Of a stretch of DNA of 64,000 nt, positions 1-64,000 are shown piece by piece; the stretch's first letter is position 1; each line of letters begins with the position of its first letter. The position numbers were made by a program, and so were the translations under genes. The stretch spans positions 124,001 to 188,000 of the forward strand of contig OOHK01000001.1 in NCBI GenBank assembly GCA_900315845.1, in the 5' to 3' direction. This stretch comes from Candidatus Avelusimicrobium luingense (GTDB lineage: Bacteria > Elusimicrobiota > Elusimicrobia > Elusimicrobiales > Elusimicrobiaceae). The notes under the pieces were generated by a model, which saw only the letters and a list, made by a program, of their open reading frames with translations, made no database searches and was not told the DNA's origin.

Positions 1-613
1 TAATTTTTTTCCCTTCGCTGACTCCGGCAGGCAACTTAACGGTAACCGTACGTCCGCTGGGAAGTGTCATCTGCATATTGCCGCCGCGGTGAGCATCTTC
101 CAAATTAAGCGCCAGTTCGGCTTCTACATCGCCGGCCGATTGGCCCGAAGCGGTGCTGCGTCCGAAATTATTTCCAAACCCGCCAAAGCCGCCCATACCA
201 CCAAAAATACTTTGAAAGAAATCACTAAAATCTCCGCCGGAAAATCCACCGGAAAAATGCGACGATCCGTTTTGAAACCCGCCAAACCCTTGTCCGCCGT
301 TATACGTATATTGTTGATAATTCTGATACGGGTTAGCCCCACCGCGCGGACGGGACGTGCCGCCCCCGCGAGCGTAATTTTGGTATCCTTCTTCGCCGAC
401 TTGATCGTAAATAGTACGTTTTTGTTTATCGGACAAAACAGTATAGGCCTCGTTGAGATCTTTGAATTTTTCCGTCCAGGTGGCTTTTTCGTTTTCCGGG
501 TGCATATCCGGATGATATTTGCGTGCCATAGACTTAAATGCCTTTTTGATTTCGGCATCAGAAGCGTTTTTATTAACACCTAAAATTTTGTAGTAATCTT
601 TATAAGCTGCCAT
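1..613 (-). CDS. DnaJ-family co-chaperone (CbpA/DnaJ class), 3' end cut by window edge
   Basis: The reading frame starts at the ATG at 613, preceded by a GGGGGG-rich Shine-Dalgarno, and stays open to base 1, so the C-terminus is missing. Residues 1-70 form a J-domain ([17 protein letters not shown]) with the HPD motif that stimulates DnaK ATPase. A Gly/Phe-rich linker with GGFGG and NGG runs follows, and the start of the C-terminal substrate-binding domain ([14 protein letters not shown]) is visible. No cysteine zinc-finger repeats appear before the cut. The linker runs straight into the CTD-I-like strand, which favours a CbpA-type or type II DnaJ over classical DnaJ. It acts in the cytoplasm with DnaK in protein folding. 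A TATAAT -10 box lies at 639-644. Confidence 0.9.
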
Positions 614-691
614 ATAGTTTCCCCCCTTAACTGATACCATTATATAATTTTATTTGTTAATCTAAAAAAATAAAAATTATTAAAAAAGAGA

Positions 692-720
692 TTTACAAAA
701 CAAAAATGATTTACTATAAT
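692..720 (+). promoter_or_regulatory. sigma70-type promoter for tRNA-Asn
   Basis: TTTACA (692-697), a 17-bp spacer and a perfect TATAAT (715-720) lie 27 bp upstream of the tRNA 5' end. Spacing and orientation fit. Confidence 0.75.
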
Positions 721-747
721 AATTATGTAGTCAGAAAAACAATTTAT

Positions 748-822
748 TCCCCGATAGCTCAATGGTGGAGCGACCGGCTGTTAACCGGTAGGTTGTAGGT
801 TCGAGTCCTACTCGGGGAGCCA
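748..822 (+). tRNA. tRNA-Asn (anticodon GTT), CCA encoded
   Basis: A full cloverleaf can be folded by eye. The acceptor stem TCCCCGA (748-754) pairs with TCGGGGA (812-818). The anticodon stem ACCGG/CCGGT encloses the loop CTGTTAA, with anticodon GTT at 780-782. The T arm contains GGTTCGAGTCC. Discriminator G819 is followed by an encoded CCA (820-822). It is a single-gene unit with its own promoter and terminator. Confidence 0.96.
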
Positions 823-824
823 TT

Positions 825-857
825 AAAAAACCATCCGCATTTTGCGGATGGTTTTTT
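825..857. terminator. bidirectional rho-independent terminator (tRNA-Asn / pilin)
   Basis: A 9-bp stem (CCATCCGCA 831-839 with TGCGGATGG 843-851) and a 3-nt loop are flanked by A6 and T6. It can serve the tRNA on the plus strand and the convergent pilin on the minus strand. Confidence 0.9.
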
Positions 858-887
858 GTTTTCAAATCTTTACTATTTTTATACCGC

Positions 888-1430
888 TTACAACCGATAG
901 ACGTGACAATGTCCGTGAGACGGCAAACAACTTGTTCCCGAATAATCGGACACTTTCGTGCCGCCCATTTGGGCGCACAGTTTGGTATATTTACTTTGCA
1001 TATCCGAAGAAAACGAATAACAAGACCGCGGACCAAAAGAAGAATAATGGCTATGTTGGAAAAACCGCGCATATCCGTTATTCAGTGTTTGCGTGTTAGC
1101 ACAAACAGCCGACCCGTCTATGTCTATATCTAACGTGCACTTTCCCCATGGATACGTACAGGTTGTTTTATCAGCCGACAATGTACATCCCGTCGGTTCC
1201 ACCGGCAAGGCTTCAAAATCTTCGGTATATTCTCCGTTGGCCATATAATAGACTTCTTCCGCTTCCGCAATAGCATCCGTCGTAGCCATCAGCGTAGAGA
1301 AACGGCTTTTCATAACCGCCTTTTCATATTGCGGTAAAGCCACGCTAGCCAAAATGCCGATAATTAAAACAACCACTAATAATTCAATCAGTGTAAATCC
1401 GCCCAAACAATTTGACATTTGTTTTTTCAT
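888..1430 (-). CDS. type IV pilin-like protein (prepilin, 180 aa)
   Basis: The ATG at 1430 is chosen because AGGAG precedes it and because it gives a short leader, MKKQMSNCLGG, ahead of the prepilin peptidase site G|FTLIELL. A longer upstream frame exists but would put a hydrophobic stretch before the leader. The hydrophobic N-helix (FTLIELLVVVLIIGILASVALPQY) and the following AEEVYYMANGEY region match the other pilin-like genes here. The C-terminal head has several cysteines, likely disulphide-bonded. It is a stand-alone gene, not in a pil operon. It could be a pilus subunit, a minor pilin or a T2SS-type pseudopilin; which one cannot be told from sequence. Confidence 0.9.
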   Translation of the reverse strand: MKKQMSNCLGGFTLIELLVVVLIIGILASVALPQYEKAVMKSRFSTLMATTDAIAEAEEVYYMANGEYTEDFEALPVEPTGCTLSADKTTCTYPWGKCTLDIDIDGSAVCANTQTLNNGYARFFQHSHYSSFGPRSCYSFSSDMQSKYTKLCAQMGGTKVSDYSGTSCLPSHGHCHVYRL

Positions 1431-1521
1431 TTTTGCTCCTTTTTTGTCAACGCATTTCAATAAATAAATATAGCAAAAAACCCATGTCAAGTAAAATTTT
1501 TCCCAAATACCGTTCATAAAA

Positions 1522-1561
1522 TCTGCCCTGTATTATGTTACTTCACATAATACAGGGCAGA
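1522..1561 (-). terminator. strong hairpin terminator after the lipoprotein gene
   Basis: A perfect 17-bp inverted repeat (1522-1538 with 1545-1561) has a 6-nt loop. Read on the minus strand it is followed by TTTTAT, and it sits 17 bp past the stop of the 1579-2037 gene. Confidence 0.85.
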
Positions 1562-1578
1562 AATAGGCTTACTTATTA

Positions 1579-2037
1579 TTATTTGGCGGCACGAGCAGGG
1601 CTAACTGTTTGTCTATGCCCCGGGCCATCACTATGGGACACGTGATTATCGTGCTGCTGTCTTGCCGGACGGACTATTTGCGGCTGCCCGGACACCATAT
1701 TCGGTTTAACCGGAGCGTTTGGTTTGGCTAGCGGCCGCGCCTGATGACCGGTAGCATGGTGTGGTCTGGCTGGCGGGACAGGTCTAACTAACGGACGCGG
1801 CGCGGGAGCCGGACGGAAATGATGAGACCGCGGGTGAACAGCATGGGCATAACGAGGCGGCCGCGGCACAATAATTCCCGTATAAACCGGCGTCACATCT
1901 ACCACCGTTGTAACAGCCGGGACGACTTCCACCGCCGGTGCCAGATAGGCAGTCTCCACTTCTCCGGCGGGAGAAACCGTCGCCATACAACCGCCCAACA
2001 AAAATCCGGCGGGTAATAATAACAGTATTTTTTTCAT
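1579..2037 (-). CDS. small His/Pro-rich lipoprotein of unknown function (152 aa)
   Basis: The start at 2037 has an ideal AGGAGGT site. The N-terminus MKKILLLLPAGFLLGGC is a lipoprotein signal with the lipobox ending LGGC, so Cys17 is probably lipidated and the protein is anchored in the envelope. The mature part is short of predicted structure and rich in Pro, His, Arg and Ala (repeated PRP, RPVPPARPHH and HAVHPRSHHF-like runs), which might bind metal or be an extended wall-spanning stalk. I recognise no family. It is monocistronic, divergent from the K+ transporter gene, with its own terminator. Confidence 0.8.
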   Translation of the reverse strand: MKKILLLLPAGFLLGGCMATVSPAGEVETAYLAPAVEVVPAVTTVVDVTPVYTGIIVPRPPRYAHAVHPRSHHFRPAPAPRPLVRPVPPARPHHATGHQARPLAKPNAPVKPNMVSGQPQIVRPARQQHDNHVSHSDGPGHRQTVSPARAAK

Positions 2038-2152
2038 ACAAGTACCTCCTATTTTTTTCCCCTACGCTATTAAAACCCACCGCGCCAAAAGTTTATTGCA
2101 CTATTTTTTTCCACTATATACATAAAACACATTTTTATATAATATAGAGAGT

Positions 2153-3526
2153 ATGAATCGTAAAGAATTTTGGACAAAAACGCAGGAATTTATAAAACTT
2201 ACCCTGCATAAATATTCTGTTTTTCTTTTGCATCTGACGCCGCACCAAAATATCGCGCAGACGGTGCTTTCTTATACATTACTGGGGACAATCCTGTTGG
2301 CTTTACCTTTTATGACAACCACGAAAGTCTCTCTATTAGATAAATTATTTACAGCCGCCGCAGCCGTTTCTACCGCCGGACTTCAAACGGTCAATTTTGC
2401 CGATTCATTTTCTTTTCTGGGGAAACTCGTCGTATTAATTTTAATTCAAATCGGCGGAATCGGCTACATGACGTTTTCATCATTTGTGTATCTTTCCTTT
2501 TCGCAACGGCACAAATTGCGCCACCGTCAACAAGAAAAATTATCAGCAGAAATTTCCTTGCCCAAAAACTTGGAACTCACTTCCTTTTTACACTCTGCAT
2601 TTATATTTACCATTATTGCCGAAAGTATTGGCGCAGTATTTTTATTCAATTATTTCCGGCATCATGATTATACCGTTCTAAATGCATTATGGTACAGCGT
2701 TTTTCATAGTATTTCGGCGTTTTGTACGGCGGGATACGCCTTGTGGCCTAATGGTCTGGAAAACTTTGTAGACAGTAAAACTATCAATATAGTTATTTCA
2801 TGCTTGACGTTAGCGGGATCCATGGGGTTTATCGTCGTTACAGATGTATTTAATTTTATCCGCCGCAAGACGTTATCTATTTCGCTGACAACTAAAATGA
2901 TTGTCATTGCCACGTTTTTACTTGTAGCCTTTGGCACTATGATTTTATTTGTTACATCGCCGGGGTTGACGATTTGGGAAGCGTGTTTCCTGTCCATTTC
3001 CACTATAACAACAGCGGGGTTCCATACCGTTAATGTAGGGCTTTTGTCATCGTGCTCGTTACTGGCTATGATTATGCTAATGAGTATCGGCGGGGCTCCG
3101 TCCGGCACGGCGGGCGGTATGAAATTAACGGCCTTTTTTAGCGTGGTAGCCATTATGTACACACGCTTACAACTGCGTAACCGCGTCCAAGTATTAGGCC
3201 GACGTTTGCCGCTCATGCGTTTATATGCGGCCACATCCACTTTCCTTTTATATACGATGTTTTTACTCACCAGTATATTCTTACTGACATGGACGGAAGA
3301 TTTACCCTTTTTAAATTTAGTGTTTGAATCGGCGGCAGCGCTGAGCACAAGCGGTCTTTCTACCGGTATTACGCCGGCATTATCTGTCATGGGCAAACTT
3401 ATTATTATCGGCACGATGATTATCGGACGTATCGGTGTGCTGACCTTTGGCGTAGCCTTATTAAGCCACGACGAAGATGAAGATGAAACCGCCCCGGCAA
3501 AACCTACCGAAGATTTGGCGGTTTAA
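2153..3526 (+). CDS. TrkH/KtrB-family potassium uptake protein
   Basis: This is a polytopic membrane protein of 457 aa with the four-fold repeated M-P-M architecture. Selectivity-filter-like glycines are seen in AVSTAGLQTVN, SAFCTAGYALWPN, STITTAGFHTVN and AALSTSGLSTG, in that order. It moves K+ (perhaps with Na+ or H+) across the inner membrane. The length fits KtrB/TrkH. No RCK partner (TrkA/KtrA) is adjacent, so the regulator must be encoded elsewhere. A TATAAT at 2138-2143 lies 9 nt from the ATG, with only GAGAG as a possible ribosome site. The acidic tail (DEDEDE) is cytoplasmic. rimO follows after one base. Confidence 0.93.
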   Translation: MNRKEFWTKTQEFIKLTLHKYSVFLLHLTPHQNIAQTVLSYTLLGTILLALPFMTTTKVSLLDKLFTAAAAVSTAGLQTVNFADSFSFLGKLVVLILIQIGGIGYMTFSSFVYLSFSQRHKLRHRQQEKLSAEISLPKNLELTSFLHSAFIFTIIAESIGAVFLFNYFRHHDYTVLNALWYSVFHSISAFCTAGYALWPNGLENFVDSKTINIVISCLTLAGSMGFIVVTDVFNFIRRKTLSISLTTKMIVIATFLLVAFGTMILFVTSPGLTIWEACFLSISTITTAGFHTVNVGLLSSCSLLAMIMLMSIGGAPSGTAGGMKLTAFFSVVAIMYTRLQLRNRVQVLGRRLPLMRLYAATSTFLLYTMFLLTSIFLLTWTEDLPFLNLVFESAAALSTSGLSTGITPALSVMGKLIIIGTMIIGRIGVLTFGVALLSHDEDEDETAPAKPTEDLAV

Positions 3527-3527
3527 T

Positions 3528-4811
3528 ATGAAATTTTACTTGATTAGTTTGGGCTGTCCTAAAAATTTAACCAATAGCGAAGAATTTTCCGCCCGGTTAA
3601 TTGCAAACGGACACCAAATGGTTTTCTCGCCGGATGAGTCCGACGAAATTATCATCAACACGTGCGGCTTTATTGCCTCAGCCGTCCAAGAAGCCAAAGA
3701 CGAAATACGCCACGCACTGGAACTCAAACGAAAAGGCCTTGTTAAAAAAGTAGCGGTCACAGGATGTTTGGTGGAACGTTTCAAAGAGCAAGTAGCCAAA
3801 GAATTTCCGGAAATTGACACGTTATTTTCTATCGGCGCACAAGAACAAATTGAAAAGGCACTTAAAACGCGCGGGACGTTGTTAGAGCCGTTGCCGTCGT
3901 CTTTGTATTTGCCTCATTATAAAATGAGTTTAACCGCCCCGCATACGGCGTACTTAAAAATCGCCGACGGGTGCAATAACCGCTGTGCTTACTGCACGAT
4001 TCCGTTTATCCGCGGGCCGTACCGCTCTAAACCTATGGAAGATATCGTACGGGAAGCGCGGCTAATGAGCCAAAACGGCGTACAAGAAATTTCACTTATT
4101 GCGCAAGATACTACGTCGTACGGAATGGACTTATACGGTAAAGTACAATTTTTGCCGCTCTTGGAAAAACTGCTCAAAATCCGCGGACTCAAACGCTTAC
4201 GCATTATGTACGCCTATCCGCACCGTATGACGCGCGAAATTGCGCGGCTGATGGCAAGTACGGATAAAATTTTCCATTATGTAGATATCCCCTTGCAACA
4301 CATCGCCGATCCGGTATTAAAGCGGATGAACCGCCATTGTGACGGGGCACAAATCCGCCGCACACTTGATATGCTCAAAAAAGAAGTGCCGGATATTTCG
4401 CTACGCACGAATTTTATTGTCGGCTTCCCCGGCGAAACACAAAAAGATTTTAACGAACTTAAAAAGTTTGTAGCCGAATATGAATTTGACAATATGGGCG
4501 TATTTGAATATTTCCGCGAAAAAGGAACTGCGGCGTATGAGATGAAACAAATTTCCGCCGCCGTTAAACACGAACGCTCCCGCGAATTAGAAGAAGTACA
4601 AAGCCGCGTAATTGACCGAATAAACAAGCGTTTAATCGGTACCACACTGGAAGCGATTGCCGACGGAAAAGATTTCGGCCGCACTTACAAAGACGCACCG
4701 GATATTGACGGGAAAGTAACATTTACGCGTCCGGTCAAAGCGGGTAGTATTTTCAAAGCGCGTGTCGTTGCCGCGCAAGGGTATGAGCGCGAAGTAGAGC
4801 CGGTGAAATAA
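3528..4811 (+). CDS. rimO: ribosomal protein S12 methylthiotransferase RimO
   Basis: This radical-SAM enzyme adds a methylthio group to a conserved aspartate of ribosomal protein S12. The start at 3528 (one base after the preceding stop) gives MKFYLISLGCPKNLTNSEE, the RimO N-terminal signature. It holds three cysteines of the auxiliary cluster (SLGC, NTCGF, VTGC). The radical-SAM CNNRCAYC motif lies near residue 148. A TRAM-like C-terminus ends the 427-aa protein, normal for RimO and distinguishing it from MiaB by the SLGCPKN motif. It is probably co-transcribed with the K+ transporter. Confidence 0.95.
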   Translation: MKFYLISLGCPKNLTNSEEFSARLIANGHQMVFSPDESDEIIINTCGFIASAVQEAKDEIRHALELKRKGLVKKVAVTGCLVERFKEQVAKEFPEIDTLFSIGAQEQIEKALKTRGTLLEPLPSSLYLPHYKMSLTAPHTAYLKIADGCNNRCAYCTIPFIRGPYRSKPMEDIVREARLMSQNGVQEISLIAQDTTSYGMDLYGKVQFLPLLEKLLKIRGLKRLRIMYAYPHRMTREIARLMASTDKIFHYVDIPLQHIADPVLKRMNRHCDGAQIRRTLDMLKKEVPDISLRTNFIVGFPGETQKDFNELKKFVAEYEFDNMGVFEYFREKGTAAYEMKQISAAVKHERSRELEEVQSRVIDRINKRLIGTTLEAIADGKDFGRTYKDAPDIDGKVTFTRPVKAGSIFKARVVAAQGYEREVEPVK

Positions 4812-4836
4812 TTAAAAATTTAGTTCACTTAAAATA

Positions 4837-4868
4837 AAAACGCACAAAACTTTTGTTTTGTGCGTTTT
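4837..4868. terminator. bidirectional terminator between rimO and the GDSL esterase
   Basis: A 14-bp stem (4837-4850 with 4855-4868) with loop TTTT has an A-rich left arm and a T-rich right arm, so it works for both convergent genes. Confidence 0.9.
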
Positions 4869-4887
4869 ATGATCTCTTATTAAAATT

Positions 4888-5487
4888 TTACAAATACGGT
4901 TTGATTTCCTTATACACGCGCTCGGCGACAATTTGATACCCCGCCGCATTGGGATGAATCATATCCGATTTCAAATTGCGTTTATTAAAAATACCCCGTA
5001 TGATCCCCGGTACAAAAACCGCTTGTTTTTCTTTGGCCAGTTTTTTATACAAACGCGTATATTCCCCCATCTGCGGGCCGCCCGTATCTACCACCACGGC
5101 AATTGCTCCGGCGGCTTGTACTTCGTCCACCATTTGCGCAACGGCTTGCGCGGCGCGTTCCACACTTCCACCGCGGATACGGTCGTTCGCACCAAATTCA
5201 ATCAGCACCATATCGGGGTTTTCGGCTAATACATCCGGCAATCTTGTCGGCGCATTATCGGCGGTATCACCGTTTAACCCTAAATTCACCACCCGCTTGC
5301 CGCTTAATCGTTCCAATACCGCCGGATACGAATTTTGCACGCCGCCCGCGCCGTAACCCGCCGTTAAACTATCGCCGAAAGCCACAATCGTTTGCACAGG
5401 TTTGCCCGCATTTTTTACAGTTGCTTGCGTAGGCCAAAACCACCACAACACGCCCATGATCAGTATCCCCCAAACTATCTTTTTCAT
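4888..5487 (-). CDS. GDSL/SGNH-family esterase or lysophospholipase (TesA-like), 199 aa
   Basis: The start at 5487 (MKKIVWGILIMGVLWWFW) yields an N-terminal signal or membrane anchor. SGNH blocks are visible in order: AFGDSLTAGYG with nucleophile Ser40, the glycine of LGLNGDTA, the asparagine of FGANDR, and the C-terminal DMIHPN supplying Asp and His. The best parallel is the TesA/arylesterase branch, hydrolysing acyl esters in the periplasm. A TATAAT (5500-5495) ends 7 nt before the ATG and no Shine-Dalgarno is visible, so the mRNA may be leaderless. It is divergent from cdd. Confidence 0.9.
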   Translation of the reverse strand: MKKIVWGILIMGVLWWFWPTQATVKNAGKPVQTIVAFGDSLTAGYGAGGVQNSYPAVLERLSGKRVVNLGLNGDTADNAPTRLPDVLAENPDMVLIEFGANDRIRGGSVERAAQAVAQMVDEVQAAGAIAVVVDTGGPQMGEYTRLYKKLAKEKQAVFVPGIIRGIFNKRNLKSDMIHPNAAGYQIVAERVYKEIKPYL

Positions 5488-5531
5488 ACTTTTTATTATA
5501 ACACACTTGGCAAATACTAAAAAAAACAAGT

Positions 5532-5559
5532 TTGACTTTTATTTACTATATTATAAAAT
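5532..5559 (+). promoter_or_regulatory. promoter of cdd-galE, likely giving a leaderless mRNA
   Basis: TTGACT (5532-5537), a 16-bp spacer and TAAAAT (5554-5559) end 6 nt before the ATG of cdd. The expected +1 falls on or beside the start codon, and there is no Shine-Dalgarno. Confidence 0.6.
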
Positions 5560-5565
5560 AGAAAT

Positions 5566-5997
5566 ATGACGACGATAACCAAATCACAACCAACTACTTT
5601 ATTAGATGCGGCCCAAGCGGCACGGGAAAATTCTTACTCGCCCTATTCACACTTTAAGGTAGGGGCAGCCGTGCTGACAGACGACGGAAAAATTTTTTCC
5701 GGCACGAATATAGAAAATTCTTCCTATGGCTTAACTGTCTGCGCAGAACGCAACGCTCTTTTTGCGGCCGTCGGTACGGGGCACCGCCGTTTTAAGGCCT
5801 TGGCGCTGGTTACTCAAAAAATAGCGGGTCTAAAATTCAACTCACCTTGCGGAGCATGCCGCCAAGTGATGAGTGAATTTTTAGCCCCCGATACCCCCGT
5901 ATATATTGCCGTTTTAGACGGTAAAAAACGGACTTGTTATTGCAAAAAATTCAAAGAACTGATGCCTTTTCCTTTTGAAAAATTCACGGAAAAATAA
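5566..5997 (+). CDS. cdd: cytidine deaminase
   Basis: This enzyme deaminates (deoxy)cytidine to (deoxy)uridine in pyrimidine salvage. The 143-aa length matches the small tetrameric class. The zinc site is complete: CAE (Cys59, catalytic Glu61) and PCGACRQ (Cys95, Cys98), and substrate-contact motifs SPYSHFKVGAA and TNIENSSYG are present. The C-terminal extension adds CYCKKF. galE begins immediately after the stop codon (TAAATG), so the two are co-transcribed from the promoter at 5532-5559. Confidence 0.96.
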   Translation: MTTITKSQPTTLLDAAQAARENSYSPYSHFKVGAAVLTDDGKIFSGTNIENSSYGLTVCAERNALFAAVGTGHRRFKALALVTQKIAGLKFNSPCGACRQVMSEFLAPDTPVYIAVLDGKKRTCYCKKFKELMPFPFEKFTEK

Positions 5998-6975
5998 ATG
6001 CTAAAAAACATATTGGTCATTGGTGGGGCGGGATATATCGGTTCGCATGTAGTGCGTGCATTGTCCGCGCAAGGATATACCCCCGTTGTATTAGATAATT
6101 TATCTAAAGGCCACCGAGAAGCCGTGTCTCATGTTCCTTTTGAACAGGGAAATCTGCAAGATAAACCTCTGCTGACGAAAATTTTTAACCGTTATCATAT
6201 TGATGCGGTAATGCACTTTGCCGCTTTTATTGACGTGGGCGAAAGCGTTAAAAAACCCGAAATGTATTTTCAAAACAATACCACTCATGTGCGGTATTTA
6301 TTAGAGGCGATGGCGGAAAATAAAATCGCTTATTTTATTTTCTCATCCACTGCCGCTATTTTCGGTGAACCGGTCAAAGAAAAAATAGACGAAAATCACC
6401 CTAAAAATCCCATAAACCCCTACGGGAAAAGCAAATGGATGACCGAAAAAATGTTGGAAGATTTTGATACGGCTTACGGTTTAAAATCTACGGCGCTTCG
6501 TTATTTTAATGCGTGCGGGGCAGACGACTCCGGCGATATTGGCGAGTCGCACTCCCCCGAAACGCATTTAATTCCGCTTGTATTACAAGCCGCCGCCGGC
6601 AAGCGCGAATATATCCGAATTTTCGGGACCGACTATCCCACGCCCGACGGCACCTGTATCCGCGATTACGTCCACGTGAACGATTTGGCCCGCGCGCATA
6701 TCTTGGCCCTTGAAAAAATGGAAAAAGATAACGTGAGCGAACGGTTTAATTTAGGTAGCGGCAACGGATATAGCGTAGCGCAGATTATTCACGAAGCAAA
6801 AAAGATTACCGGTGTAGATTTTATGGTAAAGAACGCCCCCCGCCGCGCCGGAGATCCCGCCGTATTGGTGGCCGATTCGTCCAAAGCCGAACGACTGTTA
6901 GGGTGGAAACCGCAGTATGATTTAACCCGCATGATCCAAACCGCCTGGAATTGGGAAAAGAATAGGAAATATTGA
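5998..6975 (+). CDS. galE: UDP-glucose 4-epimerase
   Basis: This NAD-dependent enzyme interconverts UDP-glucose and UDP-galactose. It is a short-chain dehydrogenase-fold protein with the nucleotide motif GGAGYIGSH at residues 9-17. The catalytic YxxxK is Tyr142 and Lys146 (NPYGKSK), with Ser/Thr in SSTAAIFGEP, and the sugar-binding RYFNACGAD follows. At 325 aa it is close to full length and appears functional. Its last 71 bases (6905-6975) recur imperfectly at 8962-9032, at the far end of a foreign-looking insert. The C-terminus here may therefore be the copy brought in by that event. Confidence 0.95.
   Translation: MLKNILVIGGAGYIGSHVVRALSAQGYTPVVLDNLSKGHREAVSHVPFEQGNLQDKPLLTKIFNRYHIDAVMHFAAFIDVGESVKKPEMYFQNNTTHVRYLLEAMAENKIAYFIFSSTAAIFGEPVKEKIDENHPKNPINPYGKSKWMTEKMLEDFDTAYGLKSTALRYFNACGADDSGDIGESHSPETHLIPLVLQAAAGKREYIRIFGTDYPTPDGTCIRDYVHVNDLARAHILALEKMEKDNVSERFNLGSGNGYSVAQIIHEAKKITGVDFMVKNAPRRAGDPAVLVADSSKAERLLGWKPQYDLTRMIQTAWNWEKNRKY
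6905..6975 (+). repeat. direct repeat copy 1: 3' end of galE
   Basis: 71 bp encoding the tail KPQYDLTRMIQTAWNWE and the following few residues. The first 28 bp (from GGAAACCGCAG) are identical to copy 2 at 8962-9032; the rest differs at scattered bases. Confidence 0.9.
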
Positions 6976-7111
6976 TTTACCTGTTGTAACACCGCTTTCG
7001 CTGTCCGTTCCATCATATCTTCCAGCTTTTGGACCTAGAAACATCTTGGGCCTTTAGGCCCTTGAAAGGTCTCTCTTTCCTACCCATACTACAATTAAGA
7101 GAGAGAAACTT

Positions 7112-8578
7112 ATGAAACGGATTTGTTGCGCTATCAGCTGTTTTGTCATGCTATGTATGCTTAGCGTAAAAGCTCATGCAGAGGACCCGTATGGAGTTTT
7201 GCAAGATGCAGTTCATGACCATACATACGCTATGGATTTCCTTTTAAACGGAACGCCTCTCCGTTATGCCGTTTCAAAAGATATTTCCATGGAAGAAAAG
7301 AAGATATTTGCCCAATCGTTACGTCAGTGGCCACTGGAAGTGTTAAACCTCATTGAACAAAATCAACGGACACAAGAATTTAAAGACATTATCCCTTTAC
7401 TAAAGCGAAATCTTACACTCGTAGAACAGGACCCTTTTGATAATTACTGGTATGTTTGTAAAGCAAGTGAAGACGGGGCAGGAGGATTTCTGGCCCATGA
7501 TCGCAGACATAAAAACCGATCCTCTATTTGTTTCAACGAATCCATACGTTCCGCCGATAGACAATTGAACAAAATACATCTAGGTACCGCTTTGCTTCAC
7601 GAGGCCGGGCATTACTTCGGTCTGGCCGACCAATACGGGCCGGACAATGCTGCACCCGGCTACTCTACCGGACCCCATAAAGGCAGTGCCATGGATCTGT
7701 TAATAGGGAATTCACTGGAGGAGAGGCACATCTCCTGCGACGATGCGGATGGCTTTATCAATTTCTTAGATTTACGCCTATATCAACGGGACGGCAAGTT
7801 TTCTCCCCGGGCCCAACGAGGTTGGAAAAGTTTATGTGCGAGTTCTTCCATGCGCTATCAAAATGCCCAACCGGTTGTCCTTACGGAGCCGGATATGCAA
7901 TTCTTGGACAATAATCTGTTACCTTTGTTTCGGATCGGGGCTCATGATAAACAGAAACGCGACCCATACACTAATTGGCTCATGCAAGTCCATTCCGATA
8001 CAGGTTGGGGTAACTTGTGTTCCCCCAAAAGACGTCGCGCCACTTTAGATTTCTCTATTAACTATACTACCCAGGAATTGCAAATTTTCTGCAACCGTCG
8101 AGGAACTGCTCAGGAAACTCCTACTTATCACTTTCCGCTTCCATATGCCAAAACATGGGGATTTGCTATGAGCAAAGATCAACAAACCACGCAGGTAAAC
8201 TTTGAAGATTTCCAACTAAAAAGAGTGTCCGTCACATATAGGACACATAGCAGAAATGGGCTCATCTCCATAGAGTGGGATAAAACCTTCAAAAAAGGAA
8301 ATTACGAATTACGCATTACTATGGGATCAAACCTATATACCTACATGGTTTCCCCCAATGGACTGTATGCAATCCGCGAAAACAATATACAGGATAAACA
8401 GTGCAGTTTAACTCCTTCTTATCATGCAACTTTCCAGTATTTAAAAAAGACCTTGGAAACGCAATTGGTTTTATTACGCAATTATGAAAAAAATTTCTAC
8501 CAACCCATGTTGCAAGACCGGGAATTAAGATATATAGTTCCCCAAGTGAACCACCAAATCCGTCAAAAAGGATTATGA
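7112..8578 (+). CDS. putative secreted metzincin-type zinc metallopeptidase (488 aa)
   Basis: The N-terminus has a clear signal peptide (MKRICCAISCFVMLCMLSVKAHA), so the product is exported. Around residue 163 is HEAGHYFGLAD, which fits HExxHxxGxxD: His163, Glu164, His167 and Asp173 as third ligand, as in snapalysin-type enzymes. A downstream SAMD at about residue 194 is a plausible metzincin Met-turn. The remaining 290 residues match nothing I recognise and may be a substrate or anchoring domain. It starts with GAGAGAAACTT before the ATG. The gene lies inside the segment bounded by the duplicated galE tail and is therefore probably acquired. Protease activity is inferred from motifs only. 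Confidence 0.7.
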   Translation: MKRICCAISCFVMLCMLSVKAHAEDPYGVLQDAVHDHTYAMDFLLNGTPLRYAVSKDISMEEKKIFAQSLRQWPLEVLNLIEQNQRTQEFKDIIPLLKRNLTLVEQDPFDNYWYVCKASEDGAGGFLAHDRRHKNRSSICFNESIRSADRQLNKIHLGTALLHEAGHYFGLADQYGPDNAAPGYSTGPHKGSAMDLLIGNSLEERHISCDDADGFINFLDLRLYQRDGKFSPRAQRGWKSLCASSSMRYQNAQPVVLTEPDMQFLDNNLLPLFRIGAHDKQKRDPYTNWLMQVHSDTGWGNLCSPKRRRATLDFSINYTTQELQIFCNRRGTAQETPTYHFPLPYAKTWGFAMSKDQQTTQVNFEDFQLKRVSVTYRTHSRNGLISIEWDKTFKKGNYELRITMGSNLYTYMVSPNGLYAIRENNIQDKQCSLTPSYHATFQYLKKTLETQLVLLRNYEKNFYQPMLQDRELRYIVPQVNHQIRQKGL

Positions 8579-9032
8579 TAAGTTGTTTAGATTTTATGTT
8601 CCTATACGTGTAGGAGAGAATGTCTACACAGTTAGGATATCTGCCCTACACAATAGTAAAAAACAATCTTTTGATATGTCTAGCGATTTGTATGATGTTA
8701 TATTGGAAATGAATCAGCGTACCGCAAGTGCCATAATTTCAGACACGGAAAGCGGTAACGCTGATATTATTAGCATAACTGAAATGTTGAGAAATGTCAA
8801 GGAGTCAGATGGAGAGTTTTATATAAAACCTACTATTGATACTTTCGAACAATCTGACACTCTATTCCAAGATATCAAATACGACAAGAACGGTAAGGCA
8901 GATACCAACTCGCCTGAATTTAAGAAGTGGTTTGGTGATAGCAAGGTGGTGGATGAGAAAGGGAAACCGCAGTATGATTTAACCCGCATAATCCAAACTG
9001 CCTGGAATTGGGAACAACACCGAAAATACTAA
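8550..9032 (+). pseudogene. fragment of a phage-type polyvalent protein fused to a galE tail
   Basis: The open frame runs from just after a stop at 8549. The only start candidates are poor (TTG at 8583, no Shine-Dalgarno). The N-terminal part (RFYVPIRVGENVYTVRI) resembles nuclease-type modules of large phage polyvalent proteins. Near the end, SPEFKKWFGDSKVVDEKGKP matches the opening of the ADP-ribosyltransferase module of such proteins, which normally continues LVVYHGT. Here it switches at GKPQ into QYDLTRIIQTAWNWE, the GalE C-terminus. I read it as a truncated remnant joined to the galE end by recombination at a short shared GKP(Q) coding sequence. A product, if made, would be nonfunctional. 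Confidence 0.75.
8962..9032 (+). repeat. direct repeat copy 2: displaced galE 3' end
   Basis: 71 bp matching 6905-6975, in the same frame as the GalE tail, with an intact stop. It encodes IIQTAWNWEQHRKY against MIQTAWNWEKNRKY in copy 1. A terminator follows directly, as expected for the original end of galE. Confidence 0.9.
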
Positions 9033-9045
9033 CTCAATTTCATAT

Positions 9046-9085
9046 AAAAACTCCGGTGCATGTATAAATGTACCGGAGTTTTTTT
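9046..9085. terminator. rho-independent terminator
   Basis: ACTCCGGTGCAT pairs with ATGTACCGGAGT (one G-T wobble). It is flanked by A5 and T7, so it is usable in both directions, between the galE remnant and the flavin reductase gene. Confidence 0.88.
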
Positions 9086-9100
9086 ATCCAAATTATCTTT

Positions 9101-9718
9101 TTACCGTACAAAGTTTGTAGCGATAAAATCTTCGCGTTCAGGCACGCCGTACGCCTCTTTACCAAGCGCCACGGATTTCATCAAAAACGCCATATTACGT
9201 GCTAACGTGCGCATAATTTGCAAACCTTCTTCATCCTGCAAGATTTCGCCGGGTTTTTGCCCGTGAGCACAGTTCCAATATTGCCCGGTGGCAATCGGCA
9301 TACCGCTAATCATAAAGTATTTATTGAGTTGATCAAACGCCGTAGAAAGTCCACCGCGCCGTCCTACCGTTAGCGCCGCACCGACTTTCATAGACTTATC
9401 AAAACGCGTACTGAAAAACAAACGGTCTAATACCGCCATCAGCGTAGAATTGGCCGAGGCATAATAAACGGGGCTGGCTACCACCAAACCGTTTGCACGA
9501 CGAAATTTAGGGGCGATTTTATTGACGATATCATCAAACACGCATTTGCCTGTTTTAGCGCATCTGTAACACGCCACGCAACCGCGCACGGCTTGATTAC
9601 CAACGTGGATAACTTCACTTTTTACGCCTTCTTGTAAAAACACATCTTCCATTTGGGCGAGTGCAAGTGCCGTATTCCCTGAAGCATGCGGGCTACCGTT
9701 AAGTAATAATACTTTCAT
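9101..9718 (-). CDS. NAD(P)H-dependent FMN reductase / flavodoxin-fold oxidoreductase (205 aa)
   Basis: The start at 9718 has AGGAGGTACTT before it. The protein opens with the flavodoxin-like FMN-phosphate loop LLNGSPHASGNT. It carries the cysteine cluster GCVACYRCAKTGKCVF, typical of the iron-sulfur-flavoprotein/FMN-reductase group, then ASPVYYASANSTLMAVLDR, the isoalloxazine-binding loop. It is a cytoplasmic redox enzyme; its electron acceptor cannot be told. It is monocistronic, divergent from the LexA-type gene. Confidence 0.88.
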   Translation of the reverse strand: MKVLLLNGSPHASGNTALALAQMEDVFLQEGVKSEVIHVGNQAVRGCVACYRCAKTGKCVFDDIVNKIAPKFRRANGLVVASPVYYASANSTLMAVLDRLFFSTRFDKSMKVGAALTVGRRGGLSTAFDQLNKYFMISGMPIATGQYWNCAHGQKPGEILQDEEGLQIMRTLARNMAFLMKSVALGKEAYGVPEREDFIATNFVR

Positions 9719-9830
9719 AAGTACCTCCTAAATTTTCTAAATTGTAGCAAGAAAAACTGAAAACATGCAAGTTGAAAAATAGTTATTTTTTAGGCATTTT
9801 GCCAAATATGCTTGATTTTTGTTGCAAAAA

Positions 9831-9853
9831 ATTATAGAACAGATTATAGAACA
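9831..9853 (+). promoter_or_regulatory. tandem 11-bp repeats, candidate operator of the LexA-type gene
   Basis: ATTATAGAACA occurs twice with one base between (9831-9841, 9843-9853), 25 bp upstream of the repressor ATG and within its expected promoter region. GAAC is also the half-site of Gram-positive-type LexA boxes, but here the sites are in direct rather than inverted orientation. Autoregulation is inferred from position. Confidence 0.45.
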
Positions 9854-9878
9854 AAAACAAAAGTTATACAGGAGCGTT

Positions 9879-10487
9879 ATGAAAACACTGCACCCCAAAC
9901 AAGAAAAATTATTGGAAATTTTGAAATCGCATATTGCCGATCCGTTGACGATGGAAGAACTGGCCGAACAGTTGGACGTCAGCGCCAAAAGTGTAGTTTT
10001 TCATCACATTAAACAATTGGAAAAGAAAGGTTTTTTGAAACGAAACCCGTCTAATCCGCGCGACTATATGATTTTGAAAGATCCGGAAAAGAATGTGGTG
10101 TATCTTAAAATGTACGGCATGGCCAAATGCGGCCCGGAAGGAACGATTTTAGACGGAACACCCACACGTATTGTGCCGGTGGACCCGAGTATGATTTATT
10201 TTCCGGCCTGCAAAGGATTTATGGTAGAAGCCAAGGGTGATTCTATGGAAAATTTAATTTCCCCCAAAGATTGGCTGATTGTAGAACAAAGCCGCCAACC
10301 GAAAAACAAAGATGTAGTGGTATGTGTCAATAACGGCGAAGTACTTGTAAAACGGTTCACGAAAGACGGTGATAATGTCATTTTGCAATCGGAAAACCCG
10401 CATTATACGCCCATTGTGGCCGATAAAACTTCTTTCCACGTGGAAGGGATTGTGCGAAGTATCATTAAGCGTAACTTCTCGTGTTAA
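9879..10487 (+). CDS. lexA: LexA/S24-family transcriptional repressor with autocleavage domain
   Basis: The start at 9879 is chosen over an upstream in-frame codon because AGGAG sits 5 bp before it. Residues 8-60 are a winged helix-turn-helix (TMEELAEQLDVSAKSVVFHHIKQLEKKGFL). Residues 90-200 are an S24 peptidase domain with catalytic Ser122 (GDSM) and Lys158 (LVKRF). The likely self-cleavage bond is Cys84-Gly85 (MAKCGPEG); UmuD also uses Cys-Gly, while E. coli LexA uses Ala-Gly. The length (202 aa) fits LexA. It probably represses SOS genes and itself, with RecA-induced cleavage. A LexA-like stress repressor of another regulon is possible. Confidence 0.85.
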   Translation: MKTLHPKQEKLLEILKSHIADPLTMEELAEQLDVSAKSVVFHHIKQLEKKGFLKRNPSNPRDYMILKDPEKNVVYLKMYGMAKCGPEGTILDGTPTRIVPVDPSMIYFPACKGFMVEAKGDSMENLISPKDWLIVEQSRQPKNKDVVVCVNNGEVLVKRFTKDGDNVILQSENPHYTPIVADKTSFHVEGIVRSIIKRNFSC

Positions 10488-10502
10488 ATCTTCCTGAAAA
10501 AT

Positions 10503-10523
10503 TGCATTAGCGCACCTAATGCA
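10503..10523 (+). other. hairpin in the lexA 3' untranslated region
   Basis: TGCATTAG (10503-10510) pairs perfectly with CTAATGCA (10516-10523) around a 5-nt loop. No T-tract follows, so it is not a terminator by itself. It lies 16 bp upstream of the terminator and may stabilise the mRNA end. Confidence 0.4.
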
Positions 10524-10538
10524 GTTAGTTGTAACCTC

Positions 10539-10575
10539 AACCGGGGCCGCTTTTGCGACTCCGGTTTTAATTTTT
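10539..10575 (+). terminator. terminator after lexA
   Basis: AACCGGGGCCGC (10539-10550) pairs with GCGACTCCGGTT (10555-10566) with one wobble and one mismatch. The loop is TTTT and TTAATTTTT follows. Confidence 0.75.
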
Positions 10576-10617
10576 CCGTCATAATGTTATTATTTAGTAC
10601 AAGTTTTTATCGTCGGG

Positions 10618-10646
10618 CTGAAAAATTTTCCTTAATAAGATACAAT
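10618..10646 (+). promoter_or_regulatory. promoter of the pilin-like gene at 10684
   Basis: CTGAAA (10618-10623), a 17-bp spacer and TACAAT (10641-10646) lie 37 bp upstream of the ATG, leaving room for the GAGGATAT ribosome site. Confidence 0.55.
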
Positions 10647-10683
10647 ACTATTTATAGAAATCCAAAAAAACGAGGATATCCTT

Positions 10684-11157
10684 ATGAAAAATAATCAAGC
10701 ATTTACGTTGATTGAGTTATTAGTAGTTGTGTTAATTATCGGGATTTTGGCGTCGGTAGCTCTGCCGAAGTATCAAGCCGCGGTGGATAAAGCAAAATAC
10801 ACCGAGTTAATAGAAATGGGCCGTGCCGTAAAAGATGCCGAAGAAAGATACTATCTAGCAGCGGGCGAATATACAACAACTTTGGACGATTTAGATATAG
10901 AAATTCCGGCTTCCTTTCGCAGCGAATACGCTATTGACTCTTATGTGACACATATATGTATGTATTCTCGATGGAACTATCTGGACGGTGCGCCGCGTAT
11001 TTACTTCGTATATGACAACGCAATATCGAGTGATGAATTTCTAACGCCCGGAAAAACATACTGCTACGCGCACAATCCCCGGGGTGAAAAAACCTGTAAA
11101 TTATTTGGAACACTCGTCGGGAGAAATGCTAACAACAATGTTTATGTGTTGAATTAG
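10684..11157 (+). CDS. type IV pilin-like protein (157 aa)
   Basis: The leader MKNNQA is followed directly by FTLIELLVVVLIIGILASVALPKY. Position -1 to the processing site is Ala rather than Gly, which is tolerated less well by prepilin peptidases, so processing here is less certain. The body has AEERYYLAAGEYTTTLDDLDI. The head ends with a Cys-containing KTYCYAHNPRGEKTCK segment, shared in outline with the other pilins of the window. It is a single gene with its own promoter and a strong terminator. Confidence 0.88.
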   Translation: MKNNQAFTLIELLVVVLIIGILASVALPKYQAAVDKAKYTELIEMGRAVKDAEERYYLAAGEYTTTLDDLDIEIPASFRSEYAIDSYVTHICMYSRWNYLDGAPRIYFVYDNAISSDEFLTPGKTYCYAHNPRGEKTCKLFGTLVGRNANNNVYVLN

Positions 11158-11168
11158 TTTTTCATAAC

Positions 11169-11203
11169 AACAGGCCCTAACGTTCGTTAGGGCCTGTTAT
11201 TTT
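11169..11203. terminator. terminator after pilin-like gene
   Basis: A perfect 13-bp stem AACAGGCCCTAAC / GTTAGGGCCTGTT (11169-11181, 11186-11198) has loop GTTC and is followed by ATTTTA. On the minus strand an adjacent AT-rich stretch makes it possibly bidirectional. Confidence 0.85.
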
Positions 11204-11221
11204 ATCTTAATCTAAAAATAC

Positions 11222-11851
11222 TTAATCGATTATCACTACGGAGCGTCCGTCTTTTTCCGGGCTGTACGGGTCTTTCTGGTTCACACCGTCAATAATGTAT
11301 AAGAACTTATACGTTCCGGGCAAGATAGAAAGCGTTGTTTCCCAATGGTCGCCTTTTTTGGTAAGCGCTTGCGGTTTAGACATCGTGAACCCGCTGACAA
11401 TCTGCACTTTTTTACCTTCGCCGAACCATCTGAATGTTACGCGGCGGTATTTGCTTTTGGCATTGGCCGTTACGGTTACACTTACTTTTTTCTCGGCGGG
11501 GGCTTCTTCTGTAATAACTTCTTGTACAATCGTCTCTACCGGTTTAATTTCCGGTTGCGGCGCAGGCTTTATTTCCACCACCGCTTCTTCTTGAACGACT
11601 ACCGGCGTGACAATTTCCGGCTCGGCAGCAACGGAAATGACTTCGCTTTCCGGCGCTACTTCTTGGACGACTTCTTCTTCCACGGCTACGCCATCTTGCG
11701 TACCCGAAGTGTGAAAAACACTATTAGACAAGCGTTGATACACAAAAAAACCAAACACGCATAACAACACCATGTCTATAACAATTAAAAATAGCCAAAG
11801 GTCTTTATTTCCGGCAGGTTTTACGTCTAAATCAAGGTCTTCTTTTTCCAT
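11222..11851 (-). CDS. membrane-anchored protein with C-terminal CBM48/AMPK1-type domain (209 aa)
   Basis: A short acidic cytoplasmic tail is followed by one transmembrane helix (LWLFLIVIDMVLLCVFGFFVYQ, about residues 18-40). Then comes a roughly 80-residue Glu/Val/Pro-rich linker (VVQEVAPESE, PAPQPEIKP). The last 85 residues are a beta-sandwich resembling the glycogen-binding/isoamylase-N fold: VTFRWFGEGKKVQIVSGF, WETTLSILPGTYKFLYIIDG, DPYSPEKDGRS. The domain would face the periplasm. It might bind a glucan or an envelope partner; no catalytic domain is present. AGGATAATT precedes the ATG. It lies 20 bp after tRNA-Gly and may be co-transcribed with it. Confidence 0.75.
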   Translation of the reverse strand: MEKEDLDLDVKPAGNKDLWLFLIVIDMVLLCVFGFFVYQRLSNSVFHTSGTQDGVAVEEEVVQEVAPESEVISVAAEPEIVTPVVVQEEAVVEIKPAPQPEIKPVETIVQEVITEEAPAEKKVSVTVTANAKSKYRRVTFRWFGEGKKVQIVSGFTMSKPQALTKKGDHWETTLSILPGTYKFLYIIDGVNQKDPYSPEKDGRSVVIID

Positions 11852-11870
11852 AATTATCCTGATTAAAAAA

Positions 11871-11941
11871 AGCGGGCGAAGGGAATCGAACCCTCGTCTA
11901 AAGCTTGGGAAGCTTCCATTCTACCATTGAACCACGCCCGC
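11871..11941 (-). tRNA. tRNA-Gly (anticodon CCC), CCA not encoded
   Basis: On the minus strand the acceptor GCGGGCG pairs with CGCCCGC. The anticodon stem GAAGC/GCTTT encloses the loop TTCCCAA, giving anticodon CCC for GGG codons. The T loop GGTTCGATTCC is canonical. After the discriminator T the genome reads TTTT, so CCA must be added after transcription. The CCA-adding enzyme gene lies immediately upstream on the same strand. Confidence 0.93.
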
Positions 11942-11999
11942 GTGAACGTAAACGTCTTAATGCTTCTTTATTGTAGCAAAGTTATCCCCTTGCATACAA

Positions 12000-13526
12000 C
12001 TATTTATTTTCCGTATTAACTAGGTTGCGAATAAATGCAAGTGCATCTTCTTTCGATTGCACTTTCCCTTCCACCTGTGCTACGGCAACTGCTTCTAAAA
12101 TCTCGCCGATTTTGGGGCTGGACGGAATATTCAACGCATCCATCACATCACGCCCGGTAATAATACGCGACGGACGCACCACACGCGGATGCTCAAAAAA
12201 TTTACTAAAAAGTAATGAAAGAACTTGTAAATGGCGAAGTGTTTTTCCGACAGCCTCTTTTTTTTGTGCGCGGGCCAAACTCATTAAAGACTCGTCGCTA
12301 TGAGGCAATATGCGACGCAGTTGCGCATCGGTAACATAACTGGTGTAATCGGCCCAACACAAAAACAACATAGGCACCGCAGCGTCACCCAAATCGCGGA
12401 AAAAATGATACGCCCCTTTATCGGTAATAAAATCGTTACTCGCCAAATTGCTCGGACGCAAATGCTCGCCGATCATCGCCCCGATTAAACGCATATCGGG
12501 CCGGCTATAATGCAAACGCTCCAACACACTTCGCGCCATTTTAGCCCCGCGTTGTTCGTGATAAAAAAACCGCAACCGTCCGTCTTTCATCCGGGCCGTA
12601 GCCGGTTTGGCAATATCGTGTAATAGTGCCGTCATTTTAAAAAGCGGTTTTTGGTGCGTCATTTCTTGCAAGCGGCGTGCATATTTGGGGAAAGCCGTAT
12701 CTAAATGGTCTAACAGATATTCAATGCGTTTAAGCACCAACAGCGTATGTTTTAATACGCCGCCTTTTCCGTAATAGACTTCGGCACATGAACGTTGCGG
12801 AATAAGTTCGGGAAACAAAGCCGTAAGCAACCCGCACCGGTCCATTAAAACAAAATTTTCATACGCTTTAGATGTATTAAATAACCGCGTCAATTCTTCG
12901 TGGATACGCTCACCTGCCGGTTGGTTAATCAGAGCTGCATGCTTTTTAATCAGTTTAAGCGTCGCCGGACAAATGGTAAAATTGAGTTCCGCCGCCGACC
13001 GAAACGCCCGCAACATACGCAAAGGATCTTCTGCAAACACGCGAGGGTTTGTATGCCGAATAATTTTATGTTTTACGTCGTCAAGACCACCGGCAAAATC
13101 CACTATTTTTTTTCGTTGCAAGCGTTTGAGTAAAATTTTGGCATTCGCATTTTTTTGCGGAGTAATTTCAATTTGCGGCAGCGCGGTAACAGGATACGCA
13201 AGCGCATTAAACGCAAAATCACGCCGGAGCAGATCGGCCTTTAAGTCTTTCCCCTGATAGGCGGTTAAATCAATTTGAATTTTATCCTTATGGGTAACAA
13301 GCCGCCACACGCCGTACTCAGCGTCCATTTCAAACACAGCGGCTTTTAATTTTTTAGCCAAAACAAGAGCCGCCGGTTTTACATCTTCGGGCGGTAAGGT
13401 CAAATCAATATCGGTAGATTGCCGTTTGAGCAGGCTACTGCGTACAATTCCCCCCACATAATAAGCCTGTGGGACACAGTCAGCCAACACCCGCGCCAAT
13501 GTAGAAACGCGGGACGGACTACTCAA
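12000..13526 (-). CDS. cca: CCA tRNA nucleotidyltransferase / poly(A) polymerase family with HD domain
   Basis: This 508-aa class II nucleotidyltransferase has a head domain with YYVGGIVRSSLL followed by the metal-binding STDIDLTLP, then RRDFAFNALAY and the neck motif EDPLRMLRAFRSAAEL. The C-terminal half contains an HD phosphohydrolase domain (MTALLHDIAKP, with the HD pair near residue 304). It adds or repairs the 3' CCA of tRNAs. A poly(A) polymerase role is possible because the families cannot be separated with certainty by eye. The ATG overlaps the end of the acyl-CoA synthetase gene by 8 bp, implying translational coupling. Confidence 0.92.
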   Translation of the reverse strand: MSSPSRVSTLARVLADCVPQAYYVGGIVRSSLLKRQSTDIDLTLPPEDVKPAALVLAKKLKAAVFEMDAEYGVWRLVTHKDKIQIDLTAYQGKDLKADLLRRDFAFNALAYPVTALPQIEITPQKNANAKILLKRLQRKKIVDFAGGLDDVKHKIIRHTNPRVFAEDPLRMLRAFRSAAELNFTICPATLKLIKKHAALINQPAGERIHEELTRLFNTSKAYENFVLMDRCGLLTALFPELIPQRSCAEVYYGKGGVLKHTLLVLKRIEYLLDHLDTAFPKYARRLQEMTHQKPLFKMTALLHDIAKPATARMKDGRLRFFYHEQRGAKMARSVLERLHYSRPDMRLIGAMIGEHLRPSNLASNDFITDKGAYHFFRDLGDAAVPMLFLCWADYTSYVTDAQLRRILPHSDESLMSLARAQKKEAVGKTLRHLQVLSLLFSKFFEHPRVVRPSRIITGRDVMDALNIPSSPKIGEILEAVAVAQVEGKVQSKEDALAFIRNLVNTENK

Positions 13527-15147
13527 CGCTTTCCTCTGCCGCGGGAGCAGCGGCTGTACGCGCCGCCAATTTGGCGACGGCGTCTTTGCGAAGTTCGCGT
13601 TTTAGCACTTTGCGAAGAGCATTTTTGGGCAGTTCTTCTAAAAATTCAAAATCACGCGGACGTTTATAATTGTCCAAGTGGGTTTTTAGGAACATACGAA
13701 ATTCTTTTTCGTTCAGTTCCACGCCTTCTTTTTTAACGGCATATAATTTAATAAATTCACCGCCGCGACCGTCCGGCACGCCAATAATAGCACATTCTTC
13801 AATAGCCGGGTGTTCGCAAATAATGGCTTCCACTTGGGCGGAGAATACTTTAAGCCCTTTAATAATAATCATGTCTTTCTTGCGGTCTTTGATGAAGATA
13901 AATCCGTCATCATCTACTTCCACGATATCCCCGGTTTTGAACCAACCGTCCTCGGTAAAAGCATCGCGCGAAGCCGCTTCGTTGCCCCAATATCCGCGGA
14001 ACACATTGGGCCCCTTGACGCAGAGTTCGCCTTCGTGATTGCGAGGCACTTCATTTCCGTTGTCGTCCACTACAATCGTGCTGACTGCCGGAATAGCCGG
14101 GCCGACCGATTTGATTTTTTGCAGTTCTTCGGTGTTCACACTGACCACCGGGCTCGTTTCGGTTAAGCCATATCCTTCCAATATCGGTACGTTAAATTTT
14201 TGCTCAAAGCGGTCTTTGATTTCTTGCGTAAGCGGTGCCGCACCCGATACACAGAAACGGATGTTTTTGAACGGCCAGAAACGCAAGTATAATTGTTTGA
14301 GCCCTTTGGCTTCTTTAGAAAGTACCGCATAAATCTGCGGAACAGCCAACATCAAAGTAACGTTTTCCGAGCCCATGGCCCCTAACCATTTACTGGCCGG
14401 CATTACATTGGCTACCACCACCACTTTAAGCCCTAAATAAAGCGGGATAACCACACAGGTCGTCCACGCAAAAGAGTGGAACATAGGCAACAAGCACAAG
14501 AAAACGTCGTTGTCGTTAATCTTAAAAATTTGTGCACAGGAAATAACGTTAGAAGCTAAATTCCCGTGGGAAATCATCGCCCCTTTGGGTAGCCCCGTCG
14601 TACCGGAAGTGTATAAGATAAAGGCCAAATCGTCCAATTCGGCTTGTGGAGCAGAGGTTTCATCGTGGAACGTAGATTTTTCAATTTGTTCCCAAAAGAG
14701 TTGCACTTTATCACATCCGGCCGCGGAAGAAGGTACTTCGTCCGTCGTAAAAATATAGTTTACCGTAGGGGTACTCGGTGCAGCCTTTACATAATGTCGC
14801 AAGAATTCGGCTTGAGTAACTACCGCTTTGGCTCCGGCGTTATTCAAAATAAATTGAATCTCTTCTTGTTTAGTAACCATGAAGTTTATCGGGATACTGA
14901 CCGCGCCCAATTTATATAACCCATAGTTAGCGATGACGGTATCAATCGCATTGCGGTGAACAATACCTACGCGATCACCTTTGCGGATACCATGCTCAAA
15001 AAACATATCGGCAGCGCGATCTACTTTCATTAAGAGTTCATGATAAGAAACCTTTTTACCGCTACCGGCTTCCACCAAGGCAATTCTATCCGGAAAACGG
15101 AACGCACTGTCTGCGAGTGAAGTATATAAATCTTTGCGACGAATCAT
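13519..15147 (-). CDS. long-chain fatty acid-CoA ligase-type AMP-forming synthetase
   Basis: The start at 15147 (MIRRKDLYTSL) follows an AGAGGTG ribosome site. The protein is an ANL-superfamily adenylating enzyme of 542 aa. The P-loop YTSGTTGLPKG lies near residue 185. GYGLTETSP is the adenine-binding motif, and GWFKTGDIVEVDDDGFIFIKDRKKD contains the hinge with the conserved Asp. KNALRKVLKRELR near the C-terminus carries the catalytic lysine. It activates fatty or other carboxylic acids as acyl-CoA on the inner face of the membrane. Chain length cannot be told. The last 8 bp overlap cca. Confidence 0.92.
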   Translation of the reverse strand: MIRRKDLYTSLADSAFRFPDRIALVEAGSGKKVSYHELLMKVDRAADMFFEHGIRKGDRVGIVHRNAIDTVIANYGLYKLGAVSIPINFMVTKQEEIQFILNNAGAKAVVTQAEFLRHYVKAAPSTPTVNYIFTTDEVPSSAAGCDKVQLFWEQIEKSTFHDETSAPQAELDDLAFILYTSGTTGLPKGAMISHGNLASNVISCAQIFKINDNDVFLCLLPMFHSFAWTTCVVIPLYLGLKVVVVANVMPASKWLGAMGSENVTLMLAVPQIYAVLSKEAKGLKQLYLRFWPFKNIRFCVSGAAPLTQEIKDRFEQKFNVPILEGYGLTETSPVVSVNTEELQKIKSVGPAIPAVSTIVVDDNGNEVPRNHEGELCVKGPNVFRGYWGNEAASRDAFTEDGWFKTGDIVEVDDDGFIFIKDRKKDMIIIKGLKVFSAQVEAIICEHPAIEECAIIGVPDGRGGEFIKLYAVKKEGVELNEKEFRMFLKTHLDNYKRPRDFEFLEELPKNALRKVLKRELRKDAVAKLAARTAAAPAAEESVE

Positions 15148-15188
15148 AAGCACCTCTTATTTTAGGACTATACTATATTGTATAAAAA

Positions 15189-16064
15189 TCAGACCTGTCT
15201 GGGGTCTAAAATATCTCTAAAGGCATCCCCCAACAAATTCCACCCGAGCACAAACAGGAAAATAGCCGCCCCCGGCACAGCCACCGTGTACCAATACGCC
15301 AGCGGATTTTGCGCCGTACCAAGCACCCAGTTGCGGGCCATGGCAATCAACTGTCCCCAGTCGGCTGTTCCCGGTTGCGCGCCTAACCCTAAAAAGGATA
15401 ATGACGCTGCCGTCAACACAATATATCCGATATCCAAACTAGCCACTACGACCGACGGATAAATAGAATTAGGCAAAATGTGCCGTAGTAAAATACGCGG
15501 GCCGCCGGCGCCCAAAGTGCGGGCAGCGGTTACATAGTCGCGCCGCTTAACCGACAAAATATCACCGCGAATAAGGCGCGCATAAGATGGCCACGCTACG
15601 GCCGTTAACGCAATCATCATATTTTTAATATCCGGGCCCAGCATGGCGGCAATGACCATGGCCAAAACGAGCGACGGCACCGCAAACACCACATCGGTAA
15701 GACGCATGAGCACTTCGTCCACTTTCCCACCGAAATAGGCAGCCACCGCCCCTACCAATAGTCCGATTAAAAATGCAAAAAAAGTAACCGTAATACCTAT
15801 GCCAAACGCCAGCCGCGTTCCCCATATTACCCCGTAATATAAGTCATATTGTTGCTCGGTAGTACCGAACCAATTTTGCGCCGATGGCGGTTGAGGTGCA
15901 ATTTGGTAACTCTTTTGCGGCATTTGGTAAGGGTTATTGGCATTATGCACCGGAGCCAACACCGGCGCAAATAAAGCAATTAACAAGAAAAATGCAACGA
16001 TCAAAAACCCGGCGAGCGAAGTTTTAGTTGTGTAAATACGTTTGAAAATACGGTTTTTAAGCAT
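15189..16064 (-). CDS. oligo/dipeptide ABC transporter permease, OppC/DppC type
   Basis: The 291-aa inner-membrane permease has an N-terminal cytoplasmic tail and first helix (TSLAGFLIVAFFLLIALFAPV), then five further hydrophobic segments. The EAA-loop region reads RDYVTAARTLGAGGPRILLRHILPN, which contacts the ATPases. The ending FNLLGDALRD-like segment (GWNLLGDAFRDILDPR) is typical of OppC/DppC. It starts 2 bp after oppB and closes the five-gene operon. Confidence 0.92.
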   Translation of the reverse strand: MLKNRIFKRIYTTKTSLAGFLIVAFFLLIALFAPVLAPVHNANNPYQMPQKSYQIAPQPPSAQNWFGTTEQQYDLYYGVIWGTRLAFGIGITVTFFAFLIGLLVGAVAAYFGGKVDEVLMRLTDVVFAVPSLVLAMVIAAMLGPDIKNMMIALTAVAWPSYARLIRGDILSVKRRDYVTAARTLGAGGPRILLRHILPNSIYPSVVVASLDIGYIVLTAASLSFLGLGAQPGTADWGQLIAMARNWVLGTAQNPLAYWYTVAVPGAAIFLFVLGWNLLGDAFRDILDPRQV

Positions 16065-16066
16065 AA

Positions 16067-17092
16067 TTAATCTAACCGGATACGCGGATCCACCGCCGTA
16101 TATAAAATGTCTGATAATAAATTTCCCAACACAAACAGTACCGCCACCATTAAAGAAAATCCCAATATACCGGCAATATCCAATTGTTGCGCGGCAAGTA
16201 CCCCAAAACGTCCGATACCCGGATAATCAAAAATGGTTTCCACAATGACGGTCCCCCCCAGCAAACGAATAAACTGAATACTGGCCAGCGTAATCACCGG
16301 AATAATGGCATTTTTTCCGGCGTGTTTATACACGACTTGCCGTTCGCTTAATCCTTTGGCCCGTGCGGTGCGAACATATTCTTTATTTAATTCTTCTAAC
16401 ATGCTCGATCGCATCACACGTACCATCAACGCAAACGAACCGATACATAAAGTGACCGCCGGTAATACCAAATGGGATAATACATCGCCAAACACGCGCC
16501 AATTACCGTTAAGTATAGCGTCTATCAACAAAAATCCTGTATAAGTATGAAAATTCGGGCCGTGGATAATCATATCCGTTTGGAAGGAATAGCCTCCCGG
16601 CGCAAACCAACCGAGTTTGCCGTAAAAAATCATTAGTAGCAGTAAGCCTAATACGAAAATCGGCAACGAAAACCCGCCCACGCTAATCACGCGGGCCAAA
16701 CTGTCTTGCCACTTATCCTTATGCACGGCAGAAAATACCCCAAACCATACCCCGAAAAACACCACCAATATCATGGTTACAAAGGCAAGTTGTACCGTCG
16801 CCGGCAGATATTCTTTAAGGGCTCTGGACACCGGCATATTGGCGCTGGGGCTATATCCCAAATCACCTTTGATTACTTGCCCGAGCCACCGCCCGTACTG
16901 CTTAAATACATTGTCACGCAGACCATACTGCCGAATTACTTCTTCAAGCGCACCCATTTGCCGCGGGTCTTTAACATATAAAGACGCGCGCATTTCGGGG
17001 CTTAACCGTTGGGTTAAAAAGAATAACAGAAAAGTTACTCCCAACACCACAAGCGGCAACAGTATCAGTCTGCGGACAATATAACGAAACAT
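16067..17092 (-). CDS. oligo/dipeptide ABC transporter permease, OppB/DppB type
   Basis: The 341-aa permease begins MFRYIVRRLILLPLVVLGVTFLLFFL, the standard OppB/DppB start. It contains the EAA loop EYVRTARAKGLSERQVVYKHAGKNA and ends SDILYTAVDPRIRLD. It forms the membrane channel with the OppC-type partner encoded just downstream. A pair of ATPases encoded upstream in the same operon would drive import. Confidence 0.93.
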   Translation of the reverse strand: MFRYIVRRLILLPLVVLGVTFLLFFLTQRLSPEMRASLYVKDPRQMGALEEVIRQYGLRDNVFKQYGRWLGQVIKGDLGYSPSANMPVSRALKEYLPATVQLAFVTMILVVFFGVWFGVFSAVHKDKWQDSLARVISVGGFSLPIFVLGLLLLMIFYGKLGWFAPGGYSFQTDMIIHGPNFHTYTGFLLIDAILNGNWRVFGDVLSHLVLPAVTLCIGSFALMVRVMRSSMLEELNKEYVRTARAKGLSERQVVYKHAGKNAIIPVITLASIQFIRLLGGTVIVETIFDYPGIGRFGVLAAQQLDIAGILGFSLMVAVLFVLGNLLSDILYTAVDPRIRLD

Positions 17093-17100
17093 AAACTTCC

Positions 17101-18246
17101 TTATTTTCTATAAGATGTTACGGCAACCCAAGTGAGTTCTAACAAGCCGTAAAACTCTTTGAGTACGAGTTTTTCATGTACTGTATGGCAGCCATATACA
17201 CCCACACTCAAATTCGGTACGGTAAACCCTTTACCCGACAAGATATTGGCATCACATCCTCCGCCGGACGAACGCGCATAAAGCGGAAATTTTAAGCGTT
17301 TAGCGGCAGCCAATAACGATTTAACTACCGGGTGTGATTTGGAAATTTGTACCGACGGATAACGTAAAGATGCCTTAAAATCAACGACCGGTTTGCATAC
17401 ACGTCCGTCAATTTTCTTGGTATAGTGTTTCACTGCTTCGTCAAAGGCTTTTTTCATATGCGCGGTTTGCTTGGCGAGTTTTTCCATTTTCAAACTGCGC
17501 GCTTCGCCGATAAGTGAAAGTTTTTCCATCACGACATTAGGCACTTCGCCCCCTTTTACCGCGCCGAAGTTCGCGACGGTTTCTTTGTCAATGCGGCCCA
17601 ATTTCATGTGTGCAATAGCATACGAGGCCACTTCCAAGGCTGAAATACCTTTTTCCGGGCAAGCCCCGGCGTGCGCGGCAATTCCGGTAACATCCACCAA
17701 CACATCATTAACCGCCGGACCTTGAATCAATAGTTCGTCGCCGCCTTCGTTATCTAAAATCATTCCTTCGCGGGCTTTAAGTTGCTTGTAATCTAAATTT
17801 TTAGAACCGTACATTCCGCGTTCTTCGCATAATGTAAACAATATTTCTACCGGCGGATGCGGGACTTTCGTTTCTTTAAGCGCGCGTAAAATTTCAAAAA
17901 TGATAGCCACTCCGGCTTTATCATCGGCGCCTAAAATTGTTTTTCCGTCGGAAACAATACAATCTTTTTTCACAATCGGTTTAATACCGTTACCGGGTTT
18001 TACGGTATCCAAATGCGCCACCAACAAAAACGGTGCGCTTTTTACGGTGCCGGGGAAAAAGCCCATGACGTTCCCTGTGGCATTTGTATTAAATTTTTTA
18101 CCGGCATTATCTACTACTACGCGACAACCGAGTTTTTTAAGTTCTGCGGCTACATATTCTTGCATCTTTTTTTCGTTGCCCGATTCACTATCAATACGGA
18201 CAAGTTGTAAAAAGGTATCTACGGCACGTTTTTGGTTTACAGTCAT
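17101..18246 (-). CDS. M20-family peptidase, peptidase T-like (381 aa)
   Basis: The cytoplasmic co-catalytic zinc peptidase has LLVAHLDTVKPG (first metal ligand His, catalytic Asp), TILGADDKAG (bridging Asp), LCEERGMYGS (general base Glu and ligand Glu) and CHTVHE near the C-terminus. The length and the GADDKAG signature fit the PepT-like branch, which trims short peptides. It sits between the ATPase and permease genes of an Opp operon, suggesting that it hydrolyses imported peptides. The ribosome site AAGGAG precedes the ATG, two bases after oppF. Confidence 0.9.
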   Translation of the reverse strand: MTVNQKRAVDTFLQLVRIDSESGNEKKMQEYVAAELKKLGCRVVVDNAGKKFNTNATGNVMGFFPGTVKSAPFLLVAHLDTVKPGNGIKPIVKKDCIVSDGKTILGADDKAGVAIIFEILRALKETKVPHPPVEILFTLCEERGMYGSKNLDYKQLKAREGMILDNEGGDELLIQGPAVNDVLVDVTGIAAHAGACPEKGISALEVASYAIAHMKLGRIDKETVANFGAVKGGEVPNVVMEKLSLIGEARSLKMEKLAKQTAHMKKAFDEAVKHYTKKIDGRVCKPVVDFKASLRYPSVQISKSHPVVKSLLAAAKRLKFPLYARSSGGGCDANILSGKGFTVPNLSVGVYGCHTVHEKLVLKEFYGLLELTWVAVTSYRK

Positions 18247-18248
18247 GG

Positions 18249-19208
18249 TTATTTCTCCTTACTTAATTGTACGCACGCCACATAATGAGCGGACGTTTGT
18301 TCTTGTAAATCGGGTACATCTTGACGGCAAGCATCAGATGCTTGCGGGCAACGCGGCGCAAAAGGGCACCCCGTTACGTTATTATTTTGTTTTCCGGCCA
18401 TAACCGCTTCTGCCACCGGCTTTCCCACTTGCGGAACAGCGGCAAGCAAGAGTTTTGTATAAGGATGAAGCGGACGATCCAGTAATTCTTGTGCGGGGGC
18501 TTGCTCTACAATACGCCCTTGATACATGACCGCGATATCATCACACAAAAAACGCGCTACGGCCAGATCATGCGTAACAAACAAAACAGATAATTGGCGT
18601 GTACGTTTAATATCACTGAGCAAATTCAAAATCTGCGCTTGTACGGAAACATCTAATGCCGAAACAGGCTCATCGGCTACTAAAATTTGCGGGTCTAATG
18701 CCAAGGCGCGCGCGATACAAATACGTTGGCGTTGCCCGCCGGAAAATTCATGCGGGTAACGGTCTAAATACGATGCAGCCAACCCCACCGATGTTAGTAA
18801 TTCTTTCAAAAATTGTTCACGTTTTTTTGGATCCGTATGTAACCGGTGAATATCTAACGGTTCGGCTAAAATCTGCCGCACCGTCATGCGCGGATCTAAA
18901 CTGGAATAAGGATCTTGATACACTACTTGCATTTGACGGCACAAATTTTTTCGTCCGACACTATTCAAACGGCTGACATCTTGTCCGTTAACAAGAACTG
19001 TTCCCGCCGTAGGTTTTTCTATACCAAGTAATACTTTACACAACGTACTCTTGCCGCAACCGGATTCCCCCACCAATCCTACGACACGGTCCTGCGGGAT
19101 AATAAGCGACACATCTTTTAAGACAGGCACACGCTCGCCTTTTCCCAGTAACCACTTATGGCGAAAATACGTTTTATAAATATGCTGAAGTTCTACACGC
19201 GCACTCAT
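18249..19208 (-). CDS. oligopeptide ABC transporter ATP-binding protein, OppF type
   Basis: The start at 19208 is chosen because GGAGAG precedes it and the ATG overlaps the oppD stop (ATGA). The 319-aa ATPase has Walker A GESGCGKST, signature SGGQRQRICIARAL, Walker B ILVADEPVSAL and the H-loop VTHDLA. The C-terminal oligopeptide-specific region has the cysteine motif CPFAPRCPQASDAC, which binds a 4Fe-4S cluster in some homologues. It pairs with OppD. Confidence 0.94.
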   Translation of the reverse strand: MSARVELQHIYKTYFRHKWLLGKGERVPVLKDVSLIIPQDRVVGLVGESGCGKSTLCKVLLGIEKPTAGTVLVNGQDVSRLNSVGRKNLCRQMQVVYQDPYSSLDPRMTVRQILAEPLDIHRLHTDPKKREQFLKELLTSVGLAASYLDRYPHEFSGGQRQRICIARALALDPQILVADEPVSALDVSVQAQILNLLSDIKRTRQLSVLFVTHDLAVARFLCDDIAVMYQGRIVEQAPAQELLDRPLHPYTKLLLAAVPQVGKPVAEAVMAGKQNNNVTGCPFAPRCPQASDACRQDVPDLQEQTSAHYVACVQLSKEK

Positions 19209-20176
19209 TTGGCACTCTCCCAAAAACAACGCACGCGGTGTTCACCGGTTTGCGTGAGCGGCGGCAAGGTTTGACGGCATTTTTCCGTTGCATGCACGCA
19301 ACGCGGCGCAAACGGACACCCGGTAAAATCTTCCCCCGCGGCAGGCGGTTGGCCGGCAATCGCCGGCAGATGTTCGGGCCGCTCGTGCAAAGACGCTAAC
19401 GACGCCAATAATCCTTGTGTATAGGGGTGTTGGGCATGTGCAAACAATTCGGCCGCCGGGGCATGTTCCATGCAAAGCCCACCGTATAGCACAAGCACTT
19501 CATCGGCGACTTGACTGGCCAAAGCCAAATTATGCGTGATAAAAATAACTGCCATATGTGTCTGCTGTTGAAGTTGTTTAATCAACCGGATAATTTGTGC
19601 CTGAATCGTAACATCTAAAGCGGTAGTAGGTTCGTCTGCAATTAAAATATCGGGAGAAAGAGCCAATGCCATAGCAATCATGACACGTTGGCACATTCCG
19701 CCGGAAAATTGAAAGGGATATTCGTTTAAACGCTTTTGTGCGTCACTAATTCCTACACGCGTGAGAAGGGCAGCCGCCTCACCGCAAGCCTGCACTTTAG
19801 TCATTCTTTTATGTGCAATCAGTGTTTCGGTAAGTTGTTCTCCGATAGTCAAAACCGGATTCAAACTGGCCGACGGATCTTGAAAAATCATAGCGATTTT
19901 CTGTCCGCGTACCGTTTGGAGTTGACGCGGCGAAAGCGTCAACAGATTTTGTCCGTTATATAGAATTTCGCCGCTGCTGACTTTGGCCGCCGGCGGCAAT
20001 AGATTAAGGATAGACAAGGCGTGTACGGTTTTTCCGCTACCGGACTCGCCCACCACCGCCAACACCCGCCCGGGTTCTAACGAATAGGACAAACCACGCA
20101 ACACAGGATAAACTTTTTTATCTGCGGTAAAATCAACGTGTAAGTCTTTCACTTGTAAAACGGGCGTTTGGGCCAT
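19205..20176 (-). CDS. oligopeptide ABC transporter ATP-binding protein, OppD type
   Basis: The start at 20176 ([16 protein letters not shown]) is preferred over a TTG ten codons upstream. It has Walker A GESGSGKT, signature [15 protein letters not shown], Walker [13 protein letters not shown] and a C-terminal cysteine motif [14 protein letters not shown]. It is the first gene of oppD-oppF-peptidase-oppB-oppC. A TATAAT ends 6 nt before the ATG and no Shine-Dalgarno is seen, so the operon mRNA may be leaderless. No substrate-binding OppA is encoded here. Confidence 0.93.
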
Positions 20177-20251
20177 ACTTATATTATACTTTGTTTTCGC
20201 TGCCAAACGCGCGTTCGTACAACCGCGTGGGAATTTGCTACACTAATATAT

Positions 20252-20695
20252 ATGAAAAAGATATTTATGTTATGTGCCGTTTTGGGGTTGGCAGCCTGCA
20301 CATCCCCATCTACCGTAAAAATAACTTTACCCGATGGATTTGTCGTATCTGCCAAATTGGCCGACACCCCGCAAACCCGCGAAAAAGGCCTGATGTTTGT
20401 TACCGAGTTACCCGAAAACGAAGGTATGTTATTTGTATTTGATAAAGAAGACGATTTGCTGTTTTGGATGAAAAATACACTCATTGATCTAGACATGGTA
20501 TTTATCGGAGCGAATAAACAAGTTACTTCCGTAGCCGAGGAAGTTCCGCACTCTTATACATACACACCCGAACAAGATGTAGCGCGTGCTTTGGGGTATG
20601 GGAAATACGTATTGGAACTGGCCGCTAAAACGGCTACAAAGCATCAGGTAACGCGCGGAAGTGTACTTGAATTTACATTGCCAACTAACAAATGA
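20252..20695 (+). CDS. DUF192-family lipoprotein (147 aa)
   Basis: The start at 20252 gives MKKIFMLCAVLGLAAC, a lipoprotein signal with lipobox LAAC, so the protein is likely membrane-anchored in the periplasm. The rest is a DUF192 domain: ADTPQTREKGLMFVTEL, EGMLFVFDKEDDLLFWMKNTLIDLDMVFI, then VLEL. Its biochemical role is unknown. A second, non-lipidated DUF192 gene lies at 25293-25664. The stop overlaps the next ATG (ATGA), so the two genes are coupled. Confidence 0.9.
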   Translation: MKKIFMLCAVLGLAACTSPSTVKITLPDGFVVSAKLADTPQTREKGLMFVTELPENEGMLFVFDKEDDLLFWMKNTLIDLDMVFIGANKQVTSVAEEVPHSYTYTPEQDVARALGYGKYVLELAAKTATKHQVTRGSVLEFTLPTNK

Positions 20696-22140
20696 AAAAG
20701 AAATTCGCGTTATTTTTAACCTGTTGTTTATTAGCAGGAACAGCCGTCGCACAAGATGCGTCCGGTTGGGCCGTGCTTGAACAAGAGACTAAGCGCCATT
20801 TAATTAACCTTATCAATATTGATACTTCCCAACCCGACCCGCAAGAATTAAAGGCCGCACGTTATATTTATAAAGAGTTAAATAAACATCACATTGATTG
20901 GGATATTTTCCGCCCGGACAAACGCCATGCCAATTTACTGGCCCGCATAAAGGGGAGTGATTCCTCCTTAAAACCGCTATTGCTGATTTCACACTTGGAC
21001 ACGGCCCCTGCCACCGAAGGGTGGACATTTCCCCCCTTCCGCGCTACCGAAAAAGACGGCAACATCTATGGGCTGGGCGCAACGGATGCCAAAAATTACA
21101 CTGCTGTTTATGTAGCCTTGTTAATTTGGCTTAAAGAACAAAATATCACCCCTAAACGCGACATTATTTTTCTCGCCACATCCGGCGAAGAAGTAGGAAG
21201 CGCCACCGGCTTACAATGGCTTAAAGACACCTATTGGGATAAAATTGATGCCGGCTATGCTTTAAACGAAGGCGGCGGCATTATTTATACGGACGATTTC
21301 CCCCTCGTTTTTGCCGAAGCCGCTACCAAAATGTATATGGATATTAAAATTACCGCGCACGGTACAGGGATTCATTCTTCTATGCCGCTAAATGATAATG
21401 CCGTTTTTACGCTCTCACAAGCACTGGCTAAAATTTCCGAATATCACCCCAAGGCCAAACTAACGCCGCCTGCACGTACTTTCTTCAAATCGATTTTACC
21501 CTTACAAGACGAAGACGGTAAAACCACCATCCAATTATTATTAGACGGCTCGCCGCAAAACCAACAATCGGCCGCACAAATTTTAGCAACAGATCCCTTC
21601 TTCCGCACTCAACTGCAAGATACCCTTAATCCAACGGTTTTATCCGCCAGTCAAGATACCAGTGCCACCAGCGATGAGGCCTCTGCTATTATTAACGTAC
21701 GCTTACTCCCCGGCTCGGATCCCGATGAATTACTCGCCCAATTGCAAGCACTTTTTACCGAGCAAGACAATATTTCATTGGAAATTGTGGAACGCCCCCA
21801 ATTACCTTTCCCCCCGATGATGGACGGCACAGACCTTCTGTTTGCTTCTATTGCCAAAACGGCAAATAAATTATTGCCCGGTGCAGTAACTGTTCCGGGG
21901 TTAAGTCCGGCATCGGGCGATAATGAATTTTTACGCAAATTAGGTGTCATTACATACGGGTTGGGACCGGAAATGTCCCCCGACACAGAAAATCGCGCCC
22001 ACGAAGCAGATGAGTTTATCAGCATCACCGATTTGGCCCACCAACTGCGTTTTGTTGCCGGTGTAGTCTTTGATTTTGCTTACGAACAAGATTTGTTGCC
22101 GCTCGATATCGACACGCCTAAAGACAATGCGGCAAAATGA
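20692..22140 (+). CDS. secreted M20-family metallopeptidase (482 aa)
   Basis: The signal peptide MKKKFALFLTCCLLAGTAVA indicates export. The zinc-peptidase core contains LLISHLDTAPA, YGLGATDAKNYTA (bridging Asp), ATSGEEVGSATG (catalytic Glu pair) and a dimerisation-domain segment ITAHGTGIHSSMP. The C-terminal ligand His is probably in NRAHEADEF. It resembles the ArgE/DapE/carboxypeptidase group; the substrate is not identifiable. It is translationally coupled to the DUF192 lipoprotein. Confidence 0.88.
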   Translation: MKKKFALFLTCCLLAGTAVAQDASGWAVLEQETKRHLINLINIDTSQPDPQELKAARYIYKELNKHHIDWDIFRPDKRHANLLARIKGSDSSLKPLLLISHLDTAPATEGWTFPPFRATEKDGNIYGLGATDAKNYTAVYVALLIWLKEQNITPKRDIIFLATSGEEVGSATGLQWLKDTYWDKIDAGYALNEGGGIIYTDDFPLVFAEAATKMYMDIKITAHGTGIHSSMPLNDNAVFTLSQALAKISEYHPKAKLTPPARTFFKSILPLQDEDGKTTIQLLLDGSPQNQQSAAQILATDPFFRTQLQDTLNPTVLSASQDTSATSDEASAIINVRLLPGSDPDELLAQLQALFTEQDNISLEIVERPQLPFPPMMDGTDLLFASIAKTANKLLPGAVTVPGLSPASGDNEFLRKLGVITYGLGPEMSPDTENRAHEADEFISITDLAHQLRFVAGVVFDFAYEQDLLPLDIDTPKDNAAK

Positions 22141-22189
22141 TATAATATAGAAAACAATTTCCCCTCAAATTTAACTTAGGAGTAACAAT

Positions 22190-23350
22190 ATGATTAAACA
22201 AGGTACTTGTTTTTTCACTTCGGAATCTGTATCTAAAGGACATCCGGACAAAGTATGCGACCAAATCTCAGATGCTATTTTGGACGAGATTTTACGCAAA
22301 GACAAAACCGCCCGCGTAGCGTGTGAAACATATATCACACGCGGATTAGTTATCGTCGGCGGAGAAATCACCACACGCACCTGGGTGGACGTAGAACAAA
22401 TTGCCCGTGACGTAATTAAAGACATCGGTTACGACAACGCCATCTACGGGTTTAACGGAAATACGTGTGCGGTTGTCAACGTCATCGGCAAACAATCGCC
22501 GGATATCAGCCAAGGCGTGGATGTAGGCGGTGCCGGCGACCAAGGACTTATGGTAGGATATGCGGTGAACGAAACGCCGGAATATATGCCGCTTTCTCTC
22601 GTACTTTCACACGAAATTTTGAAGAAATTAGAAAGCGTACGCAAAAGTAAAAAATTAGATTATTTAGGCCCCGATGCCAAAAGCCAAGTAACGGTGGAAT
22701 ATAAGGACGGCAAACCGGTGCGTATTGATACAATCGTCGTATCCACGCAACATACCGAAAAGATTTTGGATAAATCGGGCAATCAAATTACCGAGAAATC
22801 TAAAAAAGAAATTGCCGACGCCGCCATTTGGCCGGTAGTAAAAAAATGGGCCGATAAAAATACGAAAATTTACATCAACCCGACGGGAAAATTTGTTATC
22901 GGCGGGCCGCAATCTGACACCGGACTTACCGGACGGAAAATTATTGTAGATACCTACGGCGGACGCTGTCCGCACGGCGGAGGTGCGTTCTCGGGCAAAG
23001 ATCCGACAAAAGTGGATCGCTCGGCAGCATATATGGCACGCTATATTGCCAAAAATATCGTAGCAGCCAAACTCGCTAATGAATGTACCGTACAAATTGC
23101 GTATGCTATCGGACGCGAAGAACCCGTCGGTTTCTATGTAGATACGGACGGAACAGGTATTTTACCCGACGAAAAACTAGCCCAAATTGCACGCAAAGTG
23201 TTCCCCATGACGCCGCGCGGTATTATTGAGCATTTCAAATTGCGTAACCCCATTTACCGCCAAACGGCGGCCTTTGGACACTTTGGAAAGAAAGAACTTC
23301 CTTGGGAAAAAACCGATAAAGTAAGCGCATTAAAAGCATTGGTAAAATAG
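22190..23350 (+). CDS. metK: S-adenosylmethionine synthetase
   Basis: This enzyme makes SAM from methionine and ATP in the cytoplasm. The 386-aa protein carries [22 protein letters not shown], the hexapeptide-like GAGDQG, a phosphate-binding [19 protein letters not shown] and the central [16 protein letters not shown] site precedes the ATG. The 5' region is only about 50 nt, too short for a SAM riboswitch within it. SAM feeds RimO and RsmA in this window, and MtnP recycles the methylthioadenosine by-product. Confidence 0.97.
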
Positions 23351-23356
23351 TTTCAT

Positions 23357-23380
23357 GCCCCGCTAACTGCGGGGCTTTTT
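23357..23380 (+). terminator. metK terminator
   Basis: GCCCCGC (23357-23363) pairs with GCGGGGC (23369-23375) around TAACT, followed by T5. It lies just ahead of the DJ-1-type gene. Confidence 0.85.
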
Positions 23381-23393
23381 ACTGGGAGAAAAC

Positions 23394-23933
23394 ATGAAAA
23401 AAGTATGTTTGATTTTAGCAGACGGTTTTGAAGAATTAGAAGCGGTAGGCTCGTATGCCATGCTCAGCCGCGGCGGACTAGACGTAGATATTTACGCATT
23501 GTCCGACAAAGACACTACCGGGCGGTTTGGTTTAACATGCACCAAATTGCATGCATTTTCTATGCTTAATGCGTCGTATTATGATGCACTGGTATTGCCG
23601 GGCGGGCCGGGCTATGAAAAACTGGAAAACAATACTCGTGTCCAACAATTGATTAAACAATTTTTAGACGGAAATAAAGTAGTAGCGGCCATATGCGCCA
23701 GCCCCACTATTTTAGGCCGCCAAGGCTATTTGAAAGGAAAGAAATATACTTGTTTTACATCCATGAATGAAGATTTTGGCGGCACGTTCACCGGTGACTA
23801 TGTAACCGTGGACGGCAATATCATTACCGGGCAAAGTGCGGCTGCTACCGTAGATTTTGGACTGGCCATTATTGAAAAATTGCTCGGCCAAGAAAAAGCC
23901 GAGCAAGTCAAACAAAGCATTTATTATAAGTAA
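23394..23933 (+). CDS. DJ-1/PfpI-family protein (YajL-like), 179 aa
   Basis: The class I glutamine amidotransferase-like fold shows CLILADGFEELEAVG (with the conserved Glu), LVLPGGPG and the nucleophile elbow AAICASP with the conserved cysteine. The length and the FEE-E motif fit the YajL/DJ-1 branch, credited with redox sensing, chaperone or deglycase activity; the true reaction in this organism is unknown. A GGGAG site precedes the ATG after the metK terminator. Confidence 0.92.
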   Translation: MKKVCLILADGFEELEAVGSYAMLSRGGLDVDIYALSDKDTTGRFGLTCTKLHAFSMLNASYYDALVLPGGPGYEKLENNTRVQQLIKQFLDGNKVVAAICASPTILGRQGYLKGKKYTCFTSMNEDFGGTFTGDYVTVDGNIITGQSAAATVDFGLAIIEKLLGQEKAEQVKQSIYYK

Positions 23934-23953
23934 GAAAAAGTATTTCTTATCCC

Positions 23954-24496
23954 CTAATAAACATATTCTCTGGTGCTTCCCGCAACAGGAGTAGAAGTAT
24001 TTGTTTCTTGCTGACAAATTTTGTGCGCTAAATTATTGCCCGCAGCACAAACGTATTTGCCAGCCTGTGTCTTTGAAGAATGTAACATGTGATATCCATA
24101 CAAGATATCTCCATCTTGTCCATTAGTTCCCCGAAAAGAACCAAACATCCGCGGCTCATTACTATCCGCCAAATGATCTATAAGTTGAACATAACCCCAA
24201 CTGAAATAATACCCTTTACTGTGTCCGTTGCCTGTGCTTACAATGCGTGAAGGTGTTTCCGACCAATCAAGATCCAAATCGTCTATATCCGCTGTATAAG
24301 AATTTGTGGCTAAATAATATCGCTCTTCGGCTTCTGCCAATGCTTTGACCATCGGTTTAAGAGTGGCCAAATGACTTTTAAGTACTGCTTTTTGATATTG
24401 CGGCAACGCCACGCTGGCCAATATACCAATAATAAGGACAACAACTAATAACTCAATAAGTGTAAAACCTACTTTACCGGACACATTATATTTCAT
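23954..24496 (-). CDS. type IV pilin-like protein (180 aa)
   Basis: The short leader MKYNVSGKVG precedes the processing site G|FTLIELLVVVLIIGILASVALPQYQKAVLKS. The stem is followed by AEERYYLATNSYTADIDDLDL and a head with the cysteine pair in KYVCAAGNNLAHKICQ. GGAGATC precedes the ATG. It lies 29 bp downstream of the outer-membrane protein gene on the same strand and may be the last gene of that unit. Confidence 0.9.
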   Translation of the reverse strand: MKYNVSGKVGFTLIELLVVVLIIGILASVALPQYQKAVLKSHLATLKPMVKALAEAEERYYLATNSYTADIDDLDLDWSETPSRIVSTGNGHSKGYYFSWGYVQLIDHLADSNEPRMFGSFRGTNGQDGDILYGYHMLHSSKTQAGKYVCAAGNNLAHKICQQETNTSTPVAGSTREYVY

Positions 24497-24525
24497 GCAT
24501 GATCTCCTTTTATTTCTTTAATTTA

Positions 24526-25296
24526 TTAAAACCGCAAGGACAAGGATGCTTCCGCGCCCAGTCCATAATGGGCGTAGTTGGCGGCTAAACTCAAATCTAA
24601 ATACGACGGCAATTTGAAGTTAAACCCGGCCGTAGCGCGTGCGGTGGCGGCATATTCATGCCCGCCGCGAATATCGGCGGCTTGCGCGCCTACTCCGTTT
24701 CCGACAGTCAACGTGGTATAATCTACCCCACCGCCTACGTACGGCACAAAATACTTAAATTTCATGGAAAGCACCAAACTGGCGTTATAATGCGTTGCCG
24801 CAAAATCTTGTGCAGTTGCGCTGTGAGCGGAAAGTACAATCATCGGTTGAAATGCGCCCAACACTTCACTCGGGCGGGTAATACCCCAGCGCAGTCCGCC
24901 GCCGGCCACCGTTAACCCTTGATAACTGCTCGCGCGGATAAATCCGTCAATGCGAAACGGCATACCGATATCAGCCTGTATCCATGGGCTAAACATACCG
25001 CCCACTTCATCGCGATCGCCCAAAGCGATTTGATTACGCTCGGCTTCCGTTGAGCCGTTACCTTTACTCATCTTAAATAACATACCGGCACGCGGCCCGA
25101 TTTGAAAGCCCCCCCAACCTAAAATACGTCCCGTGGTGTAGGTACCGGAACCAATCAACCCGCCTAAATCTTGCGTAAACGAACGCACATTATTAGCGGT
25201 AACATAGGTACCGAAATCGTCCCAATGTCCATGCGCCATAGCCGGAACAGCCAGCATACTGCATACTAAAACACCTAAAATCTGTTTGATATTCAT
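24526..25296 (-). CDS. outer-membrane beta-barrel protein (256 aa)
   Basis: The signal peptide MNIKQILGVLVCSMLAVPAMA is followed by alternating amphipathic strands rich in Gly, Tyr and Ala. The protein ends in an aromatic residue (LSLRF), the usual barrel-assembly signal. It could be a small porin, an adhesin or an Opa/OmpW-like protein; I do not recognise the family. The ATG overlaps the stop of the DUF192 gene (ATGA), so the genes are coupled. Confidence 0.8.
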   Translation of the reverse strand: MNIKQILGVLVCSMLAVPAMAHGHWDDFGTYVTANNVRSFTQDLGGLIGSGTYTTGRILGWGGFQIGPRAGMLFKMSKGNGSTEAERNQIALGDRDEVGGMFSPWIQADIGMPFRIDGFIRASSYQGLTVAGGGLRWGITRPSEVLGAFQPMIVLSAHSATAQDFAATHYNASLVLSMKFKYFVPYVGGGVDYTTLTVGNGVGAQAADIRGGHEYAATARATAGFNFKLPSYLDLSLAANYAHYGLGAEASLSLRF

Positions 25297-25664
25297 TTCT
25301 TTTCTCCCTGTATATTGAAATGATCGGCAAAGACCAATTCATCTCCCGGGCGCACGCGCCCTTTTAGACTGCCGCCGGGCAATTCTAACGTATAATATCC
25401 GCCGCGCACATATTTTCCAAAACGCCACGGTTTCATATTTTCTTTTACATACAACACACGCCCTGTTCTATCGCAAAACACCGCATCAATGGAAAAGCGC
25501 ATAAAACACGTGTGAATTTGCGGGCAGGGCGACAATAATAACCCACATTCCTCTGCCAAAGACGGACGCATCATCAGCCCCCACAACCGTGTAAAAAATG
25601 TATCGGCAGTTTCTACTTCTTTGGCTAAAATTTCTCCGCCGGGGCGGTGCATGCATTTCATCAT
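25293..25664 (-). CDS. DUF192-family protein (123 aa)
   Basis: This is a compact, nearly domain-only protein: ETADTFFTRLWGLMMRPSLAEECGLLL, CFMRFSIDAVFCDRTGRVLYVKENMKPW and YTLELPGGS. There is no signal peptide, unlike the DUF192 lipoprotein at 20252-20695. Its function is unknown. It overlaps both neighbours by 4 bp, placing it in a tight unit with the upstream exported protein and the downstream barrel protein. Confidence 0.9.
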   Translation of the reverse strand: MMKCMHRPGGEILAKEVETADTFFTRLWGLMMRPSLAEECGLLLSPCPQIHTCFMRFSIDAVFCDRTGRVLYVKENMKPWRFGKYVRGGYYTLELPGGSLKGRVRPGDELVFADHFNIQGEKK

Positions 25665-26113
25665 TTTAATTCATCCTGCATAATACGTGTTTGAATAGAT
25701 TGCTTAATTTGTTGAAGCCAGTTTTTATCAATTACGCGCATATTTTGCGGAACAATAAAATCAAACCCGTCTTTGTTACGAAATACTAAAAACGTTAACA
25801 ACCATCTACTATCAACCGTTACATCCGCTATCCACATATTATCCCGCGTTTGGGCATGGCGCATCTGTGTAACGGAAATTTCCCCACCCAGACTTTCTTG
25901 TTTGCACAAGTTACCACACGTTTTTAATAAGCGGTAAGTGGCTTTATCTACTACGCGCACATTGGTATATTTTCCGCGCGTAACGGGAAGTATTACTTTT
26001 CCTTTCTTTTGCGTTAAATTCGTAACGCAAAACAACTCCCCATATTGCAAATCAAATGCGCGTAGCCAAACGGCACTCAAAAGCAACAACGCCAAAATGG
26101 CTACGCGTTTCAT
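25661..26113 (-). CDS. small exported protein of unknown function (150 aa)
   Basis: The signal peptide MKRVAILALLLLSAVWLRA implies export. The mature part contains two cysteine-rich points (CVTNL, CGNLCKQE) and a probable beta-rich fold (WLLTFLVFRNKDGFDFIVPQN). No family was recognised. It follows efp by 8 bp and overlaps the DUF192 gene, so it is part of the same transcription unit. Confidence 0.7.
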   Translation of the reverse strand: MKRVAILALLLLSAVWLRAFDLQYGELFCVTNLTQKKGKVILPVTRGKYTNVRVVDKATYRLLKTCGNLCKQESLGGEISVTQMRHAQTRDNMWIADVTVDSRWLLTFLVFRNKDGFDFIVPQNMRVIDKNWLQQIKQSIQTRIMQDELK

Positions 26114-26121
26114 CTAAAACC

Positions 26122-26688
26122 TTAGGCGGCTACACGTTCCACATAGTTGCCCGTACGGGTATCTACGAGTACCGTATCGCCTTCGTTGATAAAGAGCGGT
26201 ACTTTAATAACGGCTCCTGTCTCAAGCGTGGCTTCTTTAGTCGTATTGGCTACCGTATCGCCTTTGACACCGGGAACGGTGGACGCGATTTTAAGCGGTA
26301 CTTTAATCGGCAATTCCACATTGAAAAGTTTATCGTTAATATAGATACCGGTAGCGTCCATATTATCTTTTAAGTATTTGGTCAAATCGCCCAGTTTGGA
26401 AACCGGTACTTCAATTTGATCATACGTTTCGGCATTCATAAATGTAGCCATATCGCCGGACATATACAAATAAGTGAACGGACGTTTTTCCACTTCCACT
26501 TCTTTGAATTTGTCTTCGGGGCGGTAAGCCGTTTCAATGACAGAACCCGTATTGATGTTGCGTAATTTTACACGCACTACCGCGCGGGCTTGGCTTTTGC
26601 GGTGGTGTTGGAATTCAATAATTTCCACCAATTGGCCGTTTTCATCTTCAAAGATGAGTCCTTCTCTAAATTCGGTCGTACTTAACAT
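26122..26688 (-). CDS. efp: translation elongation factor P with atypical tip loop
   Basis: The 188-aa protein has three EF-P domains (TTEFREGLIFEDENG; FTYLYMSGDMATFMNAETYDQIEV; PLKIASTVPGVKGDT) and relieves ribosome stalling at polyproline. The beta3-beta4 tip, usually PGKG with a lysine (or PGR with arginine) that is modified, reads HRKSQARA here. In a gap-free alignment to the usual EFQHVKPGKGGAF pattern, Gln33 occupies the modified-lysine position, with Arg30 and Lys31 shifted. No EpmA, EpmB, EarP or YmfI gene is nearby. The gene lies just downstream of two M24 aminopeptidase genes, a common efp neighbour. Confidence 0.95.
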   Translation of the reverse strand: MLSTTEFREGLIFEDENGQLVEIIEFQHHRKSQARAVVRVKLRNINTGSVIETAYRPEDKFKEVEVEKRPFTYLYMSGDMATFMNAETYDQIEVPVSKLGDLTKYLKDNMDATGIYINDKLFNVELPIKVPLKIASTVPGVKGDTVANTTKEATLETGAVIKVPLFINEGDTVLVDTRTGNYVERVAA

Positions 26689-26703
26689 AAACTAACTCCT
26701 TAT

Positions 26704-27768
26704 TTATTTTTGTGTCAATTTTTTGGCGCCGGTTTTAGTAACAAGGAAACTGTCTTCCAAACGGATTCCCCATTTACCGGCAAAGTAGATACCCGGCTCT
26801 ACCGTTACAACGGCATTTTCTGGAATTTCTGCCGCCGAACCGGAGCGTAAAATCGGAGCATCGTGCACAATAAGCCCGATACCGTGTCCGGTCGTGTGGA
26901 TAAATTCCTTACCATATCCGGCCGCTTCAATCACATCACGGGCGGCTTTATCTATGGCTCCTGCAGTAACACCCGGGCGCAATGCTTTTACGCCGGCGCG
27001 GCGGGCTTTATCTACTATGTTCCAAATCTGTGTATATTCAGCCGGAGCAGGCGTACCATGCCACCAACTGCGCGTCATGTCCGACGTGTAACCTTCATAA
27101 AAACAACCAAAATCCATCAGCACCGCTTCGCCTTTTTTGAGTTTGCGTGTTTTGGAAGGGGTATGGTGTGCATCCGCCGTATTTTCGCCAAAGCACACAA
27201 TGTTAAACGGGATACTGTCCGCCCCGCGTTTATGCATGGCTACCGCCATCAAAACGCGCACGTCTTCTTCCGTCATACCTGTTTTGATTTTGGGCTGCAC
27301 TTCGGCAAATGATTCCCACGCAATTTTGCATGCTTTACGAAGGCGGGCAATTTCGTCGGGATATTTGGCTTTACGCATTTCGTTTACTAAACCGTCGGCA
27401 CGTACAAGCCCGGCTTTAGTGAGCGTTTCGCCCGTCATAAAATCAACTAAATTCGGGTCAAAAGCAACGCGTTTTAATCCTAATTTTTTAATTTTTTCCA
27501 ACGCTCCGGCTAACATGGTGCCAAACGGAGCATCTTCCGTTTTCAAAAAGGCACGCGCCGGAGTCATTTTGCTGACAATCAATTTTTTTGTTACGCAATA
27601 GGCTTTAGCGGGCGTAATTAAAAACACGGCTTCTCCGTCAGACAAATCAATGCCCGACAAATACCGTTGTTCTACCGTAGAAACAGTTAAATAACCATCC
27701 AAATGCGCGTCTTTTAAGGTGCGGCGCAATAATTGCATACGTTTAGCAGGTAAATTTTGTAACGTCAT
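26704..27768 (-). CDS. M24-family aminopeptidase (Xaa-Pro type), copy 2 of a tandem pair
   Basis: The start at 27768 (MTLQNLPAKRM) has a GGAAATAAT site; a longer upstream frame lacks one. An N-terminal creatinase-like domain (residues 1-120) is followed by a pita-bread catalytic domain. The metal ligands are in VLMDFGCFYEGYTSDMTRSWW (two Asp), TTGHGIGLIVHD (His), TVEPGIY (Glu) and RLEDS (Glu). It removes N-terminal residues before proline. It starts 1 bp after the stop of a paralogous gene, so both arise from one operon with efp. Confidence 0.92.
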   Translation of the reverse strand: MTLQNLPAKRMQLLRRTLKDAHLDGYLTVSTVEQRYLSGIDLSDGEAVFLITPAKAYCVTKKLIVSKMTPARAFLKTEDAPFGTMLAGALEKIKKLGLKRVAFDPNLVDFMTGETLTKAGLVRADGLVNEMRKAKYPDEIARLRKACKIAWESFAEVQPKIKTGMTEEDVRVLMAVAMHKRGADSIPFNIVCFGENTADAHHTPSKTRKLKKGEAVLMDFGCFYEGYTSDMTRSWWHGTPAPAEYTQIWNIVDKARRAGVKALRPGVTAGAIDKAARDVIEAAGYGKEFIHTTGHGIGLIVHDAPILRSGSAAEIPENAVVTVEPGIYFAGKWGIRLEDSFLVTKTGAKKLTQK

Positions 27769-27769
27769 A

Positions 27770-28831
27770 TTATTTCCTTGTATAAATTTTCGGCCCTTTG
27801 ACGGTAGCCACGACGGTGTCTTCCAACCGTACCCCAAATTTTCCCGGTAAATAAATTCCCGGCTCTACCGAAAATACATTCCCAGCCGTAAGGACGGCCG
27901 TGGACGTTTGGCTATTGCAAGGTTCTTCGTGATTTTCAATGCCGATACCGTGTCCGGTGCGGTGCGTAAAATAAACACCGTATCCGGCTTTTTCAATAAC
28001 ACCGCGCGCCGCGGCGTCCACTTGTTTAGTCGGCGTTTTAACTTGTGCCGCTTTGATACCGGTTTGACGGGCTTTATTCACAATGTTCCAAATTTTAGTA
28101 TATTCGGCAGGTTCATTTTTGCCATGCCACCAACAACGGGAGATATCCGACGTATATCCTTTATAAATACATCCGTAATCTAACAAAATAGCATCTTCTT
28201 TTTGTAACTTACGTGTTCCGGTTTTATAGTGCGGGTTAGATGCCCCTTCGCCGAAAGCCACAATCGTTTGGAAAGGAGTTCCCGTGGCCCCTTTTAAGCG
28301 CATAAAACTTTCCAACATGGCAGCCACTTCGCACTCCATCATTCCGGTTTTAACGCGCGGGCGAATATACTCGTAGGCTTCGTACGCTATACGGCAAGCC
28401 ACACGAATTTTTTTCAATTCATCATCGTCTTTGATTTCGCGAAGTTTTGAAATTAAACTGGGCAGTTCCACAAGTCCCGCCGCACGCATTTTTTTACCGG
28501 CTTCATACATTTCTTTGGCGGCATCAAACCCGGCCGGGCCGAGTTTCTTTTCTTTCACATAGGCCAAGGCGGCATCCAGTTGGTCCGTATCGTGCCCGAA
28601 AGTTTTGATATCCGGCGCAAATTTTCCAAACGGCCCCATATATAATTGACGGGTAAAACAGGCTATCCCTTTCGGCGACAATACAAAAACGGCTTCTTCC
28701 GGATAAAAAAAGAATCCCGAGATATAAAACTGGTCTATATTATGAGTTAATACCATGGCATTAACATGATACTTACGAAGTAAATTGCATACGGCTTTTA
28801 AGCGATATTTGCGGGTTTGTTCTAATGTCAT
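27770..28831 (-). CDS. M24-family aminopeptidase (Xaa-Pro type), copy 1 of a tandem pair
   Basis: The 353-aa paralogue of the next gene has the same layout and an intact metal site: LLDYGCIYKGYTSDISRCWW, RTGHGIGIENHEEP, SVEPGIYLPG and RLEDTV. The start at 28831 follows AGGAATAAG. The adjacent pair looks like an old duplication: domain order is conserved and sequence is moderately diverged, including the N-terminal domain, so different substrate ranges are likely. It is the first gene of the unit that contains efp. Confidence 0.92.
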   Translation of the reverse strand: MTLEQTRKYRLKAVCNLLRKYHVNAMVLTHNIDQFYISGFFFYPEEAVFVLSPKGIACFTRQLYMGPFGKFAPDIKTFGHDTDQLDAALAYVKEKKLGPAGFDAAKEMYEAGKKMRAAGLVELPSLISKLREIKDDDELKKIRVACRIAYEAYEYIRPRVKTGMMECEVAAMLESFMRLKGATGTPFQTIVAFGEGASNPHYKTGTRKLQKEDAILLDYGCIYKGYTSDISRCWWHGKNEPAEYTKIWNIVNKARQTGIKAAQVKTPTKQVDAAARGVIEKAGYGVYFTHRTGHGIGIENHEEPCNSQTSTAVLTAGNVFSVEPGIYLPGKFGVRLEDTVVATVKGPKIYTRK

Positions 28832-28870
28832 TGTCTTATTCCTGCTATCAGTAAAAAACACTCTTTATAT

Positions 28871-28900
28871 ATCATAACACTTTTTCCCCTCTTGCGACAA
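28871..28900 (-). promoter_or_regulatory. candidate promoter of the M24-M24-efp unit
   Basis: On the minus strand TTGTCG (28900-28895), an 18-bp spacer and TATGAT (28876-28871) lie about 40 bp upstream of the ATG at 28831. Confidence 0.45.
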
Positions 28901-28974
28901 TACAATTTCCTTCCATTTTTTCATCTAAAAACAAAGCGTTCCAACCGGGTTAGAATTTACTATAATAATAAAAT

Positions 28975-30582
28975 ATGGCGCGTAAATTTTTATTTTTACT
29001 CGTATTTTTGGCAGCGCTGGTAACGGCTACTTCTTGGGGACGGGCGGCTTCGTTTACGTCCAAAGATGGGGCATTTACGCTAGATTTACCGTCGGGCTGG
29101 AAAGCCACCGCCAAAACCGATAAAACAAGTGTCCTTGCCGTAGAAAAAGGGGTATCTTCGCTGGAAATCAAAACAATTGATTGCCCTACCGAAACGTGTA
29201 TAGAAACCCGCATCAATAACGATTTAGCCGAAATCAAACGCAAAAAAATGCAAGTTGTCGGCAATTCTTACACAGGGGAAGATATCAAACGCATTGAATT
29301 TTCTACCGGAGAACCTTTCTTTTACATCAGTTTTTATACGCCGAAAAATGATTTTGGCGCCGGATATTTTTTAATCAGCAATCAAGCCTATTCTATTTTA
29401 GCCAAAAATCTAACGTACGCAGAAACCGATTTGATTTTTTCTTTTATTTCCCCCCGCACGCCAACGCCCGCAGAAGAACCGCAAGCCTTAGAAATGGACG
29501 TTAAAGATCCGCGGGCCTATGATATTGCCGCCGTACCCGAAGTAGTCGAAGAAACCGTTTCCGCTCCGACCGAAACGACCGCTCCCGCGCCGAGCACTCC
29601 TGCTGTCAAAAAAACAAAAAACAACCGTTGGCAAGCCTTCAAAGAGAAACTGGCCAACCATCATATCAACACTTTAATTTCGCAACGCATGCCACCTTAT
29701 GTACGTCAACTGGGACGCGGGTTTGATGCGCTGATGATATTAGGCACGTGCTATCTTCTGTTGCTTGCTGTCGGGTTAATTATCCGGCTATGCAAACGCA
29801 CCCAACTGCCGACAGAAGCCGCCAACCCCAATTCGCTTTATCCGATCCGATTTGAACGGTTATATGGCACGCCGTCTCTCATTTTCCGCGCCAAAGACAA
29901 TCAAGGCAATACTTTATTATCACTTTCCGGGCGGTGGGACAGTTTATTCTTGCTTGGCGGAATTTTGCTTATTGTCTTTACCTGTTTAGTATTAGCCACC
30001 ACAGGCATTTGCGAACGCGGGCAACTATTACCGTTATCTGCTTTTGCCTATGATTCCATTTATTCTATCTGTTCGTTACTGATTCCGTTAGGCGCAATTA
30101 TATTTTTCTGTGGGCTGGTGTGGTCGCAACTGGTACTGCGCGAAATCGGTTTATTTGACCGCACCGGAAAAAAAGCCGCTATCGTACTCCAAAAAGGATT
30201 TGGCCTTACCACAGAAAAATATGAAATCTATTTTGCCCGTTCCAAAGAAGTACGCGTTGCCGTACGCAAGCGTTTTTCCTTGCGGCGTAATTGGCAATTA
30301 GTAGGGCAAGACGGGAACATATTGGCCCAAATTACCGAGCATAGCACATGGCGTGCGGTGCTACGCAAAATTTGCGGACATTGGTGGGGTTTTTTACGTG
30401 CCGACTACGATATTGCCGGACAAATGGACAGCACCGGAACTATTTCCAATGCACATACGGCATTTAACCGATTTATCTGCCGCTTGGATAAACCGCAAGC
30501 CATCAATGCACGTGATTTACTCGTTTTATCGTTACTAATCAATATTCGCGACCGCGATAAATGGTACCCTTGGTTTAACTAA
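28975..30582 (+). CDS. envelope protein of unknown function with exported N-domain and membrane-anchored C-domain (535 aa)
   Basis: A signal sequence (MARKFLFLLVFLAALVTATSWGRA) precedes a roughly 150-residue domain with a PsbP/DUF1795-like look (SFTSKDGAFTLDLPSGWKA). A Pro/Thr/Ala linker and several hydrophobic helices follow (residues about 260-280, 325-345, 360-385). The C-terminal region (GLFDRTGKKAAIVLQKGFGL, then LVGQDGNILAQITEHS) is vaguely like LURP/scramblase folds. All assignments are weak. A TATAAT (28961-28966) ends 8 nt before the ATG with no Shine-Dalgarno. dacB starts one base after its stop, hinting at a link to wall synthesis. Confidence 0.65.
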   Translation: MARKFLFLLVFLAALVTATSWGRAASFTSKDGAFTLDLPSGWKATAKTDKTSVLAVEKGVSSLEIKTIDCPTETCIETRINNDLAEIKRKKMQVVGNSYTGEDIKRIEFSTGEPFFYISFYTPKNDFGAGYFLISNQAYSILAKNLTYAETDLIFSFISPRTPTPAEEPQALEMDVKDPRAYDIAAVPEVVEETVSAPTETTAPAPSTPAVKKTKNNRWQAFKEKLANHHINTLISQRMPPYVRQLGRGFDALMILGTCYLLLLAVGLIIRLCKRTQLPTEAANPNSLYPIRFERLYGTPSLIFRAKDNQGNTLLSLSGRWDSLFLLGGILLIVFTCLVLATTGICERGQLLPLSAFAYDSIYSICSLLIPLGAIIFFCGLVWSQLVLREIGLFDRTGKKAAIVLQKGFGLTTEKYEIYFARSKEVRVAVRKRFSLRRNWQLVGQDGNILAQITEHSTWRAVLRKICGHWWGFLRADYDIAGQMDSTGTISNAHTAFNRFICRLDKPQAINARDLLVLSLLINIRDRDKWYPWFN

Positions 30583-30583
30583 T

Positions 30584-32038
30584 ATGAAGCGACTACTGGC
30601 TTTGTACTTACTTTTTTGGCCGTCTGTATTGTCTGCCCAACCGCTGCAAAATTATGTGGAAGGAAAACTTCAACATTCTGTTTTTCAGGGGGGCTTATGG
30701 GGTGGTATGGCCATTTATAACGGCAATGATAACCCGCTCCTTTTTGCCGTACACGAAAACACCCGCTTAACGCCAGCCAGCACCTTAAAATTGCTCACAA
30801 CTGCCGCCGCATTAGAAACGTTAGGGCCACATTACCGCTTTGAAACAAATGTCTACCAACAAGGCACTCCCAATGAGAACGGCACGTTAAACGGCCATAT
30901 ATATGTGCAAGGCGGCGGCGATATGACCTTAGGCTCTACCCGCGTGGTAGGCGGTGAAACCTGGCAAACGGTAGCAAACCGTTGGGCCGGTAAAATCAAA
31001 CAAGCGGGCATTACCCGAATTGACGGAGATCTCATTGCCGACGTTTCCTTATTTGAAGGCCCTACCATAGCCCCCAAAGTTAATTGGGAAAATATGGGAA
31101 ATTATTTTGCCGCGCCGGCCAGTCCGCTCAGTTTTAACGATAATTTATTTGAAATTCATTTTGCCGCCCAACCCCGCGCCAATGCCCCCGTTTCGGTAGA
31201 ATATATCGTTCCGCAATTACCCGAAGTAAAATTACAATCGTTTGTTACTACCGACGGAAAATCAAAAAAAGATAATGCGTATGTGTATGGCGCCCCCGGA
31301 CAATATGAATTAAAAATTTTCGGCACGATTCCTACCAATTCAAAAGGTTTTACAATAAAAGCCGCGTTGCCCGATCCGGCCTTATTTGCGTTGCAAGCAT
31401 TTCGCCACGCGTTAGAAGAACAAGGAATTACGGTGACGGGCGAGTTAAAAAGCACAACACAAGCACCCGATTATACCACCATGCAACGGGTAGATAAATA
31501 TCTATCGCCCGAGTTAAAAGATATTGTGTTAATTATCAATAAACGCAGTTTCAACTTGTATGCCGATATGCTTTTGCGGGCATTGGCTGTTCACGCCGGG
31601 CAAAAAGGCAGTATAGAAAACGGACTAATACAACTGAAAAAGTTTTTGACGCAAAAACATTTAGCCGGGCGCAACGATATCGTTTTGTACGACGGAAGCG
31701 GATTGGCGCGCGATAATTTAGTTACCCCACGTGTGCTTGCCGCCACGCTTAATTACATGACGAAAAGCCCGCACTTTGACTATTATTATAAATCACTCGC
31801 TACGCCGGATGACCGCGGTGATTTACTCGTCTTGCGACGGTACTTAAAAGGGCAAAAACGCGCAGGAGATGTTCGTGTAAAAGGCGGCACGATTGACAGC
31901 GTAAAAGCCGCCGCCGGATATGTAAAAGACAAAGACGGACGGCTCATCTCGTTTGTGTTTATGGCCAACAATTTAGCCAAAACAGATGAAGCCCTTTTCC
32001 GCATCCACGAAGATATTTTGAAAGAATTATTACAATAA
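30584..32038 (+). CDS. dacB: D-alanyl-D-alanine carboxypeptidase/endopeptidase, PBP4/S13 family
   Basis: The signal peptide MKRLLALYLLFWPSVLSA directs it to the periplasm, where S13 enzymes trim peptidoglycan stem peptides and cross-links. Motif 1 is SASTLK (Ser66, Lys69), motif 2 is in DGSGLARDN, and motif 3 reads KGG (Lys433) followed by TIDSVKAAAGYV instead of the usual KTG. The large insertion between motifs 1 and 2 typical of PBP4 is present. Activity is likely, but the Thr-to-Gly change at the motif 3 middle position is unusual. It is coupled to the preceding membrane protein gene. Confidence 0.92.
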   Translation: MKRLLALYLLFWPSVLSAQPLQNYVEGKLQHSVFQGGLWGGMAIYNGNDNPLLFAVHENTRLTPASTLKLLTTAAALETLGPHYRFETNVYQQGTPNENGTLNGHIYVQGGGDMTLGSTRVVGGETWQTVANRWAGKIKQAGITRIDGDLIADVSLFEGPTIAPKVNWENMGNYFAAPASPLSFNDNLFEIHFAAQPRANAPVSVEYIVPQLPEVKLQSFVTTDGKSKKDNAYVYGAPGQYELKIFGTIPTNSKGFTIKAALPDPALFALQAFRHALEEQGITVTGELKSTTQAPDYTTMQRVDKYLSPELKDIVLIINKRSFNLYADMLLRALAVHAGQKGSIENGLIQLKKFLTQKHLAGRNDIVLYDGSGLARDNLVTPRVLAATLNYMTKSPHFDYYYKSLATPDDRGDLLVLRRYLKGQKRAGDVRVKGGTIDSVKAAAGYVKDKDGRLISFVFMANNLAKTDEALFRIHEDILKELLQ

Positions 32039-32055
32039 ATCTGTTGTTGTGTTAC

Positions 32056-32087
32056 AAAAAAGGCGCTCGTAGCGAGCGCCTTTTTTT
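32056..32087. terminator. bidirectional terminator dacB / mtnP
   Basis: AGGCGCTCG (32061-32069) pairs with CGAGCGCCT (32073-32081) around TAG, flanked by A5 and a T-run. It serves the two convergent genes. Confidence 0.9.
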
Positions 32088-32101
32088 ACCTTCAAACACG
32101 A

Positions 32102-32920
32102 TTAAAAATTTAACTGCGTTGATTTTTCGCACTGGCACGTCCGCGTATCAACCGGTATTTTTTCAATCACCGCGAACAGTAATGCCTTCAAGTTTTCAAT
32201 ATTACTGTTAAATACCTTTAATACTTCTTCGTGCGATACGGGCGGAACATCGCCAACGAGGCCGGCATCATAGTCGGTAATGAGCGAAATGTTCAAGGGG
32301 CACATATTTAACTCTTTGACCAAATACGCTTCAGGGAATGCCGTCATGTTAATTACATGCCAACCTTGACTAGTAAAAAAGGCCGATTCCGCCTTCGTGG
32401 AAAACCGCGGCCCGTTAATGACTACTACCGTTCCTTTATCGTGTACCGGAATTTTCAGTTCTTTAGCCGTTTCTATCGTCAAGGCACGTAGTTGCGGGCA
32501 GTATGTTTCCGCCGGAGACGGATGCTGAACAGATTTTCCTTCAAACACGGAAACATTTTCAAAAAACGTACTTTTGCGGCCGTCGGTCCAATCCACAAAT
32601 TGGTCGCAAATGACAAAATCACCGGGCTTGATATTTTTTTGCAAACTACCCGCCGCGCAAGGAGAAATTACGCGCGTACAGCCCAAGCGCTTCATGGCCC
32701 ATACGTTGGCGCGGAAATTGACTTGGTGCGGCGGAATAGAGTGGTCGCGGCGGTGGCGCGGCATAAAGGCTACTCGGTGTTTACCGATAGTTCCCACAAA
32801 CAAACTGTCACTCGTCTCGCCGTAAGGTGTGTAAATTTTAACTTCTTCCACGTCACTTAAAAATTTATAAAAACCAGATCCGCCAAATACACCAATATCT
32901 GCCTGATGCAAAATTTCCAT
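32102..32920 (-). CDS. mtnP: S-methyl-5'-thioadenosine phosphorylase (purine nucleoside phosphorylase family)
   Basis: The enzyme splits methylthioadenosine into adenine and methylthioribose-1-phosphate. It has the MTAP-type start DIGVFGGSGFYKFL, PRHRRDHSIPPHQVNFRANVWAMK with the phosphate-binding residues, SPCAAGSL, INGPRFSTKAE and INMTAFPEA, then ITDYDAGL. The length of 272 aa fits. AAGGAGG precedes the ATG. It complements metK in the SAM cycle. An inosine/guanosine phosphorylase activity cannot be excluded, since the family mixes substrates. Confidence 0.92.
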   Translation of the reverse strand: MEILHQADIGVFGGSGFYKFLSDVEEVKIYTPYGETSDSLFVGTIGKHRVAFMPRHRRDHSIPPHQVNFRANVWAMKRLGCTRVISPCAAGSLQKNIKPGDFVICDQFVDWTDGRKSTFFENVSVFEGKSVQHPSPAETYCPQLRALTIETAKELKIPVHDKGTVVVINGPRFSTKAESAFFTSQGWHVINMTAFPEAYLVKELNMCPLNISLITDYDAGLVGDVPPVSHEEVLKVFNSNIENLKALLFAVIEKIPVDTRTCQCEKSTQLNF

Positions 32921-33083
32921 AAACTACCTCCTTCCCTAAATTAGTAGTATTGTAGCAATTTTTTCGGAAAAGTAAACGTATATCGTTTTACGCATCATGT
33001 TATCAGGGAAAATGCAATCGGCGCATAAAAACACCCCCAACGAATCAAAAAAAAATGTAATATGTATATAAAGGAATAAGTTT

Positions 33084-33560
33084 ATGAAAAACCAACAAGC
33101 TTTCACTCTTATAGAATTATTAGTCGTTGTACTTATTATTGGGGTTTTAGCGGCGGTGGCACTTCCGCAATATCAAAAAGTAGTGGAAAAATCCCGCATG
33201 GCAGAGGCCGTTACACTTGTACGCAACATTGCAAATGCCAACCAAGTATTTTATATGGCCAACGGACGCTATGCCGACATGACCGAGTTAAGCCTATTAG
33301 ATATTGAAATACCGGGAACTTCTTTTTCACACGCAACTTATACCGGACGTATTGAAACAAAGGACTTCATATATTCTTCCGGCGGACATGGCGTAGAAGT
33401 GATGGCATTAGCGCATCATAAACCCTTTGCCAGAGTGTACTATATTTATGTTCCGCAAAACGAGCCGGGACGGATCCGTTGTACCTGTTATTCCGATAGA
33501 GATGCCACCGATATCCAGCGCCAACTGTGCGAACAACTGGATGCTAACGGAACTTTATAA
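33084..33560 (+). CDS. type IV pilin-like protein (158 aa)
   Basis: The leader MKNQQA is followed by FTLIELLVVVLIIGVLAAVALPQYQKVVEKSRM. As in the 10684 gene, Ala replaces Gly at -1. Then come ANQVFYMANGRYADMTELSLLDIEI and a C-terminal IRCTCYSDRDAT... QLCEQ with three cysteines. AAGGAATAAG precedes the ATG, with an ideal terminator after the stop. It is again a solitary gene between housekeeping genes. Confidence 0.9.
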   Translation: MKNQQAFTLIELLVVVLIIGVLAAVALPQYQKVVEKSRMAEAVTLVRNIANANQVFYMANGRYADMTELSLLDIEIPGTSFSHATYTGRIETKDFIYSSGGHGVEVMALAHHKPFARVYYIYVPQNEPGRIRCTCYSDRDATDIQRQLCEQLDANGTL

Positions 33561-33564
33561 AAAT

Positions 33565-33590
33565 AAAACCCGGGCAACAACCCGGGTTTT
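33565..33590. terminator. bidirectional terminator after pilin-like gene
   Basis: AAAACCCGGG pairs with CCCGGGTTTT around CAACAA. It sits between the convergent pilin and MATE genes, directly abutting the MATE stop. Confidence 0.88.
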
Positions 33591-34958
33591 CTATTTTGTT
33601 ACTTCAATTGTTTTCCACTTGCCTTGTAAAAAACGTCCCAGCATTAAAAGAGCCGTCAGCCCCGCATAAAAGGTTAGCCAACTCCATACCCAAAAAACGG
33701 ACAAATGCCACTTGTACACAATCAGCCATGTACCGGGAATCAATAACCCCCACGCACAAAACAACATAACATACATATAAAATTTAGTATCCCCCGCCCC
33801 GCGGATAGCATCGCCGAAAATTAAATACGTCGCATCCATAAGCACAAAACAACTTACCAATTTGATAAGCGGCTTTGTCAGCGCCACTACTTCCGCGGCG
33901 TGTGCCGTTCCGGCCGGAATAAACAAATGCAAAAATAACGGGGCACCAAAAAAGAACAAAACCGATATGGCTATTGCGTAACCATACCCCAACTTACACG
34001 CACTTTTGACCACCTGCATACTCAAATCGGGCCGTTTGAGCCCTTGGTATTTACTCACTAAAATTTGGATACCGCCGCCCAGCCCCACAATGACCATAAA
34101 CACGACCGGTTGCATGGACATCACAATATTACTTGCTTGCAAGGAAAGGGTATCTATATTTCCAATCATAAAAGTAAATAATGTAAACGAAAGCACATCC
34201 ATCAAGAACCCGAAACCGTTGGGCACACCGAAGCGTACCATCTGCATAAAAATCGGTTTATAAAACCCGGCTAACCGCGATATTTTGAACGTATAACGGT
34301 TTTGCCGTGTGTTTATAAGTGCACAAAAAAGCAACGTAGAACACGCACAACTAATAACCGTAGCCCACGCCGCCCCCTGAATTCCCATGCGGGGCAGGCC
34401 TAATTTACCAAAGATAAAAATATAGTCCAACACCATATTAAGGCAAATTCCCGCCAAAGAAATATACATCGGAATTTTAGTATTTCCGCGCCCGCTGAAG
34501 AAACTTCCTAGTGCGTTGTTAGTTACCGCAAACCCGCCAAAGATATTTAAGATAGTAAAATAAGCAAGTTCCAATTTCTGCACGGCAAGTTCATGCCCGA
34601 AAGACGTAATCAACCATCTCCCCAACGGTGTTAACAAGGCTAGTAAGGCCGCAGACAGAAGCGACAATAAAACACCCTGCCACAAAGAAATCGTTACCGA
34701 GGCATTTTTTTTCTTTGCATGAAATTGGGAAATAAACACACTGGTATAGCCGGCCAGTCCCATAAACAAACTGGCAAACGTAAACGCAAGCAGGCCCGCC
34801 GGAACACACGCCGACAATGCTTCCGGCGAGTGCCACGCCAAAAACATACGGTCTACAAATTGCATCACCATTTGCGCGCCCATCAGCACAATTAACGGGT
34901 AAGATAAACCCCATAATTCTTTTAATGAAGCGTGTTTGGCAGTTTGTTTCTTATTCAT
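33591..34958 (-). CDS. MATE-family multidrug/Na+ antiporter
   Basis: The 12-helix inner-membrane transporter of about 455 aa has LWGLSYPLIVLMGAQMVMQFVDRMFLAW in helix 1 and two six-helix halves. The second half has MVRFGVPNGFGFLMDVL and VGLGGGIQILVSK. It exports drugs or toxic metabolites in exchange for Na+ or H+. The ATG at 34958 was chosen; an in-frame GTG at 34967 is equally possible. Neither has a good Shine-Dalgarno. The start lies within about 10-16 bases of the T-run of the cold-shock gene terminator, so expression may depend on read-through. Confidence 0.9.
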   Translation of the reverse strand: MNKKQTAKHASLKELWGLSYPLIVLMGAQMVMQFVDRMFLAWHSPEALSACVPAGLLAFTFASLFMGLAGYTSVFISQFHAKKKNASVTISLWQGVLLSLLSAALLALLTPLGRWLITSFGHELAVQKLELAYFTILNIFGGFAVTNNALGSFFSGRGNTKIPMYISLAGICLNMVLDYIFIFGKLGLPRMGIQGAAWATVISCACSTLLFCALINTRQNRYTFKISRLAGFYKPIFMQMVRFGVPNGFGFLMDVLSFTLFTFMIGNIDTLSLQASNIVMSMQPVVFMVIVGLGGGIQILVSKYQGLKRPDLSMQVVKSACKLGYGYAIAISVLFFFGAPLFLHLFIPAGTAHAAEVVALTKPLIKLVSCFVLMDATYLIFGDAIRGAGDTKFYMYVMLFCAWGLLIPGTWLIVYKWHLSVFWVWSWLTFYAGLTALLMLGRFLQGKWKTIEVTK

Positions 34959-34967
34959 TTCGCTCAC

Positions 34968-34993
34968 AAAAAAAGAGCCCCTTGCGGGGCCCT
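34968..34993 (-). terminator. terminator of the cold-shock gene
   Basis: On the minus strand AGGGCCCC pairs with GGGGCTCT (one G-T) around GCAA and is followed by T7. It directly precedes the MATE start codon. Confidence 0.85.
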
Positions 34994-35011
34994 TTCAAAA
35001 GTCTGTCAGCC

Positions 35012-35215
35012 TTATAGTTTTACAACTTTTACGGCTTTCGGGCCTTTTTCAGATTCTACGACTTCAAATTCCACTTCTTGACCTTCGGCCAAGGTTTTGA
35101 AACCGTCGCCCTGAATTTCTTGATAGTGTACAAAGAGATCTTTAGAACCATCTTCGGGGGTTACGAAACCGTAACCTTTTTGATCGTTAAACCACTTCAC
35201 TTTTCCTTTAGGCAT
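35012..35215 (-). CDS. CspA-family cold-shock / RNA-binding protein
   Basis: The 67-aa single cold-shock domain has the RNP1 motif [11 protein letters not shown] and the RNP2 motif DLFVHYQEI. It acts as an RNA chaperone in the cytoplasm. The ATG follows AAGGAAG at moderate distance. A -10 TATAAT is at 35271-35266 and a perfect inverted repeat spans 35244-35259, near the expected transcription start. Only one such gene lies here, so whether it is cold-induced cannot be judged. Confidence 0.96.
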
Positions 35216-35243
35216 TACTAATACTTCCTTACTTAATGAAATT

Positions 35244-35259
35244 AGGTACTCAAGTACCT
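35244..35259. promoter_or_regulatory. palindrome in the cold-shock gene leader
   Basis: AGGTACT (35244-35250), CA, then AGTACCT (35253-35259): a perfect 7-bp inverted repeat at about +1 to +16 of the minus-strand transcript from the TATAAT at 35271-35266. It may be a repressor operator or a 5' mRNA hairpin. Confidence 0.45.
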
Positions 35260-35332
35260 GTTATTATTATACTATAAATTCTTATAAATAATGCAAGTCT
35301 TTTTTGAAACAGAAAAAGGTTATAATAGAAAT

Positions 35333-36289
35333 ATGCCACTTATAGAAGCCGTACCCAACATCAGCGAAGGGACTGATCAAAATATTATTTCGCATATTGT
35401 TTTCGCCGCACAAACAGCGGGCGCATGTGTGCTTAACGTAGACAGTAACGCCGATGCCAACCGCACGGTTATTACGTTAGCGGGCGAACCGCAAAAGGTA
35501 GTACAAAGTGCATTTGCCCTGATACAAAAAGCGGCGGAACTGATTGATATGCGCACACAAAAAGGAGTGCACCCGCGTTTGGGCGCGACGGACGTATGCC
35601 CGCTCGTGCCGGTACGGGATATTTCCATACAAGAAACCGCCAAATTGGCCGACGAACTGGCCCGGCGCGTAGCGAACAAATTAAACATCCCCGTTTATTT
35701 ATATGAAGAAAACGCACGAGAAAAAACACGCCGAAATTTAGCATTTATTCGTCGGGGCGAGTATGAAAGTTTGCCTGAAAAATTGCGTACACTCTCCCCC
35801 GACTACGGCCCGCAAACATGGAATGAAAGCATAGCCAAAACCGGGGCAACGGTTATCGGGGCACGTAAATTTTTAATTGCGTTTAATATGTCACTTAACA
35901 CGCAAGACGTGGCAACTGCGCGCAAAATGGCCGCGCAACTACGTGAAAAAGACGGCGGATTAAAATGCGTCAAAGCAATCGGATGGGATATGCCCGCGTA
36001 TCGTTGTGCGCAAGTATCCTGCAACTTAACAGACTTTACACAAACCGGTCTAGCCGAAGTTTTTGAAACGTGTAAAAAATTAGCCGCCGCGCACGGCCTA
36101 AAAATTACCGCCGGAGAACTGATCGGCCTTGTACCGCAAGATGCGTTATTACAGGCGGGAAAATTTTATGCCCCAAACGAAAAAAATACCGCCGCGCTGT
36201 TAAACGCGGCAGTAGAAAATTTACTTCTTAACAAGTTGCGCCCGTTCAACACGCAAGAGCGTGTGCTGGAACAAGTGTTAGAAATTTAA
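35333..36289 (+). CDS. glutamate formimidoyltransferase (FtcD N-terminal domain protein)
   Basis: The start at 35333 (MPLIEAVPNISEG) is the canonical family start. The protein transfers a formimino group between formiminoglutamate and tetrahydrofolate, in histidine degradation or formyl-folate supply. Motifs are EAVPNISEG, DSNADANRTVIT, KGVHPRLGATDVCPLVP and FLIAFNMSLNT. The length of 318 aa equals the transferase half only; the cyclodeaminase half is absent. A TATAAT (35321-35326) ends 6 nt before the ATG and no ribosome site is visible, so it is probably leaderless. The last 12 bp overlap the convergent pilin gene. Confidence 0.92.
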   Translation: MPLIEAVPNISEGTDQNIISHIVFAAQTAGACVLNVDSNADANRTVITLAGEPQKVVQSAFALIQKAAELIDMRTQKGVHPRLGATDVCPLVPVRDISIQETAKLADELARRVANKLNIPVYLYEENAREKTRRNLAFIRRGEYESLPEKLRTLSPDYGPQTWNESIAKTGATVIGARKFLIAFNMSLNTQDVATARKMAAQLREKDGGLKCVKAIGWDMPAYRCAQVSCNLTDFTQTGLAEVFETCKKLAAAHGLKITAGELIGLVPQDALLQAGKFYAPNEKNTAALLNAAVENLLLNKLRPFNTQERVLEQVLEI

Positions 36290-36793
36290 CGTCTTACACA
36301 CTTTTTGACCAAAAGATGTGTTTCCCACACAAGTGCGTTCATTAGGCGTATCTGAATGTTCCAACCAAACCGTATAAATAAAATCCGAATTATCCCGGCA
36401 AGCAGCCCATGCACTCCCGCCCACCGTATTTCCGTTGGCTCTGATTTTTTCCGGGCAATAATATGCCCGCAACGTCGGGTCGGTATTGTGAAGCGGGTCT
36501 ATCATAAAATAGGAACCGCATTGAACGACATCTATATAGATTTGCTTACAAGTATCCATATTGATCGTTAACACGTCCATATCGTATGTATAAGACCCTT
36601 CCTTCAAATAATATTCTTCTTCCGCTTTTTGAAGGGCCGATAACGCCGGAAAGACAGCGGCCAACCTGCTTTTGGCTACCGCCAATTTGTACTGCGGCAA
36701 CGCCACAGAAGCCAATATCCCTATAATCAGTACAACCACCAATAATTCTATTAACGTAAACCCTTTCAGACGGCCCGATACTTGTTTCTTCAT
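36278..36793 (-). CDS. type IV pilin-like protein (171 aa)
   Basis: The leader MKKQVSGRLKG has the cleavage site G|FTLIELLVVVLIIGILASVALPQYKLAVAKS. AEEEYYLKEGSYTYDMDVL follows, and the head ends with ERTCVGNTSFGQKVCKTLNF, the same Cys-x(n)-K-Cys outline as the other pilins. AAAAGGAG precedes the ATG. An upstream stretch AAATTTTACTTGACA is identical to one upstream of the 888-1430 pilin. The 3' end overlaps the convergent formimidoyltransferase gene. Confidence 0.9.
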   Translation of the reverse strand: MKKQVSGRLKGFTLIELLVVVLIIGILASVALPQYKLAVAKSRLAAVFPALSALQKAEEEYYLKEGSYTYDMDVLTINMDTCKQIYIDVVQCGSYFMIDPLHNTDPTLRAYYCPEKIRANGNTVGGSAWAACRDNSDFIYTVWLEHSDTPNERTCVGNTSFGQKVCKTLNF

Positions 36794-36878
36794 AGAAATA
36801 CTCCTTTTATAAATTATATTCTTTATTAAAATTTAACAAAAAAAACAGTGTCAAGTAAAATTTATAAAGCCCCAAAGG

Positions 36879-37637
36879 CTACAACAATGAACCGATTTGA
36901 ACATATCCGGCCGGCGAGATTTGCTCGGGGCGGATAGTTGGGGGCAAACCTAATTGGTCTAACGCGGCGGAAATTTTTTCCTTCTCATATCCCGCTAATA
37001 TAAGCGCATTAAGTAGCGTTTTGCGGCGGTGCAAAAAGGCATTCGCTACCACGCGGTGTAGTTTTTCCCACGAGATATTGGGCGGTGTAATTTTCTCAAA
37101 CGATAAAACGGCGCTTTCCACTTTGGGCGGCGGCGCAAATGAACTGCGCCCGGCCTTGCAAATAAGGCTTATCCGCGCGCGTAGTTGGCTGAAAATACTT
37201 AACGGGCCGTAAAAATCGTCCCCTACTTTAGCACGTATTTTTTGCGTATGTTCTTTTTGAAACATAAAAACAGCGGTTTGAAAGTGCGGCCACGATAGCA
37301 CTTTATCTAAAATTTCCGCCGCATCAATATAGGGCAAATTACTGATAAATGAGGTCGGCACAGGAGGCAGTTGGGATAAATCAAACTTCAAAAAATTTTC
37401 TTGTACGATTTGCACGCCTGCTTCGCCGGGTAAATTAGCCTGCAAATACGCCACCATTTCCGGGTCAATTTCCACGACGGTAAAATCTTTCATACTGCGC
37501 GCGATAAGCGCACGAGTCAGCGCCCCTTTGCCGGGGCCGATTTCCACGATATTTTGTGCGCGCAACAAAAAAGCCGCATCCACGATTTGTGTGATTACGT
37601 TTTTATCTATTAAAAAATGTTGCCCGTATTTTTGCAT
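36879..37637 (-). CDS. rsmA: 16S rRNA dimethyladenosine transferase RsmA (KsgA)
   Basis: The enzyme dimethylates two adjacent adenines in the 3' helix of 16S rRNA, using SAM. Motifs are QHFLIDKNV, IVEIGPGKGALT (SAM motif I), VVEIDPEM, the catalytic-loop SNLPYIDAAEIL, and PPPKVESAVL with HRRKTLLNAL in the C-terminal domain. 252 aa is typical. It follows the TPR gene by 2 bp on the same strand. Confidence 0.96.
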   Translation of the reverse strand: MQKYGQHFLIDKNVITQIVDAAFLLRAQNIVEIGPGKGALTRALIARSMKDFTVVEIDPEMVAYLQANLPGEAGVQIVQENFLKFDLSQLPPVPTSFISNLPYIDAAEILDKVLSWPHFQTAVFMFQKEHTQKIRAKVGDDFYGPLSIFSQLRARISLICKAGRSSFAPPPKVESAVLSFEKITPPNISWEKLHRVVANAFLHRRKTLLNALILAGYEKEKISAALDQLGLPPTIRPEQISPAGYVQIGSLL

Positions 37638-37639
37638 GT

Positions 37640-39334
37640 CTAGTTATCCGTTAAAATTTTCAAATTGCGTTTAGCCGTTTTATTATTCGGGGCGATCTCC
37701 AGTGCGCGGTGGTAATAATTTTTGGCAGATTCGTCGTCATCGGCAATAACGGCAGCCGTGCCTAACCCTAATTGTGCCAGAGCATCCGTCGGGGCTTGTG
37801 TAGCGGCTTGTTCAAACGATTTCCGCGCCGCCTCTGCATTTCCTTTGGCAAGTGCGGCTAACCCGGTAAGAAGCGAACACATATTTCCCCCGCACGTCAT
37901 TTCCTGCAATTCTTCTTCGGCCTCACTTACAAATTTAAGCCACGTACGACCCATCACCCATAACCCCATATCGTTGCCGACGATACGCGGATCATAAACG
38001 GCCTTGGGCGCGGTAGGACGGTTTTGTGTAAGGGCATTCGGAGCGGCATAATCGGCTGTGCGGCCTTGCAAAGATAAATTCACTTGATAACCTTGTGGGG
38101 CTTCGCTAACTACTTGGCGCACAGCCGCCGCGAAATTTTCTACTTGTTTAGCGCGCACATCCGCCGAAACGGCGGGCAACGTAAACGTGCGCTTAAACGC
38201 ACGCGCGGCCGGAGCATCTTCTTTGAGCGTATTTCCCGACGACATACGCATTTTTTGATATTCACGCTCAAAACTAGTAGAGGCATGGCCTTTAGGTAAC
38301 GTATTTTCTTGCGGTGGCTCATATTCCAAGCCCACCTCAATTTGCACCGGCTTTGACGCAGATACTTTAGATAAACTTTGTGTAAATTGTTCAATTTGTT
38401 TTTCAAACGCTTGAGCCGACGAGCCGCTTGCGCGGTAGGCCACGTTTAAGGCCAGCCCCTCTTGATTAAATTTAGCAATAGAAAAGGCTTCGTCTAACAC
38501 GTCGCGCGCGGCTTTTTCGTTATTTTGCCGCACCAAAAGTAGCGCATAACGTAATCGTGCGACGTAATCGCCCGGTTTTGTTTTGACGGCTTTTTTGTAA
38601 AACTTGAGAGCGTCTTGGTATCTACCCATATTTTCATACAACGCGGCTAAACTAAGTTGAGCATCTTCGTAGGCGGAAAAATAGTGAAGGGCTTGCTTGA
38701 ATGATGCTTCGGCTTGCGTGTCGCGCCCGAGTGCTTCATACAAGGTGCCTAACTGGTAATGATACAACGGCTCGCGCGGGGCGAGTTCACTGGCGCGGCG
38801 GAAGTGTTCCAATGCTTTTTCCAACTTGTTTTGCACCGCATAGGTAGAGCCTAAATTCATATTCGTATCGGCTTTGTTAGGGTCTAATTTATTCGCGGTT
38901 AAGAAGTGCTCTTGGGCGGTAGAAATATCCCCTTTCCACCCGGCGGCAATTCCCAAAAGTTGGTAAGCCATCGCATTGTTAGGGTCTAGGCGCAACGCCT
39001 CATTATATTCGCTAATAGCATCGTCCACTTTCCCGGCCCAGTATAAAGACGCCCCCAATAACAAATAGCCCATAGGATCTTTGGCATTTTTGATGACGGC
39101 TTTAGCAAAACTGTTTGACGCCTCTTGATAGCGGGCTTGGCTCATTTCGCCCATACCGCGGCGGATATCGCCGATGGCTTGGTCGTGCATGATTTTATCC
39201 CACACGGTTTGGGAATAATCGGTTTTAATGGTGGGTTTGCTAAAGGAAAACGGAAACCGCGCCCACCCCGGTAACGAGAGCGTGCAAAAGCACACCGCAA
39301 CAAAAGTGATATGAAAAATTTGTCTGACCGTCAT
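37640..39334 (-). CDS. exported tetratricopeptide-repeat protein (564 aa)
   Basis: The signal sequence (IFHITFVAVCFCTLSLPGWA) is followed from residue 60 by at least six TPR units with the A-x-x-P-x-x pattern (for example AMGYLLLGASLYWAGKVDDA, ALRLDPNNAMAYQLLGIAAGW, DAQLSLAALYENMGRYQDAL). A long middle segment without repeats precedes a final TPR pair near residues 495-560. It is a periplasmic scaffold or assembly factor. Its position beside the Tad-type locus makes a role in that machine possible, but it also abuts rsmA and may be unrelated. Confidence 0.8.
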   Translation of the reverse strand: MTVRQIFHITFVAVCFCTLSLPGWARFPFSFSKPTIKTDYSQTVWDKIMHDQAIGDIRRGMGEMSQARYQEASNSFAKAVIKNAKDPMGYLLLGASLYWAGKVDDAISEYNEALRLDPNNAMAYQLLGIAAGWKGDISTAQEHFLTANKLDPNKADTNMNLGSTYAVQNKLEKALEHFRRASELAPREPLYHYQLGTLYEALGRDTQAEASFKQALHYFSAYEDAQLSLAALYENMGRYQDALKFYKKAVKTKPGDYVARLRYALLLVRQNNEKAARDVLDEAFSIAKFNQEGLALNVAYRASGSSAQAFEKQIEQFTQSLSKVSASKPVQIEVGLEYEPPQENTLPKGHASTSFEREYQKMRMSSGNTLKEDAPAARAFKRTFTLPAVSADVRAKQVENFAAAVRQVVSEAPQGYQVNLSLQGRTADYAAPNALTQNRPTAPKAVYDPRIVGNDMGLWVMGRTWLKFVSEAEEELQEMTCGGNMCSLLTGLAALAKGNAEAARKSFEQAATQAPTDALAQLGLGTAAVIADDDESAKNYYHRALEIAPNNKTAKRNLKILTDN

Positions 39335-39395
39335 AGATATATGATAGAAAAAAGCGCGAAAGTGAGCAAATACAAAACTTATTATTTATAAACAA

Positions 39396-39422
39396 CCACC
39401 CCCGGGTTTAACCCGGGGGTGG
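39396..39422 (-). terminator. terminator after the 1257-aa protein gene
   Basis: A perfect 12-bp GC-rich stem (39396-39407 with 39411-39422) lies 22 bp past the stop. On the minus strand it is followed by a T/A-rich run. Confidence 0.75.
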
Positions 39423-39444
39423 ATAATAAATTACAACTTATTTT

Positions 39445-42400
39445 CTAATGTCTACTGGAACTTGCCGAACCTGGCCCGTTTGGAGCAATGTTCGGGGTGA
39501 CATTACCAGTAGTGGCTACCGCTTGATCCGCAGCCGGATTACCTTTGTATTTACTTATAAGTCTCGGATCGGCTTTAGGCATCACATTATCACCGTGATC
39601 GCACAAGCGGGTAATATATTCCAACACCTTGGCATGCGTCACCGTTTCTCCGACTGCATACTTACACGGCTCGTAATTTGTTAAGTCGTCATAAATACGC
39701 TGGAATTCCAGACGGTTTTTGTTGTCGCTTTCTGTCAATTGAGTTTTACTGGTTGCTAACAATTTTTCACGCTCCAACTCATTAAGCGGCAAACCGTGCC
39801 ACGGACTAGAAGGATCGTCAATTTGCTGCACATAGTAAGAACGATTTCCTACTTCCGTATAACCGCCCCACCAATACGGTGTTCTAATACTGAAACGCAG
39901 ATCCCAAATACGAGTTCCGCTCTTGTCATAGGTTTTTTGGGTCGGGCGCGACGCAGCATCATACGTAATGAATGCCATAAACGCACCGAACAAGTTATCA
40001 AACCCTTTCTCTCCATTAGCCGGAGCCTTAGCGTAACCACCAATGGTTTTACCTAATAAGCAGACCGTATTTTTCGGTACTGTACCGTTATTAGGATCCA
40101 TCAAGATAGCATCTACCAAGTTAGGTACAGTCAAACCGACGTCATTATAGGATAAAGCAATTCCATTCGGTCTGTTTTCTCTATCAAACTTTTCCTTGGC
40201 TGCTTTAAAATACGCTATTGTTTCACTATCTAATTTCAACAAAGGCGTACCGTCGGTAATTTTGCAATTATCCCACTTTTTGTTAGACGCCACACGATTC
40301 GGGTCTTCGGTGTCGGGACGCTCATTGGGATCCAACGGACGATTCGACAACGCCTTAAACGAGTTAATAAAGTAGGCCGATTTCGTTACCGGTGGGTTGC
40401 CCTTCGGATTCGGATTATCGTCCGGATTCGAATCATCGTCCGGATTCGGTTCCTGACAATTCGGATCCACCTTATAGGGTGCAGACCACTTGCCTCTTTC
40501 GCATTTTTTGGCCCATTCACAGACCTGGTCACCTTGTTTTGGCAATTTTACGATATCCCCGTCCGTGCAATCGTTTGTACCGGGGTTTTTCGTAACAACT
40601 TCGGCATCGCCATAGTAACAAGTGGCTTCACTGACCACGTTACCGGGTAAACTTTGACCGGAATATCCTACAAAATTACCATCTTTATCCGTTTTAACAA
40701 GTTTGCCGACGTTACAACCGCCTTTGCTTACGCCGTTACCACTAAAGAGCAAATCACCGCATTGGCGTACTTGCCAAGAAACGATGACCCGATCGTATCC
40801 TTGCGCGTGCAACTTTTCAACGGTATGTCTAGCCGCCACAGTTGCCGGATTATCTTTAGAGAACTCTTGGGTACCTAACGGGTACCATTGTGTCTTTTCG
40901 CTCGTGATGGTAGACTCTGTCTCATTGCCGGGGGCATTGTTTTGCCCTTGAATAGTATAAGATACCACGAAACGATCTTTCATTTGGTCATAGGCATGTT
41001 GGTCCGTCATATCGCCATATGACTTTAAGTAAGCGAGAGGACGACCCAGCCCGTCTTGGGAACCTTCATCCGTCTTTCCTACTAAGTCACAACTAATACG
41101 CGCTAACGGATAAGGACAGCGACCTCCGGTTACCCAATGTTTACCCGCTTTGCCACCGGATAATTCACGAGCTCTCTCCGGCGTATTCGCGGCAGCATCA
41201 CGCGACACGACAATTCCGCCGTTACGCAATTTTTCCATAAAATCAACATAGAGCATTCCTTCATCTGTGGCAGGATTGAGTTGCGGTGCATCGTCATCAC
41301 CCTGGCCGGAAGTCCCTTTTTGTTGATGTTGATCTCTACTAATTTGCGCTAAACGGGTTTGAATATTAGTAATCATTTGACGACATTGTTGTCGTTCTGT
41401 TTCCGTAGTAGCATGTATCAATTTATTTTCCCACATGCTCAAATCACTACGTAATTGTTTTTCCTCTTGCGTAGCACTACTATCGCCAGAAGATTTTTTA
41501 GATGGCGCAGAGGCGTCTTTGATTTTGCTTTGATAAATCGCCGCGCTTTCAATAAACAACGGAATGCCTTTGATATTTACATCACTGGCTTTCGCGTTAT
41601 AAAGCGGCGTTTCACGCAAATACAGAATCGTCCACAAGGCAGCCTGTTCTGTAGGTTCGGTTGTGCCGTAATACTTATCTACTTTATTATGCGGAATACC
41701 GACCACATATACCCACGTCGTCCATTTATCTTCTTTACCTTCGGTACTTGTCAATTGCGGGCGATACAAGCCATCCATCTTGAACGATTCACAAGAAGTA
41801 GCCGCATCCAAATCGCCTTTTTCCGCAGTAAACATATTGCGTAATTTTTGCGACAACCACGCACCGTTTCCACCTAAACAAGAGAAACGTTGACCAAAGA
41901 ATCCAAGACGGACATCACTGGCATTGCCTTTTGGTCCTTGCCAACCTCCGGCACATACCTCCGGGTGGCTAGCAGCAAATCCTTTACAAGCATCTTCTGA
42001 GAAAGGAATAGAATCGGAACCGATAAAACCAGCCCATCTCGCTTCTTTTTGTCCGCAGCAAGTAGCTTCCTTAATTGTTGCCCCGGCACCACTTCCTAAG
42101 AAGGCATCAACATCTCCACCGGAATCACCGGTCAACAGACAGAAAGCAAGACCTTTACCAACCGTCAGCAAGATTTCATCTAACGTGTCAATATACTTCC
42201 ACATACGGTTGAAATGTCTTTCCCATTGCATTTGGGAACGGGTTTTCATCAAGTCCCACCACCACGGTTTTTCACCGCTGTAGTTGAACTCACGATGTAA
42301 GTTACCGTTGCCGCCGCCCGGGCCGCCGAAATCGCCACCCATAATACCACCGATTTGACCGGGTTCGGGTTGTCTCATTTGAGCGTCCATAAGGGCTTGC

Positions 42401-43218
42401 ATGGCATTACCTTTAGACATGGCATCTTTGGAGCGTTGCGCTTCTTTGGCCCATTGAGTACCACCAAAGTATGAGCGCGACGGTTTCCCCGCCGCTTGCA
42501 ACGGTTGTAAAGATACCGGTTTAGGGCTGTTTTGCGGGCCGGCATTGCGAACTTTATTCGCCGCATTTTTCATATTGCCGCCGTATCTTTCGCCCAGTCT
42601 GCCCCCGTTACCACGAGCCATACCGGCTGTACCTAATTTATTGATTTTGGTAGCCGCACGTTTAAAAGCAGCACGCGTAGCGGCTGGGGCTTTCTTACGA
42701 AGTTTGTAAATGTTCTTGATGTTGGTTTCTTCGTCCATATCATTACGGGCATATGAAGAATTAGCCGACGAATCAGACAGACCGCTACGATAAATTTCAT
42801 CTAACGAATCCGTCCCTTCTTCTTCGTTGCTGCGGCGTTTACCAAACCCCACGATTAAATCCATAGAATCGCGGCCGGACAATTGTGCAATTTGACCTTC
42901 CGGATCCGTTCCTGTAAAATCAAAACCGGAGCGATCGGGGTTCAAGATGGCATCATCGTAAGACGGAGTAACCATAGTCGGTTCGTCTTCCACTTGTCCG
43001 CTGTACTTATACAAAAACGGCAGTAATAACAACGCCACTAACGCTGCAATAAAGAACGGCGCATCACGTTTGGTGCGCTCAAAGAGCGTTTGGTGGGGCT
43101 TGCCATCGCTACCGATTTTGGAGGTAATACGATTACCGAAAGATTTAGAAGCAGCTTGTTTGCTCTGCTTAATCTTATCGCTAAAGGTGAAACTCTCCTT
43201 CTTTTTTTCCTCTGGCAT
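39445..43218 (-). CDS. giant single-span membrane protein of the Tad-associated locus (1257 aa)
   Basis: I recognise no family. A 50-residue Lys-rich cytoplasmic tail is followed by one helix at about residues 54-70 (FFIAALVALLLLPFLY). A Gly/Asn/Arg-rich segment (residues 130-340) and a large ectodomain of about 900 residues with some 20 cysteines follow. A coiled-coil-like patch near residue 600 (EEKQLRSDLSMWENKL, QQCRQMITNIQTRLAQ) and an Asp/Asn/Pro repeat near residue 925 interrupt it. An AGGAGG site precedes the ATG. It has its own promoter at 43395-43422 and a 170-nt leader. It is the last gene of the secretion locus and most likely an extracytoplasmic structural subunit. Confidence 0.75.
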   Translation of the reverse strand: MPEEKKKESFTFSDKIKQSKQAASKSFGNRITSKIGSDGKPHQTLFERTKRDAPFFIAALVALLLLPFLYKYSGQVEDEPTMVTPSYDDAILNPDRSGFDFTGTDPEGQIAQLSGRDSMDLIVGFGKRRSNEEEGTDSLDEIYRSGLSDSSANSSYARNDMDEETNIKNIYKLRKKAPAATRAAFKRAATKINKLGTAGMARGNGGRLGERYGGNMKNAANKVRNAGPQNSPKPVSLQPLQAAGKPSRSYFGGTQWAKEAQRSKDAMSKGNAMQALMDAQMRQPEPGQIGGIMGGDFGGPGGGNGNLHREFNYSGEKPWWWDLMKTRSQMQWERHFNRMWKYIDTLDEILLTVGKGLAFCLLTGDSGGDVDAFLGSGAGATIKEATCCGQKEARWAGFIGSDSIPFSEDACKGFAASHPEVCAGGWQGPKGNASDVRLGFFGQRFSCLGGNGAWLSQKLRNMFTAEKGDLDAATSCESFKMDGLYRPQLTSTEGKEDKWTTWVYVVGIPHNKVDKYYGTTEPTEQAALWTILYLRETPLYNAKASDVNIKGIPLFIESAAIYQSKIKDASAPSKKSSGDSSATQEEKQLRSDLSMWENKLIHATTETERQQCRQMITNIQTRLAQISRDQHQQKGTSGQGDDDAPQLNPATDEGMLYVDFMEKLRNGGIVVSRDAAANTPERARELSGGKAGKHWVTGGRCPYPLARISCDLVGKTDEGSQDGLGRPLAYLKSYGDMTDQHAYDQMKDRFVVSYTIQGQNNAPGNETESTITSEKTQWYPLGTQEFSKDNPATVAARHTVEKLHAQGYDRVIVSWQVRQCGDLLFSGNGVSKGGCNVGKLVKTDKDGNFVGYSGQSLPGNVVSEATCYYGDAEVVTKNPGTNDCTDGDIVKLPKQGDQVCEWAKKCERGKWSAPYKVDPNCQEPNPDDDSNPDDNPNPKGNPPVTKSAYFINSFKALSNRPLDPNERPDTEDPNRVASNKKWDNCKITDGTPLLKLDSETIAYFKAAKEKFDRENRPNGIALSYNDVGLTVPNLVDAILMDPNNGTVPKNTVCLLGKTIGGYAKAPANGEKGFDNLFGAFMAFITYDAASRPTQKTYDKSGTRIWDLRFSIRTPYWWGGYTEVGNRSYYVQQIDDPSSPWHGLPLNELEREKLLATSKTQLTESDNKNRLEFQRIYDDLTNYEPCKYAVGETVTHAKVLEYITRLCDHGDNVMPKADPRLISKYKGNPAADQAVATTGNVTPNIAPNGPGSASSSRH
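40403..40448 (-). repeat. short tandem repeat inside the 1257-aa protein gene
   Basis: A degenerate unit around ATCGTCCGGATTCG recurs three times, encoding a NPDDDSNPDDNPNP linker in the ectodomain. It is a candidate for length variation between strains. Confidence 0.7.
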
Positions 43219-43394
43219 AAGTGCCTCCTAGTAAATTAAAAACTGCGTGTTTAGGGGTTTCTCCCCGTGGAAAACGGTTTTTTCAACTTCATCCGCTTCC
43301 CTGTTTTTACGTCCACTACCATAATAAAAAGTTCGCTGTTCAGAGATGGCTACCCACTCTGTAACAACTTACCCTTTTGATACTTCTTACTTTT

Positions 43395-43422
43395 ATTATA
43401 CAAATATTTTTCATTTTTTCAA
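43395..43422 (-). promoter_or_regulatory. strong sigma70-type promoter for the 1257-aa protein gene
   Basis: On the minus strand TTGAAA (43422-43417), a 16-bp spacer and a perfect TATAAT (43400-43395) are seen. The start site would be near 43388, leaving a leader of about 170 nt before the ATG at 43218. Confidence 0.75.
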
Positions 43423-43441
43423 GGGGTAATTTTGTGGCAGG

Positions 43442-44989
43442 TTACCACAACAAGGCGCCTCTGTTCACACGGATACTGCGTCCCCAATTTACACCGGGGA
43501 AATATTCGGTATTCAAACCACCCGTTTCGGTATATAACCGTCCTTTGATTTGGCCGTCATCCCCATCTAATTCGCTACTATTGTAGGTAGGGCAACCTTC
43601 TTCACATTCCGAATAATCATCCGTAGAAAACAACCCGTTTACCGCATTAATACAGGCCTGGGCCTCATCTCCTTCCAATCCATCACACTCGGCTAATTTG
43701 GCCTGACAATAGGCATCAAATACCGTATAATAAGCCGCTAATTGCTCAAAACGACATTGTCCGTTGTCCAACACCAGCGAAAGCGTACCGCATACCCGTT
43801 GGGCTGATTCATAGGCACTTTTCATTTGTTGGCAACCGTTTATAATACTTTGCAATTGGCTCATATATTCGCCGGGACGGGCACCGCAGGTTTGCGGAAA
43901 TTTTTCTGCCAAATGATTAATTCTATCGGCTAATGCACTCGTATTCATTTGCTGTCCGGCATGTGTCAGTGCTTGTTGGCAATTTTTATCTTGGTCTAAA
44001 TAATCTTGTACACCGGATATATCGGCATTCATTTCGTCTGCTTTAATTGCTACCCCGCCAAAGCCCGAAGCGGTAAATACCGTACGAGGCAATTCCGCCC
44101 CGTCAAAACTGGCAGATGCTAAAGTTTTTTTAAGTAATAATTGCGGAGTGCGCCGGGCCGCACGCCCCATCATCCATGCCCAATACATATCACGTTGGGC
44201 ACGCGAATCGCCTACGCGGTTTATTGCTCCAATTTGGGCTAGTGCCGTACTAGTGCGGTCATCTTTTTTAATAAATTCCGATAAATCCACGTCACTACGA
44301 ATAGCCCGATCCACCTCCCGATCAAACCAATCGGTTCCTTTAGATACCCCGGCAATCGGTAATTTCGTGGCTTTTTTTAACGTATTGACAGAATTAAACG
44401 CATCATTTTTATCCCGTCTGATACCGGATGCATCTTCTCCGAAGAACACATCACCATGCATGGCCGCCTCGTTGGCTTGAGTTTGTGCGGTAGGATTATC
44501 TTTTGTCAAACGAACGACAGTTTTATTCTGACCGGAACTATTACGACGTCCGTCTATTTCGGCCGCTAAATCTTCATACACACCTACTAAATGATCCCCT
44601 TTTTGTCCACGTTTGGCAAGGGCAGCATTAACGGCACGAATATCTATCAATTTATTCTTTGCGAGATCTTGCGTAGAATTAAAAGCCCCCCCGAGAGAAC
44701 CAAACACATTCACCTCATCGGGATCCGGTATTTCTCCGCGCATCATTTTGCTGTGTTCATTCCAAGAGAATAAGGCTTTTAGAAAAGAAATCCGATGGGC
44801 TTCATCCGGGCTGTATCCCATAGCGTACACTAAATCACGCAACAAGGGAATTTTTCCTACCGGGACAAGTCCCCCCACCCCCAATAAAAGTAACAAAACA
44901 ACCAACACGCTCCATAATTTTTTGGAGCGCAACCACGCACGCGTTTCTTGCGTTTGCGAAGATGTTGGAGTTGGAGAGGATGTATTCAT
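43442..44989 (-). CDS. membrane-anchored Cys-rich protein of the Tad-associated locus (515 aa)
   Basis: The N-terminal cytoplasmic tail is rich in Ser, Thr and Pro. One transmembrane helix lies at about residues 25-43 (LWSVLVVLLLLLGVGGLVP), and the remainder is extracytoplasmic. A segment LPRTVFTASGFGGVAIKADEMN resembles the FLAS-x-SGG module of the 510- and 526-aa neighbours. The C-terminal 170 residues contain ten cysteines, suggesting disulphide-stabilised helices. No known family was recognised. It is probably a structural part of the Tad-type apparatus. Only about 55 bp separate it from the 510-aa gene, so it is likely in that operon. Confidence 0.75.
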   Translation of the reverse strand: MNTSSPTPTSSQTQETRAWLRSKKLWSVLVVLLLLLGVGGLVPVGKIPLLRDLVYAMGYSPDEAHRISFLKALFSWNEHSKMMRGEIPDPDEVNVFGSLGGAFNSTQDLAKNKLIDIRAVNAALAKRGQKGDHLVGVYEDLAAEIDGRRNSSGQNKTVVRLTKDNPTAQTQANEAAMHGDVFFGEDASGIRRDKNDAFNSVNTLKKATKLPIAGVSKGTDWFDREVDRAIRSDVDLSEFIKKDDRTSTALAQIGAINRVGDSRAQRDMYWAWMMGRAARRTPQLLLKKTLASASFDGAELPRTVFTASGFGGVAIKADEMNADISGVQDYLDQDKNCQQALTHAGQQMNTSALADRINHLAEKFPQTCGARPGEYMSQLQSIINGCQQMKSAYESAQRVCGTLSLVLDNGQCRFEQLAAYYTVFDAYCQAKLAECDGLEGDEAQACINAVNGLFSTDDYSECEEGCPTYNSSELDGDDGQIKGRLYTETGGLNTEYFPGVNWGRSIRVNRGALLW

Positions 44990-45043
44990 AAATTAAAAAG
45001 ACAGGGAAATGCGCCTTTAGGCGCACTTCCCAAATACTCATTA

Positions 45044-46576
45044 TTATTTTCCGTTATTATTAGAATTATTCTGATTGCTTGTATCGGTTGTAGAGGAATT
45101 GGATTTAACAACCATCTTAAGAGCATTGGCGCCCATATCAATTCCTTTTCCTGCCACCGTTTTAAGCGCGCCACCGATATTTTCTTTAATAAAGGCTTGG
45201 ATGCTTTCCGGTTTTAACATGGCAAATGCAATGCCGGCAGCGGTAAGTCCGCTCAGGATAGAACCCACCCATACAGACCAAGATGAATCGTCCGGAAAGT
45301 TATTATGGAATCTCACGGCTTTTGTCATCATAGCACTTGCAAACCATACCATTACACCGGCCACAAGCCCGGAACCAATCCATTTAACATACGGGTTCGG
45401 TATTTTTTGTAAATAAGCAATGGCTATCACACCCGCAATTGCCACTCCTAAGGTCAGGAGCATCCATTTGATAACTTCAGACATGGCATCATTCCGTGTC
45501 TTTAAGGAATTATTAATATCCGAAAGTCCTCTCTTTAGACCTCTAAGTTGGGGTGCTTCTGTAGATTTGAAATCAGCAGAACCGACTCTTTCGGCATCAG
45601 CCATTCCGCTATCCATGCTGATTCCACCCGAATTTTGTGCCGAGGCTAAAAAGGCGCGCCCGGCTTCGGTATTAGAGGCATTGCCTTGTCCGGCCAAACG
45701 GGCGGCATCCGCAGAACGCTTGGAGATATCGGCTAATTCGCCTTTGACGGCACCGGACTGGCTGCCCTTCGCTACGGTTGCGCGTGTAGTCCCCGCCATA
45801 AAGTGTGACGAACTGCGTCCGTCTGCACCGCTTAATGAAACAGGATTGGTACCGCTGGGCATAGCCCCGGAGAAATTATAAGAAGAACCACTTGATTTTC
45901 CGCCGGACGAGCGCGAAGATCCGTTACGGGAACCGCCGGACGAACTACCGGAAAAATTGCCGTAAGATGCATTAATACCACTACCGGAGGCACGCGTCAT
46001 AGAGGCTGTTCCTAACGAGGCAATTTGAGTTGGCTCGGAAGAATGGCTTCCACTTCCTCTTGACGTAGAATAATTTGCATCACCCGATCCGTTTGCACGC
46101 GGAGAATATGAATGGCTGCTGACACTGTTTTGTCCACCTTCTGTTGAATTTCCTGACGAATATCCGGACAAATCCACATCAGGGCTTTTACCTAACCCTT
46201 CTGTTTCACCCAAAGAGGACCCTCTTCCCACAAAAGAAGAAGCGACCTTAGCATCCATATTATCCGCCGCCGACAAACCGAAATCACCCACTTCGGATGA
46301 ATTTCTTTGCGAGGTTTGTATGGTGCCTGTCTCATCGGACACATTGATAGAAGTAAGCCCTGTACCGTTGTCCGTATAGTGCATACTTCCGTAATCAAAA
46401 TTATTGGAAACAGATGATAAAGACCGTACCGCCATGTTTTGGGAATCACCGGGCTCTACCAAGTTTTGCATTACGGTTGCCCCGATAATACCCACACCGG
46501 CAGATATCAAGAGCGCTTTTTGCGTACTCATGGCCAATTTTCCGGCCTTGTTTTTAAGCAGATTAAACCAATTCAT
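45044..46576 (-). CDS. Ser/Gly-rich membrane protein of the Tad-associated locus, paralogue A (510 aa)
   Basis: The N-terminus MNWFNLLKNKAGKLAMS plus a helix (residues 20-38) aligns with the start of the 526-aa protein. The middle 250 residues are Ser/Gly/Asn-rich, with TEGLGKSPDVDLSG and TRASGSGINASYGNF. A module KRSADAARLAG...TEAGRAFLASAQNSGG follows near residue 300. Three C-terminal helices end it (MLLTLGVAIAGVIAIAYL, WIGSGLVAGVMVWFASAMM, WVGSILSGLTAAGIAFAML). It starts 2 bp after the 94-aa gene. The architecture is shared with paralogue B. Function is unknown; an inner-membrane subunit with a flexible exposed loop is likely. Confidence 0.75.
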   Translation of the reverse strand: MNWFNLLKNKAGKLAMSTQKALLISAGVGIIGATVMQNLVEPGDSQNMAVRSLSSVSNNFDYGSMHYTDNGTGLTSINVSDETGTIQTSQRNSSEVGDFGLSAADNMDAKVASSFVGRGSSLGETEGLGKSPDVDLSGYSSGNSTEGGQNSVSSHSYSPRANGSGDANYSTSRGSGSHSSEPTQIASLGTASMTRASGSGINASYGNFSGSSSGGSRNGSSRSSGGKSSGSSYNFSGAMPSGTNPVSLSGADGRSSSHFMAGTTRATVAKGSQSGAVKGELADISKRSADAARLAGQGNASNTEAGRAFLASAQNSGGISMDSGMADAERVGSADFKSTEAPQLRGLKRGLSDINNSLKTRNDAMSEVIKWMLLTLGVAIAGVIAIAYLQKIPNPYVKWIGSGLVAGVMVWFASAMMTKAVRFHNNFPDDSSWSVWVGSILSGLTAAGIAFAMLKPESIQAFIKENIGGALKTVAGKGIDMGANALKMVVKSNSSTTDTSNQNNSNNNGK

Positions 46577-46578
46577 AG

Positions 46579-46863
46579 TTACTCTCCTTGTCTTCTAAAA
46601 CTGTCCACTGCATTTTGGACGCCTTCCCGCGCCGATTGTTCTTCCAATATCTGCCGTTCATAAGCGGCTTGACGACGGATACGTTCTTGTTGCAAATAAA
46701 TCTGCTGCTCTCGCTCTTGCCTTAATTCCCGCAAGATACGATATTCGTTATATATTGCAAAAATACTACCGAAGAACCATCCCAACACCAGTATAATAAT
46801 TATTATACGCGGGATAACATTGTATTTATTCCAAGGTAAAATATTCCATTTTCCAATACGCAT
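46579..46863 (-). CDS. small single-span membrane protein with coiled coil (94 aa)
   Basis: One helix (VIPRIIIIILVLGWFFGSIFAIY, about residues 16-38) is followed by a highly charged heptad-like stretch (EYRILRELRQEREQQIYLQQ, then ERIRRQAAYERQI), a probable coiled coil of about 45 residues. It resembles the bitopic septum/secretion organisers in outline only; there is no family match. It sits between the two paralogous Ser/Gly-rich genes with very short gaps, so it is expected to act with them. Confidence 0.75.
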   Translation of the reverse strand: MRIGKWNILPWNKYNVIPRIIIIILVLGWFFGSIFAIYNEYRILRELRQEREQQIYLQQERIRRQAAYERQILEEQSAREGVQNAVDSFRRQGE

Positions 46864-46872
46864 ATCTTACCT

Positions 46873-48453
46873 CTACGGGAAAAACTTTTGCATAAAGATA
46901 TCAAACATACCGCTGGAACTTCCACCGGCAGCACCTTCCGTCCCTGCCGCTTCAGCAAGTCCGGCCGTTTGGGCACCGTTTTCAACCCCAGCGAAAATTT
47001 TAGTCAGCGCATCAATGGCTTTTTGTACACCCTCACTTACGTTATACAGTAAGGAGAGTATCAAGGCCGCTCCACCGATACAACCTGTTAACCCGGCCAG
47101 CGTACTTAACCAACCGCCGCCATGATTGTTGGCATATTGCGCAGACTCATAAATCAGTTTAGCACACAACGCTAAACCGGCCGCCACGGCGATTCCTACC
47201 GCTACCCAAAGCACAATATTCCACGGGTACGGAGCCGCTTTGGCAGCATTGGACAACCAGAAAATAACTTTACATAAAGCATACACACCCGCCACGGTAC
47301 CAAGCCATAACAGAATTAAATTATTCATATCAGTATTTAATTCATCTAACGGATCTATGATCGTCGGATCGGCGACGAAGTCCCGAGCCGCTTGTATTTG
47401 AGCGTTGGTGCTTGAGGAGAAATCTTTAGATCCTTTCCCTTCGCTTGTATTAATATGTTCGGCCCCAATCATTAAACCGCCCGAAATTTGCGTGCTGGCC
47501 AAAAAGACGTTCCCTTCCGTATTGTGACGGTTTTTATTTGCGGCCACGTCAATAGAACGCTTGGTAAAAAATTCCAAATCATCTTTACCTTTTTGAGCAT
47601 TACGGCCACGCATAACAGTAGCATCTCTGCTTTTACCTAATCCTTCATTTTTACCAAAAGAGGCCTTGGCTTTGATTTGGGTGCCTTCCATCGCCCCATT
47701 CATCATATTTTGAGCGTGGGATAATATGCCTTGCACGTCAGAAGCATTCATATTTGCTTGGCCATTTTTACCGCTATTTTGCAAGACGAAAGAGGAACCG
47801 CCACCACCGGAACCGCCGCCGGAACTACTACCCGACCGCCAACCGGGGGTAGCACTGGCTAATGTAGGCGCCTCTTTTTTGGTTGCGCCTTTGCCTTCTT
47901 TATCTTTGGCTTGTGCTTGGGCTTGTTGTTGGGCATTGGCGATTGCACCTTTAATATTGGCCATCTGTGACGTCATGGCACCCATAGAACCGCCTGTCAA
48001 AAGTTGTTGGTCAACCGCATTAGCCCCCATACCTAATCCTTCGGTTTGGCCTAATTGGTAAGCCGAGCCATCAATAGGCGCAGCCATAGCCATTTCGGCT
48101 TCATTTTCGGCCATTTCTTGAGCGGCACGTTCGGCTAATTCTTGATTTTCTAACAATTTAAGCGTTTTAGCAGAGACGCGCATAGAAGAACCCGGTTCAC
48201 CCGTAGAGCGATCCAATTTTCCCCGATATGCATTTCCGGCATAACTACCGGTATTTGCACCGGACACATAGACGACTTCCCCCGGGTTATATTGTCCCGC
48301 CGGGTTAAACGCCGTATTATCATCGGAAGAAGAGCCTAAAAACTGATAGGCGGCTACTGCTCCCGCACCGACAACGGCCGTTAACCCTACTGCCTGTAAG
48401 GCAGACAGGGCTATTTTACCGCTACGGCTTGCTAATTTTTTTAAGATATTCAT
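46873..48453 (-). CDS. Ser/Gly-rich membrane protein of the Tad-associated locus, paralogue B (526 aa)
   Basis: It has the same layout as the 510-aa protein: MNILKKLASRSGKIALSALQ with a helix (18-37), then a long Gly/Ser/Ala/Gln-rich region (SGGGSGGGGSS; AQQQAQAQAKDKEGKG). KNEGLGKSRDA and FTKRSIDVAANKN...TEGNVFLASTQISGG follow, and three C-terminal helices (residues about 375-485). A tail ends GMFDIFMQKFFP. The shared landmarks argue for duplication. An AGGAGG site precedes the ATG. The absence of cysteines in the exposed part contrasts with the 515- and 1257-aa proteins. Confidence 0.75.
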   Translation of the reverse strand: MNILKKLASRSGKIALSALQAVGLTAVVGAGAVAAYQFLGSSSDDNTAFNPAGQYNPGEVVYVSGANTGSYAGNAYRGKLDRSTGEPGSSMRVSAKTLKLLENQELAERAAQEMAENEAEMAMAAPIDGSAYQLGQTEGLGMGANAVDQQLLTGGSMGAMTSQMANIKGAIANAQQQAQAQAKDKEGKGATKKEAPTLASATPGWRSGSSSGGGSGGGGSSFVLQNSGKNGQANMNASDVQGILSHAQNMMNGAMEGTQIKAKASFGKNEGLGKSRDATVMRGRNAQKGKDDLEFFTKRSIDVAANKNRHNTEGNVFLASTQISGGLMIGAEHINTSEGKGSKDFSSSTNAQIQAARDFVADPTIIDPLDELNTDMNNLILLWLGTVAGVYALCKVIFWLSNAAKAAPYPWNIVLWVAVGIAVAAGLALCAKLIYESAQYANNHGGGWLSTLAGLTGCIGGAALILSLLYNVSEGVQKAIDALTKIFAGVENGAQTAGLAEAAGTEGAAGGSSSGMFDIFMQKFFP

Positions 48454-48522
48454 AAAGTCCTCCTTGCTGCTTGTTACTACTTACTTATTAAAAACGCTGG
48501 CACTTCTTTTCGATTCTTTTCA

Positions 48523-49719
48523 TTAAGCCAAATTATTCATGTCATCTCCATGCAAATCATCGGGGATCGTATCATCATCTCTACTATCTCCGCCAGGAGG
48601 GGTTGGATCATCCGGGACGGGATCAGAAGGAGGCGTGGTATGACTCGGAGTAGTGGACGGAGTAGTCGTTGGGGTGGATGACTTATTACCACCGCCGCTT
48701 GATTTATCACCGCCACTACTTGACTTATCACTGGCGCCGGAACTACTGGGCGTGACACCGAAAGCCTTATCTATGGCTCTGTTAGCCGTATTGGTTAAGA
48801 TGGTCTTACCGACATCAATCGCCGCTAACAATAATTCTTCTCTCATTTTTTCCGGCCATGTTTTTTCATTGCGTTTATCCTCTTCCTCTTTTTCTTTTTG
48901 GGCTTTTTGAGTGGCATCTTTTAAATCTTGTTCTAAATTACTCAAATCAGGAGTAACAGGGGCTTCGGTATCAATAGCAAGGCCTTGGGCTTTACTTAAA
49001 TCAATTGCCCCATCTTCAAAGGCTTCACTGCCTGCGATATCGCCCCCCATCAGTGCCCGTTTGGTATTTCCACCTTTACCGTCTTTCAGCCCGGCAGCGG
49101 CCTGACTTCCGCGCGCGAACTGGTATAACGCTTTGCGTGCATCTTGGTTCTTAAATTGAACGGGGCGTTCCGAGCCTTTATCTTGGCTTCTATACGGCGA
49201 AAAATCCCCACGAGGGGAACCCCAAGAACCATTTATTCCACCGCCACTGGCCCGTCCAACACTGCTTGAACTCAATTTATTTACTTGAGTGGGAGTGGCC
49301 GGGGAAGATTTGCCGTAACTGCGGGGACGATAACTATGCGAAGTAGGAGCAGGAGACGAACTTTCCCGAAATGATTGGGCCGTTTCTTCCTGTTCAATTT
49401 CTTCCTCGGCATCTTGGGCTTGGCGTTCTTCTTTTTGTTGGGAAGAATATAATAAAGTAGAATTGTTTCCTTGCATATCGGGATATTTAGAGGCCAGTAA
49501 ATATTGTTCGGCTTCGTCGTTCACAAAGGGCATTTGGGCCAAATCGTATCCACGAGATTCTAACCCGCTAAAAGATTGGTCTTGCGCATCACCCATCAGC
49601 GAAGACAACGTAAAAAAAGCCACAATCAATACGACGGCTACGGCGCCCCACGTATAGGCTTGCTTATGGCTCATAGAATTGGCTTTTTGAAATACATTGC
49701 CCGGTTTTAACTTAAACAT
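48523..49719 (-). CDS. Ser/Pro-rich single-span protein of the Tad-associated locus (398 aa)
   Basis: The short basic N-terminus and one helix (residues 23-41, WGAVAVVLIVAFFTLSSLM) precede a low-complexity ectodomain. It has an acidic Gln/Glu stretch near residue 95, then GRASGGGINGSWGSPRG, matching TRASGSGINASYG of paralogue A. A KALYQFARGSQAAAG segment, a coiled-coil-like KDATQKAQKEKEEEDKRNEK and a Ser/Gly/Thr/Pro tail ending in Asp-rich DDDTIPDDLHGDD follow. No family was recognised. It is the first gene after the strong promoter at 49816-49844 and so leads a separate structural-gene operon. Confidence 0.72.
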   Translation of the reverse strand: MFKLKPGNVFQKANSMSHKQAYTWGAVAVVLIVAFFTLSSLMGDAQDQSFSGLESRGYDLAQMPFVNDEAEQYLLASKYPDMQGNNSTLLYSSQQKEERQAQDAEEEIEQEETAQSFRESSSPAPTSHSYRPRSYGKSSPATPTQVNKLSSSSVGRASGGGINGSWGSPRGDFSPYRSQDKGSERPVQFKNQDARKALYQFARGSQAAAGLKDGKGGNTKRALMGGDIAGSEAFEDGAIDLSKAQGLAIDTEAPVTPDLSNLEQDLKDATQKAQKEKEEEDKRNEKTWPEKMREELLLAAIDVGKTILTNTANRAIDKAFGVTPSSSGASDKSSSGGDKSSGGGNKSSTPTTTPSTTPSHTTPPSDPVPDDPTPPGGDSRDDDTIPDDLHGDDMNNLA

Positions 49720-49815
49720 AATTTATCCCATTACACAATAATAAAAATTACTCTTGCTGACCCGCCTTTCACAAGGCACTCACGCACAGAGTTAAACACA
49801 ATACTTCTTATCTAA

Positions 49816-49844
49816 AGTATAAAGAGATAATAGGGTTTTGTCAA
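49816..49844 (-). promoter_or_regulatory. near-consensus sigma70 promoter for the structural-gene block
   Basis: On the minus strand TTGACA (49844-49839), a 17-bp spacer and TATACT (49821-49816) are seen. The start site would be near 49809, about 90 nt before the ATG at 49719. It is the best promoter in the right half of the window. Confidence 0.85.
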
Positions 49845-49914
49845 GACCCTTTACAGAGCATATTGAGAAGAATAACAACAACGCAGAAACACTTGGAAAA
49901 GAGGCCCAAACGTT

Positions 49915-50457
49915 TTATTTTCCTTCCGGACGCATATACGGGGCAGGCCGTTCATTATGCCCGACATATTTTTTCACTTCAATCTGCCCACCTGTTTCAC
50001 ACAAGAAAGCATATCCTTTCAAACACATATTGTCTGTTTCACATACGCGATCTTTATTATAATTGCACAGAAAACGAACATGTGGCGGTTTCGTATTAGC
50101 CGTAAGCGTAATTTGTGTCCATGTACCGGTACGTATGATCTCCATCTTAAGTTTATTTAAACTTAAAAATTTACGCATACCCGGATTATCAAACCCTAAA
50201 TAATTTTCTATCTTTTTTTGGATATCTTTTTCTAAAAACCGTTTATCCCACGTACGTTGGTAATAATCGGTTTCATGGGATTGCAGTTGAAAACGACGCG
50301 CCGCATAAAAACCCGCTACTTCCATTTTTTGACTCAAAACTAAAAGACCGAAAATTTTGATAATAAATAAAATAAATATAATAAAAAACGGAAACAGCAA
50401 CACCACTTCCGTCGTGGCTTGCCCTTTACGTGAACGTAATGAAGATATTAACCTCAT
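49915..50457 (-). CDS. TadE-like pseudopilin (180 aa)
   Basis: The N-terminus MRLISSLRSRKGQATTEVVLLFPFFIIFILFIIKIFG has the TadE pattern: a basic stretch, G|QATTE with the conserved Glu five residues in, and a hydrophobic helix. The cleavage site resembles that of the Flp pilin encoded at 51614-51790. The rest is a small extracytoplasmic domain with a C-terminal cysteine group. It follows the 397-frame TadG-like gene by 2 bp. Confidence 0.82.
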   Translation of the reverse strand: MRLISSLRSRKGQATTEVVLLFPFFIIFILFIIKIFGLLVLSQKMEVAGFYAARRFQLQSHETDYYQRTWDKRFLEKDIQKKIENYLGFDNPGMRKFLSLNKLKMEIIRTGTWTQITLTANTKPPHVRFLCNYNKDRVCETDNMCLKGYAFLCETGGQIEVKKYVGHNERPAPYMRPEGK

Positions 50458-50459
50458 AG

Positions 50460-51608
50460 TTACGGCTCCAACCGCACATTATATTTGGGTAACGGATTAG
50501 GCCACACGCAGTTATTATTCCCGCGCGGACAAGTTAATTTAACCCGATTTCTAACAAACGGCTTATATTTTTGTTCTAAATTGATATTAAAAATATTACG
50601 CGGCAAACTAAATGATTGTTTAAGTAAAACACCCCGTCCCAACGTTTTAAGTTTACTACGGCTTGCTTGGTCTAAATAAGCAAATTGAAACAAGGGTTCT
50701 TTCAAATCCGCCTCTGCATGGAAAACAATACCCTGCGCACCGTTATGCCATCCGTACTTGACACTATATTGGGAAATATAAAACATTACATCTTTTATAG
50801 TCATGGGTTTTGTTTGAATACCTAAATACTTGCGAAGTTGCGCAGCACTCTGCCGCCCACATTCACTAGGCTTACAAGAGGACACATTAAAAGAATATCC
50901 TTCCCGAAATGTAACTTCATTCTTACTCAGTTCTTTATAAGCATAATCTTGTGATTTATAAATAGAACCTACACGCACATACGTCTCCAAATAAAAGGAC
51001 ATGGCTGGCAAAGCAGGAGAGTTATCCATATCGTTTTCATCAGCATAAAAGAGATAATCTTCTGCTAATTTTTTGCTAATCAGCGGCAGCGGTTCGTCCA
51101 AAGGTTTTGGATTTTCCTTTTCCCACGCCGCACGGGAAAATTTAGGGTCGGTGTGCTCCCCTACTTTTTCAAAATACTTTAATCCCCAGTTTGTAGATTC
51201 GGCTGCCGGTGGCTTGTTGGTCCCGGCCTTGTCATCATAATTAGGGCCGATAGCAGGCACCCCCCCACCTTTATAAAACAAATCAAATACCGTAATATCG
51301 GGCAAAACACTTCTTTTGGAATCTTTCGGCCTAATTTTATGGGCATCATCTGCCATATATTGCATAACACGGTAAGGTAACGGCCCGTTGACCATAGCCA
51401 CGGAATTTAAGTAAGTGCTGACGGAAGATACCTGCGAATACGCCGCATTATCCAACGCAAACTGGTTACGTATTTTGGCCATGGACACTTTTGCCGTTTC
51501 AAACAATAAATATACTACTAAAGCAAAAATAGGGGCCAAAAGCACTGCAGGTAACAATACCTGTGCCTTACGCTCCCGCCATTTCCGATTCAGATAGTAT
51601 ATATTCAT
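50460..51608 (-). CDS. TadG/TadE-like pilus assembly protein (382 aa)
   Basis: The start at 51608 (MNIYYLNRKWRERKAQVLLPAV) gives the usual basic tail, KAQVLLPAVLLAPIFALVVYLLF hydrophobic helix and conserved Glu in LFETAKVSM, typical of Tad-locus TadE/F/G proteins. The 330-residue ectodomain has few cysteines and ends in a basic NNNCVWPNPLPKYNVRLEP. No von Willebrand domain of the long TadG type is obvious. An upstream in-frame GTG is possible, but it would overlap the Flp gene. It lies 5 bp downstream of the Flp pilin stop. Confidence 0.75.
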   Translation of the reverse strand: MNIYYLNRKWRERKAQVLLPAVLLAPIFALVVYLLFETAKVSMAKIRNQFALDNAAYSQVSSVSTYLNSVAMVNGPLPYRVMQYMADDAHKIRPKDSKRSVLPDITVFDLFYKGGGVPAIGPNYDDKAGTNKPPAAESTNWGLKYFEKVGEHTDPKFSRAAWEKENPKPLDEPLPLISKKLAEDYLFYADENDMDNSPALPAMSFYLETYVRVGSIYKSQDYAYKELSKNEVTFREGYSFNVSSCKPSECGRQSAAQLRKYLGIQTKPMTIKDVMFYISQYSVKYGWHNGAQGIVFHAEADLKEPLFQFAYLDQASRSKLKTLGRGVLLKQSFSLPRNIFNINLEQKYKPFVRNRVKLTCPRGNNNCVWPNPLPKYNVRLEP

Positions 51609-51613
51609 AGTTT

Positions 51614-51790
51614 TTATGATGTCAGCAATTTGCCCACAAAAATAAATAACCACCGTACCACATCGGTATGAAAAGCCGTAAAGAACGCCGAGATGACCAC
51701 TACAATACTGGCCAGCATCAACACGTACTCTATCGTGGCTTGCCCTTTTTTAGCGGCCGAGCCCTTTTCACGTTGTAAGATACGAAACAA
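51614..51790 (-). CDS. Flp-type pilin (58 aa)
   Basis: The frame runs from the TTG at 51790 to the TAA at 51614-51616. GGAG lies 6 bp before the TTG, inside the last codons of the response-regulator gene; the two genes are one base apart. The product MFRILQREKGSAAKKG|QATIEYVLMLASIVVVISAFF is a class III (Flp) prepilin: Gly before the site, Glu at +5 of the mature chain, and a long hydrophobic helix. The head is very short (HTDVVRWLFIFVGKLLTS). It is the main pilus subunit candidate of the Tad system. Confidence 0.85.
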   Translation of the reverse strand: MFRILQREKGSAAKKGQATIEYVLMLASIVVVISAFFTAFHTDVVRWLFIFVGKLLTS

Positions 51791-51791
51791 G

Positions 51792-52478
51792 TTATTCTCC
51801 GTCTTCTTCGGGTACGATCGTTCCTTCCGAAGAAATCAATCCTTTTTCAATGGCCTTAACCACCGCTTCCGTACGGCTGCTAACTCCCAATTTGTGGAAA
51901 GCACTGTTCAAATGATTTTTAATCGTTTTAACACTGCAATCTAATTCTTTGGCAAGTTCTTTATTGCTTAACCCTTTACCCAAATAATCTAATACTTTGA
52001 TTTCCGTTTTAGTTAAGGTGGCCTGAGTGGGAAGGCTGCTATCGCCCATCTTGCGGATACCATGCAACAGTTTACCCATCAGTTGTTGGGGAATCATCAA
52101 TCCTTCGCTTGTAAATGTTTTAATAGAATTAACGAGTTCCGCCGCCGGTAACATTTTAGACAAATAACCATTTGCCCCAGCTTGGATAGCATCTAATACA
52201 TGGGCTTCATCTTCGAAACTGGAAAGCATGAGCACATTGACTTGCGGGCAACTTTCCCGAATTTGACGCGTGGCGTTAATGCCGTCCAACTTCGGCAAAC
52301 GGATATCCATAAGTACCACGTCGGGTTTTAATTTTTTTGCCTTGGCTACGGCTTCAATGCCGTCAGCCGCTTCGCCGACTACTTCCATCCATCTTTCTCC
52401 CGACAAGACATCTTTAATGCCTTCGCGGAACAGTGTTTGGTCATCTGCAATAAGTACGGTTATTTTTTTCTTCGCCAT
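51792..52478 (-). CDS. NarL/FixJ-family response regulator
   Basis: A receiver domain (residues 5-125) has the acidic pair DD near residue 12, phosphoacceptor Asp in DVVLMDIRLP, the Ser/Thr switch in MLSS and Lys in YLSKML. A LuxR-type helix-turn-helix (residues about 155-215; LTKTEIKVLDYLGKGLSNKELAKEL, then TIKNHLNSAFHKLG) follows. It is the only DNA-binding output in the cluster and probably controls Tad gene expression. Its two upstream neighbours are histidine kinases. Confidence 0.95.
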   Translation of the reverse strand: MAKKKITVLIADDQTLFREGIKDVLSGERWMEVVGEAADGIEAVAKAKKLKPDVVLMDIRLPKLDGINATRQIRESCPQVNVLMLSSFEDEAHVLDAIQAGANGYLSKMLPAAELVNSIKTFTSEGLMIPQQLMGKLLHGIRKMGDSSLPTQATLTKTEIKVLDYLGKGLSNKELAKELDCSVKTIKNHLNSAFHKLGVSSRTEAVVKAIEKGLISSEGTIVPEEDGE

Positions 52479-52503
52479 GATTAAACTCCCTTATTTTTCA
52501 AAA

Positions 52504-53625
52504 TCAACTATTGGCAATCGGCAACGTAAAATTAAACGAAGCGCCTTTGCCAAGTCCTTCACTATGTGCCCAAATACGACCGCCATGGTTGGTAATAATA
52601 TCCTTGGCGATAGACAAGCCAAGCCCCAACCGGCCGACGCGGTCTTTGGCCCCTACTTGAATAAAACTGGTAAACAAATGAGGAGCCTGTTCCGGTTCAA
52701 TACCATCCCCGGAGTCCGTTACCGACACTTTAGCATTTTTTTCATCTATTTTGCTAACTACAATTTCAATAGTACCACCATCCGGGGTGTGCCGTACGGC
52801 GTTTTCCAACAAATTGGAAATAACTTGGCGGATACGTTTTTCGTCGGCAATTACGGGCAATAAACCACAACTTTCAAACGTAACGCTAATACCGCGTTTA
52901 GCGGCTTTGGCCTTAAAAATTTCCGCTGTTTTCTTAAGACTTTCCGTCAGTTCAAAACGGGTTTTTTCAATACGCAGTTTCCCTTTTTCAATAGCCGCCC
53001 AATCTACCAAATCTTTAATCAGATGCTCAATTTGACTGATAGATTCTTCCATAAACATCATTTTTTTGCGCTGATCTTCATCGGGCGTCATTTTTTTACG
53101 CAACATATCAAAACTCATCTTCAGTGTCATAAGCGAATTGGACAAGTCGTGTGACACAATAGAGAAAAATTTTGATTTCATATTGTTTAACCGGTCCAAA
53201 TCTTCGTTGCGGGTTTTTAATTGGGAAAGTAATTCCCGGTTGCTTTCTTCCAAGAAATACTTATCCAACGCACGGTTAATAGTACGTTTTAAGTAGTCAA
53301 AATCAACGGGTTTAATCAAGAAATCATATACAGACTCTTGCATGGCTTCCATAATAGCATTAAGCGATGCATACGCCGTAATCATAATAATTTGCGATTC
53401 TTTGTTAAACGCACGAATCTTACGGATTAGTTCCATGCCATTTTCATCAGGCAAGTTATAATCCATCAAAATAATGTTAAAAAATTCGCTCGCGCACAGG
53501 TCCAAACATTCCGCCGCCGTAGCCGCCTGATACACTTTATAGCCGTCCATCTCCAGCAAATCAACCAGCGTTTCGCGCAGGTTATTATCATCATCTACAA
53601 CAAGAATTTTAACGGGTTTTTCCAT
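52504..53625 (-). CDS. REC-histidine kinase hybrid (373 aa)
   Basis: An N-terminal receiver (ILVVDDDNN; phosphoacceptor in IILMDYNLPDE; Lys in FLIKPVD) is joined by a coiled coil to a HisKA domain with SIVSHDLSNSLMTLK, whose His is the phosphorylation site. A HATPase domain follows (N box ISNLLENAVRHTPD, DSGDGIEPEQ, GLGLSIAKDI). It has no membrane segment, so it is a cytoplasmic relay whose kinase is controlled by its own receiver. It overlaps the end of the preceding kinase gene by 17 bp. It may pass signals between the sensor kinase and the NarL-type regulator. Confidence 0.94.
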   Translation of the reverse strand: MEKPVKILVVDDDNNLRETLVDLLEMDGYKVYQAATAAECLDLCASEFFNIILMDYNLPDENGMELIRKIRAFNKESQIIMITAYASLNAIMEAMQESVYDFLIKPVDFDYLKRTINRALDKYFLEESNRELLSQLKTRNEDLDRLNNMKSKFFSIVSHDLSNSLMTLKMSFDMLRKKMTPDEDQRKKMMFMEESISQIEHLIKDLVDWAAIEKGKLRIEKTRFELTESLKKTAEIFKAKAAKRGISVTFESCGLLPVIADEKRIRQVISNLLENAVRHTPDGGTIEIVVSKIDEKNAKVSVTDSGDGIEPEQAPHLFTSFIQVGAKDRVGRLGLGLSIAKDIITNHGGRIWAHSEGLGKGASFNFTLPIANS

Positions 53626-55504
53626 AACGAGTATCTCCTATATTACGATAAATTTTAAGATAAATTTGAAAGCAAGAGCCAACCCCTTCTTGGCTGGAAA
53701 TAAATATTTTCCCTTCGTGGCGGCCGACGGCTTTGCCGACTACGGCTAAACCGAGTCCGGTTCCGCGCGCTTTGGTGGTAAAGAATGGGGCAAAAATTTG
53801 CTCCCGTATTTTTTCCGGTACGCCGCTGCCTGTATCCGCCACATAAATACATACGACATTTCGCCCGGCTTTCGTGCCGACGGTAAGCGTCCCGCCGTTT
53901 TGCATGGCTTCCACCGCGTTAGAGAACAAGTTACAAACGGCTTGTTTCATTTCTTCCATATCAATTTTAACGGCGATTCCTTGGGCTTCCAACTTTTCCA
54001 CCAACGTAATGTTAGGTGGAATCGGATAAGAAATAAGAATATCATGTATATACCGGTTTACATCTACTTTATTCAAAATCGGTTCACGGGAACGGACATA
54101 GCCCAACACTTCGCTGATAATACCATTGGCCTGTTTAATTTCCGCTTCAATAATACCGATTTGGCGAGAGATCTTAATATCCGGATTTTTAACTAACATT
54201 TTAATTAACCGTGTAGCATTACTGATTACGGCCAGCGGATTGCGAATTTCGTGGCTGATAATAGAAGCCATTTGCCCCATAGTAGCCAATCGTTCGTTAC
54301 GAACTAATTGGGAGGTAGCGGCTTGCAATTCGCGGGTACGTTCTTCCACACGTTCTTCTAACTCTTGGTTGGAGGCTGCCAACTCATTTTGTGCCGCCAA
54401 TAACTCGGCCCGACGCGCATGTAAAACTTCGGACATTTCCAAAAATACTTCCGCCAAATCACCGATTTCATTGTGCGGAATATCCACATCTTGACGGTGA
54501 ATAACATCATCTCCTTCCCGCAAACGTAAAGCGGCTTTACGTAAACGCTCTAACGGACGGGTAATCGGAATAATCACCCAATAACTGACTCCTAAAATAA
54601 ATAGCACCATGATGAGTAATAACCGCAACACCCCACCTAACGAATGAATGGTGCTTTCAAAAATCAGTTTAGAAGCCGTATTAGCCGGTTGAGCGACATA
54701 CACTTGCCAAGACAACATATTGATATCGGCAGAAGCCACCAACCAATGACGGCCATTACTCAAATGGATTTCTCCTGTATTTTCTCCGGCCAGTTGCTCA
54801 TGGATTTCACGCATTTCGTTTTGTAATTGCGGATTCGGCTTCGCCATTAACCCGGAAGATACCCCATTATAAGCAATCACACCTTGTTGGGCGTTCACTA
54901 CAAACGCTTCCATTTCTAACGGAAACGATTGCATCAGTAACTGGCCCAAACTCTCTAACTGCAGTTGAACAGATAACACCCCCGAAACTCTTTTTTCATC
55001 TAAATTTTCATATACCGGGAAAGCCATAAATACCAACCAACCGCGTGTAGGCGAAAACGCAACCGGCCCAATATAATTAACCCGCTGCACGATACAAGTT
55101 TGCACAATCTGCGGCCATAAACTGTTATACGAGAAAACATCATCGGATTCCCCGGAAGATAAGACTTCCTGCCCTTGAACATTTAATAAACTAAGGGAAG
55201 ATACCGTCGGTTCTTTTTGGCGTAAATAATCTAAATCTTGTTCATTTAAAAAAGCATGCCCGCCAAAGTCAGTATGCAAATCAATAAAAACGGTAAAAAA
55301 TTCCGACGTATGAGAAATATAAGATTGCACGACAGATACCAAACGGCGGGCCACCGTTTGTTGTTTTTGGAAAATTTCATGCTGTAAAAGACGGCTATTC
55401 ACCCGAGTCAGGTGAATGCCCACAAAAACGAACGGCACCAACGAAATCAGACTTAGTGCCAACACCGCATTAAAAAATAAACCGCGAAACCGTTTTTTAC
55501 GCAT
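53609..55504 (-). CDS. membrane sensor histidine kinase with periplasmic sensor and HAMP (631 aa)
   Basis: The start at 55504 (MRKKRFRGLFF) was chosen because an upstream frame would run through the terminator hairpin. Two helices (residues about 10-30 and 280-305) flank a large dCache-like periplasmic sensor. HAMP (PITRPLERLRKAALRLREGD), a coiled coil (ELAASNQELEERVEERTREL), HisKA with IISHEIRNPLAVIS and a HATPase (VCNLFSNAVEAMQNGG; DTGSGVPEK; GTGLGLAVVGKAV) follow. The ligand is unknown. It is placed inside the Tad operon, so an envelope or surface cue is plausible. Confidence 0.94.
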   Translation of the reverse strand: MRKKRFRGLFFNAVLALSLISLVPFVFVGIHLTRVNSRLLQHEIFQKQQTVARRLVSVVQSYISHTSEFFTVFIDLHTDFGGHAFLNEQDLDYLRQKEPTVSSLSLLNVQGQEVLSSGESDDVFSYNSLWPQIVQTCIVQRVNYIGPVAFSPTRGWLVFMAFPVYENLDEKRVSGVLSVQLQLESLGQLLMQSFPLEMEAFVVNAQQGVIAYNGVSSGLMAKPNPQLQNEMREIHEQLAGENTGEIHLSNGRHWLVASADINMLSWQVYVAQPANTASKLIFESTIHSLGGVLRLLLIMVLFILGVSYWVIIPITRPLERLRKAALRLREGDDVIHRQDVDIPHNEIGDLAEVFLEMSEVLHARRAELLAAQNELAASNQELEERVEERTRELQAATSQLVRNERLATMGQMASIISHEIRNPLAVISNATRLIKMLVKNPDIKISRQIGIIEAEIKQANGIISEVLGYVRSREPILNKVDVNRYIHDILISYPIPPNITLVEKLEAQGIAVKIDMEEMKQAVCNLFSNAVEAMQNGGTLTVGTKAGRNVVCIYVADTGSGVPEKIREQIFAPFFTTKARGTGLGLAVVGKAVGRHEGKIFISSQEGVGSCFQIYLKIYRNIGDTRYGKTR

Positions 55505-55522
55505 ATAGTATTTTGGGGAAAA

Positions 55523-55551
55523 CGGGGGCCGGACAAAAATCCCAGCCCCCG
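55523..55551 (-). terminator. hairpin between the thioredoxin-fold gene and the sensor kinase
   Basis: On the minus strand GGGGGC(T)GG pairs with CC(G)GCCCCC around a T-rich loop and is followed by GTTTTC. It lies in the 71-bp gap and probably attenuates transcription into the kinase genes. Confidence 0.6.
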
Positions 55552-55575
55552 CCATTTACTTATTAAAACTACCGG

Positions 55576-56520
55576 TTAGCAACTGCCGGACGGAGCGGCC
55601 GGTACACCGGAGGCTGCATTCGGGTTGAAAAATTCAAAACCCGGGATTTGCGAAGCCGTATCTAATCCTACTTGAACTTTACCTTCCCAAAGCAACGTCG
55701 GAGACGCACTGACGCCAAATTCTTTAGCATATTTGGCTTCTTCTTTAAGAAGTTCCAAGCCTTCGCTGTCAAACTTTTTCATGATTTTTTTGACATTGAT
55801 ACCCGCTTCTTCCATGGCTTTGTCCCAACGGCTGGAGCGGTAATCTTTATTACGGATTTCCAAATATTTCCAGAATTGTTCCGGATAGTATTTGGCAATT
55901 AACAATTGGCGAACGTTTTCTTCCCATTCACCCGAACCATGCAAACTGTCAAATCCGCGGTCAGCGGTATAGTTTACAATATAGCGCACACGGACAGTTT
56001 TGTCTTTGGGGAACGTCCCGTTCTTTTTGGCTTGGATAATAAAATCTTCAGCACGCACACCATAAGGGCATTGGGACATTACAAACAATTCCATAACGCC
56101 CGGTTTGGCCGGTTTATTATTATATACCCCTTGACGGGTTTGATGGGCTAAAACAATAAAATCATCTGTTTCTTGAGCCGCACCATATTGAAGCGGTTGC
56201 TCCATTTTGGCACGAATGGCTTTCGTTTTTTTAATTAAATAAAGCGGTAAGAAACTATAATCTAATCCCTTAAGTTTCGGGTCGTTTGTCACTTGAGAAA
56301 CGGAAATACGCTTGACTTCCGGTTCTGCTTCTAAGAATTGCCCTAACCCTTGCGTAAGCAATTCGTCTTCTTTCCCGGCAGCATAATCGTCAGATTCTAC
56401 AACGATCATTTCCGCTTTCGGTTTAGCCTGCGTTTTAGCAGGAGTATTTTTTTGAGCGGTAGCCGCAACAGCTACGCCCGCAATTACTAATGCGGCTAGT
56501 AAAACATATATTTTTTTCAT
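55576..56520 (-). CDS. exported thioredoxin-fold protein with CPYG motif (314 aa)
   Basis: The signal peptide MKKIYVLLAALVIAGVAVAA directs it to the periplasm. Residues 20-135 are low in recognisable motifs. From residue 142 a thioredoxin-like fold begins (GVMELFVMSQCPYGVRAEDF), with CPYG at 151-154 in the active-site position: a single cysteine, not CxxC. The cis-Pro loop is likely SASPTLLWEG. The last residues are GSC. It resembles GILT/DsbA-like proteins in layout. The neighbouring structural proteins are cysteine-rich, so a thiol or isomerase role is plausible. Confidence 0.75.
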   Translation of the reverse strand: MKKIYVLLAALVIAGVAVAATAQKNTPAKTQAKPKAEMIVVESDDYAAGKEDELLTQGLGQFLEAEPEVKRISVSQVTNDPKLKGLDYSFLPLYLIKKTKAIRAKMEQPLQYGAAQETDDFIVLAHQTRQGVYNNKPAKPGVMELFVMSQCPYGVRAEDFIIQAKKNGTFPKDKTVRVRYIVNYTADRGFDSLHGSGEWEENVRQLLIAKYYPEQFWKYLEIRNKDYRSSRWDKAMEEAGINVKKIMKKFDSEGLELLKEEAKYAKEFGVSASPTLLWEGKVQVGLDTASQIPGFEFFNPNAASGVPAAPSGSC

Positions 56521-56540
56521 ACAGTCTAAACACTCCTAAT

Positions 56541-56810
56541 TTATTTATCTTCCAATTCCACTTGGACACCACGGATACCAAGCGTACAAAGCGCATTATA
56601 AGTAAGTAAGAAAAATACCGCGGAAACCAAGAACAAAATCGTACCTTGTATCGCACGCAAAATAAGGCTAATCACATACGCCGTATTAAACACGACATCG
56701 GGATTGAATATTTCCAACAGCGCGCTAATGAGCATGACCACAAAAACGGCCAACGGAAATACCGAAAACAACACCGGCAAGACAGGAATTTTTTTAATTT
56801 CTACTTTCAT
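56541..56810 (-). CDS. small DUF3566-like membrane protein (89 aa)
   Basis: Two long hydrophobic helices (residues about 10-34 and 43-72) precede a C-terminal YNALCTLGIRGVQVELED. The ending resembles the YN-x(n)-GG-I/V-x-V/L motif of DUF3566 proteins. Its function is unknown. It is packed between the HAMP receptor and thioredoxin-fold genes in the same operon. Confidence 0.65.
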   Translation of the reverse strand: MKVEIKKIPVLPVLFSVFPLAVFVVMLISALLEIFNPDVVFNTAYVISLILRAIQGTILFLVSAVFFLLTYNALCTLGIRGVQVELEDK

Positions 56811-56826
56811 AATCTTCTCCTAAAAT

Positions 56827-57933
56827 TTATTTTTCCGGCTCTAAAACTATTACAATACGGTTTTTACCCGCATCATCAGGCAACTGAACCGCTTTCACTA
56901 CACATTGTACATCTTTATTGACCACAGAGCCACGCAAAACTTTCGTCGGGTTTTCCATGGCTTCCCCCACCACTTGGATAATTTCCTGTTGGCGGCTATC
57001 AAACAAATCTAATAAGTGTACCCGTTGTTTCCCCGGAATATTAAGTTCAAAGTTAGAATAAAGGATGTTATTATTCTCATCCACAACCATCGCACGGGAA
57101 CCTTTCGGCACGGTAACTGCCAAAATTGTTTTCCACCAGCGTTGTTCTTTTTCCAGGGACATAATTTCCCCATCCTCAAGGCCTTTTATTTCGGCGCGGA
57201 TCTTATCTAACATGACCGATATGGAACGACCCAAATCGCCGATTTCATCACGACGTTGCGACGGCTCTAGCACTAAATTATTCATAGATACCGCATCTAC
57301 ATTATCTTTCAACGTACCTAAAGGACGAATAATTTTTAAGAGTAAGAACAAATAAAGTACAAATCCAATCAGCAGCATCATAATAAATGCGCCTACCGTA
57401 TAACGCACCATAGAGGCCCCGATTAGTTTTTTCGCATTTTCACGCGAAACGGTTACGTTGACTACGCCCGCTACCACATTATCTTTGGCAAGTAACGGAA
57501 TAGCCATATCATAATAATCCCCTTTACCTGCCAGCAATGCCCGAGGCAAACGGTCCCGTATGGCTTGCACGACCGCATTGGTTTCAAACCCGACAGACGT
57601 GTTATAATCAGAATAAGACATACCTAAAAACTTCGTGTTTTCATGCCAACGGATCGAAGCATCATAGTTCAAGTAAATTAAACTTTTGATACGGTCGTCG
57701 TTACGCGCCAACCCTTTCATCATTTCGGCTTCGCGGAACGTCGCTTCTTTCGGGCGAGCCGATAACATTTGTACCAAAGCAGGGGCACGATAACGCACCA
57801 TTTCTACCATTTCATTTTGTAATTTTTTATCAAATACAAATTTGAACAAATTATAATAAAATAATCCGCCGATTACTGATGCATAAACGGCAACTAACAC
57901 AAACCATAAAAGCCATTTTGAAGTTAATTTCAT
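56827..57933 (-). CDS. HAMP-domain membrane receptor without kinase (368 aa)
   Basis: The N-terminal helix (LLWFVLVAVYASVIGGLFYY), a periplasmic sensor of about 140 residues, a second helix (TVGAFIMMLLIGFVLYLFLLL) and a HAMP domain (KIIRPLGTLKDNVDAVSMNN ... RRDEIGDLGRSISVMLDK) are visible in order. The C-terminal 110 residues look PAS-like (AMVVDENNNILYSNFELN ... VQCVVKAVQLPDD). There is no HisKA, GGDEF, EAL or MCP domain. It could signal by contacting a neighbouring kinase or Tad component. Confidence 0.85.
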   Translation of the reverse strand: MKLTSKWLLWFVLVAVYASVIGGLFYYNLFKFVFDKKLQNEMVEMVRYRAPALVQMLSARPKEATFREAEMMKGLARNDDRIKSLIYLNYDASIRWHENTKFLGMSYSDYNTSVGFETNAVVQAIRDRLPRALLAGKGDYYDMAIPLLAKDNVVAGVVNVTVSRENAKKLIGASMVRYTVGAFIMMLLIGFVLYLFLLLKIIRPLGTLKDNVDAVSMNNLVLEPSQRRDEIGDLGRSISVMLDKIRAEIKGLEDGEIMSLEKEQRWWKTILAVTVPKGSRAMVVDENNNILYSNFELNIPGKQRVHLLDLFDSRQQEIIQVVGEAMENPTKVLRGSVVNKDVQCVVKAVQLPDDAGKNRIVIVLEPEK

Positions 57934-57942
57934 ACAACACTC

Positions 57943-58434
57943 CTATTCTTTCAAAAGTTCTTCCACTTTAGTTAAACCCATTTGGGCTTCCACATTGTTA
58001 GGATCCAATCGCACCGCAACAAGCCATAGTTGACGGGCGGTAACATAATCATCTTGATTAAAATAGTTAAGCCCTTCTACATATTTGGCACGAGCGGCCG
58101 CTTGCGCCTCAAAAGGAACCTGTGTTTTTTCTTGTCCCAACGGTTCTGTCGGTTGGACTTGCGTTTGATTTTCGGCAACCGTATTAGGCATCCCTTCTTG
58201 CGCCGGAACAGAGTCATTTACACGTTGTTCCTCTACGGTTTCCGTTTGTTCTACAATTACCGCAGGAGACAATTGGGCTTTTACCGCAGCAATACGCGCA
58301 TCACAACTTGCTCTTTCCTCCGCCACGGCCCGATCTATCCGATTTTGGGTATGATGTACTACCGAAAAAACTAATACCCACGAATAAATTATAATAAATG
58401 CAACAAATGTCCCAGTCAGAATAATCGCTTTCAT
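57943..58434 (-). CDS. single-span protein with C-terminal TPR module (163 aa)
   Basis: One helix (IILTGTFVAFIIIYSWVLVFSVV) is followed by a Glu/Gln/Pro linker and a C-terminal RAKYVEGLNYFNQDDYVTARQLWLVAVRLDPNNVEAQMGLTKVEELLKE-type unit. That unit is nearly the same as the end of the upstream 491-aa protein (RAKYIEGLDAFNQDDYERA). The two genes are 5 bp apart and appear to share a docking module by duplication. Confidence 0.78.
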   Translation of the reverse strand: MKAIILTGTFVAFIIIYSWVLVFSVVHHTQNRIDRAVAEERASCDARIAAVKAQLSPAVIVEQTETVEEQRVNDSVPAQEGMPNTVAENQTQVQPTEPLGQEKTQVPFEAQAAARAKYVEGLNYFNQDDYVTARQLWLVAVRLDPNNVEAQMGLTKVEELLKE

Positions 58435-58439
58435 AGTTT

Positions 58440-59915
58440 TTATTTAAGTAATTCTTCTACTTTACGAAGTCCCAAATCAGCATCGCTATTGCCCGGATCC
58501 AACTGTTTAGCCACAATCCATGCTTGGCGGGCACGTTCGTAATCGTCTTGGTTGAAGGCATCCAGCCCTTCAATATATTTAGCACGGGAAGCAGCACTGG
58601 CTTCCGCCGATACACGCGCCACCGTTCCGCCCATCGTCGGTAAGGTTTCATTGATTCCGCTACTGCTAGACGAAGAAGATGTCGTCGTCGTTGTAGTGGT
58701 AGTAGTCGTCGTCGTGGATGTGCTGCTAATCGGCGTCAAACCGGTGGCACCCGGAATAATCGTTTGAGCCCCAGGCACCGGACTATCAATGGTCACCGTT
58801 TCGATTTCTTCGGGTTTCTCTTCTTGGGCAGCTTGTTGTTCGGCTACTTCGGCTGCTTGCTCAGCGGCTTGCGCAGCGCGTTGCGCTTGAATAAGACGTT
58901 GTTGTTGCACATAACGGATACCTTCTTCTTTGGCATTACGTGCTTGCTTAATCAAATTGTCCATTGTGGCGGTATCTGCCCCCCACTTTTTGGCATTCGT
59001 CCAATAAGAAACGGCTTGGTCAAATTTTCCCGAATTATACGAACGGTTCCCCGCTGTATAATACCCGGCAGCAATTTCATTTTTAAGTTGAGACATATAT
59101 TTTTGTACGCGCGGGTCACCGGGTTGAATTTTGGTAATGCGTTCAAATACGGCATACGATTCTACGTATTGCCCCTTGTTGTAGAAATCTAACGCTTGTT
59201 TCATAGATTCTTCTACTTGTTGTTTACGTAATTTGTTTTCGGCATCGGCAATTTTAGCCACTAATTGCGGATCATTTTTGCGCATCAATAAAGCGTTATA
59301 CCACGAATCTAATGCTTTTTGATAGTCCCCGCTTTTTTCCGCTACTTCCCCACGGCGGGAATATTCTTTGGCAATATCGTAATCAATTTTACGTTTCCAC
59401 GATTGCGCTTTGGCATTACCGGGTTGAATCGTTAAAATTTCGTTTAATTTATCGTTGGCTTCTACCAATCTGCCGCTATCATACAAGCGGGATGCTTCTT
59501 GAAATTTGGCTTCAATCACTTGCGCTTCGGAAGTCGTACCGTAAGTCCCCATATTTTGGGCTTGACGGGCCAACGTTTGTGCTTGCGTGAAATTGGGGTC
59601 AATACTTAAAATGGTTTGTGCCATCTCTTGGGCGCGTTGATAGTCGCCCTGTTTGTACAGTTGATAGGCATTATCATATACCATACGGAGCGTATAATTT
59701 TGGATACGTTGTTTTTCCAACTGTACCGTAGATAAATACTGTTTGCGTTCTTCTACGTCATTGAGCGTTCCCATGGAAATTTTGCCTAAATCTAAAAGCA
59801 TACCCGCTTCTTTACCATGTTGGCGCACCGGGACTTCCCGGTTAAACGTATTGGCCGCCCACAACGCGGTGGCGGCGCAGGTAAAAGCAACTGTAAAAAG
59901 TATATATTTTTTCAT
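58440..59915 (-). CDS. exported TPR protein with Ser/Thr-rich linker (491 aa)
   Basis: The signal peptide MKKYILFTVAFTCAATALWA is followed by several TPR units with the pattern W/LG-Y-A-F-A-P, such as AYQLYKQGDYQRAQEMAQTI, EASRLYDSGRLVEANDKLNE, ALDFYNKGQYVESYAVFERI and ANRSYNSGKFDQAVSYWTNA. A Glu/Ala/Gln coiled stretch, a 12-Thr run plus Ser run (residues about 400-420) and a last TPR unit shared with the 163-aa neighbour follow. It is likely a periplasmic assembly scaffold (TadD-like role). Confidence 0.82.
   Translation of the reverse strand: MKKYILFTVAFTCAATALWAANTFNREVPVRQHGKEAGMLLDLGKISMGTLNDVEERKQYLSTVQLEKQRIQNYTLRMVYDNAYQLYKQGDYQRAQEMAQTILSIDPNFTQAQTLARQAQNMGTYGTTSEAQVIEAKFQEASRLYDSGRLVEANDKLNEILTIQPGNAKAQSWKRKIDYDIAKEYSRRGEVAEKSGDYQKALDSWYNALLMRKNDPQLVAKIADAENKLRKQQVEESMKQALDFYNKGQYVESYAVFERITKIQPGDPRVQKYMSQLKNEIAAGYYTAGNRSYNSGKFDQAVSYWTNAKKWGADTATMDNLIKQARNAKEEGIRYVQQQRLIQAQRAAQAAEQAAEVAEQQAAQEEKPEEIETVTIDSPVPGAQTIIPGATGLTPISSTSTTTTTTTTTTTTSSSSSSSGINETLPTMGGTVARVSAEASAASRAKYIEGLDAFNQDDYERARQAWIVAKQLDPGNSDADLGLRKVEELLK
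58680..58715 (-). repeat. trinucleotide repeat encoding 12 consecutive threonines
   Basis: Twelve ACN codons (ACG, ACT, ACC, ACA mixed) are followed by seven Ser codons. Units are whole codons, so slippage would change linker length, not frame. Confidence 0.85.
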
Positions 59916-59924
59916 AAGTAACCT

Positions 59925-60815
59925 CTAAAATCCTAATCCGCCGCTGACAAGGCCCATAATCATCGGCGCTAAAATTAAAATAAAAATCGTCGGGAAGATA
60001 AAAAAGAACAGCGGGAACAACATCTTGGTAGATGCTTGCGCGGCTAACTTTTCCGCCCGGCTTAAGCGGCGTGCGCGTAAGTCGGTAGAGAAGTTACGCA
60101 ATAAATCTACTAAACTTGTACCCAACTCGTCCGATTGGATAATTAACCCCACCAAGGAACGTACTTCCTGCACCCCGGTACGCGCAGCAAAGTGTTCCAA
60201 CGCTTCACGGCGGGAATAACCGAGTTTAATTTCGTTGATGGTTTTTTCCAATTCTTCTTCCAAAATCGTTTTTTCTTTGGCTACTTTGATAATACGCTCA
60301 AAAGCAGTCAAATAATCCAAACCGGATTCAATAATAAGTGCTGCCAAATCTACCGTCGTAGAGAAGTTGCCTAAAATTTCGGCTTGGCGTTTCTCAATTT
60401 TACTTTTAATAAATACGTCCGGCAAATAGAAACAAAGCGGTACTAAAATAACCGGCCAAAAGGCTTGAAATAATAACATCAATGCCGCCGGCACCAGTAA
60501 CGCATACAAAATTTTACTATACAAAATATCTACCGGTTGCGGTTTATCCGGGCCGCCTAATTGCATGTGCATTTCTTCCAAGCTGTCTTCTATGTTGAAA
60601 TTGCGCAAGCAAAATACGGCGATTCTATCCCAGAATTTATCTTCCGGCTGTAAGCGGGCAAAACTGGATGTGGACTTAAAGCGTTTGACCGCAATATCCA
60701 CCACTTCGTCTTTTTTCTCACGAGGCGCCAGCAAGCCAAAAACCGTCATAAAGGTGGCGAATATACCGATTGCTAAAAGCAGTTTTAGCCCTACTGTAAA
60801 AAGAAATGTATTCAT
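59925..60815 (-). CDS. tadC: TadC-type inner-membrane platform protein (T2SS-F family)
   Basis: The 296-aa protein has an N-terminal helix (FTVGLKLLLAIGIFATFMTVFG), the T2SSF cytoplasmic domain with EKRQAEILGNFSTTVDLAALIIESGLDYLTAFERI, and terminal helices (MLFPLFFFIFPTIFILILAPMIMG). Together with TadB it forms the membrane platform that the TadA ATPase rotates. It follows tadB by 2 bp. Confidence 0.9.
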   Translation of the reverse strand: MNTFLFTVGLKLLLAIGIFATFMTVFGLLAPREKKDEVVDIAVKRFKSTSSFARLQPEDKFWDRIAVFCLRNFNIEDSLEEMHMQLGGPDKPQPVDILYSKILYALLVPAALMLLFQAFWPVILVPLCFYLPDVFIKSKIEKRQAEILGNFSTTVDLAALIIESGLDYLTAFERIIKVAKEKTILEEELEKTINEIKLGYSRREALEHFAARTGVQEVRSLVGLIIQSDELGTSLVDLLRNFSTDLRARRLSRAEKLAAQASTKMLFPLFFFIFPTIFILILAPMIMGLVSGGLGF

Positions 60816-60817
60816 AA

Positions 60818-62470
60818 TTACACCCGTACCTCGCCCATTTTCTTAAGCACTTGCATACCAATGCCAATCCAGATGATACAGAATAAAAATACGAAAATTC
60901 CAACCGGACTTGCATAGAATGAAATCATCTGTGTCGGGTTGAAAATGAACATTACCAGCATCATCACAAACGGCATTACACTGACCACAATAGATTGGAT
61001 TTTCTGTTGGGCCGTCATGGCCTGTAATTTTTCTTCCAATTTACTTTCTTCGCGAATATTTTCAACCAAGCGAGAGAAAATAACGGTTAAGTTTCCCCCC
61101 ACTTGCCGTTGAATAATAATGGCTTTAACAATATAAGAAAGCATACGGCTTTCTACCCGTTCAGTTAATCCGTCTAATGCTTTTTCAAAAGGAGTACCTA
61201 ATTGGTAGTTTTTAACTACTAATCCGAATTCGTCGGCAATCGGCGGTTGCATATCGCGGCTGACCAGTTCAAACCCTTGCACAATATCCATACCCGAACG
61301 AAGCGAGTTAGACAGCAAAATTAAAGAATCCATCAGTTGGGCATTGATTTTGCGCCCGCGGCTCTTTTTCAAAGCGTCCAATACTGCCATCGGCATACGG
61401 ATACTGACAACCCCACCCATAAATACCACGAGTAAAAAGACAAATACACCCAAAAATCCGCCCACGATTAAGCCCATAAACAACCCACCGATAGCAAATA
61501 AGGCAATCGTACCAAAAACAATATATTTAATATCAATAGTTACAAATTGGCGGTTAAAATCTTCGGCCCAGACCGTACTTTTCTGCTTATATTCTGCCCA
61601 AACGGCTAAAATGTTATCGCGTTTATTTTCCAGTAATAAAAATACCGCAAACCCGGCTAACACCGCCCCAAACAATGTCATCAAGAGTCTGGCCGAACGT
61701 TCCCTGGCATTAGAGTTGTAAATTTTAGGATCCGGCGGATAGGTAGGAATAGCCGTATTAAAGAATTGACTAAATAAATGGTTGGCTAATGTGACTACGG
61801 CCATGACCGATTTACGATATTTGTCTTCACGTTGCGAAATCGGGCTGGAAAACGATTCAATTGTACTGAAAAATTCGCTATTGATTAACTCAAAAGTGGC
61901 TAACATGGAACGAGCCCGTCCGTCCATGCTGTCTTTCATAACAAGCAGTTGCGTACCGCGCAGTAAATCTTTATTTAAAAAGTCTAATGCACGCACTAAA
62001 TTCAGGCGGTTCCCCACATACCCGCGGGAAAGTTGATCTAACACGACCGGTTGGCTGGGATCTAATGATTTATCGGCCCGGTCTAAAAATAAATAGACGT
62101 TAGAAAATGCTTGCCGCCACAAATCCACTTCACTAGACGTTCCTTCCCCGGGTGTATAGACTACTTTGTTGGAATCCATACGAGTTAATTCTTCTTCAAA
62201 CCATTTGGGAATTTTGCATTGTCCGTTTCTGCAACCGGCAGGCAACGGCCCGCATTTTGCAATGGGCGGCATGGGATATACTTTTTTATCATTGGCCAAA
62301 TGCACATCAAAAATTTCAGCCAAAATACTCATTTTTTCCCGAGCGCATTGAATGCGATCGCGATCTTTAGTAGACAAGGCTTTACCATACCCCTGTCCGG
62401 CAGTTCCTACAAGAGTAACTGCCACGAGTACACATAAGATAAAAAAGTGAAATTTCTTTATCATAATCAT
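60818..62470 (-). CDS. tadB: TadB-type platform protein with an N-terminal extracytoplasmic domain (550 aa)
   Basis: The start at 62470 shares one base with the tadA stop (TAATG). Typical TadB proteins are about 300 aa. Here the T2SSF region (GRKINAQLMDSLILLSNSLRSGMDIVQGFELVSRD and the ENIREESKLEEKLQAMTAQ stretch) begins only near residue 375. The first 260 residues start with a signal-like [25 protein letters not shown] and contain CAREKM and CGPLPAGCRNGQC, so they are likely outside the cytoplasm. A helix at about residues 265-290 then connects to the platform. This is a fusion of a novel ectodomain to TadB. Confidence 0.9.
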   Translation of the reverse strand: MIMIKKFHFFILCVLVAVTLVGTAGQGYGKALSTKDRDRIQCAREKMSILAEIFDVHLANDKKVYPMPPIAKCGPLPAGCRNGQCKIPKWFEEELTRMDSNKVVYTPGEGTSSEVDLWRQAFSNVYLFLDRADKSLDPSQPVVLDQLSRGYVGNRLNLVRALDFLNKDLLRGTQLLVMKDSMDGRARSMLATFELINSEFFSTIESFSSPISQREDKYRKSVMAVVTLANHLFSQFFNTAIPTYPPDPKIYNSNARERSARLLMTLFGAVLAGFAVFLLLENKRDNILAVWAEYKQKSTVWAEDFNRQFVTIDIKYIVFGTIALFAIGGLFMGLIVGGFLGVFVFLLVVFMGGVVSIRMPMAVLDALKKSRGRKINAQLMDSLILLSNSLRSGMDIVQGFELVSRDMQPPIADEFGLVVKNYQLGTPFEKALDGLTERVESRMLSYIVKAIIIQRQVGGNLTVIFSRLVENIREESKLEEKLQAMTAQQKIQSIVVSVMPFVMMLVMFIFNPTQMISFYASPVGIFVFLFCIIWIGIGMQVLKKMGEVRV

Positions 62471-64000
62471 TAAGCCTGTGGAGCAGCCGGCGGAGCAGGC
62501 GGCACGGCGGGCGGTTCAGGAGCAGTCTCCTTACTTGCTTTTGCCTGTTGTAATTGTTGCACCGCATGTAAATCAGGCTCGCCGTTTTCATCTAACGGAA
62601 CGGCGCCATGCTTAAATACGGCTTCGTCTATCGGTTGTCCTTTGGCTGCAAATTCTTCATAGAAAGTCGGGAGGTTACCCGTCGGGGCAAATACCCCTTG
62701 TACTTTCCCGTTTTCATCTACCCCGGTCTGCACATAGCGGAACAAATCGGTAGATTGGATTTGTCCGTCTTTTTGTCCATGCATCTCGGTAATGTAGGTG
62801 ACTTTACGCGAACCATCCGAGAAACGCGACAATTGAACGATCATATTGACCGCCGATGAAATCATTTCGCGGATAGCAAAAATCGGCAAATCGGCCCCTG
62901 TCTGCATGCACATCGCTTCCAAACGGGATAATCCGTCGCGCGGCGTGTTGGCGTGAATAGTCGTAAGTGACCCTTCGTGACCGGTGTTCATGGCTTGTAA
63001 CATGTCTAACGCTTCGCCACCGCGGCACTCCCCGACTACAATACGGTCAGGACGCATACGCAAACAGTTTTTAACTAAATCTTGAATCGTTACCGCCCCT
63101 TTTCCTTCTACGTTTGGCGGACGGCTTTCCAGCGATACCCAGTGCGGTTGTTGCAACCGAAGTTCCGCGGTATCTTCTACCGTAATGATACGTTCATCAT
63201 CGGCAATATAACCGGAAATAGCATTTAAGAAAGTGGTTTTACCGGTACCGGTACCACCGCAAACAATAATGTTTTTGCGGATTTTAACGCATTTCTTAAT
63301 AAATTCCATACATTCCGGACTAATCGTACCGAAACGGTAGTAATCTTCCGGGCCGAACGGTTTAGTGGAGAAACGACGAATAGTAAGCGTCGGGCCGGAA
63401 ACAGCGAGCGGCGCAATAATGGCGTTAACACGGGAGCCGTCTTTCAAACGGGCGTCCACGAGCGGCACAGATTCGTCAATACGGCGACCTAAAGGAGCCA
63501 CGATACGTTTAATAACCTGTACCACCTGTTCGTTATTTCTAAATTTGTATTTGGTTAAGGTCAACTTACCTTTTTGTTCGATAAAAATCTTATCAAAGGC
63601 GTTGACCATGATTTCGGTAACAGCCGGGTCGCGCATTAAGACTTCCAGCGGCCCTAACCCTAAAATTTCATCTAGCAATTCCGAAGAAAAACGTTCCCGC
63701 TGTTCGCGCGAAAACTGTAAGTTAGGTTGTTTTTGCAAGATATCATCCACAATGGCGGCCACCCGTTTACGGGTTTGCGCGCTGGCGGCACTTTCGTCGC
63801 TAATAGCGATATGTTCAATTTCCAAGGTGCGCACCACGTCTTTGTGAATTTTCTGTTTCAAATCGTCCCAAAATGACAGTTGAGTCTTAGCCCCGGGGTC
63901 ATCATCGGCAATATGGCTGACGGAAACAGTATCTTTGCCATCATTAAACAACACCGGCGACCAAATTTCTTTAGACGCTTGGGCAAATTCTTCGTCGCTA
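62470..64000 (-). CDS. tadA: TadA-type secretion ATPase, N-terminus beyond the right edge
   Basis: The frame is open to base 64000, so the start is outside the window. Internal TTG/GTG codons near 63954 are not convincing starts, because coding sequence continues beyond them ([13 protein letters not shown]). CpaF/TadA-type features are present: [23 protein letters not shown], Walker [10 protein letters not shown], the Asp box [27 protein letters not shown] (Walker B) and [15 protein letters not shown] (His box). The C-terminal 60 residues are an Ala/Pro/Gln-rich tail. It powers pilus assembly. The gene overlaps tadB by one base. Confidence 0.95.

What the first reader, a model, noticed from the sequence alone, without database searches (positions are those of the whole stretch)
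39445..43218. A 1257-aa Cys-rich single-span protein with its own promoter ends the locus
It has one transmembrane helix, an ectodomain of about 1100 residues with about 20 cysteines, a coiled-coil patch and an Asp/Asn/Pro repeat linker, and no recognisable domain. The promoter at 43395-43422 (TTGAAA, 16 bp, TATAAT) gives a 170-nt leader. A protein of this size in a secretion locus could be the tip, the adhesin or the main scaffold.
Basis: partly seen in the sequence, partly recalled or inferred. Interest (0 to 1): 0.6.

Follow-up and report, generated by a model that had tools for sequence, protein, structure and literature searches.

The report
Giant membrane anchor of Tad pilus
This is a very large, unannotated protein that gut Elusimicrobia make next to the genes of a hair-like surface pilus, and it most likely sits under the outer membrane as an anchor or bridge for that pilus machine rather than sticking out as an adhesin.

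Summary
Confirmed: a 1257-aa, single-span protein with 21 Cys, all in the ectodomain, and its own promoter. It is not a lone oddity. It belongs to an unnamed family found across the class Elusimicrobia (N-terminal profile: 156 of 294 phylum genomes). It usually closes a gene block next to a Tad-pilus locus. Its cytoplasmic tail, membrane helix and next 270 residues are the constant part: 57 of 68 invariant positions lie in residues 1-345; 8 of the other 11 are Cys. The family co-occurs with a Tad secretin of about 247 aa that lacks the usual periplasmic N-domain (148 of 156). An E. minutum-like member ends in an OmpA-like, peptidoglycan-binding-type segment. Best reading (0.5): an inner-membrane-anchored periplasmic bridge or scaffold of a lineage-specific Tad machine. 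A pilus-tip role is disfavoured because there is no prepilin site. The promoter is conserved in 17 of 23 in-genus loci and is followed by a conserved, covarying hairpin and T-tract without an Rfam match, found only at this gene. Structure prediction gave low confidence; a possible Ig-like domain is unproven.

The parts
39445..43218 (-). giant protein gene, 1257 aa
43066..43218 (-). cytoplasmic tail, residues 1-51 (mean conservation 0.81)
43009..43065 (-). single transmembrane helix, residues 52-70
   Evidence: residues 52-76 conserved 0.92
42184..42990 (-). constant linear periplasmic region, residues 77-345 (GRDS-DLI, PTxI motif, KPVSLQPL, KPWWWD)
42574..42663 (-). short motif (T-x-I-x-x-L...R-x-x-G-G-G) shared with p398 and p510, about residues 186-215
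   Evidence: hhalign
41509..42183 (-). Cys-rich region, residues 346-570; Cys 360, 387, 411, 447, 476 in 31 of 31
41269..41508 (-). poorly conserved helical (coiled-coil-like) insert, residues 571-650
40600..41106 (-). possible Ig-like beta-sandwich, residues 705-873 (low confidence)
40387..40452 (-). Asp/Asn/Pro linker, residues 923-944, not conserved
39448..40368 (-). C-terminal region, residues 951-1257; Cys 1053 and 1185 in 31 of 31
43395..43422 (-). promoter TTGAAA-16-TATAAT
43335..43368 (-). conserved 14-bp leader hairpin with covariation
43321..43330 (-). T-tract TTTTTATTAT after the hairpin
43224..43229 (-). AGGAGG ribosome-binding site
39396..39422 (-). intrinsic-terminator-like hairpin after the gene
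43442..44989 (-). p515, Cys-containing single-span partner, adjacent in relatives
45044..46576 (-). p510, N-terminal and C-terminal membrane helices; paralogue of p526
46579..46863 (-). 94-aa membrane ORF between p526 and p510
46873..48453 (-). p526, paralogue of p510
48523..49719 (-). p398, single-span, shares linear motif with giant
49915..50457 (-). p180, TadE-like minor pilin
   Evidence: (below Pfam cut-off)
50460..51653 (-). p397, large TadG-like protein, conserved to other families of the class
   Evidence: assignment inferred
59925..62470 (-). TadC and TadB platform proteins
62470..63954 (-). C-terminal part of the TadZ-CpaF fusion ATPase (continues past the window)

Best explanation
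The protein is an inner-membrane-anchored periplasmic bridge or scaffold of a Tad-pilus machine particular to the class Elusimicrobia. Shown: bitopic N-in topology by sequence, a constant tail/membrane helix/linear region, a variable disulfide-capable ectodomain, synteny with a Tad block, and co-inheritance with a Tad secretin that lacks its periplasmic N-domain. Inferred: the constant half docks on the inner-membrane Tad platform or on the block partners p398, p510, p526 and p515, and the ectodomain reaches the cell wall or the short secretin, replacing contacts that a secretin N-domain, CpaI or CpaD make elsewhere. In the genus it is made from its own promoter with a conserved leader hairpin, so its amount can be set apart from the rest of the locus (inferred).
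For: 57 of 68 strictly invariant positions lie in residues 1-345, and 8 of the other 11 are Cys. Block order p398-p526-p510-p515-giant in the genus; comparable blocks ending in the giant in other families. Tad genes: TadZ-CpaF, TadB, TadC, RcpC, secretin, TadE, Flp-type pilins (sub-threshold). Co-occurrence with the mini-secretin: 148 both, 8 giant only, 16 mini-secretin only, 122 neither, of 294. The mini-secretin aligns from residue 84 to RcpA residue 208; RcpA has an N-domain at 28-112 (PMC10499894, passages). OmpA-like C-terminus in the E. minutum-like member. In C. crescentus, CpaD (OmpA-like) and CpaI are proposed to link the Tad machine to peptidoglycan and between membranes (PMC13170226, passages).
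Against: In the E. minutum-like genome (L092), L093, L097 and L098 the giant lies away from Tad genes, although Tad genes are elsewhere in those genomes. 8 genomes have the giant but no mini-secretin hit and 16 the reverse. Co-occurrence is confounded by shared ancestry. The OmpA-like motif was found in 3 of 93 giants and not in the window protein. No contact with any Tad part was tested. Structure models are weak (mean pLDDT 52 and 63).
Confidence: 0.5

Rival explanations
1. It is a surface adhesin or receptor, displayed by the Tad system, whose variable Cys-rich ectodomain binds targets in the gut.
For: Ectodomain far more variable than the anchor; more Cys in the gut genera aligned (12-42 per protein) than in the members of other families and g14 that were read (2-15); weak Ig-like region.
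Against: No prepilin-type site before the membrane helix; the most conserved part is cytoplasmic/membrane; an OmpA-like wall-binding-type segment in one relative points to the periplasm.
Confidence: 0.2
2. It is a general envelope scaffold that only happens to neighbour Tad genes.
For: Unlinked to Tad in four of the loci examined (L092, L093, L097, L098); 8 genomes with giant and no mini-secretin hit.
Against: 148 of 156 giant-bearing genomes have the mini-secretin; blocks next to TadE/TadG relatives also in f7 and f8 (L139, L141).
Confidence: 0.2
3. It is a substrate or effector exported by the Tad-like machine.
For: Large size, variable C-terminus, position at the end of the locus.
Against: Class-wide, as a rule one match per genome, with a membrane helix invariant in the genus; no toxin or enzyme domain found.
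Confidence: 0.08

Closest known systems
Caulobacter Tad parts CpaI and CpaD (PMC13170226, passages read)
   Same: Proposed role: link inner- and outer-membrane parts and the cell wall; CpaD is predicted OmpA-like, as is the end of one relative of this protein.
   Different: CpaD has 225 aa and CpaI is called small; no membership was tested. This protein has 1257 aa and is anchored in the inner membrane.
Kil/TadE-F-G tip minor pilins (PMC12075869, abstract, section 16 and passages)
   Same: Encoded with a Tad locus; variable, disulfide-rich distal part.
   Different: Tip pilins have a leader and prepilin site; this protein has a 51-residue cytoplasmic tail and no such site.
MotB-type anchors (recalled, no call)
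   Same: One N-terminal membrane helix; in one relative an OmpA-like end.
   Different: The window protein has no detectable OmpA-like domain.

Membership tests
Tad pilus system (the locus) | CpaF ATPase, TadB/TadC platform, secretin, RcpC, TadE | tested here: met
Tad pilus system (the locus) | Flp-type pilin | tested here: inconclusive
   75- and 60-aa ORFs with G-x4-E-Y and hydrophobic helix; Pfam Flp hits below cut-off
Tad pilus system (the locus) | prepilin peptidase | not tested
   no search made
TadE/F/G (Kil tip) minor pilin | prepilin site followed by N-terminal hydrophobic helix | tested here: not met
   none before the helix; one loose pattern hit at residue 74 lies after it with no following helix
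MotB/OmpA-type wall anchor | C-terminal OmpA-like domain | tested here: not met
   window protein and 20 other members: no OmpA hit; E. minutum-like member weak hit
Ig-like fold ectodomain | clear structural match to Ig-like domains | tested here: inconclusive
   Z up to 6.2 (3.4 A, 101 aligned) for model residues 241-409; no Foldseek E under 0.001
CpaI / RcpA N-domain-like bridge | VirB9-like beta fold contacting the secretin | not tested
   no comparison made

The most novel reading that the evidence does not exclude
Elusimicrobia run a Tad pilus with a cut-down secretin whose missing periplasmic part is replaced by a lineage-specific complex of bitopic proteins capped by this giant; its anchor is fixed while its outer part is exchanged (disulfide-rich, OmpA-like or long helical), and in one genus its synthesis is gated by a new leader RNA hairpin.
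Probability: 0.27. Interest if true: 0.75.

Novelty: new variant of a known kind. Interest (0 to 1): 0.57.

Why it matters
How Tad machines connect their outer- and inner-membrane parts differs between species (PMC13170226, passages). A class-wide family of giant anchored proteins tied to a truncated secretin would be a distinct solution, and a test case for how a pilus machine works without a secretin N-domain. It would also give a first handle on surface appendages of the gut Elusimicrobia. The leader hairpin is a candidate new cis-regulatory RNA.

Tried and rejected
Pfam, NCBIfam, PHROGs and PDB sequence searches of the window protein gave nothing usable. Rfam gave no hit for the leader at E up to 5. 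Foldseek against PDB had no match at E 0.001 for either model; VIA-align best Z was 7.4 and 7.2, on the helical insert, below the level to trust. Structure of residues 1-309 was not predicted.

Paralogy of the whole block was considered: only p510/p526 are clear full-length paralogues (hhalign E 1.6e-47); giant with p398 reaches 65.6% probability and p510 with p398 93.8%, through one short motif for the most part; other pairs among the five are not supported. A toxin reading was dropped for lack of any toxin domain in the searches. The 297-nt gap before p510 proved to hold a small ORF, not a second leader. A genome-wide OmpA family search did not list the giants among the matches shown; its list was cut at about E 1e-7.

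Literature: library searches for Elusimicrobi + Tad pil, Elusimicrobi + type IV pil + secretion + gut, Elusimicrobi + Avelusimicrobium, Elusimicrobiota + tight adherence and OmpA-like + peptidoglycan + Tad pilus showed no description of this protein in their listings; PMC6668835 notes Tad systems in Elusimicrobia (passage). The E. minutum genome paper is not held and was not read.

Full report
The 1257-aa ORF at 39445-43218(-) is intact, has one hydrophobic span at residues 52-70 and 21 Cys, all at 360-1206. The tail carries 13 K/R against 6 D/E, so it should face the cytoplasm. The genome has 1.46 Mb and named relatives are Elusimicrobiaceae and Elusimicrobium records, several from rumen and gut.

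The family is large but unnamed. A plain protein search finds it in 36 of 61 near genomes and a profile in 83 of 149 of the order, three of them only with weak scores. A profile of the N-terminal 350 residues that includes distant members finds 156 of 294 genomes of the phylum; all listed matches are in the same class. A one-contig genome of 1,643,562 bases among them (L092) is probably E. minutum; that identification is from recall.

Across 31 genus members, mean conservation is 0.81 for the cytoplasmic tail, 0.92 for residues 52-76, 0.56 for 77-180, 0.70 for 181-345, then 0.39, 0.20, 0.33, 0.18 and 0.38 for the rest; 57 of 68 invariant positions lie in residues 1-345, and 8 of the other 11 are Cys. 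The coiled-coil patch and Asp/Asn/Pro linker are the two least conserved parts. Distant members share only the anchor and a RDPLSLILG-like stretch by hhalign, and more weakly further motifs.

The neighbourhood is a Tad-pilus locus: TadZ-CpaF fusion, TadB, TadC, RcpC, secretin and TadE, two Flp-like pilins below cut-off, p180 and p397. In the genus the order p398-p526-p510-p515-giant recurs. Similar blocks ending in the giant occur in other families (L089, L091, L139, L141, L144-L146). In L092, L093, L097 and L098 the giant stands alone, but Tad genes are found elsewhere in those genomes. A TPR protein and rsmA follow the giant in many relatives, so it does not strictly end the conserved neighbourhood.

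The Tad secretin here is only 247 aa. It matches P. aeruginosa RcpA from residue 84 against RcpA 208, and RcpA has an N-domain at residues 28-112 plus a linker (PMC10499894, passages), so that domain has no room here. The short form is class-wide: in the 294 genomes, 148 have giant and mini-secretin, 8 the giant only, 16 the mini-secretin only and 122 neither (Fisher test, which ignores shared ancestry). In a hand-picked set, 20 of 20 genomes with the giant had it and 1 of 4 without.

An E. minutum-like member ends in an OmpA-like segment (NCBIfam YiaD 1.8e-5; PDB OprF 1.4e-4; Pfam OmpA 0.0038, below cut-off). A motif scan finds such a segment in 3 of 93 giants and not in the window protein. 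This suggests the ectodomain is periplasmic in at least that member and that distal parts are exchanged.

The protein is not a pilin: no prepilin site precedes its helix, whereas p180, TadE162 and both Flp-like ORFs have one; p397 did not match the same pattern. Tad tips are built of such minor pilins (PMC12075869, passages). This lowers the tip reading.

Structure prediction did not settle the fold. Residues 310-1257 gave mean pLDDT 52 and 466-880 gave 63. The best consistent hint is an Ig-like sandwich at about residues 705-873 (Z up to 6.2), which is within the noise level the tool states.

The promoter is supported by conservation: 17 of 27 upstream regions, 17 of 23 within the genus, keep a promoter of at least 11 of 12 consensus bases, 16 of them TTGAAA-16-TATAAT and one TTGACA-16-TATACT, and the same 17 carry a hairpin 24-27 bases after it. 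The six in-genus loci without it include five with short gaps of 83-103 nt, where co-transcription with p515 is likely. The hairpin has 14 pairs, 98.5% of cells paired and 3 pairs with changes on both sides on 14 sequences, and folds at z -4.3. A model of it matches 38 of 149 order genomes, all in the genus; 37 of the 38 best matches lie just upstream of the giant and one on a contig without it; two further hits at E 0.016-0.019 are likely chance (positions compared). A T-rich tract follows after 3-5 bases. It may be an attenuator or an mRNA-protecting leader; nothing here decides. A different hairpin with the same TTTTTATTAT tail follows a conserved TTGACA-TATACT promoter before p398 in most of 12 aligned loci.

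Conclusion: an inner-membrane-anchored periplasmic bridge or scaffold of an Elusimicrobia-type Tad machine is the best-supported reading (0.5). Docking, span and function are inferred, not shown.

Noticed in passing
window 49720-49914: Before p398: conserved TTGACA-N17-TATACT promoter followed by a different hairpin with the same TTTTTATTAT tail as the giant's leader, in most of 12 aligned loci.
   Followed up: partly
window 46579-46863: 94-aa single-span ORF between p526 and p510, seen in most of the 14 aligned relatives as well.
   Followed up: partly
window 37640-39334: TPR protein with signal-like N-terminus, syntenic downstream of the giant in genus and in g15.
   Followed up: partly
window 55576-56520: DsbA-like protein (weak Pfam) with a single-Cys CPYG motif inside the Tad locus, conserved in relatives; may relate to the Cys-rich proteins.
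   Followed up: no
L045 8313-13697 and 7290-8273: 1794-aa FlgD-Ig-like protein with a CHU_C-type signal hit and a PorV/UPF0164-like protein just upstream of the Tad genes.
   Followed up: no
window 42574-42663, 48523-49719, 45044-46576: Short linear motif (PTxIxxL...RxSGGG) shared by giant, p398 and p510.
   Followed up: partly

What the first reader, a model, noticed from the sequence alone, without database searches (positions are those of the whole stretch)
43442..49719. A paralogous set of membrane-anchored low-complexity proteins in a Tad-type locus
Seen: the 510-aa and 526-aa proteins share N-terminal MN..LL...GK.A.S plus helix, an EGLGKS element, a KRS-D-A ... TE-x-x-x-FLAS-x-Q-x-SGG module and three C-terminal helices. 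The 398-aa protein shares RASG-x-GIN-x-S-x-G with the 510-aa one, and the 515-aa protein has a looser VFTASGFGG version of the FLAS module. None matches a family I know. They sit directly downstream of Tad pilin, TadE/TadG and regulator genes. Inference: gene duplication built a set of structural subunits for an undescribed Tad accessory or surface assembly.
Basis: partly seen in the sequence, partly recalled or inferred. Interest (0 to 1): 0.82.

Follow-up and report, generated by a model that had tools for sequence, protein, structure and literature searches.

The report
Shared-module protein set beside Tad pilus
Gut Elusimicrobiota carry, next to the genes for their Tad pilus, a conserved block of six membrane-anchored proteins of no known family, partly built by copying one protein and one small module, which probably form an undescribed accessory assembly in the cell envelope.

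Summary
The five ORFs exist at the stated places, and the 1257-aa ORF after them belongs to the same block. Only the 510- and 526-aa proteins are full-length paralogues (profile E 9e-46; tree places the duplication in this lineage). The others are not whole-length paralogues. They share pieces: a ~25-aa motif (398, 510, 1257) and a ~40-aa helical module, supported by divergent relatives, reversed controls and leave-one-family-out ranking. The block follows TadG-TadE in 33 of 39 complete loci, in gut Elusimicrobiaceae only; the sister family has the same Tad operon, usually followed by one protein (X) with a weakly similar module. No Pfam or NCBIfam family, PDB sequence or PDB fold matches convincingly. 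Best reading (inferred): subunits of an inner-membrane-anchored periplasmic accessory assembly, most likely serving the Tad pilus, with p510/p526 re-entering the membrane and p515/p1257 presenting cysteine-rich ectodomains. The Tad link rests on position. The block can move away intact, and Tad is universal in the genomes tested, so co-occurrence proves nothing. A Tad-independent envelope complex stays possible; minor pilins are less likely (no class III cleavage motif). New variant of a known kind.

The parts
48523..49719 (-). p398: N-terminal TM anchor, acidic and Ser/Gly-rich periplasmic segment, motif B, module A
   Evidence: ORF; TM; orthologues
49216..49296 (-). motif B of p398 (TPTQVNKLSSSSVGRASGGGINGSWGS)
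   Evidence: hhalign with p510 91% E 1e-6 and with p1257 70% E 4e-5; coordinates
49018..49143 (-). module A of p398 (DARKALYQ...RALMGGDIAGSEAF)
   Evidence: matched through divergent orthologues, leave-one-family-out ranking; coordinates
46873..48453 (-). p526: N-terminal TM, S/G/A-rich linker, module A, three C-terminal TM helices; paralogue of p510
   Evidence: hhalign 100% E 9e-46; TMs; tree
47473..47577 (-). module A of p526 (...KRSIDVAANKNRHNTEGNVFLASTQISGGL)
47047..47328 (-). three C-terminal TM helices of p526
   Evidence: hydropathy
46579..46863 (-). p94: single TM plus charged coiled coil; absent or unrecognised in some relatives
   Evidence: ORF
45044..46576 (-). p510: N-terminal TM, motif B, module A, three C-terminal TM helices; paralogue of p526
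45956..46036 (-). motif B of p510 (EPTQIASLGTASMTRASGSGINASYGN)
45620..45739 (-). module A of p510 (...KRSADAA...TEAGRAFLASAQNSGGI)
45218..45475 (-). three C-terminal TM helices of p510
   Evidence: hydropathy
43442..44989 (-). p515: N-terminal TM, disordered linker, module A as helical hairpin, helical C-terminal part with 6 highly conserved Cys (4 invariant in 47 sequences)
44075..44194 (-). module A of p515 (RDMYWAW...LASASFDGAELPRTVF)
   Evidence: predicted helices 263-280, 284-296
39445..43218 (-). p1257: conserved basic cytoplasmic tail, TM, motif B, PWWWD element, large Cys-rich ectodomain
42577..42657 (-). motif B of p1257 (AATKINKLGTAGMARGNGGRLGERYGG)
   Evidence: enlarged p398/p1257 profiles 89%, E 3e-6; reversed control E 0.47
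49816..49844 (-). possible promoter (TTGACA-17-TATACT) in the 195-bp gap between TadE and p398
   Evidence: consensus scan; not evidence of function
45004..45031 (-). possible terminator after p510
   Evidence: consensus scan
49915..50457 (-). TadE-like gene (neighbour)
   Evidence: Pfam TadE 17.6 bits, below the 22.9 cut-off
50460..51653 (-). TadG-like gene (neighbour; assignment by position and N-terminal helix)
37640..39334 (-). TPR protein, frequent downstream neighbour

Best explanation
The block p398-p526-p94-p510-p515-p1257 encodes subunits of one envelope assembly. Each is anchored in the inner membrane by an N-terminal TM helix (N-in by the positive-inside pattern: inferred) and reaches into the periplasm through a flexible Ser/Gly/Ala-rich linker. 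The shared motif B and helical module A act as common docking elements that bring subunits together or onto one partner (inferred). p510 and p526 return to the membrane with three TM helices and form its base; p515 and p1257 carry cysteine-rich folded C-terminal parts. The assembly most likely serves the Tad pilus beside whose TadG-TadE genes it lies, as a periplasmic scaffold or surface-contact accessory. It may have expanded from one TadE-adjacent module-bearing protein resembling X of the sister family. Shown: anatomy, the p510/p526 duplication, shared pieces, synteny, family-limited distribution. Inferred: complex formation, topology, function with Tad, origin from X.
For: Conserved block order, TadE directly before p398 in 33 of 39 complete loci; same arrangement in other genera (L133-136; L165; TadE-p398-p510-p94-p515 in L170). 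Block moved as a unit in L087, L094 and L111. p510/p526 paralogy. Motif B links p398, p510 and p1257. Module A links the p510 and p515 families (95%, E 2e-8), and X/398/510/515 retrieve each other among the top ranks of 4930 ORFs. In the sister family the same Tad operon is directly followed by X in most loci read. TM anchors and cysteines. AlphaFold of p515: TM, disordered linker, helical hairpin, Cys-containing helical domain.
Against: No functional data. The block lies away from the Tad locus in E. minutum (G103) and several other genomes. Tad is found in all genomes tested, so co-occurrence is uninformative. Similarity of X to 398/510/515 is weak (hhalign at most 4% for D510-X; supported only by ranking). 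The profiles used for the ranking held few module sequences each (4 to 13), and their hits are related sequences, so ranks are not independent p-values. p1257 stands alone in some genera. A possible promoter and terminator suggest it is transcribed apart from the Tad genes.
Confidence: 0.5

Rival explanations
1. A Tad-independent envelope or surface complex: the block is a real multi-subunit assembly but its position after TadE is historical, and it works without the pilus.
For: Block relocates intact (L087, L111, L094); in L132, L138, L142, L168 and L169 it lies without Tad genes beside it; in E. minutum p515 sits with TPR and ksgA while p1257 is elsewhere. Tad is universal, so co-presence is not evidence.
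Against: TadE adjacency recurs in three genera, and the sister family usually has X at the same place.
Confidence: 0.27
2. Large minor pilins forming a variable Tad pilus tip, like the KilLMN Tips of Myxococcus (PMC12075869).
For: Position next to TadE/TadG; large cysteine-rich C-terminal parts; the Kil Tip paper describes large minor pilins with extra domains and many predicted disulfides.
Against: No class III prepilin motif (G then xxxxE) at the N-termini although the locus's Flp and TadE genes have it. p515 is predicted all-helical, without the beta-stranded pilin domain. p510/p526 have three C-terminal TM helices. No TadE/TadG profile match.
Confidence: 0.12
3. The apparent set is mostly compositional: unrelated low-complexity membrane proteins that happen to be neighbours.
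For: 42-56% of residues are S/G/A/T/N/Q in p398, p526, p510 and p515; direct p515 comparisons and p398-p526 are weak.
Against: p510/p526 match over 416 columns at E 9e-46; motif B and E510-E515 matches exceed reversed-profile controls; register is consistent across families.
Confidence: 0.06

Closest known systems
Tad/Flp pilus minor pilin tip complexes (TadE/TadF/TadG; KilLMN Tips, PMC12075869)
   Same: Encoded beside Tad genes; several membrane-anchored proteins with different large C-terminal parts; cysteine-rich
   Different: No prepilin cleavage motif, no TadE/TadG homology, long disordered linkers, three C-terminal TM helices in p510/p526, predicted helical p515
RcpC/CpaB Tad alignment complex (PMC12307814)
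   Same: Single N-terminal TM and periplasmic body, Tad-associated
   Different: No RcpC match; the locus has its own RcpC gene (PF16976)
X, the TadE-adjacent single-TM protein of the sister family of Elusimicrobiales (unnamed, found here)
   Same: Same genomic position in most loci read; single N-terminal TM in 6 of 7 by hydropathy; module A-like FDG helical segment
   Different: One copy, no motif B seen, no C-terminal TM triplet; sequence similarity below profile significance

Membership tests
Tad/Flp pilus locus (the neighbourhood) | TadA ATPase with TadB and TadC | tested here: met
   T2SSE 207 bits; T2SSF 63.8 bits in TadB; TadC recognised by position and by its match to tadB in some relatives, not by its own Pfam scan
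Tad/Flp pilus locus (the neighbourhood) | TadZ-like ATPase | tested here: met
   CbiA domain 33.6 bits at the N-terminus of the 776-aa TadA, above its cut-off of 25.4: a TadZ-TadA fusion
Tad/Flp pilus locus (the neighbourhood) | Secretin RcpA and RcpC | tested here: met
   PF00263 146.5 bits and PF16976 69.3 bits in L072
Tad/Flp pilus locus (the neighbourhood) | Flp pilin with G/xxxxEY | tested here: met
   Two small ORFs with GQTAIEY and GQNTIEY read in L072; no profile run on them
Tad/Flp pilus locus (the neighbourhood) | Prepilin peptidase TadV | not tested
   Not searched
Tad minor pilins (TadE/F/G, Kil Tips) for p398, p510, p526, p515, p1257 | Class III signal: G followed by xxxxE before a hydrophobic helix | tested here: not met
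   Read in the alignments of all families
Tad minor pilins (TadE/F/G, Kil Tips) for p398, p510, p526, p515, p1257 | TadE/TadG profile similarity | tested here: not met
   Pfam and hhalign against the local TadE and TadG families
Tad minor pilins (TadE/F/G, Kil Tips) for p398, p510, p526, p515, p1257 | Pilin fold: N-terminal helix plus beta-stranded globular domain | tested here: inconclusive
   p515 predicted helical; p1257 ectodomain mixed alpha/beta, pLDDT 73.5, no PDB match; others not modelled
RcpC/CpaB | RcpC profile match | tested here: not met
p510/p526 paralogue family | Whole-length profile match to the other member | tested here: met
   p510-p526 E 9e-46; not met by p398, p515, p94, p1257
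X-type TadE-adjacent proteins | Module A homologous to that of 398/510/515 | tested here: inconclusive
   Reciprocal top ranks but hhalign at most 4% at the module (D510-X)

The most novel reading that the evidence does not exclude
Gut Elusimicrobiota have an undescribed trans-envelope machine, built by repeated duplication of one TM-linker-helical-module protein, that either converts the Tad apparatus into a different device (for example contact-dependent or secretory) or is a separate surface organelle.
Probability: 0.2. Interest if true: 0.8.

Novelty: new variant of a known kind. Interest (0 to 1): 0.55.

Why it matters
It would add a lineage-specific multi-subunit accessory assembly to the Tad pilus family and give a concrete candidate for how abundant, barely studied gut Elusimicrobiota meet surfaces, hosts or other cells. 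It also gives a readable case of a protein set growing by gene duplication and module sharing at one genomic position.

Tried and rejected
Single-sequence searches of the sister family found no block homologue. The p1257 profile found nothing outside the family in 341 genomes of the phylum. Pfam and NCBIfam scans gave nothing above cut-offs for the block proteins (family-wide Pfam scans gave only scattered single-member hits). PDB sequence profiles for p510/p526 and p1257 found nothing credible. Foldseek of p515 and p1257 against the PDB gave no match with E <= 0.001. The p526 query has no phage match. Whole-family hhalign of the enlarged families blurred module A, so I used divergent families and segment profiles. 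A module A copy in p1257 was suspected by eye and in one long alignment but not supported by ranking; I claim only motif B there. Giant ORFs downstream of X in the sister family were considered as p1257 counterparts and not pursued. The G106 array after TadE (N-TM, Gly/Ser-rich, several C-terminal TM helices) contains its own paralogues (485/514 aa, E 1e-38) but no significant match to the block: architecture only. A Pfam call on A6 was too large.

Full report
WHAT IS THERE. The window is G000:C8:124001-188000 of a 1.46-Mb genome. On the minus strand a Tad-type operon runs from tadA (776 aa with its TadZ-like N-terminus, read in L072; it crosses the window's end) through tadB, tadC, TPR genes, a HAMP protein, a small membrane protein, a DsbA-like gene, two kinase/regulator genes, a response regulator, TadG and TadE. 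It is followed by p398 (48523-49719), p526 (46873-48453), p94 (46579-46863), p510 (45044-46576), p515 (43442-44989), p1257 (39445-43218), a TPR gene and ksgA. Upstream of the window lie secretin, RcpC, a TadE-like gene and two small Flp-type pilin ORFs. Consensus scans suggest a promoter before p398, a terminator after p510 and a promoter and terminator around p1257; these are pattern matches only.

KIN AND DISTRIBUTION. The genus includes G001, whose 24,791-base contig has the length of a record of Candidatus Avelusimicrobium excrementipullorum, so the window is probably from that genus. G103, a single 1,643,562-base contig, is by my own knowledge of its genome size Elusimicrobium minutum. 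p1257 is found in 63 of 66 genomes of the window's genus, 3 of 3 of g11 and 14 of 18 of g14, and in none of the single genomes of g12, g13 and g15 nor in the 251 genomes of the phylum outside the family. p515 is found in 80 of 90 family genomes. Of 39 loci with a complete block, 33 have TadE directly before p398. Of the other six, some begin at a contig edge; L087, L094 and L111 have other genes upstream, and L087 and L111 also lack the TPR-ksgA flank.

PARALOGY. p510 and p526 match over 416 columns (100%, E 9e-46; E 3e-56 with 46 and 43 sequences). In a FastTree of 39 sequences, p526 is a clade (support 1.0), p510 a weak clade (0.47), and together they exclude the homologues of other genera (0.76 for the joint node, 0.97 for the outgroup, midpoint rooting). 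The duplication therefore most likely happened in this lineage.

SHARED PIECES. Motif B (consensus TxVxxLxSASMxRASGSG) links p398 with p510 (91%, E 1e-6) and with p1257 (70%, E 4e-5); with enlarged profiles 77% and 89%, against reversed-profile controls of E 0.04 and 0.47. Module A is a ~40-residue helical segment, ending in FLASxxxSGG in p510/p526, ASFDGAE in p515 and AAFDG in divergent relatives. Divergent p510-like and p515-like families match there at 95%, E 2e-8 (reversed control E 0.56), and each is orthologous to the window family by profile (p510-E510 98%, 3e-14; p515-E515 99%, 1.6e-19; p398-E398 99.8%, 1e-30). When segment profiles of some families were used to rank all 4930 ORFs of the loci, the other families came first: 510+515 retrieved 398 and X at ranks 1-6; X retrieved 510 and 515 at ranks 1-6; 510+515+398 retrieved X at ranks 1-2. 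Individual scores are low (E 0.016 to 7), the segment sets were small and chosen with a pattern, and hits within a family are not independent, so this is supporting evidence, not proof. Some of the top hits of the 515 and 398 profiles lie outside module A. The p1257 family did not rank high for module A.

PREDICTED STRUCTURE. p515 (47 sequences): mean pLDDT 68.7, TM region, disordered 89-246 apart from short stretches, helices 263-280 and 284-296 at module A, then long helices carrying the conserved cysteines. p1257 residues 301-1257 (49 sequences): mean pLDDT 73.5, mixed alpha/beta. Neither has a PDB fold match with E <= 0.001. p398, p510 and p526 were not modelled.

EVOLUTION AND POSITION. 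In the sister family f2 the operon from tadA to TadE is conserved in most loci read, but the block is absent; in five of seven X-bearing loci X directly follows TadE, and in two an FtsH-like gene lies between. X is found in 52 genomes of the sister family and 3 of other families of the class, and in none of the window's family. In other family members the block varies: two p398-like genes and one p510-like (L133-136), TadE-p398-p510-p94-p515 (L170), blocks away from Tad genes (L132, L138, L142, L168, L169), and in E. minutum p515 beside TPR and ksgA with p1257 elsewhere. G106 has an array of Gly/Ser-rich membrane proteins after TadE with its own paralogues, similar in architecture only.

WHAT IT DOES. 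Single N-terminal TM anchors with basic residues on the N-terminal side, long low-complexity segments, three C-terminal TM helices in p510/p526 and 10 and 21 cysteines in p515 and p1257 suggest an inner-membrane-anchored periplasmic assembly with two cysteine-rich ectodomains. Whether it serves the Tad pilus is inferred from position: recurring TadE adjacency, and X at the same place in the sister family. Tad is found in 41/41, 9/9 and 12/12 genomes tested, so presence together says nothing. The Kil Tip paper (PMC12075869) describes TadE/F/G-type minor pilins as variable tips; the block proteins do not show the prepilin motif or a TadE/TadG match, so they are not filed as minor pilins. [quoted passage not shown] five paper searches listed no title or abstract that describes this block, in a library that lacks most subscription journals.

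Noticed in passing
L072 6312-11696 and 5289-6272 (upstream of tadA, outside the window): A 1794-aa protein with FlgD_ig (73 bits) and CHU_C (30.1 bits, above its cut-off) next to an outer-membrane protein weakly like PorV: possible type IX-like surface protein beside the Tad genes.
   Followed up: no
window 55576-56520: DsbA-like protein of the Tad operon whose active-site-like motif reads CPYG, with a single cysteine there and another at the C-terminus.
   Followed up: no
L160 and L161 (G106): After TadE, an array of Gly/Ser-rich membrane proteins (658, 485, 370, 514, 605, 674, 484 aa), some paralogous to each other (485/514), not detectably related to the window's block.
   Followed up: partly
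G002:C79:9524-11791: p1257 homologue with one in-frame TGA: pseudogene or assembly error.
   Followed up: no
L059 16287-18089, L067 15826-17436, L071 2804-4453: FtsH-like AAA protease gene directly after TadE in some sister-family Tad loci.
   Followed up: no
L060 2420-16000: Open frame of at least 4527 aa downstream of the Tad operon in a sister-family genome.
   Followed up: no
window 888-1517, 10684-11157, 23954-24496, 33084-33560, 36278-36793: Five scattered single genes for type IV pilin-like proteins with the FTLIELLVVVLIIG-type N-terminus.
   Followed up: no
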